64,000 nucleotides of DNA from assembly GCF_040412425.1 (NCBI RefSeq), contig NC_089762.1, positions 21,391,647 through 21,455,646 on the forward strand, read 5' to 3'. The position numbers were made by a program, and so were the translations under genes. Positions 1 to 64,000 of this stretch are shown here, one piece after another (the first letter of the stretch is position 1; each line of letters starts with the position of its first letter). This DNA is from Macrobrachium rosenbergii. Lineage: Eukaryota > Arthropoda > Malacostraca > Decapoda > Palaemonidae. The notes beneath the pieces are model-generated. The model had not been told where the DNA came from. It saw nothing but the letters and a program-made list of their open reading frames with translations, and ran no database searches.

Positions 1-1250
1 ATTTGGTTTTGCAAGCATCCACTGTCGGCCAAGCCTCCTGGGGCGCCAGCGCTCCCTGTCGCCACTTCTAAGCTCCCGACACCTACTCCTGTCATCGGGG
101 TTATGGATCCAGCATCCATCCTCTGCTCAGCTGCCCCCTCATACTAAGTCTCTGGCCTCGGCACAACAAGCTTCCGCAGTAGTAGACCCTTCTTTTTTGT
201 CTATACAACGACAGTTGTACAACATCTTGGCTTTAATCAAGAAAACCTCTTGCTGAATTGTCTCCCATTTCTTCAGAGGAGGAAGACGAAGTGGACCCAG
301 TTACCCCTCCTACTGGATATGTTTCGTTGCTAAGGTTTTTGTTGGCAACATTTCCAAATTTTTTCTCACCTACAGCTCTGGCTTCCCCAGTTTCAACGTA
401 TTTGATGGACAGTCAAACTAAAAACTCTAGACTCCTGGAGATGGTACTGTCTTCTTCTGTCAAGAAGGCATTACATGAAATAGAAAACTGGCTCTTGGGT
501 AAGAGAGAGTAGGGAAGAGCTTCCTTTAGTCGCCCTCCATTGAGGCTCTTGCAGAGGAGAAATTTGTCTTACGCAGCTGGAGAGGCCCCATCCCTGGGAG
601 CTTCTGTCTCCTCCCAGGGGGACCACTGATTTAATAGACTCTTTCCGGAGGTCTGCCTTCAATTTGGCTATGACCCTTTTCTCGATGTCTGAACTGGATC
701 ACTTGATCAAACACATATCTAAAGTATTTGAAGTGTTTAGCTTCTTAGATGGGCAGTAGGAGCCCTTACTCGCAAGATTAAGGATTGTCCCCTTATACCG
801 GAAGACCACTCTTTCGATTATATAGAAGTTATCCCGTGTCTCGACAAGGGTATAAGGAGACGACTCTCTGGAGCTGTCTTCCATATTTCCGATGACTATC
901 TTAAAGAAAAGGGAGCTTTGGTGTTCCTACACCACAAAAGGAGTGACTCTCTTGCAAAAGTCCTCTCTCCTCTATTCCTCTTTGGATAAGAAATACCTGT
1001 TCCCACAGGTAATGATACTACAAATTGCTTCTGACCTTCAGAAAAAATCCACTCAGGACCTTCTCGCTCAATCTGCAAGACGCCCTAGAGAAACTCCTGT
1101 GTTCACTTCTAGAACAAATTCCCCAGTTCAATCTCGGCCCTTTCATGGTAGGGGCAGGCAAAGAGGCTTTCTCAGACCTCCCACGATTGCCAGATTTGCC
1201 TCACAGACAGACAATCAAGAAGTTCTCAAAACCCCCCCCCTTGCGTAAAT
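1..1250 (+). pseudogene. DIRS-like retrotransposon gag-like region, degenerate, cut by window start
   Basis: This is the front part of a retrotransposon, open to the left of the window. Gag-like stretches can be followed through several frames: 258-512 (84 codons, acidic SEEEDE start, then a helical segment ending near KKALHEIENWL), about 640-760 (reading MSELDHLIKHI), and 1025-1248 with a basic, RG-rich tail (FHGRGRQRGF) of the kind expected for nucleic-acid binding. Stops and frame changes separate these pieces, so no intact protein can be made. The reverse transcriptase of the same element follows at 1338-2078 in the same orientation. In DIRS-type elements the first ORF encodes the structural protein that packages the RNA; that role is inferred from position and composition, because gag proteins are poorly conserved. 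The call as gag rests mainly on its place in front of the RT. Confidence 0.6.
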
Positions 1251-1337
1251 GAGAAACTCCTCCTCCGTACGCCTGTAGGAGCAAGGCTCCTCCACTTTTG
1301 GGAACATGGGCAAGCAAAAGGAGCAGAAACTTAGATT

Positions 1338-2078
1338 GTGGAAGTCTTGATGGAGGGATATTCCATCCCATTCATTCGGGAGCCTCCTTTGACCAGCACG
1401 CCTGTCATGTTGACGGCCTACACTGTAGGCTCCAAGAGGTTTTCCGCTCTCACCCAAGGAGTATCTTCCCTCCTCGAGAAAGAAGCCATCAAAGTGGTTG
1501 AGGAAACCAGCTCTGGGGTTCTACAATCGGCTGTTTGTAGTCCCCAAGGCCTCAGGAGGCTGGAGGCCAGTTCTGGATGTAAGCGCCCTGAATTTATATG
1601 TCCAGAAAACCAGATTCAAAATGGAAATGACCCAATCCATCCTAGCAGCCATTCAACAGGGGGATTGGATGATTTCAATAGACATGAGGGACGCTTACTT
1701 CCATGGCCCAGTTCATCAGGACTCGAGGAAGTTCTTAAGGTTTGTTTTCCAGAACAGGATGTATCAATTCAAAGCCCTTTGCTTCAGCCTATCCATGGCT
1801 CCCCAGGTTTTCACGCAAGTCTTAGCTCCCATAGCGAAATGGTTACATCTGATGGGGGTCAACATTTCGCTCTACCTAGACGATTGGTTCCTTCGGTCTC
1901 AATCGAAGATATGTACGGATGACCTTCAGAAGATCCTTCGTCTAGCCCAGGAATTGGGGCTTTTAATAAATTTTCAAAAGTCCCAGCTGACTCCTTCTCA
2001 GGAGATAGCATATTTGGGGATGAGGATAAACTCTCTGACTTTTGGGGTTTTCCCCTCCCCCCAAAGCATTCAACTGTC
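1338..2078 (+). pseudogene. DIRS-like reverse transcriptase, frameshifted and 3'-truncated
   Basis: This is an RNA-dependent DNA polymerase fragment. The finger region starts in one frame at about 1338-1515 (GVSSLLEKEAIKVVEE) and continues in a second frame from about 1498 to 2078, so a frameshift near 1515 breaks it. Visible motifs in order are GWRPVLDVSALN, then WMISIDMRDAYFH (first catalytic Asp), QFKALCFSLSMAPQVF, and SLYLDDWF (the catalytic Asp pair). YLDDW with a following Trp is typical of the DIRS/PAT group of tyrosine-recombinase retrotransposons. Similarity ends after IAYLGMRINS at about 2030-2078; RNase H and recombinase are absent, and the sequence becomes AT-rich intron. The palm motifs are present, unlike in the second DIRS copy at 60-64 kb, and the two differ enough to be separate lineages. 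The element ends about 330 bp before a host exon. Confidence 0.88.
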
Positions 2079-2408
2079 TATTAAATTGAGGTACTATTTT
2101 ATTGTTATTTTGGAATATGGCATTTACATAAACCATGGTTTTGAAGCCCAAAATTGATTATTTACCGTGAATAATTTATTTGTAAACTCTACAAATTTTA
2201 TTATTAAAAGACAAACCTTTCTGGCCAGCCCAATGAGCATTGGGTGTTCTAACTCAGTAGTTGGTTGAACTATTTAATGACAACAGTAGTTTCTTGGAGC
2301 TAGATGTTATATTGTTGCCTCAAATTCTGTTTTATATATACAGTAATGATTATTTGTACAGAGATTACTCTCTGACTTAAGATTATAGTGTGATCGTTTT
2401 GTTTGCAG

Positions 2409-2459
2409 GTTACTCATATGGACAAGGTCGACAATGGAATAGGGGTAGAGGGGAGAAAG
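2409..2459 (+). CDS. Internal host exon (51 nt), Tyr/Gly/Arg-rich
   Basis: A 51-nt exon is flanked by a T-rich tract ending in TTTGTTTGCAG and by the donor GTAAGC. Both borders are in phase 1. Translated with a G from the previous exon, it gives GYSYGQGRQWNRGRGEK, an RGG/YG-type low-complexity stretch common in RNA-binding proteins. It splices in frame to the exon at 45483-45659, whose 5' phase also needs one leading base; the joined codon is GAA. I do not recognise the gene. Upstream exons must lie before this window or in sequence I could not identify. The claim rests on the splice sites, the matching phase and amino-acid composition in keeping with the later exon. A 17-codon exon could still be a chance find. 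Confidence 0.6.
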
Positions 2460-3480
2460 GTAAGCACTTGTATTTTCTTAATGAAATCTTCTTGTTTTAC
2501 ACACTAATTTTCCCCACTTAGGTGTGGTTGGAATAAATGAGAAGCAAGGTAATGACTGAAAGTCATCTTGCTGTAAACAATATGCATGTTTGATTGTATA
2601 AGATTTATGAATTTTTAACAAGTTTGATAAGTACAGTAGTTACCTTAAGCAAACTACAGTAGTAAACAGGCTTTTACTTTCAGTCAGAAACTTGCTTTTA
2701 TTGGAATTATGGAAGTTTTATTTTCAAAATGTGTGTCAGAGATACAGATTGGAAGTACTTATGCATGAACAACTCTTGTATTGATTTCGTAGAGAGGCAG
2801 CACAGCTACATAATTTCTGTGTATTATATTTAAAAAAGTAATATCTTTGAAATAAAGTAAAAGTCAACAATTTCAAGTAGTGTGCAGATTCATATTATTT
2901 TGAAACATCTTCACAAGGCTTTGATAGTACAGATATTTTCTTAATTTTGTTTTAATTTATGGAAGTATAAAATCACATTCAGATTTCTCTTTGAAAACTG
3001 GAAACAATTGGTGTGACAGAACTTTTACTCAAAGGCAAAATTGATTGCTTTATTTTTTGTAGGTGTTTTGATCTAAAGTGGGTGGAGTCTTTGAAACATG
3101 AAATATCTTTATTCTTTATTTGTTACTGTAATGACGTGGAAAAGTTCCTTAAGTATTCATGCTTTTCAGTGAATATTAGCACTAAAGAAATGGAGAAATA
3201 TCATTGCGTTACAGTAAATATTTGCTATTTAACATACACATTTTTGGGGAGCTATACTTAATTAAATTTTCGAAGTATTTAATGTTACTATGGCTAGTTT
3301 TATGCTAAAATATTGATAGTCACTGTACTGTTTTGTTTAAGGGTATTATTTTATTTTGGTACTTCTAAAATATTCTGCTTTTTCATTGACATGAAATTCA
3401 AAATATCAGTTTTTGCAATGATGATTGATTATGAGGAAAACTTGTATTCGGTTTGTGCTGCCTTTCTTGAATAATATGTA

Positions 3481-4705
3481 CCGTATATACTCGCGTATCA
3501 TGCAACTTTTGAAGACCTAATTTTGAAGCTAATTTTAAGGGGGTCGCATCATACATGAGATATAAAATTAGCATATGTAATATTCGGTTATAGTATCATA
3601 TTATAAAATACAAACATAGTGAATATGTATCTTTTCCATGGATATTTTAAAATGTTATGCCTTACTTCAATGTATCCAATATTATTGTATGTATTCTCAT
3701 ACTACTATTGTATTATAAAATACGAACAAAGCGATCAATGTTTTGTTTTGGAAATCAGCTAAGGGTGATTTTGAGGTAAGTTTATTTTGCCGCGTTTAAC
3801 TCAATTCAGAGTGATTTTCTTGCTTCTAGTTAGAGTAAGTGAATCTCTAGGTAGTGTATTTATATGGGTCAAGGTTATTCTTTGTTATAAGAAGTGTTTT
3901 TAAGTCAAAACATGACTTAAGTACCTCTTGTTGTTAACTGAATTTAGTTATTTTTTCATTAATAGATGGCATTAGGGGCATGTTTTTTGTCCAAAAAATA
4001 AAAAAATTCATTCACTATTTTCACTTCATCATAATATGAGTTTTACATATTTATTTTTTATCAGCGTGAAAACAACAGTAAAATGTGTTCTTTCATGCCC
4101 AATAGTTTTGATTAAAATACTTTTATCTCCAATTTTATTTACGGTCGAGTATGATGGCTTGTCAAAGTTTATGATAGTTTCATCCATGTTGATGGTGCAC
4201 GATAATGTATGGTCATGAGCAGCTTGAACATTCTTTTCTCAGCTACAGCTACAACTATTAGCTTAAATTTAGCAATATATTTCCTTGCCCATCTTTTCTC
4301 CATAGCGAATAAGAGTATAATGTAAAAATATATCAGTTCTTTTCTGCTTAACATCATTTGTAACATAACTACAGTAATTGTTTAATATCGTACGATGGTT
4401 GAAATGCAAGCAATACAGGTGTTGTTATCTGATTCTGTTGTTCATAGCAAAACAACTGTTTCTCGTTCAGTTGTCCAGCTGTGTTTACGCAACAAGTAGT
4501 ATAACATTACTAACAATACTTTTACAATTGTCTTTTACTTTTTTAACTTATTTAACTAGAAGATGGGATAGATAAAGAGATGGAGGAAAAGAGGTTAGTC
4601 TATTGTAATTTGGTTTCAAAAAAGGAATTCGCATGATACACGAGATACATGATAAAATCATTTTTAGGATGAAAATTTGGGGGTCATGTGTTACAGTATA
4701 TACAG
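3481..4705. mobile_element. TA-flanked MITE, mariner-type
   Basis: The left end reads TA then CCGTATATACTCGCG and continues TATCATGCAACTTTTG. The right end runs ...GGGTCATGTGTTACAGTATA and TACAGTA, an imperfect inverted match flanked by TA. Near the right end GCATGATACACGAGATACAT mirrors the left CGCATCATACATGAGAT. The interior is AT-rich with no transposase reading frame, so it would be non-autonomous. The TA duplication suggests the Tc1/mariner superfamily. Confidence 0.5.
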
Positions 4706-4747
4706 TATATATAAGTATATCCATAAACAAACATCCATAAAAATAAA

Positions 4748-4749
<2 letters not shown>

Positions 4750-4835
<86 letters not shown>
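4750..4835. repeat. (TA)n microsatellite
   Basis: About 43 uninterrupted TA units just outside the right end of the MITE at 3481-4705. Confidence 0.97.
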
Positions 4836-4837
<2 letters not shown>

Positions 4838-6174
4838 TTTTAATTGAGTCTTTAAGAATCAGCAAGCATGCATTTTTCTAGAATATTGATCCATTAATAA
4901 AAATTTCTAAAGTGCATAATGGAAGTGGTCAGAAGTGTGATGAGATTGAAGTGCTTGAATGAATGGGTAAGTGGTTACTAATTAGGTTTTGGTTTAAAAG
5001 CCAGGAATTCACCAGTTTGCTTTCCTAATTGCATTTGTAATGTGCAGTATAGTGTGTCATATAGGAAAAAGTATCAGATCTAAAAGTGATTCATAGTTTC
5101 ATAATAAGTGCATGGTTACTCCTCATTTGAATATAACATCGTACCTCACATAGGACATAATTTTGAAATATAATAACTGCATTTGGAGATTAAGTTTTGT
5201 TACTCCCCTCAGAGTTTTATAAGGAAAGGCTTTAGGTAAATGTTAGTAAGTCACTCTCAAGGTCAATTGTCATTTCTGCATAAACAGTGAAGTTGCATAA
5301 AAAAGCATTGCATAGGAAAAATATGTACTCAGTTTGCTAATAGAGTTGAACACAGTATATTGTAGTTACTTACATAGATTCTGTTGTTCTATATAATTGG
5401 AAAATACAAGAATTGGTGCTCTTCTTGTAATGTGGTAATCTTGAATGGTTATTATATTTGTGAATGTAATTAAGTTTAAATAGAGTGGAAATTATATTTG
5501 TTCCGATATGAATACTCCCTACACCTTCATATATAAGTGATTCCCATGCGCTTCGTGTGTCTCCGCTGACCGTAGACTCATTTTACTGAAAACCACTAGC
5601 TTCATGTGTCCTCATCTGGCCTGGTCCAAACCTACCCGAGCTTCCTCAGTTGTTTCCCAGCCAACTGTGTGATGACGTATTTTGTCTTTATATATTTTTT
5701 GGAACATTGGTTGAAGGGTTATCCAACAATTATCAGTTATTTGGTTGTCTTTTATAGTTTCTGGTGTGGGTTGATTATGGTCTTTAATAAAAGAGTATTT
5801 TTTAATTACATCACATATCTAGATTACTAAGTGCGTTGGGTAGCTTCACTTTGGTTTCCAGCTGCCTCCCTTTTTTACCTTGTACTTTTTATGTTCTCAT
5901 CTCTTTCTCCCATTTCTTCTGTCTAACATCTTGAACTTTTGTCCTCCAAATGTCCGGTCATCTGGATCCTTTGTGGGTGATTCATAAAATTCCATATGTT
6001 CTGTGTGGACTCAGAAATGTGAGGCTTGTAAAATTTGAATACTGCACCTGGCTTAACAAGGAGAGAGAAAGTTTTATTGCAAGGCTCTGTGTCAAGCCCT
6101 GGGTCTGATGGTGGTGAACAAATGCCCTTAAGGTATATACGAGTAGTATTCCTGGGACACCTAGGACATAGAGT

Positions 6175-6271
6175 ACTTGGTGGTTATATTAACTACGTGG
6201 ATGAAACTTCACTTTGTCCAAAGGACTTGGTGGTTATATTAGCTACATGGATAAAACTTCACTTTGTTCCA
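6175..6271. repeat. 50-bp direct tandem duplication
   Basis: Two neighbouring copies of a 50-bp unit start with ACTTGGTGGTTATATTA at 6175 and 6225 and differ at a few positions (CTACGTGGATGA versus CTACATGGATAA). Confidence 0.85.
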
Positions 6272-7741
6272 ATATGTATTCACTTTTTTTTTTTTTTTAA
6301 CACCTCCAACCCAGACTGATGACAAACCATGCCTAAAAAAATAGCTTTTCATGCTAGGAAAGTTCTCTCCCCTTCTCAAGGTTCCATATCAAATTCCCTC
6401 CTAAATACAGGTGCCCTGATTGTTAGGGGGAAAGCTGTAATACATGTCAGACTGCCCATTTCTTAAATGGCGTCAGACCTGGGCACTTGCTTTTTGCCCA
6501 ACTAAGAGCTAGTGCTCGTAATTTCTTATTTGATTATTACTTCTTCATGTAGTTCATTATTACTCCATGATTGTTCAGAAACAGTCCATTGGTGGTATTT
6601 CTACTGCCAGCAATTTTGGCTTGTAACTTGAAGCAGCAATGAGTATTGTGGAGAATATAACAAAAATCCAGAGGGTACAAACTTGGGAGGGAAAAAGATG
6701 TGAAAAATATCTTTTTGAGAAATTTATTTTTGAGAAAGGGTCATGGTAAGGAACACAGTTGAAAAAGTAGTTTCAGGAGGAAAAAATAAAGTAGCAAACT
6801 TCAGTCTACCTAGCTCTTCATGATGCAAATGTCATGAAGAGGTAAAAAAAAAATTTGTTGTAAAATCCCTCATGTACAGTAAGTTCCAAAAGTGAAGCTA
6901 CAAATTTCAGAGGATTTTGTTTGAAATTCAACTGGCAACTACAACACGTAGCTGAAAAACTTATTTAATTTCTACATTGAAAGTTCTGTCAACTAAAATA
7001 AAGCTAACATATGATGCTCAAATATCAAATCTGTGATATTTTTAACAATCATAAGAAAAAATTATGGTAATAGTAATTATTTCAAAGTATAGTAATTACT
7101 TCAAACTATAGAAACTAAACAATTTGACATTTTCGTTCAACACAGGATTACCAACATTACCTTTGTATATTTCGAGCAATGTGGAAACAAATATTTAATA
7201 TCATAGTGTATTATCAATTATTTTAGTGAAGATGCATAAAACCATGCAAGTATCAATAGAATATAAAGGGAAAATCTCCGTAACATTAAACATAATCAAG
7301 CATGAATGCACCTAGATTCAAAAGAGAAGTTGGGTGTGGTTGGTAGTTCTGATTTTAGCTTCTAGGACCCGACCATTCTGACTCTACTTCAGCTTTGGCT
7401 TTGGTTTTGACCCACGACACAAACGTAACATTATCTACCCAACCTATGAATCACCAGCCGTGTCCTACCAGGGTTGGGTTGTGGGTGGGGGGGGGACTTT
7501 TCCCCAATATCCCCATCGCCAGCCAGTAATATTGAATAAACAGGTAAATCAGTTCCCTTCTTCATTATGTTTGCAATAACTGACAGAAAGTAACCAATAT
7601 TGAAAGGGTAAACTTGATTGCAAACAGGTTTTCCGTTACAAATACAGAGGGCTTCTCCAAATAATAATAAAAGTGTTCCCAAATCATTCAAGTCTAAGAT
7701 CCACCAAGGTTGACCGAAAACAACTGAAAATTCATCTATCT

Positions 7742-8080
7742 GACTTCCTCACTTCCTCTGCCTTGGCTTAGGCCTAGACTTCCTCACTTCCCCGGACTTG
7801 ACTTTGGTGCAGACTTCCTCACTTCCCCTGACTTGACTTAAGCCTAGACTTCCTTACTTCCCCTGGCTTGGCTTAGCTCTAGACTTCCTCACTTTCCCTG
7901 CCTTGGCTTAGGCCTAGACTTAGTCATTTCCCCTGACTTGGCTTAAGCCTAGACTTCCTCACTTCCCCTGGCTTGACTTGGGCCTAGACTTCCTCACTTT
8001 CCTGACTTGACTTAGACCTAGACTTCCTCACTTCCCCTGACTTAACTTAGGCCTAGACTTCCTCATTTCCCCTGACTTGA
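7742..8080. repeat. 35-bp minisatellite, ~9.7 copies
   Basis: Degenerate head-to-tail units of about 35 bp with consensus GACTTCCTCACTTCCCCTGA followed by CTTGACTTAGGCCTA. Units differ by point changes and occasional 1-2 base indels. One strand is strongly C/T-biased. It lies in the large intron with no gene nearby. Confidence 0.92.
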
Positions 8081-11000
8081 TAATGAAACCTAATTAATTG
8101 AAAATCACGTTTACAACCATCTAGATATCCAAACAACTCAATTTATTAAATAACAAGCAGGAAAATATATTTCCTTGATTATTGAAATAGGCCTAACCAT
8201 GTAGCCAATGCTAAACGTGCATATAACTTGATTTCTTTTTTTTTTTCTTTCTTTCTTTTTTTCCACACCAACTTGTGTCTTACTTATATTTCATTCAATC
8301 AGATGCTAAACTTCTTTGTGCTTTATCAAAAGAAATCATAATAACTTTCAATATGACACTTTAAAAGTAGAAAGTTAATTTACAAATCACATTAAGCCAA
8401 TGCTTATGCACTCGGTTCTTGGTGCCACTCAGTGGTGAATACTCGATATCACACATTGAGAGCTGCAGATGTTTCTACGGGGAAATTCTTTTTTTCTTTC
8501 TTTTAATAAACAATTATCGAACTAACATTGATCATTCACTGGGGAAATACCTTCTGTGGCTCTACAGTTAATCACTGATACTTATTATCTAATAAAGAGG
8601 ATGACAGTAATTGGAATAGCTGGCAACCCCACGAGTTTCTAAAGTAGTACAATCAATTTTGAAATTTGTAGATTCAGTTTTGGAACTTACTATACAATGT
8701 GCCAATATAACAGCAAGACTCATTTCATTAAATGGTCCTGAAGCAGTGTAACTTCTCTATAGATAGGCAATCAGCATATCCCTCAAGTCAAGTTTTGAGG
8801 AACTGTAGCAGATCCCTCTAAACTAGCTGGTGGATCTGCATTAGATCCAACATGCTCATTGGAAGGATTTTAAGCAGCTCTTTCAAATCCCTGAAGGATA
8901 TTGAGCACGTCCATCTCACCCCCATAAATGTGGTGTGTCTGTCCCCATGAGACAAGCATGCATAGCTGAATGAACCAATAATTGAGGCCAGCTCAGTGCA
9001 CCCCTAATGCCCACTTTATCTAAGGCCTTCATGCAAGTCCATGAATCATCAAATAAAAATACTACGACCCAAGGAGACTATGAAAAAAAAGCCTAAGTCA
9101 CTGTTTTTCTGGAAAGCATCTAGATAAGTGCCTTTCCAGAAATGAAAGAATAATTTTTTCAAGAATGCCATTGTCAAGGACTTGAATCAAATGCAAAGAT
9201 TTAGTATTAGTAATTCATGAACTGTTCCCTGTACTAGTCTGTATGTAGGAAATTATGATGCCTTGGTATACCCCATACCCAAGGAAGTATGTACTGTAGT
9301 TATAGATTATACAATGCCTTACAGTGCGCTAGTAGAAGGGCAAGATGGGAGCCTTGTTTATGCCCATCATGGCATTCCTCAGGTACCTTTTAGTTTAGCT
9401 ACGCAGTATCGATTGAATCTTCATGAAGGAACAGTGTTCGCTGTATCTTCCTCCTCGTAATTAAGAGGCTTATGAGTTAATAATTGAATTAATTCAACTT
9501 CCTTAACAATACCTACTCCTGGGAGATATGAACATCATGCACCTACTATGAGGTGATGTTCTATCTAGTGTTAAAGGTGATGAGTTGTAGGGCTTCTTGA
9601 ATTGAGAACTAACTCACTCTGATACTCAGACAGGTACATATTTACTGGCCTCTCTTTATCAAGTCCTAAGTCTGTATTTGACTTCGGCTACATAACTGGA
9701 AGCCTGAATGGCATAATTATGGTGTCTGCAACATCAGATTTTGTATGTAATATCAGAAAGGCACTAACAAGATTAAAAAGGCATACTACAGCAGTAAATA
9801 GATCAATTGTATAAAAACAGCACTCACTGTCATAGTCATATAAAGTGTCTCAGTGTCATTAGTGGTCATCTTCTGTTTTCTCCATAAACTGAAGAATCCC
9901 ACCGTCAGCAGTGTGGAGGAAACTTTGAAAAGTAGATGGAGAATTTTCAGTGAGGCCCCTCCAGTTTTCATTTCAGTGCCTTTGACCCATCAAGTACTCG
10001 AGCATTACTTAGTTATCCACTCGTGGCATATTTTGTCATGTTTCACCTTTTTTATTAGGCAAGTTGATACATTAACATAGAGTACAGTACAGTACAGTAT
10101 TTTACCTGTTCTGGTAGTACAAGCATGTGTAAATAGAAAGTAGAAATACTGTATTAATATATTTTGCTAAGAATACTAAGGGGTAGATTTGAGCTTATCT
10201 TTTATTTTTCTTCTTGTATTTTTCTCTTAGTTATGCAACCTGCAATACAACATAAATTATCTCTGTACTTGTGTTGATGATTTACAGTTTAATCATGATT
10301 ATGTAATATACTGTACTGTACATTAAAATAACACGGTACTGTATGTGTAGAATTGTAGATAGAAAAGTATTGAAATTACTCATGCACTGAGAGAGCGAGT
10401 CAGCCTTCACTTACTTTTTTCTTGGTTACAAATAAGAAAAATTTGGTACTATTTTAATTTGTTTAGAATTTTTTTGTTGCATCAATTTCCATATATATAT
10501 ATATTGAAAAAGGAGGTGTGTTCCAATATTAAAATAATATTTTTATACGGGGTTGGATATCATCTATGATTTCATGTGTCGTATCAGGGGCTTGGAACCA
10601 ATTTGAGGAAGGTGAAGAGGGATGCTTGTATGTTAACTCCCTGCAACCTCATGTTGTTTTTCCTCTTTCCTGATTTTCATTATTATCCCAAACTTTTCCT
10701 TTTCCCCATCTACTTTGTAGAGGTTGATTCTGTTCCTCCTAATTCGTCATTGATGTGAATAGTAATGTTCTGTTTTTTATGTTCTGTGATTTGCTTATAA
10801 TTGTAATGATAATGAGAAATTGATAGAAATTGTCTGAATGAAAAAGGGAAAAAATGGTAAGGAAAAGTAACAAGAATTTTTATTAATATATTCCATGACT
10901 GGTATACGTAGCCATCTCTTTTCAGCAATATTTTATAGATTTGCTCTGTATGGGATCATGACACATGATACTGCACATCTCTAGAAAAAGTGCATTTTGG

Positions 11001-13567
11001 AGACATATCACCTTGAAATCTTTGAAGTGCACATGGCATATCATTTCCGATATGGGACTTCTTTTTGCAAAGTTTGTTACACACTTCATATGTAAAAATG
11101 ATCATTTTACAAGTTGGTGAATTTAATGGAAATATCAACAAATGAAGACTTGATTTAAGGAAATTACAGTATGATGAAATCTGGATGAATGAGTGATTGA
11201 ATCAGGGTGTTAGGTATTGTTTATATGCTGTAGCAGGTTTTATCATCTTCCGGCTTTATTATGGAATGTTTTGTGTTTGTATTATTTTATATGTGAATAT
11301 ATTGTGGTTTTATATACTGTGATGCCTCTTCAACAAAATAGTTACATGATTTCCTCCTATCATATAGCAAATGATTTATGATTATGGTAGATAACAACCA
11401 ACATTTTTTGCAAGGTTTGCTGGATATAAATTCAACGAAAGGCTGTGGCAGAAACTTATCTTTTGTAGAATTTTAGATTATTTCATCTTGGTGTAAGCTT
11501 ATTTGAGAGGTATTATTTTGTCTTATTCTTTTGATATAACTGTTACCTTTTACTGTTCCCTCAGCTCTTCCCATGTAAGCATTCAACTTTGATAACATTA
11601 TCTTGGCTCACTTCTTATATAAGGATAGGTTTTGTACAAGACTAAAAGTTACACGTTAATAATAGTAACCTGGTTATATGCTTCATGTTCATTTACACTG
11701 TTTTGCCAAGAGCCTTATCAGGATTTATTAATAAAATTCATGTTCATTTCCTTAGCTTACAATATTTTACTTATCTTGCTATATGAAAGGAATTGGCGTG
11801 TACCATGATATCTTTCGTTGGCCATGGTATATTGAATGCACCGCAGTTTATTATTTTTATAAAGGTTTAGAGTACATTTTGAGACTTCTCATGCTTAACA
11901 ACTGACTGACTTCTTATTAATTTATTTATATATAATCTTTGGGTTTCTTAATATATCATTGTCCTATGAAAATATACATGATTTATAACCTGTTCCCATT
12001 AGTAACTGGACATTGCATATGTAGTCATGTAATAAAATCTAATAAAATTTTACTTTTTACTGTAGAAATTCATTTTACCAAGCAGGAAATCCCCAAAAGA
12101 CAAAAGTACTGGAGAGTTCACAGGTTCCATGATATGAAAATATTATTGTACTGCTACTGATAATTATGAATTGTTCATTCACACGTGAAAAGTGTTTGTG
12201 TATGATTTATTTAAGTCTGTTTAGGTTTAGCAAATTTCAGTTGTTTAATCGTATTGAATAATTACATAGGATTTTAATTGTATTCATCCTTAGACTATTA
12301 TGAACACTGCTGTGGATTAAAGAATGGAGTCTCTTGCTCATCAGTGTTAGCCTCTTACGTTTGTAGTATAGCTGTTTGTAGGGTACATTATTACTAGAGT
12401 TTAATACTTTGATTTGTCAAGATGAATTTTCACGTAGAACTGTGAAGATAGTTAAATTCTAAGCTGCTATGTTCTTATTATTATTAGCAGGCTCTGAAGA
12501 GTTGACATGCTGTCCAACTCGGCCCAGCATGCTAATTTTAAGATTTTAAATAGGTTAAGTTTGCCAGCGCAAGGGGAAGTCTTACTGTTTGTTTGAATAG
12601 GATGAAAGTTTATATCTCAGCAGTGTGCCAAGATTTGAGATTTTTTGTTGTCACTTCTGAGTTGGCTATTTTCATATTTAAAAAAATACCCCTTTGGTAT
12701 AGTGTCAGTTCCAGCCATTTTTATGGTTTGCTTATGTTTGAGGTATATATTTTTATATTACCTCTGTCTTCAGGTACTAAGAGACAGTGATTTTGGACAA
12801 TAATTGTAATCATCTTTGTTCCAAGGATTACAGAGGACATTTATTATTTTAGTGAAAATTTATTCCTTTGGAAGACTTGGATGATGATGGTATAGGACTC
12901 ATCTACAATACAATCCTTGGTTGTTAGTTTTGTGGTATATTTGCACTTTTTGAAGATGTCGTTCAGTCAGATCTAGATAGCATTACTGTATCTATTTCAT
13001 CACAAACCCATCAATCATCATATGTTGAATATTTGTGTTTGAATGTTCCTAGATTCACAATCCCCTTTTATCAGACAGAAGAGTATTGTGTTACCACAAG
13101 TGCCATCTGGATTTTTAGGAATGTTTCAGTCCCCTTCCTCACTTTTTGGAAACTTCTGATGCTGTTGACAGCTCTGTTCACTGTTTACTAGGTTCTTACT
13201 TTGCAGAAGGCTTGATATTCCATCATTTACCATGAGTTGGTTTCAATTTTTCCTCATAAGATCTATTTAAGTTCATTTCACTTCAGTGCCTAGTATATAA
13301 TATTGATATGTAATCTTCACTTACGAGACACACATTAGTTTCCGGGATCGCCTTTGTATCAGTGGCTTTATAAAATGCATCAGTCTGTGAGTAATTAACA
13401 TTTTATTCATCCTTAGAATTTAGCTCTTTTGTACTGTTTGCCCCATAACAGTCTGTGTTTTTAGTGTCTTGTGCGTAGTTTTATATTTTTTCATCATATG
13501 GTACTGTTTTTTTTTTTTTTTAGTTATATGAGCAAGTAGTCATTATTATGTAGGTATATGTTATATA

Positions 13568-14988
13568 CAGGCAGTCTCCGGTTTACGATGCGGGTTCTGT
13601 TCTGGCGCCACATCATAAGCTGAGAATCATCATAAACCGAAATAATCATCTCCCTAAAATTCTTGTGCTGTCATTCCCTCTCTTATTTCAGAGAGTGAGA
13701 GAAAAAAATACTACTCACCCTCCTTTCAGTGTATGCAAAGCCCTTGAGGTACAAGCTTTGTGGCTGGTTAAAATTCCATCCTTCCTGCCAGTAGCGTGTC
13801 ATCAAAGAGAGAGAGAGAGAGTTGTTACAAGTTGTTATTGGCTACTTTCAGTCCCTCCGGCCAAGTGTGTTGCTGTGGAGAGAGGGGATTGCTATGAGCT
13901 CTGTTATTTGTTACTTCTAATCCCTTGAGCCAATATCATGTCATCATGAAGCCTACGTCAAAGCAATAAAAAATTTGTAACACAACCGATGATGGAATTT
14001 TAGTATATTTTTATGTTGATATACAGTAATCCATATTTCATTAAAGGATATATGCAGTAGAGAGAGAGAGAGAGATAGGCAGTTGGCCTTACTTAACTCT
14101 CAAAAGAGTGAAATTATTTGTGAATTATTTGGGGAGAGAGAGAGGTGCTTACATCTGTAAGCAGTTTGTGATTTCACGGGATTTTAATTTGAAATTTTAT
14201 TGATACTTTGCTCTGGTTAGCTTAATATTAATATTTGAAAATTAGTAAGTCATTATTTTATCATGAAAAATGTATTTAGTCATGAAAATAAAATAAAAAT
14301 CAGTAATTAGTGAATATTGCAATGAAAAAATCCGCGAATGTGAGTTTTCTTCCGTCGTATGTGTTGGACTGAGTCGTCTGAAATACCGTCGAGAATTGTA
14401 AGAAAACCTTACTTTTAATCCTTTGGGTGCCTTGAAAACAATGAATCCTGCATTTTTATTGAATTTTTCATAAAAAACCTCCAAATATTGACCATTCTGC
14501 CATTTTGGATACATATTTCTTCCATTCGGATTGGCGCTGTCCGAAATACTGTTGAAAATCATAAGAAAACCTTACTTTTAATCCTTTGGGTGTCTTGAAA
14601 ACAATGTATCCTGCATTTTTATTGAGTTTTTCATAAAAAACCTCTAAATATTGACCATTCTGCCATTTTGGATGCATATTTCTTCCATTTGGATCGGCGT
14701 CGTCCGAAATACTGTTGAAAATTATAAGAAAACCTCACTTTTAATCCTTTGAGTGTCTTGAAAACAATGTATCCTGCATTTTTATTGAGTTTTTCAGCAA
14801 AAAACCTCCAAATATTGACCATTCTGCCATGTTGGAGACATATTTCTTCGTCGGATCTGCGTTGCCAGAGTCGTAAACCTGGAGCATGCGTTGTAACCCA
14901 GGAAATAATTTTTGATGAATATATTTGAAGAGTGTTGAAGACTCAGAACATCGTAAGCCGAGCCTGTCGTAACCCCAGAGACTGCCTG
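13568..14988. mobile_element. TA-flanked inverted-repeat element (CAGGCAGTC family), mariner-type MITE
   Basis: The left terminus CAGGCAGTCTCCGGTTTACG follows TA at 13566-13567. The right terminus ...CCCCAGAGACTGCCTG ends at 14988 and is followed by TA. Inside are GA tracts, AT-rich filler and a 3 x 163-bp tandem array. No transposase frame is evident. At least two more copies with the same termini occur at 24115-24420 and 41388-41639. The TA target duplication and the terminal pattern fit a non-autonomous Tc1/mariner-type element. Confidence 0.75.
14376..14864. repeat. Three tandem 163-bp units inside the MITE
   Basis: Units begin near GTCYGAAATACYGT at 14376, 14539 and 14702, an exact 163-bp period. 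Each contains AACCTTACTTTTAATCCTTT-like text and CATTCTGCCATNTTGGA. Short open frames on the minus strand repeat the same peptide simply because of the tandem array. Confidence 0.9.
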
Positions 14989-15119
14989 TAATAATATATT
15001 TTAGGCACAGTAGTACAGTATTGCTGTATTTGCTCACATTGAATTAGTGTACTATTTATTTCTGTTGCAGTCTGTAATTATTAATCCCAGAAATAGCACT
15101 TTTTCATTTTAAGTCCCCT

Positions 15120-17240
15120 GAGAATTAACTCTCAACTTTCCCTCCTATATCATCCCAACTATTCAGGATTTGTTGTGGGAGGATTTTTTCAAGTTTCCTT
15201 GTGACGGCCCACCTTCCTTTCCTTGATGTGGGTTATTTACTCTCATAACAGATGGTTATTTTCATCTTTATCTGGAAAAGATGATGACTCGAACTGAAAT
15301 GGAATTTGTTGAGAAATCGGTGTACTTGGACCTAAGGGTATTGGTTGAAATGGCCATTTCTCTGGCTGTTGAGAAGGTTGGTTGCTTTCTTGCCTTGCTT
15401 CCACAAGCATTGGTTGTGGTATTTCTTGGGTATCTTGAAGTCTTTAGTATTGGACCTGTGAGACCCATGATTGCGTGTCCCTCTCCTCAAGCTCTTGATG
15501 ACATTTTGTTGTTTCTTTGCATGGCCTGTGGCATTTTGTAATGTGCCCTCTGGCTGCAGTCTGCTTGCCACCCTCAAGTTGCCACAAAATACCTACTGGT
15601 CTCATTCTTGGGTATAGCCCCATTGCCCGAAGGGTCCTGTTGGAATTTTTAATTGTTTTTTAGACACAGAATAGGCTTGGGAAGGGTATTGGCTTTTCTA
15701 CTCCCTATGGTTTATTGGTATTTCTGTCAATTGGCACAGTGTGTTGCCTTGGCAGTCATTCACACCATGCAGTTTAGTTTTATTTTATGGCACGGTCCTC
15801 AGGACCCCAATTTGTGATTCTGCCATTGGACAAAATTTTGCTCAGTTGACAGTAGTTAAAATATTGAAGTAATTCATTAGATTCCAGTCATTTCCACATT
15901 TCTGATGTTCTTGGTGTGTTGTTGTTACAAGCACATATGCTCATCTTCTTGGAGCACTGAGGTGGATTGCTGGAACTTAATTTTTGATAGGTGGCCAGTT
16001 TTTTTTTTTTTTTACTCTTTTGCTCTATCAAGATTGTGGCCTTCCTGTTCTGCACAGCCATCTGTAACTATGCAAAGACGACAACAAGTTTGTCTGCACT
16101 TCAGTGATCTCGTACTTCACTTGTGGTAAGTTACAAAGTATCGGCCGTGCCCTGATTCTTCAAATGTGTTTATGACATTAAAAGCACTCACTATCATCCT
16201 ATCGTTGGTTTCTTTCTTTTTGGGGTGATTCCTCTCCTGAGAGGCTTGGCATGTTTGTAAGGTTTTTACATATTGGGCTACCTTGGTTTTATTCTCTGTA
16301 ACCAAGCTTAAACCAGGGATAGCCTAGATGTCCTCATGCCATTGAATGGTCTCTGACACTTTGTTCTCATTGTTCCTCTTCTGACTTGTTTTTAAAGAGA
16401 TTATCTGGGGCAACCTCTTGCATTTTTGCTAGGTCATGGCATATCCTTGAGCCCCAGTTATTAGGCATACCCCAGAGAGGATGGTTCACCTTGAAAACTA
16501 CAGTGGCTGGTGCATCAATGATACAGCTCCTCTCTCCTCTGCTTTTTACTTTTTGTGGTTTGTGTGAGGGACAGGTGTTGTTCCACAACTTCAGTGGGCC
16601 TGCGAGTTGCTTCTCGGTGGCAGCTATCACAGCCTCATTATGCTTTTACAGCTACTGTTGAACTCTGTCATGGCAATTTGGTAGGTATTCTTTTGCTGAT
16701 GGAGCTTCTCATCCCATGTGACAGATTTCATTTTGGCTCTTAGCTGGACTGGAGTTTTTGGGCTAAGAATCTCATACAATAAAGTCTCATTCTTGCTCTA
16801 CTTGGCTTTAGATGTCTTTGCCCCATCCTCATGAGTAGGGTGCTCTCAAGTCATGCTAGCAGCAGTTTGTATCTTTCCACCAGCTCTCATGCTTTTGTTT
16901 GACTAGTCTCTGTATCTTTCCACCAGCTCTCATGCTTTTGTTTGACTAGTCTCTCAAGCCACTGAAATCATATTTTATCAAAATGCTCGGGAGCCTTTCG
17001 CCTGACTTGATCGGCGCCCTCCTCTTTTCTGGTGTTATACTTTATTAGGAAGTGTGGTTTTAATGAAATATCTGCATTTATGCCTCAGGTGCCTATTATG
17101 CATACCACCGGGGGGTTGTGTCTTGTTACATTCGTTGCGTATAGAAGCTATCTGGATTTCAAAGGTCATCATTGGCTCCATTCTGCCTTCTACAAAAGTT
17201 GGACTTTTTGGTACCATCATCATCTGTTCTTTTGAAGGGC
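15120..17240 (-). pseudogene. Degenerate minus-strand coding remnant of an unidentified element
   Basis: The plus strand is T-rich here and the minus strand reads as broken but protein-like text over about 2 kb. Recognisable stretches are about 17223-17035 (ends RHKCRYFIKTTLPNKV), 16800-16370 (VTWDEKLHQQKNTYQIAMTE, then CIIDAPATVVFKVNHPLWGM) and 15600-15270 (first Cys/His-containing, KCHRPCKETTKCHQEL, then Gln/Pro-rich in another frame). Stops and frame changes interrupt it throughout. I do not recognise the family. The Gln/Pro-rich end next to a Cys/His stretch could be gag-like, or this could be an old DNA-transposon protein. Function is not assigned. Confidence 0.35.
16868..16953. repeat. 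43-bp tandem duplication
   Basis: Two identical adjacent 43-bp copies starting TGTATCTTTCCACCAGCTCT at 16868 and 16911. Perfect identity points to a recent slippage event inside otherwise decayed sequence. Confidence 0.95.
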
Positions 17241-17737
17241 TTATCCTCCCTCTTCAGTTTCAATTCAGGCTAATTATGAGTAATGTGTTTCATATAACAA
17301 TAGGAAATTTAAAACTAAAAGTTTTTATACAAACAGACCATTGGAGATTGCAAATCCACACCTGACATGTGTCAGGGGTAGGGGTAAAAAAACTTATTAG
17401 TACTACTGCTCCCATATGGTGTTTACAAACATGATAATCTGTTTTCCATACATCTCCACTGCCTTCCTTAAAATGTAAACATTTTACAAATTTCTTTGGA
17501 GAATATAGTATCAAGTTTATTCATGCCTTGACTGATATTCATATTATGGCCATAACTTGCATTTATAAGGTTAGATGCAATTATGTTCCTTTCCAGTGAT
17601 TACTAGAATACGCTATCGTTTTTCCCCTTCTCAGCTGATAGCATGATTGTTCTCACTAACATGTACAAAAATTCCACTGTTCACATGTGCTTATCTCACA
17701 TTTTTTATTGTTCTATAATACATATATTCATATAGAT

Positions 17738-17801
17738 ATATGTGTATACATATATATATATATATACATATATATGTATATATATATTATATATATATAA
17801 A

Positions 17802-17880
<79 letters not shown>
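17738..17880. repeat. (TA)n microsatellite with interruptions
   Basis: About 140 bp of TA/TATG-type repeat; the longest pure run is about 17803-17876. Confidence 0.97.
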
Positions 17881-20800
17881 GTACAGGGATGTAAGTCTAG
17901 TAGAATAACTTAGGAAAGGTTGCCATTGTAAACACATTTACTTAAAAAAATCTACTTTATTTAACAATAGCAAGAAAAATGAGAAAACGGTAAAGATGGC
18001 TGTAACCAATTGGAGTCATTTACAATTTATGTTTAAGGGTAATTTATACAGCCTTGATCTGACGAACTAAAGTGGAATCCAGCCACGAATAGCATATTTC
18101 CTGTAAGAGAAAATGCCTGAATTAGTAATGTATCTAGTATGCACATGATCCCTAACACATTAACTGAATTAATTAGGTCATTGTGTTATGGATGCTGTAG
18201 ATACTAGGCGATGAGTTTGCACAATCGGTCTCAAGTCACGTGTTACACAAAATGGCAGTACCGCGGTTGTTCACTAATTTTACAAATTAGTAGAATTTCA
18301 ATTACCAGTATGATAAAGCATTAGGGGTTCAGGTAAGGATTGTCATTCCCTTGTGGTCTGCCAGTTACAAGGGAGGATTTGATTCTGGATGAGGATTTGA
18401 TTGGATGGTTAGAGGGAAAGGATTCGTGAAGAAGAAAGGTTTGTTGGAAATGAGGGACTTCCAAACAGTTGTTCACCGAAATCATTTGGATCATTGAGAG
18501 GTGCTCCTTTGAAAAGGACAATCTGTTCTTGAAGCTGACTGCTGGCCACGCGGGATTTGGCTTCAGTTACGGTGATGCTAAGTAGTCCCTTCCTTGATCC
18601 CACACTTGGGGATAGGGCTTGAGAGGGAAGGCAAGAGGGCAGACTTGCACACATCCGTTTATTCTTGAGTCTGGCAGAGTAATGTTGAGCCTCTCTAGGC
18701 TGGTTTGTGTTGGAGGCTGCCCAACCCCTGTGGTAGGCAGAGCTTGCTGGGAGTTTGTGCTCGGGCACCATGCCATCTGGTTTGGCTGCCGTTGACCTGC
18801 TAGTAGGCGAAGCTAATTTGCCCTGCCGTTAACTAGGGACTGCGTGTAATCAGTATGGTAGAAGGCTTCTATTTATAACATTTCCCCTGTTTTAGCAGAG
18901 ATTTCATCCTTGAATGGGACGGAAGCTCTGCAAGTGAGGGGTGGAGTCAAATAACACAGTGCCCCTACCTTGAGCCTCACCATGACGATGCAGTTTTGAA
19001 ATTTTATGAATTTTATAAATTTGCACTACTGCTAGGTAGGAGTGGCAACAGTGACTTGAGTGTATGGATGAAATTTTCAGGAATGAAATTCCTACAGGAG
19101 AAACTTTTGACTTGACCTGCAAAAATCTGACATCCATGGCAAGTCTAGGGAGGTACTGGAACTCCTTAAGTCCTCTGCTGCAGGCATTTAAAGAGAGGTA
19201 TTGGAGAATTTTGTAGTACCTGTAGAGGGGTCAGTCTTAGTAGTAATACCCTAAGCCAGCTGAGGCAAGAAAATATCGTCGAAACTTTCTGTGGATGCAT
19301 AAGTCCCCACTGCCAACTCTCAGAGCAAATTTGACCCTGACCCTTTTGGATTCCATAAAAAGAAGACAAGTATTGCTGCTGACCACATTTAACTGATAAG
19401 TCAGTCACTAGTCAAAGACGGCAAAGAAGACTGTTGGTGGCTTGAGGAAGCCAAAGCAAAAGCATACTCACTTCTGGCCGTGACCTAATGAACCCAGTAC
19501 TCATTTGTTTGTCTTCCCATCCCAAAGTCTAGGTGGTAAAAATCATGGGGAGGTGTGGGCACTAATATACTTTTTGCAGCTGGCTCTGGGGGTCAGCCAT
19601 CAGTTGAGATAAGGAAAAAAAAAGTATTATGCATATAGGATCCTATTGGTTTAAGCAATCGATGTGACTTCTCAACTGGAAGCCATCTGAAGCTGTAGGA
19701 AAGGAAATTGGAAGAAGGGCAGAACTGCCATGTCAGGAGAGTCCAAGAATATTGAGCACACCTGTCATGGTCTGGCTGACAAAGGTGCTTGATCATGGGA
19801 TGAGGAGGGACCTAAACCTTTGAAGCTAGAGTCAGCACTTCATATGAAGCAAACTGACACGGAGGATGGTAATGGGTCCAGTTTACTTGAAACAGCAGGC
19901 CCAGTGATCATTGCTGGACCAGTGGAACTCACAGGTAAGAGGACATCAAAGAACTCATCTTTGAGTTGACAAAAGTAATAAGGACCCTTGTAAACTGATG
20001 ACTATACCAGTACCACAGTTCCAAAACAGAGAATATGCAGATGAAGAAATGTGTTGGAAGAAGCTAGAGATCACGTTTCATCTTAATATCCCTGGAATGA
20101 GGACAAGCCAACAGAAGAACCCTGATGACTCCAAAGAAACTCCTTGGCACACCTCACAACAAAGAGGTCACATTGCTGCTGAGGAATAGTCTCTTCACTG
20201 AGGTGACTAAATAGGGAACACCAGCAAATAGATGAGACTGCAAAGGAGAATCAGGATCGAGAAAAACAAGGCAACCTTCATAGGTAGTATCTCCAGAATC
20301 AAGGCTTTGAGCAGAGAGACCCCCAGTTTTCAAAAACCTCAAAGAATGACTGGTACCTGGAGAGGGCAAAGGGCACCCTTCAACTCCTTGTAAAAAGAAA
20401 ATCAGTAAACACAAGGCGTCAAGGTGCAAAGCCTCTATTTTTCTAGGGAGAAAGCTCACGATTGTTTAGGAGCCAGGGCAGACTGCTTCTGGAGCATTGC
20501 CATGCTTCAGTGACATTTACCTGGGGACAAAGAGCCAATAGCCAGAACTGCATAAAAGGATCAAGGTTGGTGCTGATGGGTTGGCTGAGATCACCAAGAC
20601 AGCTGATTTAACAGCAACAGATGCTGCCTACTTGTCGAGGGCACAGTTGGGTTGCATTCATCATAATGCAATAAATAGAAATCCTTACCTATCACGAAGG
20701 GCCCTACCCTTCACCAAAAGAGTGAACAGAAGAGGCGGGCGAGCTGTATCTCCAATGAAAGGCATATGGAAGATAAAAAGGATAGGTAGTATCATGGACC

Positions 20801-21619
20801 CTGAACAAACCAAAGAGCCAGCTTTGCTGAAAAAACATAATCTAGGCTATTTGAAGGCCAACCATGCAAAGATATGAGGTCAGGAGAAGGAACTGTTGGC
20901 CAGCATAATCCAATGTTAGTAAAGTCAGTTGAGATGCAGAGGAACATGCTTGGATAATTGGGAAATGATAAATGATTATCCAAGTCTCCAGGCTAGCCAC
21001 AACTGGCCATACACAGAGTGCTTAAGAATGGACTCAAAGAACTTGCCAGAGGCAAATCAAGACTCTAGGGGACCTAAGCCACGACAATAATATGAGGTGG
21101 AGGCTGCAGGCCCAAACACCAGCCGAGAAGAGAAGCCAGTATTGAAAATACTGCAGACTTGGGACTGTACCTTGAAGAATTAAAAGCTTGTTACCAGGCC
21201 CTTAGGTGTTTGCATGGTGTCCTTCCTTCTGGGGTTTGGGAACTAGTGGAATGCAGTGCCAAAAGGGAATGGGACGGGTTTGAAGGATCAAACACAAGAC
21301 GAAGACAAAGCAAGGGAAACTGCCACTTAGGTACATGGAAGTGAGGAGCTAACACAGACTACTCCTGAAGGAGGGCAGGCATCAATCCAAACAGAGCAAG
21401 GAATATTGAGAATAAATAGTAAAGGAGAATGAGAGCATCTATAGTCCAGACTCAGTAGGAAGAGCTTGATGTCGGAGGAAACCAGCAAAGTCTGAAGGAA
21501 GGGAGGGAGGGAGAACAGCAACAAGATGTGTCCAGTGTGAATTGGGTGGGATTCAGCAGCTGAGGATAAGGTTGCAAGGAAGCCTTTACTGTGGTCTGAG
21601 GACCCTTACCAGCATATGT

Positions 21620-21762
<143 letters not shown>

Positions 21763-21922
21763 AGCGGGCATAACCAGTAGTCAAAACTGTGAAATGCACA
21801 GGGAAGTTGCTACCACAGGCAGGAAATCCTTGGAGCACCTTAGTTGAGCCAGAAACCATTGTTAAAAAGGCTAAAACCTAAGACAGGTGCTGGAAGAGTC
21901 CAAAAAGCCATTAGCCAATACT

Positions 21923-21962
21923 ACTGCCAGCTCTTTTTGAAAGTTCAAAAAGAGCTGGCAGT
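21923..21962. repeat. Perfect 19-bp inverted repeat with 2-nt spacer
   Basis: ACTGCCAGCTCTTTTTGAA (21923-21941), then AG, then the exact reverse complement to 21962. It could form a tight hairpin or cruciform. No element end or promoter was recognised around it. Confidence 0.95.
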
Positions 21963-23039
21963 ATTAAGCATCAGTTGCACAGGAGCAGTTGGAAGAAACC
22001 CTGGGAGGGAAGTAGTTATGACAATGTCTGAATGTAATGATTTGGTCAGGAATACGAGACCCAAGGCCTTGTAAACAGCCCAGCAGCTGCCTACAGTGAT
22101 TGCAACAGACAAACTAATTGGAACATTTGGACAAACTAAAATGACCAGGAATGCAGGGAGAGCTGAGCCATTGGCAACCAAGAACACTTGAATGCCGAAC
22201 CAACGGCAGCTGTGAACACCGTGACGGGAGCTTAGTCACAACTACAGACAGTGGAAGCAAAATGCCAGAAAAATCCCTTGGGAGCACTTATCAGACAAAT
22301 GCTGCTGACATCCCAGATCTGACAAAAAGCAGTACTTTGAACTTGTAAAGCCACTGTCAGGCTGGAAGAACAGTGTCATGCAGTAATGATGCTGAAACTA
22401 AGGCCAGCAATGTCACAGGCACTGGAAGGAAGCACCGAGACTACTAGAATTGTGGTGGCAGCAGCGTCAGCAGCGAAATCATGACATTGGCGTTGGATCC
22501 ATCAGAAGGCAGAAGCCCTGGAGAATGGAGCTCAGCACAGCAACAAACAGAAGCAGCAAAGGAGAGAATATCGAGTTGTCTAGTCTGGGAAGATTGTCAA
22601 TCACAGTCGTGACATTGATAACTTTAACATCAAAATACATCTACAGAAGAAAAAGTTCTACATAGAAGGCAAGCACTATCCCTGTTACAAGGAATGATAA
22701 CAACAAAGAAGAAATGATGGTCTGGAAAGGCTGAGAGATATAAATAAATCATTGTAGATGCTTGTATTCTAATACTTGTATCTAGGGAAAGCCGGTGACT
22801 CGTCTATTCTGCATAGGGAATATTACTGATCACAATCATTATACTGGTTGAGAACAGTCAAGCCTGCTAAAGGGAAAGCAGCAGAGATCTCTACCAAAAA
22901 CACCATGAAGAAAAGCTGCCAGATCCATACCCAAGAGCATAAGTATAATGGAAAAAAGTAAATGGAATTAAGTTAACAAAAGCCCTGGATAAATAGTTTT
23001 TAACCAATAAAAAAGTTCCCAAAGATAAGTGAAAAGTAC

Positions 23040-23740
23040 ATTTTGATGCACCTATCCAATTGAACATCATAGCCCAGTCTTGTCCATCTCGAACTTGCTT
23101 AAAACACTTTTGTTAGCTTACACTGTCTTGGATTCATCATGGATGAATGTATGATGTGGCATACACTTCTCAGCAAGTTTGTTTTGTTGGCATTCTGTAT
23201 TTGCCATGACAAATATTTTCCATCTACTATTATCTAATGCAGCTCTCCTTAAATACCTCCCCAGCTTCTTGATTGGAAATTGCTGTTTCACTGCTGAAGC
23301 TTCACATTATAAAAATTATGTTGCCTTTTGAAGTGTTGGAACTACCATGACTTTCTGCAATTGAAGCCTATATGTAGGATCATTGGCACACACTTTAAGG
23401 GTTTCAAAAAGACTTCTTGCTGTACCCTGGATCATCAGTGGGTTAAGCAGTATACTCTTTTGTATCTGGTCTTTGATCCATGTAACAAGTAATTGTCCAT
23501 CTCATCAAATGGCCCAGCCATATTCTTCATGATGACTTGATTTTACCAATGCCAAAGGGCTCGCAGCATCACTGATATGGTTATTATCCTTCAAGATGAT
23601 TGGTGGCAAAATTCCCGTGTGATGTTCATTGCAGGCATGCTGCCTTCATGCTTGGCAATTATCTTGAATTTCTCAAAGGTAATTGCTTTCTTCCTCTTCT
23701 CACCTGTTGCAGGAGATGCAGATGGGTGTTTTTTAGACGT
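23040..23740 (-). pseudogene. Tigger/pogo-type (CENP-B-like) transposase fossil
   Basis: Read from about 23740 downward on the minus strand, the translation starts KTSKKHPSASPATGEKRKKA and continues ITFEKFKIIAKHEGSMPAMN. This is the basic tail plus helix-turn-helix (psq-type) N-terminus of Tigger/jerky-like transposases. After a stop and frame changes, MDNYLLHWIKDQIQKSILL and ARSLFETLKVCANDPTYR match the second (CENP-B type) DNA-binding domain, then FKRQHNFYNVK. Further down, ESKTV and KFEMDKTGL are partly recognisable. Several stops and frameshifts and loss of most of the DDE catalytic domain show that it is inactive. Intact relatives cut and paste DNA at TA sites. No terminal inverted repeats were located around it. 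Family assignment rests on remembered motif similarity, without a search. Confidence 0.72.
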
Positions 23741-24114
23741 TTTGGATGCTTAAAAATTTGTAGAATTTGGAGGGTACTATTCAGAATACTATAAATGGTA
23801 GCAACCCAGAACACTTATAGAGTATCAGTAGTGTATCAGCAGTATGTAGCTCTAGTAACAACATGGTAGATTGGGAGATGAGGAGTTCATCTGCTGACTG
23901 GATGCGCAGCATTCACATGAGAGGATTGTACTATGCATTGCTTGCTTGAGGAATAATCAAAATACAGCTCTATCATATGTGTATTATTGCTGTTGCCATC
24001 ATGTTGGAATACAGGCAGTCCATGGTTATTGGTGGCCTCGGTTATCAGCAATCTGGTAACTAGATGTGATGAATTTCATTCATATATTTATATATATGTA
24101 TATATATTTGTATA

Positions 24115-24420
24115 CAGGCAATCCCCAGTTATCCAGGGGGTTCCGTTCAGAGGGTGTGATGATAACCGAAAATCAGTGATTTTCGGCACTTTTTTGGCAG
24201 TTTTCGGTGGCTTATCTGTGCCGATTTTTAGTGACTGGAACCTCTGTTAGGTATGTATCAGCGCCAACACCCAATTATCAGCACCAGTAAGTAGAAATTG
24301 GTGATTTTCGGTGCCAAAATTGCCGATTTTCGGTGCCAAAAATTGCCGATTTTCGTCGCTAGCAAGCCCCATAAAACCGGATCGCCATTAATCGAGCCTG
24401 CCGTTAACCGTGGACTGCCT
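24115..24420. mobile_element. Short CAGGCARTC-family MITE (~306 bp)
   Basis: TA precedes CAGGCAATCCCCAGTTATCC at 24115. The right end CCGTTAACCGTGGACTGCCT stops at 24420 and is followed by ATATA. The interior repeats GATTTTCGGTGCCAAAATTG-like motifs. A partial sister terminus CAGGCAGTCCATGGTTATTG lies just upstream at about 24014-24060, so two copies abut. Confidence 0.72.
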
Positions 24421-24583
24421 ATATATACATGTGTGTATATTATACATACATACACACATATACAGAATGAAGGAAATCAATGGTAGAATTGAAGTTATGC
24501 TGGTGAGGAATTGTAAAGCTGCTTGCCTAGGGAAACTGCTAGAAATGTCACACTGTATTTCAAGAACATCACAGAAGTGCATA

Positions 24584-24977
24584 GCCAGCCCTCCGTATTC
24601 ATGGGGGATGCATACCAGACTTCCCAAGAATAGTTAAAATCCACGAATAGTTAACAACCCCCTTTTAAAAATGTTTCTAACTGCCTATCTTGAAAGTTAA
24701 AATACCAAATGGATAATTTAAAGTATCATCGTACATCAAATGTACCTTAAATTATTATCCTATTAATGTATTAGTCTTTGAAATTATATTATTAATATAA
24801 TTTCAAAGTCATCTTAAACATTTTACCCTTAAAAATATATATGTATGTACTACTTACCCTTCCAGCCAATAATAGAGAGAGAGAGAGAGAGAGAGTATAT
24901 CTTCTTTCTGTCAGCCACTCTCCCTTTCTATCTGTCTATCTACCTGTCTGTCTATCTCTCCATCCCTCACATTCCTT

Positions 24978-25046
<69 letters not shown>

Positions 25047-25368
25047 TATCCTTCATAAGGTATTTGACCACAAAGTGGCATCATATATTTGACCACTGAG
25101 TGGCAACGTCATCTACCCTTGCAGTCAGTATGTCAAGATATTTGACATATTTGACTGGTTACACCCCCCTTGCTCCAATTCTTTAGGAAAAAGATGAGGG
25201 AAGAATTTATATGGAACTAAAATCGGCTTAATTCACTATGTTTTCTTTATATTAATATTAGTATATTTGAAAATTAGTAATATTAATATCTGAAAATTAG
25301 TAAATCATTTATTTATCATACAAAAATAAACATACATATTACATATGCATAAAAATCTGCTTATCTCA

Positions 25369-25413
<45 letters not shown>

Positions 25414-25672
25414 ATTATTTTTATTAATGTTATTTAATCTTATTAAACTTAATATTTGAAAATTAGTAGTGTAAATCATTATTTTATCATAAAATGTATA
25501 GATATATAGGTACAGTACAGTATTTAGTCATGAAAATACAGAATATTGCTCTACAAAAAAATCTGTGAATGGGTGAGTTTTCCTGCAAATAATTTATAGA
25601 TAGTTTCTACTGAAAACTCTGCGTATCATGAGCCTGCAAATCGTTAGCCTGTGAATTGGGGGTGCCCGACTG
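24584..25672. mobile_element. Inverted-repeat element with internal GA tracts
   Basis: The left end CCAGCCCTCCGTATTCATGG is mirrored by the right end GTGAATTGGGGGTGCCCGAC and TG, followed by TA at 25673. The interior carries three (GA)n tracts (about 24873-24895, 24980-25042, 25373-25410), a perfect 33-bp palindrome and text shared with the MITE at 13568-14988 (TTAATATTTGAAAATTAGTA; TATTTAGTCATGAAAATA). No transposase is visible. Probably a non-autonomous mariner-type element. Confidence 0.55.
24776..24808. repeat. Perfect 15-bp inverted repeat, 3-nt loop
   Basis: CTTTGAAATTATATT, ATT, AATATAATTTCAAAG. It lies within the element at 24584-25672. Confidence 0.93.
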
Positions 25673-27473
25673 TATATTTCAAGAAAATTCACTGAAAAAA
25701 AATCCTTGTCAAAGCACACTGGTCCACCAAGTGCAAACGCAAGCAGACAGTGAGGACATGATCAGCACCACTATCAGCATAACCAGAAGAGCAGGTTGCA
25801 GAAATGAGATGGAGTGAAAGGCAGCACTCCCATGACTCAAAGAAGTTGCATAGTAGAATGTTGAGTACATGAAGTAAATGTGGAGTTAACTGAACATGCA
25901 GAGTGAAACTTTTTGCTTCATGTAGCTGGATCCATCCCATAATGGTAAAGGCTGTTTCATGTTAAATGAGCTTGTCATTTATCAACAATTTGGGTGTCAA
26001 GATAAAGTGGTATCATGCTATCGTACAAAAAAGAAGTTAAGATAAATAGTAGGCAGACAGATGGGGAAAAATAGAGGATTCAAGTCAGCAATTTGTTTTC
26101 AAATATTTTTGTTGATGTAAGTGTGCATTAGTCTTAGGTTGGAATGTAGAAGTATGTTTATACTGTACAGTATTACAAAATTCACAAATGGTCAGCATCA
26201 TAATTAAACTGCTTGGTACCTAACCCAACCTAGCCTAGCCCAAACTAAACCTAGCCTAACCAGACCTAATCTGCACCTCCAAACCTCAGGATCCGAGGAT
26301 AGGTGTTCCATGGTGTTGTTAAGGAATGATACCATGGTAGTTCCTGTCAACAAGAGGGGGAGGGTGGCTAATAACCTTGTTTCAAAGAATTGTTCGATCT
26401 AGGAAGACAGTCGGGTAAGTCCTTCAGTCTCTGCACACCGAAGATGTTACTGTTCGGCTCTGTCTTGATGGACCGTGGTTATAAGAGCCAACAACCATAC
26501 CACATTGAAAACACCGCTTCTCATCCTGTCAGCAAAGTTTAGCAACGATTGGGTCTGGTCAGTAGTTGGGTAGATGATCCTCTGGGAACACCAGATGCTG
26601 TTGATGTCTAGGGGACGTATTTCACATCCATGGTTAGAAACATTGGGGTTAATCAGTACTTGGATGAGTGATCTGTTAGGAACTCTAGATGCTGTTGGTG
26701 TCTAGGAGATGTCTTTTGCATCCTTGATTCGAGTCTTCAGCTTCTGCCTGATTTGTGGGTGATCAACAGTGTATGAGCATTCCGTTTCTAAGGACCCTAA
26801 AGGCTACCAAGTGCCCAAAGGGCTCTTGCATTATCACTTGCTTTTGGTTCCAGCTCTGCCAAGTAGTGTTCAAGAGCTCCATTTCTTTTGACTTTATGTA
26901 TTATCAAATGGACGTACTGCACTCCACAGGCTGACATGGTGGACAACAATACATTTTGGGTGAGATTTCTTAAGGTCAGGGGCATTTGGTCTGCCCCTAA
27001 CATTCACGGAGAACCTGCTGGTCAGGTACTAAGGATGGGAATGCTGTCACAACAGATAATGTTCGCCTCCTTTTTACCTTTGGGACATTGTGTTGTTGAT
27101 GACTGATTATCTTGTCTAAAATTTAGCTCATTTTGGATTAACAGATGCAACTTCTACCCTCTCTAGTAAGGGGAGAGAAGACTGACAATGAACAGACCCT
27201 TTGATTGTCTTCAGCTTTATTGTCCTGGACAGTATGGGTTCATCCAAGCCTATCTTCGAATCAGTGACATTACCTGCCATGTATTCAAAGGCCCAGAAGT
27301 CTGTCAGTTGAACATCACACATGTTCAGCAGATCAGAGGCATGGGTCTCCTTCCTGTGATCATACATGACCAGGAAAGAGGCCCCATGTGAGGCAAATGA
27401 CCAGTCAGTTTAGAGATTTGCTCAGAATCCTCCCACCAAGGAGTAAGTCTCCCCTATGTAAAGACAGAGGAAC

Positions 27474-27775
27474 AAATGACAAATTTTTATAGTACAGTAA
27501 TTTGTATTTTTCCTAACATACAAACCTGAGGTCTTACATAAATGGCCCACCTCTAGCCACCACTCATTCTGCTTCCTGGACCAAAAGGTAAAGTGAATGT
27601 GTACCAATTGAATGGAGGGATTCCTCCCCTTCCATCAGTAGCTAACTACCATTGTCACCTTGTTTTAAATTAAAGAGCCCGCACCAGCTTGCGCTGAAAG
27701 TAAATCCCATATGTAAAGACCTCAGTTTTGTATGTTAGGAAAAATACAAATTACTTTAAAAAAATTTGTCATTTT
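27474..27775. mobile_element. Foldback MITE with ~60-bp terminal inverted repeats
   Basis: The left arm contains AAATGACAAATTTTT, AATTTGTATTTTTCCTAACA and TACAAACCTGAGGTCTT. The right arm contains AAGACCTCAG, TTTGTATGTTAGGAAAAATA and CAAATTA...AATTTGTCATTTT in inverse order. The arms are imperfect over about 60 bp and flank about 170 bp of unique sequence. There is no coding capacity. The superfamily is not clear and the flanking duplication was not resolved. Confidence 0.75.
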
Positions 27776-30408
27776 TCAGAGATAGTTTTAAGGAAGTTTA
27801 AGGTGGTGGTACTCCTTAAAGAAAGATTGTAAGAATTGCTGGTTATCTGTATAACAGTTATTTACAAGTTAAAACTAATGTTTTACCAAGGCTTTTCTTA
27901 GCGATATCTGTCTTGACTGTTAGTGGGAAAGTAAGTTGAAAGTCTGGATAGCCATTCATGATCAGTTGTCTAGATGTTCTTTAGAAACAATCTTCCAAAC
28001 TCATGCCACAGGTTTACACTGGCTGTATCTTGTTGCAGTGATATTGAGCACACCTCTTGAAGTTTGAGTTTGGAACAGCATCCTTGTTAATGATTTTGTA
28101 AGGTCATTCATACTGATAAAAGTCAGTATCTTTAACAGTTGGGACTTGATGAAAATGATAATCTCCATTATTTTCTGTCACATGGGAAACAGTATCCATG
28201 GGAGACCTATCGTGAGTATTTTAATATCAAAGTCTAGTAACGGAAGCATCTTTTTTAGTAGTATTGTGAGCCACTTAACACTGTATGCCAATGGATCGTA
28301 CAGCCTATTCAGCATATCAGTATTGTTATAAACCATAAGTCATCATATTTTGTGTAAGAGGTCTACTGCTTCAACACCAGCCTTCCTTAAAACAACACCC
28401 AATCATTTTCTTATTACTGGCTGAATGAACTTCTAGCACCAAGTAAGATCTTATAATTGTTGAGCTGGATGTTATGGAGTCTCAGATGATAAAGCTGTAG
28501 TTAATTTATGATGGGCAGTTGGACAGTTGTCATTGACAATTCCTTTCTGTCAATGGGAAACTGATATTGCTGTAGAATTAGAAGGTAACTGGATATACCC
28601 ATAAAGAAACAATGCTTTTCAGGCTTTTAACTGCAGATCAATTGTTCTCACTAGTTGTGCTTTTAAATTAATGAAAAAAATTAATTGGCACTTGAGAAGT
28701 ATGATACAAAGTAATAATTTTGTTGTTTTCAATATTTATATATGCAAATATATGAGCATTTGTGATGGTCTGGTGAATGGTACCTCTCAGATTTAGCAGA
28801 GCTTTATCAGACAGTGTCAAATCATTTAGGTTTTCTTTGGTACTGAGAAGAAATATGGCACAATTTGCCATCTTATCATCATTAAGCAACATATGTTGTT
28901 CTCCGATTTGTGTTTTCTGCGATGGTTGGTTTCAGCAGAAAACATTGTGATGCGCTGCCAGAAATATTTAGTCAGTGGCAGCACTAACTCCTGAGTAATT
29001 CAGAGGCATATATTCTTGTGGACTAGTTTGGTATTGATGTCCTGTTTTAAATATTGTTTCCTCTTAACACACATCCTAAATTAACCTATTATGTTTCACA
29101 CTACCCATCTCTTGTGCTATCATTTATTTTCTATGTTGGTGCTGAATTATCTTCTCTTTTCCGGTACCTGGATTTTTTCCCCTAAAAAAAGCAGTACTGT
29201 TAAGATCCTGGCACGTAGTTTTTGTTCATGGAAAGTCATTTATCTCATAACCAATCGAGTGTGGTGAATCCACCTTCCAATTTTTAGGCTTTATATCACT
29301 CTTCATTTTACTTGATAAAACCAGCCCCACTTGTGCAGACTGCCTTCCCAAGCTATTTTCTTTGAAATGCAAGAGTGTTATTATGAAGCAGACAGGATCA
29401 GTAACAGTGAATGAGTAACTGTGAGTGTGGGTTTGTAGTGGTTCAGAAAAATATGGACTAAAGGGAGGGCTGGCTTGATCACTTGTATGTTTTTAGTTCA
29501 CCTCAGTTCCGGACATGGAACAGTAGATAAAGCCCACCAAAAGTATGAAAAGAAATAGTGCTCTTTCTAGACCTTAATTAAGGATGACAGAGCTGTTACA
29601 AGTTGTCATTGGGAGGGAAGTATCTTCTTTGGAGCAACTTCTTTAGGTATTCATATTTGTAGTAAATTAATTCAGAAAGTTCAGTGGAAGAATTCATTAG
29701 CAATTTTTGTCATTATCCCGCAATCATCATCTAATCTTTATCGGAATTCGCAACGTAAGAGCCTCCAGTAAGTGGCATAGAGACTTCCATATTTTTTTAG
29801 GTAAATCACTTAAGTAGCATTGAAGGGTCCTTCTAGATTACATGATTTATTGCAAAATAAGGTATGGGAATGTATATTATATAGATTATACTTTTATTGA
29901 TTTTATTTTGCTTTTCCCTGTATGAATTCTGTACTCAAGCTGGTTTAATTGCAGGAATAAAATCTGAGGAAACTTCTAATGTCAGATTGTCAGGTGTCTT
30001 TTTCTTTGTATGTTGCATGTTAGACTTTCTGAAAGTTCGTGAAGTTCTTGCACATATTATGTAGGTACCTACTGCAATTGACCATATAAGAATATTGTAA
30101 TGCTAAAAGAGAAATGAAAATTTTTCATTTAAGTGTTAGTAAATGAACCAGTTTTAACATGCTATTTCATTTTGTAAAAATGTTAAAGAAAGATTTAAAG
30201 ATACATGAAAATATGGATTTGTTAAATTAATTATTATTGTGGATGGTCATCTCAGTATTATTGGGAATTATATAGTCTTAGTTTTTTTAATAGCATTGTA
30301 CTGTAAAATGATAATTTTTTTAAATTTGATTTGTACTCTTTAATGTCAGTAAGCCACAGCTGCTAGAATTATGTGTGATAGTAAAATCCTGTGTTTTGTT
30401 GAATGAAA

Positions 30409-30491
30409 CTGACTAAACATGTAGACTACAGTGTAATCTGCATTGAAAATTGTGCAGTTTCCATGATTGTCTGGATGTTAAGACTTGTCAG
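30409..30491 (+). ncRNA. Candidate microRNA-like hairpin, copy 1
   Basis: An 83-nt foldback. The outer stems are CTGAC/GTCAG, AACAT/ATGTT and AGAC/GTCT. A less paired middle follows, then the terminal stem CTGCA/TGCAG around loop TTGAAAATTG. The core matches the three hairpins at 36-40 kb; this copy is the most divergent (TACAGTGTAATCTGCA at the 5' arm). The outer stem sequence is unrelated to the other copies but still pairs. The strand is inferred from the surrounding host gene; either strand would fold. I do not recognise a known microRNA. Size (77-89 nt) and clustering fit pre-miRNAs; the strongly conserved loop and mismatched middle are unusual for one. Confidence 0.55.
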
Positions 30492-33307
30492 CCAGACTTT
30501 TCTCAAGGAAATTGTTCAGTTGATATTGTTATCTGCATCATCCCAGTACAATATATTTCAAGGGGGTGTTACCAGTGTGAAAGTTGTTGGCTGCAAATTA
30601 TATTGGGTTATAATGGTTATATGGTTGTCTTGGTAACATTAGGAAAAGTATGTTACTCAAATTTTGGAAAATTGAAACATCCTCAGGGTCAGAATGCTTT
30701 TTCCCTTCTCCTTAAATATAAAAGGGAACTTTAAATTAAAAATGCTTTCGAGAGTATTATCTTGGAAATTAAGAAGTTTACAGATGAAATTTGAACAAGT
30801 ATAATTCAAAATGATAATGTCCATTGTGAAGAGGCTGACCTGCATACAGTATCTGAAAAAACTATGTAATCTTCATTGGAATGAAGCACTTTAACAATGT
30901 GAGATATTTGGAAGATTTACATAAACATTGCCCATAGTGCTGTTCAGATGATATATTTGTTCATACAATATAAAACCTTCTAATTTTACTGACACCTTAG
31001 TACCAAGTAAATGTAGTTAATACAGAGCTACTTGTGCTCTTAAAAGTAGTGAAATGGTGATTAATGCTGAGTGAAACCTCCTGCACTAAGGAAGTACTGT
31101 TGTGTCACACCAAAATGATTTACACTCTCATGTCAGAGTTGGGCACAGAATGTTTTTGCACCTGTATATTTAGGTTATGTTTTATAACGTAAAACTGTTG
31201 TTTTTTTTTTTTTATTTACACGCGACATTTGAATAATATGTTCCAGTTTGGACTGTTATGAATATCTTCTTGTCAGTATGAGGTAGCACAATACTTTTTG
31301 TACATTTGCAATACTGTAATTTGACTTGTTCAGTTTGCTGTTTAATTGAAGTTTCAGTAAAATTAATCCTATCCACAAGAGTTGATCTGTTTCATAGCCA
31401 CATAATTCTTCCTTTAGTGGGCTCTGCATAAATTTTATGCTATTGGCAGCTGGCTTATGTAAACATTGGATTCGCTGTCCATCATTACCCTCAAATAACT
31501 GAACCTTGTAACTGTAATTTACATATACTACTGTATTGTCAAGAGTTTGTGGAGTTCCATGCACTGCAACTTTATCCTTTAAAGTGACAAAAGAAATGGA
31601 ACACATGAGCTGCTGAAAATTGCAATAACTAGAGGTACAAGCAAGTACAACTGGTTAAATAAGCACCTACTTTTGTCATAGTATTATGTAAAGATATTTT
31701 TACTCAATTCCTAGGTAGTTATCAGAAGCTTGCGTTGATTTTCACAATTCTCTTTTAATTGTTGGCCTGATGGTTTTGTTTCATCATAACCAATTGAAAA
31801 TTAAAATATTATGTAGCAAACTGGATTTTTTATGTTGAAAAACTAGGTTTCATCCCAGGTGATCATAACTGTCACTCCAAGTTATATCAGTGATTATGTG
31901 ACCTAACAAATACAATTGAATACTTTCTGTTTTACATAGAATTCCTGATAGTAAACCTGCAAGAAAAAATTTAGGCATACTATAAAAATAGATAAAAAAT
32001 ATTTAGTACACACCATAATTTGTGTTTAGTCCAAGAGTTGTCAACAGTTCTCCAATCTCCCTCCTGTTAGAAGATGATATGGTAAAGAGTGACCAAGTGC
32101 TGACAGCTCATGACTAAGAGGGAGGGAGGTGTCAGTAAGCACAGTATATGAGGAATTGAACAAAAAGTGTGCCAAGTATTGGTACTTGTGAAACATAATG
32201 AAATTTTTATCATGCCCCCCACACAGTGGTAGATTCCACCATCCCCACTCACGATGGTAGATCTGCACTAATGTTAAGCATAGTAGGCCTGCTGTTTAAG
32301 GGGCAAAGACAAGACAGTGCCTTTCATAAAGTTGATGGCAGCTTCAGATAGTGTAAGAAAGGCCTAAAGACACTTGATGTTTAACTTCTTAGAAACTTCT
32401 GGTACGTCTTCCTTGGAGAGCTCAAGTCTGGTGAGTGCGTTTGCTTGGTAATCATAAATGTTGTGACTCACACTGCTCAGCAACATTCTCATCCACCCAA
32501 CAACCTCAAGACATCTTTATGTTCTCAAGAGAAGTAACGCCAATGAAGTTGTGGAGGCATTCAGGCCATATCTTCCTCCTGATGTCATTCAGCACAGAGG
32601 GCTAGACTTGTCAGGGCTAGCATCAACAGATTGACTAGGACCTCACTGCTAATGCAGATTAATTCCTTTAACCTAACAATGTTCCTGTTTAATTAACAAA
32701 ATTGTGAGCAAGAAGGTTAACAGTTAGCTTCATTAGAAATATCCCGCCACAGAAAATTGTAATTTTCAATGACTCAAATGTTATAGAAGCCCTGTTCAAA
32801 ACTATTATTAGAGCAAGTTAAGTTGCAGTTCCACAAATTGTATGAAGGGTTTTGAATTGCTTGCACTCAAGTGATCTGTATGAAGGGAATACAAGTCAAT
32901 ACTTATGATTAAATATGAAGGTTAAAACATAAGGAGATATATTAAACTTTGAAAGACTGCTATTTATCAGATGAATTTTGTTATTAACAATAAACACCTT
33001 GGGTCACACCTACCACGATCAAGAATTTAACTCTGCTCTTGTAAAACTACTGATAATAATGGTATTGATTGGATGAGAAGTGGTACGGCTATTGTCAGGC
33101 ACTGTACAGAAATCATGATGCATCATTTATCTGTGATGGGATGCTGTAATTTAGCAACAATCCTTCCACAGATTCACTTACAGGGCCTGAGGTCTCACAG
33201 AAAGTTGACCATCAAATTCAGGTCAGAGGGAATAATTGAAGGGAGTTATTAGCTATACTGTGCAACAAAATAACCCCTATTAGGCTGAAGGGCAAGGTAC
33301 ATAAAAT

Positions 33308-33722
33308 GGTGATAAAACCTGCTGTGTTGCAGTATATAGGCTAGAAACAGCACCGCTGAAGAAAATAGAACAAAATAAATTTACTTTGGCAGAATTGTGG
33401 ATGCTGAGATGGATAAGAGGAGTGATGAAAAGAAAAAGATGAAAAATGATTAAACTGGGAGGTCAGTATACGCCACTGATGTGTCAGAGAAGGCCCAAGT
33501 CAAGATTGAGATGGTTTCAGCAGTTTGTGGAGGAGAGATCATAGAACAGGAAGTGCTAAGGATACAAAGGAGAGGAAGGCCTAAATGAAGATGGAGAGAT
33601 TGCATCAGGAATATATGAGAGAGATAGGATTAGATGAAGGAAGGATGCAGGGTAGAAAGATCTGGAAATGGCTCATTTAAAACAGTGATCCCAATTATTA
33701 ATTAAACTGAGAAGAAGAAAAA
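33308..33722 (+). pseudogene. RTE-type LINE 3' end, degenerate
   Basis: The + strand translation carries the hallmark end of a non-LTR retrotransposon reverse transcriptase: KPAVLQYI at about 33318, MLRWIRGVMKRKRM near 33401-33442, then RRGRPK-stop-RWRDCI at 33568-33606 and NSDP near 33688. This order (LRW..GV, RRGRPxxRWxDC, final NxDP followed by a simple A-rich tail) is the familiar C-terminus of RTE-like endonuclease/reverse transcriptases. The stop inside RRGRPKxRW is TGA where an Arg codon is usual, consistent with CGA-to-TGA decay. Only about the last 130 residues survive, typical of 5'-truncated LINE insertions. Family memory only; no search was run. Confidence 0.72.
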
Positions 33723-33953
33723 GTAATGGTAATGATAGTAGGCCTTGAAAGGTGAGATGAGTGTTTACCCGTACTCTATTGGGTGGATTAAAGAAGTAGT
33801 CTTTGGAGGCAAAAACAACAACTTGTTACTAAGATAGTTATCCTTGGCACTCTGGAATGACTTGCAACATCATCTGAATGGCGGAGTAACCTGTTTGGAA
33901 TACTATTTTCTGGCTTACTGCATAAGGGCTGAGAAACATGGCTAACCTTTATC

Positions 33954-33975
33954 CAACCTAACCTAACCTAACCTA
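33954..33975. repeat. Short (AACCT)n run, telomere-type
   Basis: About four consecutive AACCT units. The complement TTAGG...GTT phase matches the pentamer telomere repeat of many arthropods. It is too short to be a real interstitial telomere block; a looser AACCT/AGCCT-like run also occurs at 26217-26275. Confidence 0.6.
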
Positions 33976-36309
33976 TTGAACTGGATTTTTTTTAGATTGT
34001 GCAAAGCTGCTCCTTGGTAAATCTCTTCAGTTTCATTTGATTCTTTACGTTAGAAATAGGAAAGGCTAACATTATCAAATCACTGTCAGTGCTGGAAAAG
34101 AACACCTTGGACATATGGTCCTTTGCAGCTTCAAACCCAAGTGGTCTTCTTTTGAATGATAAGTCTTGGTAGACATACTCTTTCAGGAAAGGCCCATCTC
34201 AGCTTTGTTCTAGACTTACCTGGCAGTGTAACCACTATCATGACTTTGTTGCTTCTGCCCTCACAACATCTGAAGTCAGTGTAAAATTAACTGAACTCAG
34301 TTTTGAAAGTCCCCGTATGAGCCACAAATTGCAGGCAATATCTCCTTGTAATTAAGGCTTCCTATTTAATTCTTGGAATTAGCTTACAGTGATATGGCCT
34401 TCATTTTCACTGGTTAGGTGGATATATTGGCCTGCCTCCCATTCATATCCAGGATACAGATGAATAGGGGCCTCTCCATCCTTATGATTGGGTCACACAT
34501 CTTGGCAGTCCCTGTAACAGTAAGAAGAGATGTTCTGATCTACCACAAAAACAGCATCGATCTGTTTAAGGACAGTAGGTAATGTTGATTGGCCAAAACC
34601 AAGTACTCACTGATATGTTCAACACTTTGTACTTTGCTGTTGCACTGCCTAATGTCCAGCATCACTTAATAATAACCCTTTTGGCACCCTCAAGGTTGGA
34701 AGCTTTACCATACACTTACACAGTACTTGAGAGATGTTTAAAGATTTTCAGTTCATCAGATCAGCAAAAGTTGCTCGTACATATCTCAACATATTGTAAA
34801 AATGGCAGAATAAGATTTCAGAGTATGGCAGAGTTCATATTCTCTTTATGATTGCTTGATGTCAGCTGACGCTCTACTGGATAACACACAAGTTATGCTT
34901 GCACACAGGTTCTGTAACCAGTATTATCCACAAGATTAGTGCCTATAGCATCAGCTAAACGCAGCCGCCTCTGACACTTCTTGAGCAGTTGTTTATCAAA
35001 AGTGCTATCATCAGAAATTGTTGTATATTTCTGATAATATCTGTCTATTAACCTTGTGGAGTGAATATTGTATATTCAGAAAAACTCTATGCTGAACAAT
35101 CACATAGAGAGTCAGAGAGAGCATTTGTGGTATGTTCTAAAATTCAAGAGTGTATCCCTAGTGATGGCAAGCCTCCTGTAAGTGTCTTTTCATGAAGACT
35201 GCGGCCCAGATGATATTGCTCATTACATGAAACAGGAGAGGAAACTTAGTTTTTGGCTGAAGTTACTTTTGTGAATGTTGTATTATCTTGGATTGCAGTG
35301 TGATGGAAACCAAATAATTTTTGAGTTGGAATGGCATATTGTCATTCTAGCTTTTAACTGGACTTTGTAAGAGAGGATAGAGGGTGGTGAGAATATTCTT
35401 AGTGTGTCTGAGAGGAAAAAAGAGAGAGAGAGAGAGATACAATCATCCACTTGCCAGTTGTGTTGTAGTTCATATTTTTGTATCATTATATGGTGGTGTT
35501 GGTTATGAATTTCCAAAGAATAATGTAGCTTTCATGGTTTCATGGAGATACATAAATACTGTGTAGTTAGGAGTAATGTAACTTTATGGAGATACATTAC
35601 AAATATATTATGTAGCTATGGCTGTTCATTTCTAGTTTTATGAATATGCCAACTAATAAGATATTAATTGTTTCCACTCTATATTAGAGATTGACTGAAG
35701 AGCTTTGTGTGTTGTACAGGTAGACAATTACCTTCATAAATTCCAAGGAGTCACTCCTAACGTCTCTGATTATGTAATTCCTTTATTACATATGGGTGGA
35801 TTTAAATTGGTAGGTTATTGAAGGAAGGTTCCACCAGCATTAATCTTGGCTCTGTTTGTTTTAAGTGTAATAAGTACCACGCTAACCACTTTAACTAGTG
35901 TTAAGGCAGGAGTAAAATGAGAGGTTTGGCTGTGTTAATATAAAGATTAGTGAAAATTGTGTTTTTGCAGACTGTAAATACACCTCCATGTTGTAAGGTG
36001 GATTCTGTATTTAGCAGCGAGTATTAAAAAAACTTTTTTTACCCATTGTAAAAGAATAAATAAGATTTTCTTTTAGAAACTAAGCTGGAATGTTACTGAA
36101 CTTCATTTGCCAGCTTTGGAATGCACTGTACCTGGATATTTTATTTAGAGTTGCTTTCAGCTTAACATAATGTTCAGCAATTGTTTTACATATAGTTTAG
36201 TGAAAGCTTTAGCTATGGTTAACTTTTTGCTTCAAATGTTCAGTGAGCCATTGATGCAAGGAAGTATTGCCAAATTATAAATTATAATTCCAGTGTTCTT
36301 AAAGGATTT

Positions 36310-36398
36310 AAGTTGACCCTACATCTAGACAATAGTGTAACCTGCATTGAAAATCGTGCAGTTTCCATGATTGACAAGATGTCTTGGGTGGTCAACTT
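36310..36398 (+). ncRNA. Candidate microRNA-like hairpin, copy 2 (best paired)
   Basis: An 89-nt foldback and the best paired of the four. The outer stem AAGTTGACC (36310-36318) pairs perfectly with GGTCAACTT (36390-36398). The next stem ACATCT pairs with AGATGT, then a 1x1 A/A mismatch, GACAAT with ATTGAC, a mismatched middle (AGTGTAAC opposite TTTCCATG, about five pairs), and CTGCA with TGCAG closing loop TTGAAAATCG. A mature-size 3' arm would lie near 36354-36375. The core is almost identical to copies at 38313 and 40105; the lower stems differ but keep pairing. Confidence 0.6.
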
Positions 36399-38312
36399 TC
36401 AAATTATCTAGTAAAATCATGGTAGGCAATCTCTTGCTATATTAAAATGTAACCCCTAACCAGAGAACAGCATATGAGCAGATCTTTATTAGCCAAATAT
36501 GTGGTTACTGCTCCCTGCTCTGGAATATTTATCAGCAAATACCAACCAAATACTTCAAGTATATTATGCACTAAGTGCTGTATCTCAGTCTATGACAGCT
36601 CATTACTTTCAGTTTGTAGCCATTTTTTTTATTTATTCCTGCATTGGATTATAACCAAATCATGTTATATCAGGAGACTTGGGTTCATGTATCTGAACAT
36701 CATAAAACATTCTCTGCAGTTTCAACTTTTGGCAAGATATCAGTTTGTGGAAGTTTGCCCTTAAAGATATGACATGCTTTGTACAAGATGCTGAGGTAGC
36801 TTGTGAATCAGAGTATCATAACCATATTGAAATTGGTGTGGTTTTCAATAGAATGTCAGAGCTCAGTCATTGGTGATTGCGCAGGTATGTTGTCCTTGAT
36901 TTGAATCAATTTATAGGTAATACCTGTATTGTTAAAATAATTTTATTTTTATTAAAGCAAAGTAAGTGTGATTTAAGATTGTGCACATTTTGGTTAAAAT
37001 GAGCTTGTTCACACCAGACTTCAGATAATCATTTTAGCATATTAATTTGAAATTTATTTTGCCTTTAGAAACGTTGGCCGTATTCAAAAGTATAACCCAG
37101 AGACCAGCTATACTTGATGCTGCTCGCAGAAAAACTACTAGAATAAAAAGGAGTTGCTGAAAAGGGAGTAACAGGGTTCTGGGGTAGATATCCATTGTAG
37201 TACCATCTCTATTTCAGTTGTTTTGTGAATTCAGTTACATATGCCCTAAATTAGGATGGAATTAGTTTTGGTTTGTAATCACCCATTCATATTTTAGGCC
37301 AGATATTGTGGTATGGAGTTTATGGTCTGAGAGCTATCCACAGACATAACAAATGTGAGCAGATAGCTGCAACACAGCAAAAACAATATTGCAACGGGAG
37401 ATAGTATACTCACTGAATTATGAGTTTGAAGAGTGTAAGAGGCCTTCCTGGCTGACCTATTCTGATTGTTAATTTGTTTATAAAATGAAAAATTCCAGCA
37501 CCATCACATTATAATAACATATATTGTTATATAATGCTTAGTTGCTGTACTAACTGGAAAAATGTTTAGGATACACTAGGGATTATTTTTGTCCTTGCTT
37601 AAGTCAAGTCTTGAAATATCGGATTTGATAAAAAAAGTAGAACTTCTGGGAACTGTAAGTATATATGGAGAAGTCAGTGATGTCTGTTACAAAAGCATTA
37701 AAAATATTATGATGGTCTTAACTCCCCTGACTCCCCACTTAAAAAGAAGTAAGAATGAAGTGCTCTATAAATTATTAATGGCAGAAAGCCTTAAAGTCAT
37801 AGTGCATACATTCTTTTATATAAAGAATGGTATAGTGGAATGCTAAAGAACCATGTTTGCCATTTTACTTCTGAATCTTCTTAAACAATAAATGGCAGGT
37901 AGTACATTTTAAGTATTGGATGCTATCATGAATTCAGGTCTTTGTTTCCAACCTCATTTTTACTTTTTATGAGAATACGAATGAGAAGTAACTTGCTGCT
38001 AATTGGCTGTTGTTTCACATAGAGCATTGCTTCTAAACTTATGCAGGTAGCTGTACAGCCAAGGGAGATTAAAATTGATATTTTAGGTAAGGTAAATAAA
38101 CTGATCAAAACTTCCTTAAAGTCTGGTTTGCCTTACTTAATAAAATACATATTTATTACTTGGTGGCAGCTGGTGGGCAATATTTTTGATTGCATAATAA
38201 TTACTTGTAAAGAAGCAGCAGCTTCTGTCTTCCAGCGTGATTGCTGGCATGTGAACTGCAGTGTTAAGAAGTGTTTCATGCATTGTGAATTTCCATACTC
38301 AGATTTCAAGTA

Positions 38313-38389
38313 GACCAAACTTCTGGACAATAGTGTAACCTGCATTGAAATTCGTGCAGCTTCCATGATTGACAGAATGTTAAGTGGTC
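38313..38389 (+). ncRNA. Candidate microRNA-like hairpin, copy 3
   Basis: A 77-nt foldback. GACCA pairs with TGGTC at the base, AAC with GTT, TTCT with AGAA, GACAAT with ATTGAC, and CTGCA with TGCAG around loop TTGAAATTCG. It differs from copies 2 and 4 at two core positions (loop A to T; first base after TGCAG is C, not T), neither of which breaks the terminal stem. Confidence 0.58.
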
Positions 38390-40104
38390 GTATCAGGAAT
38401 AGTATGTCCTTTAAAAGTGTTATTGGAATGACTCCTAGGTTTGATTGTAGAGAAAAGAAAACACTTCATGCTACATTTGTGGCTTTGAGCCTTTCAAGGA
38501 TGGGGACATGTTAAGCATATCAGTTGCTCAAGCGTTTAATATTGTGTCTTGATTTACTTTGATATGTCATGAAAGTACTTCCTTTCTAAAGAGCAGTGCA
38601 TTTCAGCTCTCAATGAATGTGGGGAGCTGTAAGAAAAAGTAGGTACAGTAGTTTCGTTTCACCACAATCAGTAAATGAGATTTACACGTCCCTTTGTGTC
38701 ATCTATTAGGCTATCATTTGAGAAGCAATTTTACAAAGCCATTACATAAGATTTCATGAAAATTGATATTCAGGATTTAATGTTAATTGTAAGTGTGGTA
38801 CTGCCCAGAAGGACGAACGTAAAGTGCATATCTTCATGTGGCCTGCAGTGACACACTTCTACAATCAAGAATTGATGATAATTGCCTTTGAATTCTCCAG
38901 AATTATTGTGCATGCAGTAGTCTGTTAGTGTGTTTAAATTTTACTCCAGAGTCCTCAGGAAAATTTTACTTATTTACATTATCCTGTTATAGAAGATGGT
39001 TTTGAATTTTTGTGATAATCATAGCACTAGTTATAGAAAAATCCAGAAAAGTTCAGTTTCAGGTTTAAAATTGTGTACCACACGCACTTTGTAAATAGCA
39101 AGGATTTTTTAAAGAGAGGAAACATCTTTATATAATTTGTAAAGTTACAGTGGCAGATTATTTGCCTTCATTTTCTACTGAGTGATAGAAAGGACATAAC
39201 TCAAAACTTCACATCTGTTTTTACATGCATGCCTGATGGACTACCATACATTTAAAAAATTAGAATATTGGAAATTTGAAATTTATATACTTTAATGATC
39301 GCCTACGAAAAATTGGCTTTACTTTTGCTGCTGATTTTGATGAATCCCATTAAGTCATACCCCAAATAATGACGTCAAAAATGGAATACTTTTTGAAGAA
39401 TACCATAGTGATGATATTTTTCTGAGAATACCACGGTGAGGAGTTTTTTCTGAAAAACAGTTTGTAACTGGGTAAAATTGTTTAAATATTAGATTATATT
39501 TTTCTTTGATATGTAAGGAGAGAAACACCATGATCAACCTTTAGACAAATTATATTTTTATTATGATAAAAATAACTAAAATTCTAGAAGTTTTTTGATG
39601 ACTTACTTGTGGTATTTGTTGCTGTTCTCTGGAATATATTATTGATCCTAGATGAAAAGATTTAGATGATAGAAAAACTACGTTTTGAATAATTGGTATA
39701 GTGGAAGTAGCATATTATCAAATTTTGAAAAATAAGTAGTTTAGTTTTATCCAAAAATATTGAGAAAATGCCTCACTCAACAAGATTGATATTGAAACTT
39801 GTTTTTAGACAAAGTTATGAAGAACATTTACATGTATATTTTGAACCCATTAGTGATACATGGTTGCCACTGCATTTAAGGAAGCCAGCTAGTTTCCAGT
39901 TGGAGGAAGGAAATACAACTGCAGGATAGTACTTAAAACCAGTGCATTTCACCAAGGTACTCAAAGTGATTGAAATAGTATTTCATTAGTATTACAAACC
40001 AATCTTTTACCTCATTTGTTGTCAGCACTTATGGTTTTTATTGGCAAATGAGCAGAACTTTGAGAGATTAGCCCTGCACTTGTTCTACTGTATGTATCAA
40101 TTTT

Positions 40105-40181
40105 GACCATTCTTCTGGACAATAGTGTAACCTGCATTGAAAATCGTGCAGTTTCCATGATTGACAGAAAGTGTAATGGTC
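40105..40181 (+). ncRNA. Candidate microRNA-like hairpin, copy 4
   Basis: A 77-nt foldback. GACCATT (40105-40111) pairs with AATGGTC (40175-40181), TTCT with AGAA, GACAAT with ATTGAC, and CTGCA with TGCAG closing loop TTGAAAATCG. The core is identical to copy 2 over about 50 nt. It lies 1.7 kb downstream of copy 3 in the same orientation. Confidence 0.6.
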
Positions 40182-41387
40182 TTGTGAAAAAATAATGGTG
40201 TATATACAGTATATATCTGAACCACCACTCTTACTGTAATTATATCAATGATCTTGGAAGGCTGCTTTTCAGTTGTACATTGAAATACTGAAGGTGGGGG
40301 ATAAGTAATCCTCAAAAAGTCCTAATGTGCGATCATACTATAGAATTCAACTGAAAGCCTAGAAAAATTTTGGCAACTCTATGAAGAGGGCCTTTGTTGG
40401 AAATTCAGTCTGGTTGAAGTTTTAAGTTGCTCTGTTTTTTTAGTTTCAAGGAATGTGATGTGAAATTTGGTAGTTTACCTATGCATTTTAAGTACTTACC
40501 CAGAAAGATTATGGAGATACCACATTTTTTAGAGTGAATCAGTAATTTTTTTAACTAGTGCTGTTGTACTTTATTTTCAATGTAATTGGCACTTTCATTG
40601 AGACTGAAAAATCTTAGAAGTCTATAATGTCCAAGGCCATTCCAAGATAAGTACAGTATACAGTAACATTACATACTGTATATGCTCAACTACCTCAGCA
40701 GTGCTATAATGATTCTTTTTTGAAAATGCATGTTTTAGATATTTTCCTTTATATAAATAAAGTCTTTGAACAAAACATGTTCATAAACATGAAAACTCAT
40801 TTCTTTAGCCTATATCAGAATTAGGTAAGTGCATAAGGTACAGTTTATTTGTATTTAGTAGAGGTTACATAAGGCTATGAGTATTGGAATACAGACCATT
40901 GTACAGTACTTAAGATGATGTCTTTTAATGTGGGGTTGTAATATCACTTTAGGACTTGTGTAGATTGAAGCATTAAAGCTTAATGAACAAATAATGTGTC
41001 ATGTGGCACTTGTTAAAGATTATTGTGCAGTAGTGTGCTTTTAATGAAAAAATGTTATATAAAACCAAATGCTTCCCATATATTATCAAGTTCATAATAT
41101 AAAAATTTTAGTCATACAGTTGCATTTTAACTTACTGTGTATATCAGTATTAAGACAGATGTATCTATTACTGTAATCTGTGCCTACACAAGTCACAGCA
41201 GCCACTGTAGTTACTTGTAAAAACAGCTGTAAGTACAGAATGTTGGAACTCGCATGTATGTTATTGTTCTAAAAAATAAGCTCAAAGTAGAGAAAAGAAT
41301 CTCACAAGCCACACAAATGGAAGATGATATTTTATGTTCTCTTTTTTTTTTATTTTGATGTGAGGAACTCCTTTTTATTTTAGGATA

Positions 41388-41639
41388 CAGGCAGTCCCTG
41401 ATTATCTGCGATCCGGCTTTACGGCACTTGTCTAGCGACGAGAATTGCTGATGTGCGCCGATTTCCACTTACTGGCACCAGTAATCGGGTATTGGCGCTG
41501 ATACATAACTAATAGGGGCACTGATCTCTGGTTATCAGTGCCGATAAGCTCCAAAAATCAGTGATTTTCTGTTATCGGCAATTTTTGCTTATCGTCATGC
41601 CGTCGGAACAGAACCCCACCGGTAACCAGGGACTGTCTG
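41388..41639. mobile_element. Short CAGGCAGTC-family MITE (~252 bp)
   Basis: TA then CAGGCAGTCCCTGATTATCT at the left. The right end is CGGTAACCAGGGACTGTCTG at 41639. GC-richer than its surroundings, with short internal inverted motifs (CGGTTATC/GATAAGC-like). Same family as 13568-14988 and 24115-24420. Confidence 0.75.
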
Positions 41640-44069
41640 TTTATATTATTTATATCCATATATAACAAGATCTCGCAGTATGAGTGTTGGGTATGTTTTA
41701 AATTTTTGATGAAGCATTTTCATTGCTGCTGGCAACATTATCAACTAATGTAATACATTTTACACTGGATGGCTAGAAAAAGTCGAAGAGCTCACATAAT
41801 AATAGTTTTTCACATCCTCAATTAGAGCATATTTGCTGCTTATTAAATGGCACTTAGTCATGGGGACATGGCAGTGCTCTCCAATGCATAGTGTGGTGGG
41901 TCCAGCTGTCCAAGAATGAAGGTGGAATACTTGCCCCAATTACAGTGAACAGGGTACATTGCTTTAAAAAAAGTAAGATTTTAAGTTTTATTGTTATTAT
42001 ATATTATGTAATTTAACTAGGCCTCTGTCGTAAAAACTTGACTCTCAAAAGGACTAGTTAATAGCTCTTGCAACAATACAGTTTTAAGGCAGACAAATTT
42101 ATTAAATAAAAATTTTTTTTGTCAGTAAATGGTGATTTGCAGCAGTGTAATGGTTGTCTTTAGTCTTTAGGTTTAGATTGATTATAGAAGTTGAATTAAT
42201 TCTTTTGACTTTGTACAGTGAGGTTTGGATCTTAAAATAATTGCCCTCAGGTAGTAAGAAAGGCAGGTACATATGGCATTTGCTAAATTTCTTTGTATTG
42301 TCCAGTCCTAGTGTCCCTTAGATAATTAGGTGGTGTGATTAATGCCTTATATTCAGAGTACTTATCTTGTAACAGTGAAACCCTGAGAAAAGGAGATGAA
42401 ACTACATTGAGCAGAGATCAAAACTGATGTTGACAAAGGAGATTGAATTTAAGTATAAGGAAAAGTTGAATGCAGAGAGAGAAAGAAGAGACAGACTCAA
42501 ATCTAAAGGTTTGGACAGGGTAGTTTTAATAAACCAGAGAAATTGGAAAATCTCTTTTCCAAAATTTCCAAATTTTAAACCTTTTGATCATAAAAGCATT
42601 ACCAAGGAACTATTCAGGCACTTAATGTTTGACACACTACGTGTGTTAGCACCCTGGGTGAAAAGTGAAATATATAGTGGATAGAGATTATTGTACTGAT
42701 AAATGAAATAGCAGTAAGAAATACGAGTACAGTTTCTTAATAGGATTTGAGTGACGGGTTTACAGATATTTGTGTATCTTCCCCATGATTCCAGGCAGAA
42801 TTTTTTTAACATGATTTGGTTCTCACAAAGTTTCTTCTTCAAAAGTCATGGGGAGTAGTCATTTACTCTGCAAGTTAATTGAGACTGTTTTAAGGGTAAC
42901 TGTCCATAGGAGCCAGTATAATTCTTTTAGCATTCAGTACTTTGTCCAGCCAAGGCTGTAAGTTGTGTTTAATGGCAGGTTTGCTATTGGACAACATGCT
43001 AATTTCAGTACACTGGAGGAATTTCTTTGGAAATTTAAGTAGGGAACAAAGCATATACAGTGTCATTAAGTTGTAATTCCTCAAAACCAGTTTGGCTGTA
43101 TCATCTACATGAGGAAAATTATGTAAAGTTTATTAGAGAAACTCCCAATTCATTAAAATACATCATAAGAGAAGGTGGGGGCAACTTTTGCACAGCACAA
43201 CCTGCCTAGAGGTTTGAATTACCGTGGACTCTGGGATGCAAGACATAGGTGGATTTAAGGATTTGAGAATATATTCATGCATATCAGCAGTATGGATCTA
43301 AAAGTTAACAAATCTTTGCTGCACCAAATTTTTTCTGTACATGTTCATTCCTTATGTGGTTGGGGAAGAGCTGTAAAGAATGTAATGGATATTGTGGTAT
43401 CTTTCATGAACTAAAAGGGCTATTGGATCTTAAGGCTAAGTCTTGACTTGTGGCTATAGAAGTAGCATGCTGAAATTTCTGGTAACAATTGGCTTTAGAT
43501 GAATTCTTGAATGTTAGTAGCACTGTATTGCACTCTGCTTCCCTGAGTTCAGCCCTATGAGAACTTAAGATTTTTAGCTCAGTGGTTTTGCTAAACTGTT
43601 TTCTTAACTGACTCTGGCAATTATTAGGGAGATGAGACCTAATAATTACAATGGCATAATTAACACTTGTGGACTGGATACTCCTAGCCATTTTACTTGC
43701 GGGTGTTTGTGCATCTGTCCTCAAGAATTGTTGGAATTCATGTAGGGATGGTTAAGGAACAATGAGGTCATTTGGTTTTGGAGATGAATCCAGTCAAAGA
43801 TCAAAGATTATAATATTTTTAACTTGGTAGGTCAGTTTTTCAAATGTTATTTTCTCTTTTTAACAAAACTGTTGCCTAATCTTGATAGGAAAGTTCAGGC
43901 ATTGTTTTTTAATGAAAATATTTAAGTCTACGAGGCTTCACGGAGATGAGCCATTATTAAATTTGTTGTTTTGCACCATCTGAGTGCTTTCTAGTGGAGG
44001 TCCTTTTTTCTTTATTGTTCCAGACTTTTGATTTGGAAAAGCATTTTTTTAAAGCACTAAAGAGAATAG

Positions 44070-44073
<4 letters not shown>

Positions 44074-44106
<33 letters not shown>
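44074..44106. repeat. Poly(T) tract, 33 nt
   Basis: A homopolymer run in the intron; it could be the tail of an antisense retro-insertion, but no element body was recognised beside it. Confidence 0.9.
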
Positions 44107-44107
<1 letters not shown>

Positions 44108-45104
44108 GGAGCTCTTTTAGGGCTTTTCTTATTTCATGGTCACACAATTTCTTTTGACTGATTTGAGATTCAGATTAATTTAAATTTTTTTCCTTGTTAT
44201 TTTCTTAATATTTTGAGTGGCAAGTGCACATTTTCATATGCATTTGAATTATATTTTACCCTTGAAATATTTGTATGGAAGAAAATTTTTATCTTTTTAA
44301 AGTTAATGTGAAATACAGTACATATGTTTCAGATATTTGTTAAGACACCAGGTTTATAAATAAAATTTGTTAAGCAATCAGACAACTTTTTGAAAATTGG
44401 CACATCAGGCCACCGTTGGCTGTGGACATGGATAAGAACAGGTTTGCTGTAGTGTAAGGAAGATTATGACTTAAAGACAACAACCAAACTTTCCTTTGGT
44501 GATCATAATTCATGCAAACTCTTAAACTGCTTTTGTTTTCTGTGGGCCTGAGTCATATTTTCAGTCTTCCTGGGGTCATTGAGCTTTGTAGAAGTATAAT
44601 ATTTTGGTGTATTGTGATGGCCATCCATAATGTAAAATATTTTTCACATATAAGTGTATGTTATCATTGAAGTCAGACTTGAGGTGGAAACTAGTTCAGA
44701 GATATCATTAGCTATGGATAGTGGAATATCTGCTGTGCTGAGATGATCAACAAACAGAGAGGGATGATGATTATACAAAATTTATTTTGAAAAAGTGTTG
44801 CTGTTTTGAACTTTGTTGAAGGAGGTTCATTATTATTTTGTAACACAAAGGTCAAACTGTTTTCTCTGAATGGATGTCCATCTTCCTGTATAACCATAAG
44901 AAACTTTGGTTGCAGAAATATTTTTATATATTTCTGTAACCCAAATTCATACAGATGATCTGGATGATATGAGATGGCTATGACACTGAAAGAATGTGAT
45001 CTTGTAGTATGTGGAAAGTGGTGTTTGTATTGTGGCAGGGCAAAAATGTTTATAAGAAATAGGAGGAACTGTTGTTTGTTTTGATGCCAAATGAAGGTCC
45101 TACT

Positions 45105-45132
45105 ACAAAATAATCAATATTGATTATTTTGT
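45105..45132. repeat. Perfect 28-bp palindrome
   Basis: ACAAAATAATCAAT joined with no spacer to its exact reverse complement. It lies about 350 bp before the exon at 45483. ATCAAT/ATTGAT are common homeodomain/CUT-type cores, but no regulatory role is shown. Confidence 0.93.
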
Positions 45133-45482
45133 GTAAGTATACACTATATGTAGAAGCAGTGTGTGTGTGTGGGTGAATCAACTGTTAATGATTGTTGTTG
45201 CACACTTCCATTCCATTTTGTTGATTCTTGAAAAGTCTTTGGGTGTAAAATATGTATTCTCTTGTCACTAAAGTCTTTGGACTAATAGACATTCATATTT
45301 TTTAATGCAAACTTGTCAATTTAGTCATCTCTGTGTAAGAAACCCAGCAAGATATTTACACATGATGTAGCCATAAGGTGAATCAGCCTAAGATGTTTAC
45401 TGTATACTGTAGACATAAGGAAGTAGGTTTTTATCACATTTATGCAGTTTGTTTGGATTGTTTTTAAATACGTGTACTACAG

Positions 45483-45659
45483 AATTTAGAAAACGTCGCC
45501 GTGATGACTACGATGATGAGGATGATGAGGATGATGGTCGAGACAGAAGGTGGAGAGAGAGAGATAGTAACAAGCAAGGAGTTAAAGAGAAGAAAGAAAA
45601 AGAACCATTTGATCCAAAGAAAGGAGCAGAAATGGTGAAAAGCGAAACCGAGAGGTTAG
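45483..45659 (+). CDS. Internal host exon (177 nt), acidic then basic low-complexity
   Basis: The exon is bounded by acceptor CGTGTACTACAG and donor GTAAGT, is 177 nt long, phase 1 at both ends. With the leading G of the previous exon it reads EFRKRRRDDYDDEDDEDDGR, then a basic stretch around RRWRERDSNKQGVKEKKEKE, then PFDPKKGAEMVKSETERLG. It is Arg/Asp/Glu/Lys-rich and hydrophilic, has no membrane or signal segment and contains a basic cluster (RKRRR) that could act as a nuclear localisation signal. Codons are mixed and intact, unlike the decayed elements around it. Together with the YG/RG-rich exon at 2409 this suggests a nuclear RNA-binding or RNA-processing protein, but I cannot name the family. 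Reading on past the donor gives only intronic microsatellite-encoded residues. Confidence 0.82.
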
Positions 45660-45736
45660 GTAAGTTTTTGTTTCATTTTGTTTTGTTATTAATAGCTCAA
45701 GGATTTATAATTTTCAAGAATAAATACCTGTTTGTC

Positions 45737-45852
<116 letters not shown>

Positions 45853-46599
45853 ATAATTTGTATAAAAATCCACATGAAGAAAGACCTTAAGAAAAACAAG
45901 GTTTAGTTTAGTTTGACTGTTTTGCCCTCCACCAGGCCTGACAAGCAATTTATTAGTAATATGTTTACAGAGTATAGAATAAATATTGTATTCTTTGAAA
46001 GAAATTCAACAAATGACCCTTAAAAATGTTATTCCGTTTTAAGAAATGTTAGACTATGTACTGCAACAACAGTCAGTGTCTTGAAAAGATAGATATGCCG
46101 GCAGTATTTTAATTAAAATAGAACAAAACTGCAAGAAAATATAAATGAGAATATTTAAGTTTATGATACTGTCAGTTAATACACAAATGCATTGTGTGGC
46201 TTATGATATTTCTTGTAGTTGAATCACCTTTTAACCAGTTTTGCTTTGTAAGCTTACTTACTAAAACTTAACCGAGTCTAGGTCCAGTGGAGAATAAAAA
46301 CAGACGAGCTAGTCTTCATCTTTTTTCTCCATACCTTCCTTCATATAAATTGATTTTCACATATGTGCACATTTTAATATTTACAGTTCTGTACTGTCAT
46401 CAGTATACCTGGTTTTATTACATGAAGAGGGAAGGGTGGTGGCAATAATGAATATATCACTTGAAAATCAGAACTTCAAGAACAATATTTTATGTTATTT
46501 AGTATAAGTGTTGAATTTGCAACCAGACATCCACTAAAATTACTATTCACAGAGTTCACTTTAAAAAATTATTAAATATTTAGTCAACTTTGATATTAA

Positions 46600-48770
46600 C
46601 CCTTTAACGCCGAAGCCCTATTTACAAAAACGTCTCCCATATGCCGGCGGCGTTCGGTGAGTTAGCGTTGAAGCGGAAAAAAAGTTTTTTTCAAAAAATC
46701 ACAGCATGCTTAGTTTTTAAGATTAAGAGTTCATTTTTGGCTCATTTTTTTGTCATTGCCTGAAGTTTAGTATGCAACCATCAGAAATGAAAAAAATATC
46801 ATTATCATATATAAATATTGGAATATATGACAGCAAAAAAAAAACTCGTATATAATTGTATACAAATCGCGCTGTAAGCAAAACGGTTAAAGCTAATGAG
46901 TTAATTTTTCTTTAGTTGTATTGTACACTAAATGGCGATGATTTTGGTATATAACAAATTTTAAAACGATCAAAGCAACACAGAGAAAATATTATCACAA
47001 AATGATGCATGAATTAAAGAATTTAATCGACGTAAAAAAATGTTTTTTTTCAAAAATTCACCATAAATCAAAATATTGTGCTAGAGACTTCCCGTTTGTT
47101 GGAAAATGAAGCTAATTGATTGAATATTACTAGACTGTAAGTGTTTTAGCTTACAATTGCATTTTTTGACCATTTCAGTCGAGTTAAAGTTGACTGAAGC
47201 TTGAAATATTTCAAAACTGATAAAAGCTACAACCATGAGTTATTTTCTGTTGTGTTCTACATGAAATTGCGCACATTTTCATATATAAAACTTTATGTAA
47301 CGACTAATATAAAGCGGTGCAAATATTATGACAACGAGACGAAAGAATTTCTGAGATGTTGGCCGAGTTACCGCAAGCAGAGCGTAAGGAAAATGTTTTT
47401 TTTTTTTTTTTAAATTCACCATAAATCGAAATATTGTGCTAGGGACTTCCAATTTATTGCAAAATGAAGTTAAACGATTGAATATTACTAGAATGTAAGA
47501 GTTTTAGCTTACAATTGCGTTTTTTACCATTTTCGAAAGTTAAAGTTGAAAGGTTGAAATTTTGGCAGTTATCGTGATTTATGTGAAAATATTTCAAAAC
47601 TGATAAAAGCTACAACCATGAGCTATCTTCTGTTGTATTCTACATGAAATTGTGCACATTTTCATATATAAAACTTTATGTAACGACTAATGTAAAACGA
47701 TGCAAACATTACGACAACATGACAAAAGAATTTCTGAGATGTTGGCCGAGTTACCGCGGCGCAGACGTAAGGAAAAAGTTTTTTTTTTTTCAGAAATTCA
47801 CCATAAATGGAAATATTGTCCTAGAGACTTCCAGTTTGTTGCAAAATGAAGGTACATGATTGAATATTACTAGAATGTAAGAGTTTTAGCTTATAATTGC
47901 GTTTTTACCATTTCAGTTGAGTTAAAGTTGACGAAGCTTGAAATTTTGGCAGTTATCATGATTTATATGAAAATATTTCAAAACTGATAAAAGCTACAAC
48001 CATGAGTTATTTTCTGTTGTATTCTACATGAAATTGCGCACATTTCCATATATAAAACTTTATGTAACGACTAATATAAAACAGTGCAAACATTACGACA
48101 ACGTGATTTAAAGAATTTTTTGCGCGGAACTTAAGGAAAAAGTTTTTTCAAAAATTCACCATAAATCGAAATATTGTGCTAGAGACTTCCAATTGGTTGC
48201 AAAATGAAGGTAAATGATTGAATATTACTAGAATGTAAGAGTTTTAGCTTACAATTGCGTTTTTACCATTTCGGTCGAAGTCAAAGTTGACCGAAGGTTG
48301 AAATTTTGGCAGTTATCGTGATTTATATGAAAATATTTCAAAACTGATAAAAGCTAGAACCATGAGTTATTTTCTGTTGTATTGTACATGAAATTGTGCA
48401 CATTTTCATATATAAAACTTTATGTAGCGGCTAATATAGAACAGTGCAAAAATTACGACAAAATGAGGAAAGAATTTCTGAAATTTTCGGCCGAGTTACC
48501 GGGCCAGCGTAAGAAAAAAGTTTTTTTCAAAATTCACCATAAATCGAAATATTGTGCTAGAGACTTCCAATTTGTTGCAAAATGAAGGTACATGATTGAA
48601 TATTACTAGAATGTAAGAGTTTTAGCTTACAATTGCGTTTTTCGACCATTTCGGTCGAGTCAAAGTTGACCGAAGGTTGAAATTTTTTGTAGTCGACGTT
48701 TGCTACGTCCACTCGGCATTCAACAGACAATTTTAGTCGACGTTTGCTACGTCCAACAGGCGTTTAAGGG
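46600..48770. mobile_element. piggyBac-type non-autonomous element with TTAA duplication
   Basis: The left end is TTAA (46596-46599) followed by CCCTTTAACGCCGAAG. The right end is GGCGTTTAAGGG followed by TTAA (48771-48774). The first ~12 bp are inverted repeats (CCCTTTAACGCC / GGCGTTTAAGGG) and the duplicated target is exactly TTAA, both hallmarks of the piggyBac superfamily. The 2.17-kb interior has no transposase; it is mainly about four ~360-380-bp tandem units. Near the right end GTCGACGTTTGCTACGTCCA occurs twice. Presumably it was mobilised in trans. Confidence 0.85.
47050..48700. repeat. ~360-380-bp tandem units inside the piggyBac-type element
   Basis: AAATTCACCATAAATC-like starts recur near 47054, 47412, 47792, 48151 and 48529, with spacing alternating about 359 and 379 bp. 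Each unit holds ATTGTGCTAGAGACTTCC, GAATATTACTAGAATGTAAG, TTACAATTGCGTTTT and AACTGATAAAAGCTACAACC. Short + strand frames starting MKLCTFSYIKLYVTTN recur in each unit but are broken differently, so coding is unlikely. Confidence 0.9.
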
Positions 48771-49272
48771 TTAATACCATATTAATACCATATATCATAT
48801 TATATACAGTTAGCCACCTTTCCACATACAGCTTCCAGGTAACTTAACTCTTCCCTTTGTAATTATGTAGGAGAGTGCCTGATTGTAAAAGGTATGCTTT
48901 AAACAAAGTTTTGTGACTACAAAAATACAAACCATTGCTTTTATATAAAATTATTCTTAGCATGAGCTGGAGTAGTCATTGAGCTTGGTACTAAGGTCTT
49001 TAACTTTGGTTATGGGGGATGAATGAGGGAATAATTGCTCTACTTCCAACACTAGTCACTTTTCCTTAGGCTGCTCGGCGTCAATAACCTAGGTGTTGTG
49101 ACGCCAGTTTTAGTAGCTATAATCAATCCTGTCTGAGTACAATACAGTATAAATGGAATCTGTAAGTGAAATAACTTTTTATTGATATTTTGCTGTTTTT
49201 CAGTAAAGGGTATGTATAACTGAAAGAGAGAGAGGGAAAGGAAAACTGAAGTGTTTATACATCTAAGTCTAA

Positions 49273-49273
<1 letters not shown>

Positions 49274-49349
<76 letters not shown>
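49274..49349. repeat. (AG)n microsatellite
   Basis: About 38 AG units. Confidence 0.97.
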
Positions 49350-49352
<3 letters not shown>

Positions 49353-49360
49353 ACACTATG

Positions 49361-50116
49361 TATGAAATTCGGATCTTAGGTATTTTTACAGTGATTAGAG
49401 ATGAAACATCAACAGTGATAAAATATTCTCTTGTGTACTGTTATATGTGTGATAATCATAGTCAACTAAACTTGTAATGAAGTAAAGTACAATGAATCAA
49501 ACAAAATAAAAAAAATATGGCAACACTCCCTATGTCAATCTAGTAGTGAACTTGCTGGATTTGTTTATTTTCATGTTTTTTATGTGGATGGTACAGTAAT
49601 TGATATTTCATTGAAGGATATGTACCGTACAGTTCTGATATATGAGAGAGAGAGAGAGAGAGAAACTGAAATTCCGTTATCAGAGAACTTGCTATTGGAG
49701 GTTTTTGAGCTGCCTATGTATGAAATTCAGATTTTAAATTTTTTTTGGTGATTAGAGATGGAACATCAGTAGAGATAAAATATTCTCTTGTGTACTGTTG
49801 TAATATGTGTGATAATTATAGTCAACTAAACTAGTAATGAAATACAGTACAATAAATCAGGCAAAGCAAAAAATATGGCAGCACTACCTATGTCGATCTA
49901 ATAGTGAACTTGCTGGATTTGTTTATTCTTGTCTTTTTTTGTGTTTATGGTACATGAATTTATATTTCATTAAAGGATATGTACAGTACAGTACTGATAT
50001 ATGAGAGAGACAGAAAGAGAACTGAAATTCTGTCATGAGAGAACTAGCTGCTGGAGGTTTTGAGCTGCTTATGTATGAAATTTGGATTTTAAATACTTTT
50101 ACAGTGATTAGATCAA
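49361..50116. repeat. ~358-bp tandem duplication, 2.1 copies
   Basis: TATGAAATTC starts at 49361, 49719 and (TATGAAATTT) 50074. Units share TGATTAGAGATG, TATTCTCTTGTGTACTGTT and TAGTGAACTTGCTGGATTTG. About 90% alike by eye; each unit ends near a GA tract. Confidence 0.88.
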
Positions 50117-50608
50117 TAAGTATAAATGGATTCTGTAAGTGAAATAACATTTTACTGATATTTTGCTGTGTTTTCTCATTAAAGGACATGTATACTGAGA
50201 GAGAGAGAGAATGACAGAAAATAATTTTTTAATAAATTTATGGGAGATGATGAGGACTAACCACAAAATGATGTAAACCAAGAACTTACTGTACTAAATA
50301 CTCTTTTTTTATCATAAATGCATTTGTACTTAATCACGAAAATAATAACGTTATTAAGTAACAAACCCAGCGTCCTTTTTGGAGGAGCATGTCCCGCCGT
50401 TCTAAACTACCCACGTATTTTAGATACTGTATGCTCTATACAGTAGTACTATCCTAAAATCTGTACTGTACAGTAAATATCATTTAAAAATAATCTTACA
50501 ACACAGCAAAATATAATAAAATGTATGAACATATGCGCAGTACATGAGACGTTGCACAAAGGTACATTAAGCAAAAGAAAATGTGTGTCTGAATTATAGG
50601 AGATACTT

Positions 50609-50960
50609 AGAGTAACAGTTGTAGGCAGGTACGTAATGTAAGATGACTTTGAAATGATATTGGGGTGTTCTGGGATGATAGTTGGAGATATATTTTTGTT
50701 TGAACTGTTGAGTTGGGCAATGAACTGTTAAAAGAGGCAGTTATAAGTGTTTTAGGGGTATACATCCTTAAGAGTAACAGTTGTAGGAGGGTAATGTAAG
50801 CTGGCTTTGGGTGTTTTGGGATGACAGTTCGGGGTTTATTTTTGTTTGAAATATTAAATTGTTTTATTATATGATGATTCAAGGTATATTTTTGTTTGAA
50901 CTATCAAAGTAGGCAGTGAACTGTGAAAATAGGGAATTATAAGCATTTTACTTTATGGGG
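50609..50960. repeat. Imperfect ~160-bp repeats
   Basis: GAGTAACAGTTGTAGG at about 50610 and 50771, then TATTTTTGTTTGAA at about 50691, 50838 and 50888, and GCARTGAACTGT twice. The order is partly scrambled. Confidence 0.65.
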
Positions 50961-51088
50961 TATAGGGTATTTGGCAGTTGTAAGCTGGGTTATAAGCATT
51001 TTTAGAGGGGATTTTGCATTTCCGTGTTTTTTGCATTTCCTTGGTGGGTTCTAACTGGAACCTATCCCCATGTAAAAGTGGGGGAGCA

Positions 51089-51091
<3 letters not shown>

Positions 51092-51166
<75 letters not shown>
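51092..51166. repeat. (TA)n microsatellite
   Basis: About 37 TA units followed by TTTA repeats. Confidence 0.97.
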
Positions 51167-51170
<4 letters not shown>

Positions 51171-51716
51171 TTATTTATTTTATGAATGTTATTTTTGAAT
51201 GTTGTTGATCTGTTGTCCTTACCTTGGTGTCACAGGTCTTGACTGGGGGCCAACACTCACAAAACAAGAAAAAATGGGATTTAAAGCAATATCAGTTTCA
51301 GAAAAGGACTCTGTAGAGAAATTCTCGCTCATAATTAATTACATGTATTTACATTTAATCAGAAGAGTAAATTATACACTGGATCTTGGCACTTAAGGTG
51401 TTACTGATAAAATTTAACTAACTGGAAAGCCAAACACTGAAGCAATTAATACTTAAAGTGGTAACTAACACTTTAGTTCAATAACTGGGGTTGCCAAACA
51501 ATAACATGCTTGAGGATGTGATTGGTCTGTGGACACAGACACACAGTGGAGCAGACAGAAGATACAGTGTTATTTACAGCCTTTCTGTAAATTTGGAGAA
51601 AGGGTACATTAGCAGTCAATAAAGCAGAGCAAAATCTAATTAGACAAAATGAAATTGTCGAAGACTCAAGGAGGGTGAATCAACTTTTGATCAGGACTTA
51701 CTGATTAATTGATTAA

Positions 51717-52430
51717 CCCGTTTACTAAGGAATGAGCTACTTGTATGAAAAATGAAACATCATATATCATGCAAACCTTTTCAGTTGGTCTACCTAGATG
51801 GGCAGACTGACGTCGTTCTCAGTGAATGTCACAAAGAGGAGCCGTATGTCTTCAGGTGAGATAAATCAAATCCTAGATGAGGTGTCTGATACTGAAGACA
51901 TATTTGAAGAAAAACATGATGAGGATATTAAAGCTTCCAATAGCAGAAGTGAAGATGACTTCTCATTGCCGAGTGACTGGACTCAGAGAGAGAGAGAGAT
52001 CCCTTTACTTTTGTTGCTGATCCATGGTGAAATTTTCAGTTGAGGATAAAGAGAATCCATTAAAAAGAAATAATTTGATGATGAAATCATTGAATCGTGA
52101 AAGAAACAAACAGATTTTGCAAATCAGTTTCTAGATGAGAAAGAAATCCACAAACACGAGTACATAGATGGATTGTGTGTAGCCCCCTCTTTAAAGATTG
52201 GCATACAAATGAATAATAGTGCATTACAACACTTTTCATTCAGTAGGAGTTGTAATAGTTTTGTATCCTATCATTTAATAAAATTCCTACTCTTAACTAC
52301 AGTACGAATTATAAGCATAAAATCAATATTAACTTTGAAAAACTATCATCAGTGATATGACCCTAATTACTTTCTCAAAACAACAGGTTAAGGAATGAGC
52401 TAATTATATATCATAAAGGTTGGCCAATTT
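51717..52430 (+). mobile_element. Possible piggyBac-derived fragment
   Basis: TTAA at 51713-51716 is followed by CCCGTTTACTAAGG, a plausible piggyBac 5' end. Downstream, 51846-52000 reads MSSGEINQILDEVSDTEDIF and then more acidic residues, resembling the acidic N-terminus of piggyBac transposase-derived proteins. The frame breaks at about 52043. TAAGGAATGAGCTA recurs at 52389, giving a short direct repeat rather than a clean inverted end. No DDD catalytic core is present. Low certainty. Confidence 0.35.
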
Positions 52431-54224
52431 AAGAAAAACACATTAAAGGAAAGCAGAAGATATGCAAATGCACATGGTGTAAGAAATAAAAGTTAAAAAG
52501 TGTTCCCTACCTTCCACAGGGAGTTGAAAGTGACTACTTACAACCGTTTTTGGGCCTCTTTCTCAAAACACTCATAAATTTTGCATATACATGTTTTTTC
52601 TAATAATTTATTTTATTTTGTAAAATTATAATTACAGCTCGTACAATTCATAACAGATAAGAAATAAGATCAGTAACAAATTCTGAGCATATATGTTGTA
52701 AAATATTTACATAAATTTACTGAGATTGGGAAATGCAATACTTTTTGAGATTTATACATTTTTTTGTAATATTTCTTTCCAGAATTACAATTATAACTGA
52801 CATCATATTGTAAAAGATAACTAAAACCAACAGCAATCCCTGGGTATATATATGAGCAAATGAATAAAAAGATGTTATGGGAGAGAAAAGAGTAAGACAT
52901 TCACCTTTCAAGGCAAGAGCAATACTAATTCCATGAGATGCCCACGACTGAGCTGAGCTGAATTCTTTAGTTGCCAAAATTCATTTATGGGTCATTGAAG
53001 TATTGGAAACTCTTTCCCACTTGATACAGCCAAATCGTATGGTGCGTAATATTAATACTCCTCAGAAGGGATCCTTCCACCACCCAAAACCTGTTTTAGA
53101 TCCTCTGTTGAGGGGATCCGTCCATTAAGGGTTAATTATGATGATGTATATTGACAGTGAATCAAGGTTCTTAGCACATTGAAAGGAAGGGAACGGACAG
53201 GAGAATAATAACAAAAGGAATGGCCAAAGAACCCTCTACCTGAACTTTACCTTTAAATGTTGAGTGGAAATTTTGCGCATCAACCTGAATAAAGCCTGTC
53301 ACATGAGACTTCTTAGTTTCACTCAGATAGGCTTGGATAGGGGGCTCCTGGCCAGCACAAAGGAGCTTTTGGGGGAAGCTACGAATGACATGCTTCCTCT
53401 GTAAGGTTTTGCCTGTGACTCTCCTGCTTGCCCTCTATCTTGGCCTTTTATGCCCTCCTCAACCAACTGGCTTCCAGTGCCCCAGGCATATCAGGTATGT
53501 GAAATCGTTAGACCTCTGCTTCTCTGTCTCTTTGGGACAAGGCATTAACTGGAATACTTCCTAGCTTTTCCTATTGATCAAGTGAGGGAGAGCGAGAGAG
53601 AGAGGATAAACCCAGCTATGTGAAAATAACTGGAGTCAAAGCCTTGGTGGTTGCCTACAGTGTGCCTATCTGGGAATTTGGGACTTTCAAATTGTCTTTA
53701 TCATGTGGGCGAAGGAATAGGGGCTATATTCCTTTTTATTAACTCTTCGACTGAGTTGCTCCCTAGCTTCTTATTCTTAAAACATGCAGCTGTCATGTGA
53801 CAGCACAAAAATCTCCTGGAATACTCAATACGCTCTCTTCTCATGAACTAATTTGGCATGCATGTGGTCTATCAATTACTTAACACTGATTGCAGTCACT
53901 TTTCACACCTAGCATAAACCTGAACAAAATATTTTGACATGTACTTACGCTGCGGAACTGGCTCTTCTCGTGCTTAAAATGGAGGAGGTACAATATCAGT
54001 GTCATCTCTAATTATGCAGACCAGCAGTTGCTATTCCGCTGATAATTGCAAAGCAGTTGCATACTCGGCAAGGTAACCCAGTTGTTATGAATGTCCAAGG
54101 GATACTTACTTGAATCTGGGCGGCAACGGATGAACGCAGGGAGTTCCTTTTATTTACTACACATCTGACTCAATATTAGGACAATTCATAGACAAACAAG
54201 GGGAATCTATGGCTTAGGGCCTTC

Positions 54225-54470
54225 TTCGTGTGAGTTAAAGTTAAGTATATCTTAGTTTTACCAGACCACTGAGCTGATTAACAGCTCTCCTAGGGCTGGC
54301 CCGAAGGATTAGACTTATTTTACGTGGCTAAGAACCAACAAGTTACTTAGCAACAGGACCTACAGCTTATTGTGGAATCCGAACCACATTATAGCTAGAA
54401 ATGAATTTCTATCACCAGAAATAAATTCCTCTAACTCTTCATCAGCCAGCCGGAGACTCGAACTGAAGGG
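54225..54470 (-). mobile_element. tRNA-derived SINE, probable
   Basis: A GC-richer 245-bp unit containing ACCAGACCACTGAGCTGATT, ACGTGGCTAAGAACCAACAA and TTATTGTGGAATCCGAACCA. At its right end the minus strand carries AGTTCGAGTCTCC (54453-54464), a good match to the RNA polymerase III B box, so transcription would run leftward. The A box was not found, so the tRNA head may be truncated. The body text is one I associate with a common decapod SINE. Confidence 0.6.
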
Positions 54471-55538
54471 AAAATTACGTGAACTCAGGGTTCTCTTAAC
54501 TAATTATATGTACATGACAAACACAGATCAGAAGAATGACAAATTACTGGGCAGGTAATAATAAGGGCCTGCTAAAATAATGAATCGTACACAGAATAAA
54601 TATTCTACGCCGACGATGTCTTCATAACGGGAAACATTGCAGTGGAGTAGAAGAGGGGGCTGCACATAGATAGAGCCGAGAGATTCCACAGTCGAGGCCT
54701 GTATGCAAAATGCACAACAGATGCTTGCAATAATAATAAGATGCTCAAAGGGGACTTCGGGATTGCACAGATGGTGCCAAATAACCCAGTTCACTGCTAC
54801 ATGCCTAATTACATTAACACTGAATGCTCCAACACAAATTACTGAAGGTGATCGCACAATGGAAAAATAAATGAAAAATCAGACAGAGAAATAACAATAA
54901 TCGTGACTGACTAAGAAACCTTATTCCGGTACATTACCTTCGTCAAGTTGACAGTGTCTGTCCTCATTTGATAGGGCGCTGGCAATGGAGGAGGGAATTA
55001 AAATGCCACTACAAAAGTATACTGGTTCGAGCCTCTGGGTCAAACGTGGAAGGTTCAAGGGACAGGCAAGGTTAAGGACCTCTGTCCTTGGTGGCGTTCT
55101 TAGCGGTTCTCTCTCGATTTCTGTTGTATCGTCTATGAATAACCTTCGGGGATTACGCATCACATCCAACATAGGTGCCGCAAAGGTCAGTCTTTGCCAC
55201 ATTTTCTATATAGGCCACATGGCACCAGTTAACCTTTTGTGGAGGGTTTTAGGATAGGGCGGGGCACCAACTTCTCTCTTTTGGCCCCTCCCTTGCCCGT
55301 TGTCTGGTGCTGTCGAGAAAGGCATCCGGAAACAAGGCCCTTAGGCAGTCATTTTGAACAGAAGGACAGAGTAGGCTTAACCATTTTGGGGAATGAAGGA
55401 GAGAGTTCGTGAAGGAGCGAGCGGAAACCCACAGTTCTAGTAATTAAAACGGTTTAAATAAATTTTATTTCTTTCTCAGCTATGTTACAGATGTAAAAAC
55501 AGACACAGTTGGTTCAGAGAGAGGCCCCATTCATTCAT

Positions 55539-55785
<247 letters not shown>

Positions 55786-55891
55786 CAAGAACAGAATTAA
55801 TCACTTTTTTGAAAGTGTACGTAACGTGCTCTAACGATCTTTCTTCAGGAAAAAGGCGTATGAAGGTTCGACCCATGATAACATCTGCATC

Positions 55892-55896
<5 letters not shown>

Positions 55897-55949
<53 letters not shown>

Positions 55950-55970
55950 GTCTCGCCTCTCTCTCTCTCT
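55897..55970. repeat. (CT)n microsatellite
   Basis: Two CT runs separated by ACCGTCTCGC. Confidence 0.95.
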
Positions 55971-56955
55971 CTCATCGTTTTCAAGTTCACCCACCCTAAT
56001 CTCACTCATTCTCACCAAAGCAATTAAATGGACTATTTAAAGAAACGCAATAGTTTCTACAAAAATAAGTTTATTATTCAAATAACCCAACAAGAAATGA
56101 ATAAAACAAAGCAAAGATTAAAATGCATAATAAATGAATTATCGAGTCAGATAACTAAACTCTAAACTGCAAAACACTTCTGATTAAAGAAGTCTCATTA
56201 TGGCTAATAGCCTGAAAATATCCAAACTCACACATACTCCCCAAATCAATAACTAAAGTCATGTCAAAAAAACAGTCTACCACATGTTATTCGAACCAGT
56301 CTACACTGTCCACAGACATCTGTCGAAAGAATTAAACATGATAGAAAACTCCCAAAAAATATATGAAACATAAAACACAATAATGGAAAGTGTAAAATGC
56401 ATAGCCAAGATATGGCAAACGTAACATAACAAAATAATAATATAAAAGAGGTATGAATATTCATATTAAATCTCCCACACCAGTTCAAAAGTTCATAATG
56501 ATTAGAAAATCATGGTAAAAATCACAAGTTCAATTTCCTCCCATAAAAACAGAGATTTCAAACTCTACCTTATCTGCCGATTTTCAAAGCCTGGATCCTC
56601 TCCAAAGCTACGTCTAGACAACTGCAGTTCTATCACGTTAATGAACAATCAAACTCACTTTTAGGGCAGATTTTGGCATAATCTAGATCAAATTAACGCA
56701 CGTACTCACGAATATACATAACACTTCGGAGATCACCTGACTGCCAATATTGCTGAGGTTCTCACGCAGATAGCTGAGGAATCAAACTATTTGCTGAATA
56801 CAAAGATTTTACATCGAGTCTCTCGCCCTAGTTCCATCTGACTCCAAACCTTCCACGATAACATCTTAAAGCATTGAAGCTATGAAATGCATATACGTGT
56901 CCTTTAAGATTGTAGCAGCCATATTTTCTGAAATATATATATTTATATATATACA

Positions 56956-57182
56956 GTAATACCTCGAACTTGCACGATTCGAGTTGCACGAATTCACAGA
57001 CACACAAATTTTTCATTGCAACCTAACTAATGGTCATACACAAGTTTTTCACAGGCACGCGAACATTTGCGAACACTGAGAAACCCAGCAAAAGTGTTTG
57101 TTTAATTTTTTTTTATGTAATTTATAAGTTTTCAAGCTTTTATGTGTAAATTAAATAACATTAAATATTATTAAAAGTAATA

Positions 57183-57184
<2 letters not shown>
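56956..57184. mobile_element. Mariner-type element end, copy A
   Basis: TA then CAGTAATACCTCGAACTTGC and ACGATTCGAGTTGCACGAAT. It matches copy B at 59380 over about 240 bp, both running into a CT tract. The opposite inverted end was not found in the window. Confidence 0.6.
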
Positions 57185-57272
<88 letters not shown>

Positions 57273-57534
57273 TCTAGTGAGATGAATTTTTATGGTGCAT
57301 GTATACAGCTATGTTTATTTGTATGATAAATAAACTTTTTACCTAATAATAAGTACTGATTTTCAAATAATAATAATAATAATAAAACTGTAATTACAAA
57401 ATTCGTATTATTTTGAATAAACAAATTCTTCTCTCCTCTTTTGTAAGAAGGAGGTGAAGGCAAAAGCTGTCAGACATGTCATTTAACATGACAAGAAGGG
57501 GAGTGTTGCTAATTGGTGGTCAAATTTTTCTTGT

Positions 57535-57603
<69 letters not shown>

Positions 57604-57961
57604 ATAATTCATTAAAAATTTCACTCTTAAGTAAGGGACATTACAGCATTGTTTCTCTAATGTCTTTAACTGTACAGTAGATAATTTTGAATTGATCTGT
57701 AAACTGTAAATGTGCCGTTCTAAAACACAGAGACTTAGAGCATTTCAGAACAGAAAGAGAAAGTGACAGAATAAAGGAGTTTTTAAAACGAGGTTGAGTA
57801 GACTTCTAAAAATAGATCGACGGAATAGGGGAAGGAGTCACACCATTTATTTTTTTTTTAGGGTAATGTATTAAGTTAACTTTTAAATGAAAATACAGTA
57901 ACTTTAATTTCATTTAATAGTTAGTTTAATACTGAATTTCCATCTTTTGATGTCTAACGAA

Positions 57962-58034
<73 letters not shown>

Positions 58035-58080
58035 CGTAATAATTCATAAATAATATAACTTGATATTTCAATTAAGGACA

Positions 58081-58120
<40 letters not shown>

Positions 58121-58164
58121 ATAATTGATAAATAATTTCATTCTCTTAAGCAAGGACAACCCTT

Positions 58165-58233
<69 letters not shown>
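57185..58233. repeat. Cluster of five long (CT)n tracts
   Basis: CT runs at about 57185-57269, 57539-57599, 57964-58032, 58084-58117 and 58165-58233. Several are preceded or followed by the same CGTAATAATTCATWAA-type text, so the CT tract appears to have been copied along with flanking sequence. Confidence 0.95.
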
Positions 58234-58237
<4 letters not shown>

Positions 58238-58760
58238 TTAGCGCTCACACATTTTTACAACTTATTAATTCTCTGTACAGTAGATAGTTTAAATTGATCT
58301 AATTTGACCTGTATCGTCTACAAAGTGTAAATATGCTAGTGTTGCGCTCACACATTTTTACAACTTATTAATTCTCTGTACAGTAGATAGTTTAAATTGA
58401 TCTAATTTGACCTGTATCGTCTGCAAAGTGTAAATATGCTAGTGTTGCAAATATTTTCTAAAACATAGAGACATAATAACTAAGAGTTGTATTAGTCAAA
58501 ATATAAAACACTGTGTGTTCGTGAAAAAGCATTTCAGAACAAAGAGAAAGAGACGCAGAATAAAGAAGTTGTTAAAAAGAGGTTCAGACGATTCTAAAAA
58601 TAGATCGGTTTGAAGGGGAGATAGACAGAGACAAATTCTCTTCCAAATCTCAGTTTTTATGTCGACCATTTATTTCTCTTTTTTAAGGGTAATGTATTAA
58701 GCTAACTTTTAAATTAAATTACAGTAACTTTAATTTCATTTAAAAGTTAACTTAATAATT
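57650..58760. repeat. Imperfect ~800-bp duplication
   Basis: Text at about 57650-57930 (GCATTTCAGAACAGAAAGAG; CTAAAAATAGATCG; GGTAATGTATTAAGTTAACT) recurs at about 58440-58760 with small changes. The right copy also contains a hairpin-prone stretch at 58693-58754 (TTAAGCTAACTTTTAAAT against ATTTAAAAGTTAACTTAA). Confidence 0.75.
58241..58446. repeat. 103-bp tandem duplication
   Basis: GCGCTCACACATTTTTACAA begins at 58241 and 58344. The two 103-bp copies differ at only about one position (GTCTACAAAG versus GTCTGCAAAG). Confidence 0.95.
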
Positions 58761-58984
58761 TGGGAGCATGATTAGGGTCATATTTAGTGTTTAAACCTTA
58801 GAAATAAGCATTTATTAGCGTGCTAAAAGTGGAATGTGGGTGACGCCGGTTTGATTACAGTCCGCGAGTGGTGCGGGGATTTGTAACGGCACCTCACTCG
58901 GTGGGACTTTTGACATTGGGAATGTTTACAGGGCAGAGGCCTGTGATTGTGACAATCTCACCCTTTCTCATACACGACTCCATA

Positions 58985-59150
58985 TCATGGAGCTCGTGAC
59001 CGGGGTAGTAACTCCGGCTTAGCTTTTTAGCTTTTTTCTCTGGTATATTTAGCAATAGCTTTGCCTAGAAATAAGTGCTGAAAGGTTATATCACCGGGTG
59101 ACACAGGTCTCTCCCCAGAAATAGATTTTTCCTTTGTCAAAATCCTTTTT
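58985..59150. mobile_element. Inverted fragment of the DIRS-terminal repeat
   Basis: GGTAGTAACTCC, TTCTCTGGTATATTT and CCTAGAAAT, then CACCGGGTGACACAGG and AATAGATTTTTCCTTTGTCA up to 59150. The same blocks occur in the opposite orientation at 59701-59870. Confidence 0.7.
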
Positions 59151-59229
59151 ATTAGCATTTTTAGAGACCATTCCAAACTTACGCAAAAATTCACCCTGAG
59201 CGAGGGTTCTTCAACCTAACTCACAGAAG

Positions 59230-59700
<471 letters not shown>

Positions 59701-60166
59701 AGGGATTTTGACAAAGGAAAAATCTATTTCTGAGGGAGGCCCTGTGTCACCCAGCGAAATTCCATACTAACACGAATTTCTAGGGTATAAATATTGTCTG
59801 GTTAAACAAAATATACCAGAGAAAAAGCTTTTTCAGGAATGCTGGAGTTACTACCTCCAGAGCGAGCGTCTTCTATAATGATGTAGGTATAAGCAAGGGT
59901 GAGTGAAGGAATCACAACCACAGAACCACACTCGAAAGATATCCCAATGGCAAAACCCCTCGGAAGAGCAGAGAGCTGTACCAGCTCCCACACTCACCCG
60001 CCCGCCAAGCGGCGACCTCAGCGCCATCTGAACTCATTCCAGGCTAGCACCACCCCCAGGCTTGGCATGCCCAAATCGGGGGGGAAAACCAGACACTGGG
60101 AGGGTCGCCGGGTGACACAGGGCCTCCCTCAGAAATAGATTTTTCCTTTGTCAAAATCCCTTTTCT
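59701..60166. mobile_element. ~466-bp foldback unit with 57-bp inverted arms (DIRS-type terminus)
   Basis: The left arm (59701-59757) runs AGGGATTTTGACAAAGGAAA to CCTGTGTCACCC. The right arm (60106-60166) is its near-perfect inverse, CGCCGGGTGACACAGGGCCT to TTTGTCAAAATCCC. A further inverted CCCTGTGTCACCCGGCG lies at 60174-60190. It could be the terminal repeat of the minus-strand DIRS element or an independent foldback element beside it. The same arm occurs a third time at 59092-59150. Confidence 0.7.
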
Positions 60167-60193
60167 GAGCTCGTCCCTGTGTCACCCGGCGAA
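60105..60193. repeat. Inverted repeat at DIRS terminus
   Basis: CGCCGGGTGACACAGGG (60106-60122) and CCCTGTGTCACCCGGCG (60174-60190) are exact inverses enclosing the ATAGATTTTTCCTTTGTCAA arm. In DIRS elements the terminal repeats are inverted and have an internal complementary copy; this may be that junction. Confidence 0.7.
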
Positions 60194-60639
60194 AGAGTAA
60201 CAGAGAATCATGCCAAGACTGCAAAGATACAAAAACCAAAAGGAGGTGAAAATGAATAAAAGCACATGCTATGCAAAACTAGATTTAATATGAAAAATTC
60301 AAAAACAATTAACAGTGTATCAGATCACAGATAAGTACAGGTGAAATGAATACACCTAACACAACACAATGCAATGACAAGAGTGATATAAATTACTCAA
60401 CACAAAAGGAGAGGTACAGAAAGCATAAAGCAAAACAAACAAGGTACCTCTTAAGCTAAATCTAAACAACAGCATAGCAAAAGCAAATACACCAAGACAT
60501 TCTTAAGGTTAACAATACTAGTATCAATAATGAGGAGCTAGGCAGTGAGGCATGATTGATCCAGGAGGACAGGCAGAGAAATAAATGAGGCAGGCGGGCA
60601 GGGGGGAAAGGATGAGGACTAAGGATAAATTAAGGTGGG

Positions 60640-61475
60640 GGAATGACACTCCCCACAGCCACTGTAGAAAATTTCAAAGCTTCGAGTGATTTTAGATAGT
60701 GGCGTTTAAACACTATGATTTCCACTCCGTGTACTTGGTAAGTTCAGCAAAATCCACATTATGAAAATAATTGATAGAAGTAGCCATCGTACGGATATCA
60801 TGGACTTTAGACACTGAATCAGGGTTAGCTTGTTTAATAACATACAGAATTTGCTGTCTTATAGCTTTCAACGAAAGAGTTCCACCTTTTTCCCCTGATA
60901 AAAAGAGGACCAGATGTACACTTGAGAAGTTCTTTATAAGTAAGCCCTTAAAGTATGGACTGGACATAAGGATTGGTCTTGTGGAAGAGGTACCACCCTC
61001 CAAGGAGACCATCTGTCCTGAGAGTCTTCATTTTTCGCTAGGAACGTATGATCAGGGGAAAGGAGAACTTCTCCCAACGGGAGGAAATCAATGTGATCGA
61101 CACCTCTGGAGAGAGCGGACAGCTCTGAGATTCTGGCACCTGAAGTTAAACTAATCAGGAATAAGGTCTTCCTTAACAGATCCAGATAAGAGCACTGAGA
61201 ATTATTAACATCTGAGGCAGGCTTCAGAACGTCGTTAAGGAGGATGCCTTTAAAAAGGATGCTAGTTTCTTGACTGCAGAATCATATTGTCTGAGAGTAG
61301 AATCTCGCTTATCAGATTCCAGAGACAGAGTGTTAACGGTGTCCATGTTTGCTCCCTTCTGTGCAGCAAACTTTATGAGGTCCATAAAGCCAGTGCATCC
61401 TGGACTTTTGAGGAGGCTGACACAGCCTTGATTTGTCCTACTTGAGTCAGTTTGGGTCTGGGTATCTGATGACAC
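60640..61475 (-). pseudogene. DIRS tyrosine recombinase, frameshifted
   Basis: This site-specific recombinase would join the circular DNA intermediate of the element into the genome. The N-terminal SAM-like part is at 61475-61224 (RQYDSAVKKLASFLK). The catalytic part then changes frame: GARISELSALSRG at about 61102-61140 holds the first Arg, VHDIRTMATSINYFHN at about 60763-60810 holds the His and second Arg. The nucleophilic Tyr lies in VFKRHYLKSLEALKF at about 60668-60712, out of frame and behind the stop that follows YTEWKS. All four signature residues are therefore visible, but at least two frameshifts and one stop separate them. Other divergent stretches link N- and C-terminal parts. It lies directly downstream of RNase H, as usual for DIRS. 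Confidence 0.85.
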
Positions 61476-61607
61476 CGCAACTTGAGCTCCAGGAGAAGGG
61501 GGGAACCAGTTGCCCTCCGGTCAATATGGGGCTACCAAGGCTACTCGACCCTTGAATGACTTGAGTTTGTGCAGGACTCTCAACAGCATGCTTAATGGGG
61601 GAAACAA

Positions 61608-62540
61608 TTAGATTCTCTCCCAACTGTTCCAAGCTATAGACATTGCGTCTGTGGCATAGGCATGGGGATCCAGGTTGGGAGCCACACAACAGGGAAGTTT
61701 GTGATTGCTCTCCGTGGTGAACAGATCCACTTGGAGTCCCGGAACCCGGCGGCGGATCCAGTTGGATGATTCCCTGTCCAGGGACCATTCCGTCACTAAC
61801 GGAGTTAGTCTGGACAGAGAATCCGCCACCACGTTCCGCACTCCCGCTAGGTGGGTGGCTGACAGATGCCAGCCGTGCTTGTTCGCCAGAGAGAAGATGG
61901 TAAACATAACTTGATTTACGCGACTTGAATTGGGGCCGCCCCTGTTTATGCAATGAACCACCACGGCTCTGGCTAACACCAACCTGATGTGAATCTGGCC
62001 GGCGGGGAGAAGTTTCTTTAGGGTTAGAAACACTGCCACAGCTCCCAAGGTGTTTACATGGAACTGACGGACCATTGTAGACCAAGTCCATTGTACTTTT
62101 TGTTTTGGTGAGTATCCTCCCCAGCCGCTTAATGAAGCGTCTGTGTGGATTACCAGAGCAGGAGGGGGGAACTGAAGTGGGACAGACTTCGAGAGACCCT
62201 GAACTGTGGACCACGGGCGAAGCCTTTTCTTCAGGATTTGAGGGATTGAGAGACTCTGTCTCTGAGCCTGATGTTTTAATCTCGCTTTTAAGAGCAGGTC
62301 TGTCACTGAAGCAAACTGAAGAGAGCTGAGAAACCTCTCTTGAGTCCGGCGGGAGGCTACCTTGCCTTTCAGAAACTTTCTGGTAGCATCAGCTATTTCC
62401 TTCCGCTTGGCCGGCGGAAGGGATAGCTTGTACGAGGTTAGGTCCCACTGGAGACCCAGCCATTGAAACCGAGACTCCTGAGTCAGGCGGGACTTCTCCC
62501 TGTTCAATTGGAACCCTAACGATCCCAGGAACTCGATCAT
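61608..62540 (-). pseudogene. DIRS RT thumb plus RNase H, 310-codon open frame, catalytic residues lost
   Basis: The open frame starts MIEFLGSLGFQLNREKSRL, the RT segment that normally follows the YLDD palm, then WLGLQWDLTSYKLSLP and a thumb-like helical part. RNase H follows: VIHTDASLSGWGG (first Asp kept), then FHVNTLGAVAVFLTLK where a Glu is expected at the Gly, then VLARAVVVHCINRGG where an Asp-Asn is usual, and finally VVADSLSR (last Asp kept). Loss of two of the four metal-binding acids predicts no RNase H activity. The expectation comes from the family pattern as I remember it. The frame is long and clean despite this, so inactivation is fairly recent. It overlaps another open frame (62214-61447), a shadow. 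Confidence 0.85.
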
Positions 62541-62546
62541 CTAGAA

Positions 62547-62741
62547 TCACTCTTGCTGGCCGGAAACTTTCTTGGGGACAGTGAACAGCCTGCCTTGAAA
62601 CTTGAGGTGCCTCACTTTCTTTATTGCTCTTTTGTTGAGTAGCTCTGTCACAAAGTCCTGTAGGGCTTTGGAGGAAGGTTGGTAAAACCTGGTCATGGGA
62701 GGGGGCCCCTTGATCCAGCTCCAACCCAGACCTTTGGACAC
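62547..62741 (-). pseudogene. DIRS RT N-terminal fingers, palm deleted
   Basis: The minus strand reads FYQPSSKALQDFVTELLNKR and then AIKKVRHLKFQGRLFTVPKK, the finger region that leads into the RT palm. After VSGQQE there is a stop, a second stop, and at once MIEFLGSLGF of the downstream frame. The palm with its SIDxxDAYFH-type and YLDD motifs is missing. Roughly 100 or more residues are lost, judging by the first DIRS copy at 1.5-2.0 kb, where these motifs lie in this gap. Confidence 0.82.
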
Positions 62742-62814
62742 AATGCTGTGTGCCCAAGGACTGAAGGACCACTGGTCTCTGAACCAGTATAGGCGTCCAC
62801 CTACCTAACTGGTC

Positions 62815-64000
62815 TCAGTGGGAGGAAGCAGGTTTGTTTCCTCTATCGAGGCCACTTTTCCTCTCGGGAGACGGATCCAGCCCTGCCTCTGAAGGGGCTC
62901 GACCTCTACCCCCCCTTGCGCTCCTATTAAGGCCGTGAAAGACCCCACGGCCCTCATAGGTAGGATTGTACGCCGGCGAGGAGACATACGTAGGCACAGC
63001 AAGGGATTGGGCTGGTTGAACCAGCACATACTGTTGGGGTTGGGCCTTGGAGGTGGACGGTTGGCTCACCGTCGAGACCGGAACTGCCTGAACAACCATC
63101 TGATGTTGTGGTCTCCTGTGCTTCCTGTAACGTTTCCCAGGCCTATTCTGGGAACCGCCAAACTCAGAGGTCTTCCGCTTAGGAGCGGAGATACCCCACC
63201 GGGAGCGCAGACTCTGGTTGGCCCTGGTTGCTTCGCCCAGGACACTGGAGACTTCATCGTCTGGGAAAAGGTTGTCTCCCCAGAAAGAACTCTTCATGAG
63301 CCTGTTAGGCTCATGACGAATGGTGGCATCAGCAAAGATAAACTTATGGCAGTTCATCTTTGCTACCATGAAGTCGTACAGGTCCGACTGGAACCCTGCT
63401 AACAGGGATTTAGTCAGAACCTGAAACAATGGCTCCTCTGCAAAGGAGACGGCGGTCGCTTCTGACAGGCACAGCGAGTTCAAAGACCGGCTCAACCGAC
63501 ATCGTGCCTCGAACTCAGCCTTCAGGAGAGCTTCCGTAAGCTTTGGAAGCTGCTCGCTGAACTGGTTTGACGTGCAATCTGTGTCCAATTTACTGACAGT
63601 AAATGTGGACGGAGCGTCTTTCCAGAACTCGTCACCCCCGGGGAAGATCAGAGACGTAGGGTCTGATTCCCGAAGCTGAGGCAAGGGTTTGCCTTCCAAG
63701 CAAGCCTGAGCAGTTGCGATAGCAACCTTGTTCAGGCAGGGAGTGGGCAGCCTATCACCGAGAGAAAACATAGTGAAGTTGCCCTTGAAGGGGTCAACTT
63801 CTTGTTCTCTGCCTGCCACTCGGTAAAAGTGCGCAAGAGAGCAGATTGCGCCTGATCCCTAGGGAAAATCACTGTCTCCTTAGGGACCTTATCTGAGCGG
63901 ACCCAGGCTTCCTTCGTCAGCCTAACGAAGCCTGGGTAGGGGGGCAAGAGATCAGCCGGGAAGAACTCCAGTTCTTCTAGACGTCTGGTACCTAGGCCTT
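62815..64000 (-). pseudogene. DIRS gag-like protein, one frameshift, start beyond window
   Basis: Two overlapping frames make up one protein. The upstream part enters from the window end (ELEFFPADLLPPYPGFVRLT) and stops making sense near TEWQAENKKLTP; the downstream 334-codon frame picks up at DPFKGNFTMFSLGDRLPTPC, so a frameshift lies near 63785. The C-terminal third is basic (KRKTSEFGGSQNRPGKRYRK) followed by Gln/Pro/Ser-rich text and an RG motif (SARGGRGRAP), typical of a nucleic-acid-binding tail. The N-terminal part is helical. No zinc knuckle is visible. Its place in front of the RT and the architecture match DIRS ORF1. Confidence 0.75.

What the first reader, a model, noticed from the sequence alone, without database searches (positions are those of the whole stretch)
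30409..40181. Four paralogous ~77-89 nt hairpins with a conserved core and co-varying outer stems in one intron
At 30409, 36310, 38313 and 40105 a ~50-nt core recurs (AATAGTGTAACCTGCATTGA followed by AAATCGTGCAGTTTCCATGA), all in the same orientation and inside about 10 kb. Copies 2-4 are almost identical in the core; copy 1 is more divergent. Directly outside the core the sequences differ, yet each copy's left and right flanks remain complementary: CTGAC/GTCAG with AACAT/ATGTT; AAGTTGACC/GGTCAACTT with ACATCT/AGATGT; GACCA/TGGTC; GACCATT/AATGGTC. Divergence with retained pairing is the signature of selection on RNA structure. Length, clustering and intronic position fit a polycistronic microRNA cluster. 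The conserved loop and the mismatched middle are not typical of a microRNA, so another structured RNA or a small foldback transposon family is possible.
Basis: partly seen in the sequence, partly recalled or inferred. Interest (0 to 1): 0.88.

Follow-up and report, generated by a model that had tools for sequence, protein, structure and literature searches.

The report
Four-copy intronic microRNA-like hairpin cluster
A freshwater prawn carries four related RNA hairpins inside one very long intron, and a search of its 3.2-billion-base genome found no others; they look most like a young microRNA gene cluster, which small-RNA sequencing still has to confirm.

Summary
Four same-strand hairpins (30409-30491, 36310-36398, 38313-38389, 40105-40181) share a ~46-nt core. 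All lie sense in one 43-kb intron (2460-45482) of a gene whose two flanking exons match a Macrobrachium rosenbergii protein at 100%. A search of the 3.18-Gb assembly with copy 4 finds exactly these four, so the high-copy MITE/SINE reading is rejected. Conservation steps down at the predicted Drosha sites: arms and loop 88-92% identical across the four copies, lower stems 61-69%, flanks unrelated. Geometry fits a Microprocessor substrate: 13-18 nt below and 20 nt above the predicted cut, 8-nt loop, predicted 50-nt pre-miRNA. No Rfam family matches, and the core was not found in relevant main texts of the held papers. Against: covariation is thin, folding energy is ordinary for this window and weaker than this genome's mir-2 cluster, the minus strand folds nearly as well, copy 1 loses its hairpin in longer context, and no small-RNA or orthologue evidence was available. 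Best reading: a new microRNA family, one cluster of four, lineage restriction and function unproven.

The parts
2411..2459 (+). host-gene exon upstream of the intron (residues 915-930 of P0018)
   Evidence: tblastn 100% over 16 aa; AG/GTAAGC boundaries
2460..45482 (+). 43,023-nt intron that holds all four hairpins
   Evidence: between the two exon matches; GTAAGC donor and ACAG acceptor
30409..30491 (+). hairpin copy 1; predicted 5p 30424-30445, 3p 30452-30473; most diverged
   Evidence: not the favoured fold in contexts of 160 nt or more
36310..36398 (+). hairpin copy 2; predicted 5p 36328-36349, 3p 36356-36377
38313..38389 (+). hairpin copy 3; predicted 5p 38326-38347, 3p 38354-38375
40105..40181 (+). 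hairpin copy 4; predicted 5p 40118-40139, 3p 40146-40167
45483..45658 (+). host-gene exon downstream of the intron (residues 931-989 of P0018)
   Evidence: tblastn 100% over 59 aa (its match begins one base inside the intron because the junction splits a codon)

Best explanation
A microRNA family new to the libraries searched: four paralogous pri-miRNA hairpins in one 43-kb intron. The host pre-mRNA is transcribed through them (inferred). Microprocessor cuts each hairpin before GACAAU (GACUAC in copy 1), 13-18 nt above the stem base and 20 nt below the loop (inferred from geometry). Dicer then releases two arms of about 22 nt (in copy 4 GACAAUAGUGUAACCUGCAUUG and GUGCAGUUUCCAUGAUUGACAG), one or both of which load into Argonaute (inferred). 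Local duplication made the copies, and selection keeps the ~50-nt pre-miRNA nearly fixed while the lower stems drift. Shown: the copies, their confinement to this intron, strand relative to the host gene, fold and conservation step. Not shown: transcription, processing, target repression.
For: Exactly four matches to copy 4 in the 3.18-Gb assembly at E up to 10, agreeing with the exact 20-mer (3) and 18-mer (4). All sense in one intron. Among copies 2-4, 2 of 46 core columns vary against 19 of 39 arm columns, gaps counted as differences in a hand alignment (Fisher 1.9e-6). The step falls at the predicted cut: identity 0.92 / 0.88 / 0.91 in 5p / loop / 3p against 0.69 / 0.61 in the lower stems, all four copies. 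All 4 variable positions inside core 6-41 are unpaired (P 0.017, post hoc). Geometry: 13-18 nt below and 20 nt above the cut, 8-nt loop, 4-6 unpaired nt per arm, against 13 nt, ~22 nt, ~35 bp and CNNC at 16-18 in PMC7174388 (passages); at most 7 mismatches and a hairpin of at least 50 nt in PMC12594335 (passages). UG at -14/-13 in c1, c2, c4 and CNNC in c1, c2 at the same cut. The known mir-2 cluster of this genome has kilobase spacing on one strand too.
Against: No small-RNA reads and no orthologue could be examined. Energies (-24.4 to -30.9) are weaker than the genome's mir-2 hairpins (-38.1 to -48.4 in 125-nt pieces) and ordinary for this window. The - strand z-scores of copies 2-4 are as good as the + strand ones. 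Both arms and loop are conserved, unlike the mir-2 paralogues, which keep only 3p. Copy 1 loses its hairpin in longer context (P 0.01-0.05) and copy 4 drops to 0.15-0.47 in some. Copy 3 lacks UG; copies 3 and 4 lack CNNC; 15 of 213 window hairpins have both at one cut, and the copies are not independent. No Rfam match. Covariation thin. A predicted 50-nt pre-miRNA is at the short end (recalled).
Confidence: 0.6

Rival explanations
1. Another structured intronic RNA: a hairpin bound by an RNA-binding protein or editing enzyme, or an element that acts on splicing or stability of the giant intron, with the whole ~46-nt core as the binding site and no Dicer products.
For: Both arms and the loop are conserved together; internal mismatches stay mismatched when bases change (C-U to U-U in copy 1, C-C in copy 3); the stem is weak for a microRNA of this genome; four sites in one 43-kb intron.
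Against: The step in conservation falls where Drosha would cut and the outer stems still pair; no known structured RNA family matches.
Confidence: 0.2
2. No function: a few small local duplications of a palindromic stretch, with the core kept alike by recency or local gene conversion.
For: Hairpins of this quality are common in the window (203 clusters); all copies sit within 10 kb; covariation is thin.
Against: Neutral copies should diverge evenly, yet core and arms differ sharply (2 of 46 against 19 of 39 variable columns), and 4 of 4 inner-core changes spare paired positions (P 0.017).
Confidence: 0.13
3. A mobile element (MITE, foldback or SINE).
For: Palindromic, 77-89 nt, no co-linear homology in the flanks.
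Against: Four matches in 3.18 Gb; best flanking direct repeat 5 nt in c1 and c4 and none of 5 or more in c2 and c3, no more than random loci give; the ends are the least conserved part; no tRNA-like gene found in the window. Limit: the genome tool skips very common words and scores only the best candidates.
Confidence: 0.04
4. A small duplicated coding exon.
For: One + frame of the core is open in 4 of 4 copies (LDNSVTCIENRAVSMID), and one - frame too.
Against: In the + frame every core difference between copies changes the amino acid, and P0018 has nothing between residues 930 and 931. The - frame was not tested formally.
Confidence: 0.03

Closest known systems
mir-2 cluster (Rfam RF00047) in the same genome, G000 contig C48:70241356-70244757
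   Same: Several paralogous hairpins on one strand, 0.4-2.0 kb apart.
   Different: mir-2 paralogues keep only the 3p arm (0.88; other parts 0.48-0.58 by fixed slices) and fold more strongly; here both arms and the loop are kept (0.88-0.92). No sequence relation: Rfam finds no mir-2 match at the hairpins.
Intronic (host-gene) microRNA clusters in general (recalled class)
   Same: Sense hairpins inside a protein-coding intron, with pri-miRNA-like stem length and loop.
   Different: No expression evidence; weak stems; not matched to any Rfam microRNA family.
mir-9436 (Rfam RF03362)
   Same: Best Rfam hit of copy 1, full model over 30409-30485.
   Different: 15 bits against a gathering score of 80, E 2: chance level; copy 2 has no hit at E up to 10.
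MITEs / foldback elements
   Same: Short palindromes.
   Different: Four copies in the whole assembly, no excess of target-site duplications, conserved centre instead of conserved ends.

Membership tests
microRNA | Imperfect stem-loop with a possible 20-26-nt duplex, 2-nt overhang, at most 7 mismatches and no asymmetric bulge over 3 nt (criteria seen in PMC12594335) | tested here: met
   Isolated folds of 4 of 4 copies: 22-nt arms placed with a 2-nt overhang, 4-6 unpaired nt per arm, 50-nt pre-miRNA. Placement is my own; copy 1 does not keep this fold in longer context.
microRNA | Reads from both arms with precise 5' ends | not testable with these tools
   No small-RNA data; supplements could not be opened.
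microRNA | Microprocessor stem geometry (13 nt from basal junction, ~22 nt from apical, ~35 bp; PMC7174388 passages) | tested here: met
   13, 13, 15 and 18 nt below the cut, 20 nt above it. 89 of 213 window hairpins have an arm of 33-38 nt, so this is weak evidence.
microRNA | Optional enhancer motifs UG (-14/-13) and CNNC (+16 to +18) | tested here: inconclusive
   UG in 3 of 4, CNNC in 2 of 4, both in 2 of 4; both in 15 of 213 window hairpins.
microRNA | Conservation of precursor and mature arm in related species | not testable with these tools
   No related eukaryote genome is held; scans of viral contigs and genome contigs gave 0, as expected for animal DNA.
known Rfam microRNA or other RNA family | Match at or above the gathering score | tested here: not met
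   Whole window at gathering: only a 5S rRNA; 28000-44000 at E up to 5: 4 hits, none on a hairpin; around copies 2 and 1 alone: none, and five sub-threshold hits.
MITE / foldback element / SINE | Many dispersed copies, target-site duplications, conserved ends | tested here: not met
   Four copies in 3.18 Gb; no excess of flanking repeats; ends are the variable part.
protein-coding exon | Open frame with mainly synonymous differences between copies | tested here: not met
   Open + frame, but all core differences in it are non-synonymous.

The most novel reading that the evidence does not exclude
A clustered intronic hairpin RNA family that is not a microRNA: the whole ~46-nt core (both arms plus loop) is the selected unit, a binding site repeated four times in one giant prawn intron for a protein that acts on that intron or its host gene.
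Probability: 0.13. Interest if true: 0.6.

Novelty: new member of a known kind. Interest (0 to 1): 0.42.

Why it matters
If it is a microRNA family, it is a young four-copy cluster in a farmed prawn whose paralogues still show which parts of a precursor selection holds (pre-miRNA) and which it lets drift (lower stem). The whole-genome count makes the usual transposon-origin objection answerable for this family. Existing prawn small-RNA libraries could settle it quickly.

Tried and rejected
Transposon family: rejected by whole-genome counts and the flank test. The five one-mismatch 18-mer hits elsewhere (reversed-pattern control 2) show no matching second arm, read by eye from 50-nt flanks; one of them (L010) lies in what looks like a tandem repeat with similar words, not followed. 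Coding exon: rejected for the + frame. Pol III small RNA: no tRNA gene, little shared sequence in the 50 nt upstream. SECIS, Y RNA, hammerhead and similar elements were considered from memory only; no landmarks seen, no test run. Rfam: nothing at the hairpins. Pfam scan of 28001-47802 and PDB scan of 31001-45999, + strand, three frames: nothing; host proteins P0018 and P0020 have no Pfam match at E up to 0.1. A first homologue search with the downstream exon found nothing; the second, with a longer frame around the same exon, found the host gene. DNA scans of viral contigs and genome contigs: 0. Paper text searches for core 13-15-mers in RNA and DNA letters: two papers and two, unrelated by title, seen as listings; supplements not searched. 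Other paper searches were seen as listings; passages were read of PMC9459145, PMC12594335 and PMC7174388. Not answered: the whole-genome query with copy 1, a loop-flexible pattern (79, 86, 92, 96, 101, 105, 107, 110, 113) and a 39-mer with mismatches (68).
Full report
What is there. Four related hairpins lie on the + strand at 30409-30491, 36310-36398, 38313-38389 and 40105-40181 (ends from the folds). Copies 2-4 vary at 2 of 46 core positions; copy 1 differs from copy 4 at 5. No other copy exists in the window with up to 18 substitutions in 51 nt on either strand. A sequence profile of the four returns 12 matches at E up to 10: the four, three reverse-strand matches to the hairpins themselves (E 1.2e-6 to 5.9e-4) and five others at E 0.44 or above. 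Each folds well by itself (-24.4 to -30.9 kcal/mol, z -3.09 to -3.62). The reverse strand has higher energy in 4 of 4, but z-scores as good for copies 2-4, so the fold alone does not fix the strand. Hairpins of this kind are common here: 203 clusters over both strands. The finding rests on paralogy and the conservation pattern, not on stability.

Where it is. A homologue search with the exon at 45.5 kb found three proteins at E up to 1, the best a 1484-aa M. rosenbergii protein (P0018) at 100% identity, the others from M. nipponense and Palaemon carinicauda. P0018 residues 915-930 match at 2411-2458 and 931-989 at 45482-45658, both 100%, and its other matches in the window have E 1.3 or worse. 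Splice sites are GTAAGC at 2460 and ACAG ending at 45482. All four hairpins are sense in this one 43,023-nt intron, 5.3 to 15.0 kb before its 3' end. A reverse transcriptase frame at 61608-62537 (-) has 17 relatives at E up to 1e-20; of the 8 that carry a name, 6 are Palaemon or Macrobrachium and 2 are bacterial MAG records.

How many copies. The assembly (3,176,501,063 bases, 78 contigs) was searched. The exact 20-mer of the 5' arm occurs 3 times, all in copies 2-4, with 0 control hits. The 18-mer of the 3' arm occurs 4 times without mismatch, in the four copies, and 5 times with one mismatch elsewhere (control 2); the flanks of those five, read by eye, show no matching second arm. The copy-4 hairpin gives exactly 4 matches at E up to 10 (1.3e-41, 1.5e-20, 5.9e-19, 3.6e-9). 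The tool warns that it skips very common words and scores only the best candidates, and the queries with copy 1 and with flexible loops did not complete, so more distant relatives are not excluded. Flanking direct repeats are no better than at random loci. A high-copy MITE or SINE is rejected.

What selection acts on. In a hand alignment with gaps counted as differences, 2 of 46 core columns vary among c2-c4 against 19 of 39 arm columns (Fisher 1.9e-6); for all four copies 7 of 46 against 24 of 39 (1.3e-5). Mean identity over all four is 0.92 in the 5p arm, 0.88 in the loop and 0.91 in the 3p arm, then 0.69 and 0.61 in the 13-nt lower stems. Beyond, there is no co-linear homology; the best flank matches are one 27-nt AT-rich stretch at E 7e-4 and shorter ones at E 0.009 or worse, out of register. 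Inside core positions 6-41 all 4 variable positions are unpaired (P 0.017; whole core 5 of 7, P 0.04; both post hoc). One internal mismatch, C-U, becomes U-U in copy 1 and C-C in copy 3 and stays a mismatch. Covariation proper is thin: 2 of 21 consensus pairs, one sequence each, plus one hand-read pair of the outer stem (C-G in copy 1, U-A in copy 2). Own-arm pairing is best of 24 permutations by a small margin.

Fit to a microRNA precursor. The shared predicted cut, before GAC, lies 15, 18, 13 and 13 nt above the stem base and 20 nt below an 8-nt loop, giving two 22-nt arms, a 50-nt pre-miRNA and 4-6 unpaired nt per arm. PMC7174388 (passages) gives 13 nt, about 22 nt, about 35 bp, UG at -14/-13, CNNC at 16-18 and an enriched mismatch or wobble at 10-12. 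A mismatch at duplex position 11 is present in all four copies (read from the folds). UG is present in c1, c2 and c4, CNNC in c1 and c2, at that same cut; 15 of 213 window hairpins have both at one cut, and the copies are not independent.

Yardstick. The mir-2 family gave 7 matches in this genome, 6 over the cut-off, with 60 of 569,280 first-look candidates scored; three lie on C48 within 3.4 kb on one strand, and a seed scan shows a fourth hairpin 376 nt after the first. These four keep only the 3p arm (0.88; other parts 0.48-0.58, by fixed slices) and fold at -38.1 to -48.4 kcal/mol in 125-nt pieces. So clustering at this spacing is normal for a microRNA cluster of this genome. The conservation of both arms and loop, and the weaker stem, are not like mir-2; a younger duplication would explain this, and so would another kind of structured RNA.

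Results against. Copy 1 keeps its hairpin in a 120-nt context (P 0.81) but not in 160 nt or more (0.01-0.05). Copy 4 falls to 0.15-0.31 in a 300-nt context and 0.47 in one 600-nt setting. Copy 3 lacks UG, and copies 3 and 4 lack CNNC. No Rfam family matches. No reads and no orthologues were available. Core 13-15-mers were found in four papers, all unrelated by title. A M. rosenbergii small-RNA study reports 223 novel miRNAs, and no sequences appeared in the passages seen (PMC9459145), so these hairpins may already be among them.

Verdict. Observation confirmed; the microRNA-cluster reading is the best supported (0.6); the transposon reading is rejected. It would be a new family of a known kind. 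That it is lineage-restricted is an inference from the lack of an Rfam match, not a comparison of species.

Noticed in passing
window 26487-26732: A 5S rRNA match (61.1 bits) followed by a second, diverged copy of its 3' part (74% identical, 94 nt apart).
   Followed up: no
window 60713-63858 (-) and 856-2157 (+): Retroelement frames on both ends of the window; the one at 61608-62537 has reverse-transcriptase relatives in Palaemon and Macrobrachium. DIRS-like by recall only.
   Followed up: partly
window 47204-48686 and 49356-50112: Tandem arrays of about 383 bp (3.9 copies) and 358 bp (2.1 copies) just after the host exon.
   Followed up: no
window 14375-14849: A 163-nt tandem repeat (2.9 copies) with a short chance-level likeness to the hairpin core, E 0.44 to 4.
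   Followed up: no
window 32001-52000: GC skew rises steadily from 0.11 to 0.22 and falls to -0.16 by 56-60 kb.
   Followed up: no
window 24210-24301 and 41458-41549: Inverted pair of 92 nt, 72% complementary, both inside the intron; perhaps an interspersed repeat.
   Followed up: no
G000 contig C67:733930-874854 (L019-L022): Four mir-2 matches of equal score (51.6 bits) over 140 kb on both strands: a possible recent expansion of mir-2-like hairpins or an assembly duplication.
   Followed up: no
host gene, proteins P0018 to P0020: An uncharacterised decapod protein of 1484-1853 aa; P0018 and P0020 have no Pfam match.
   Followed up: partly
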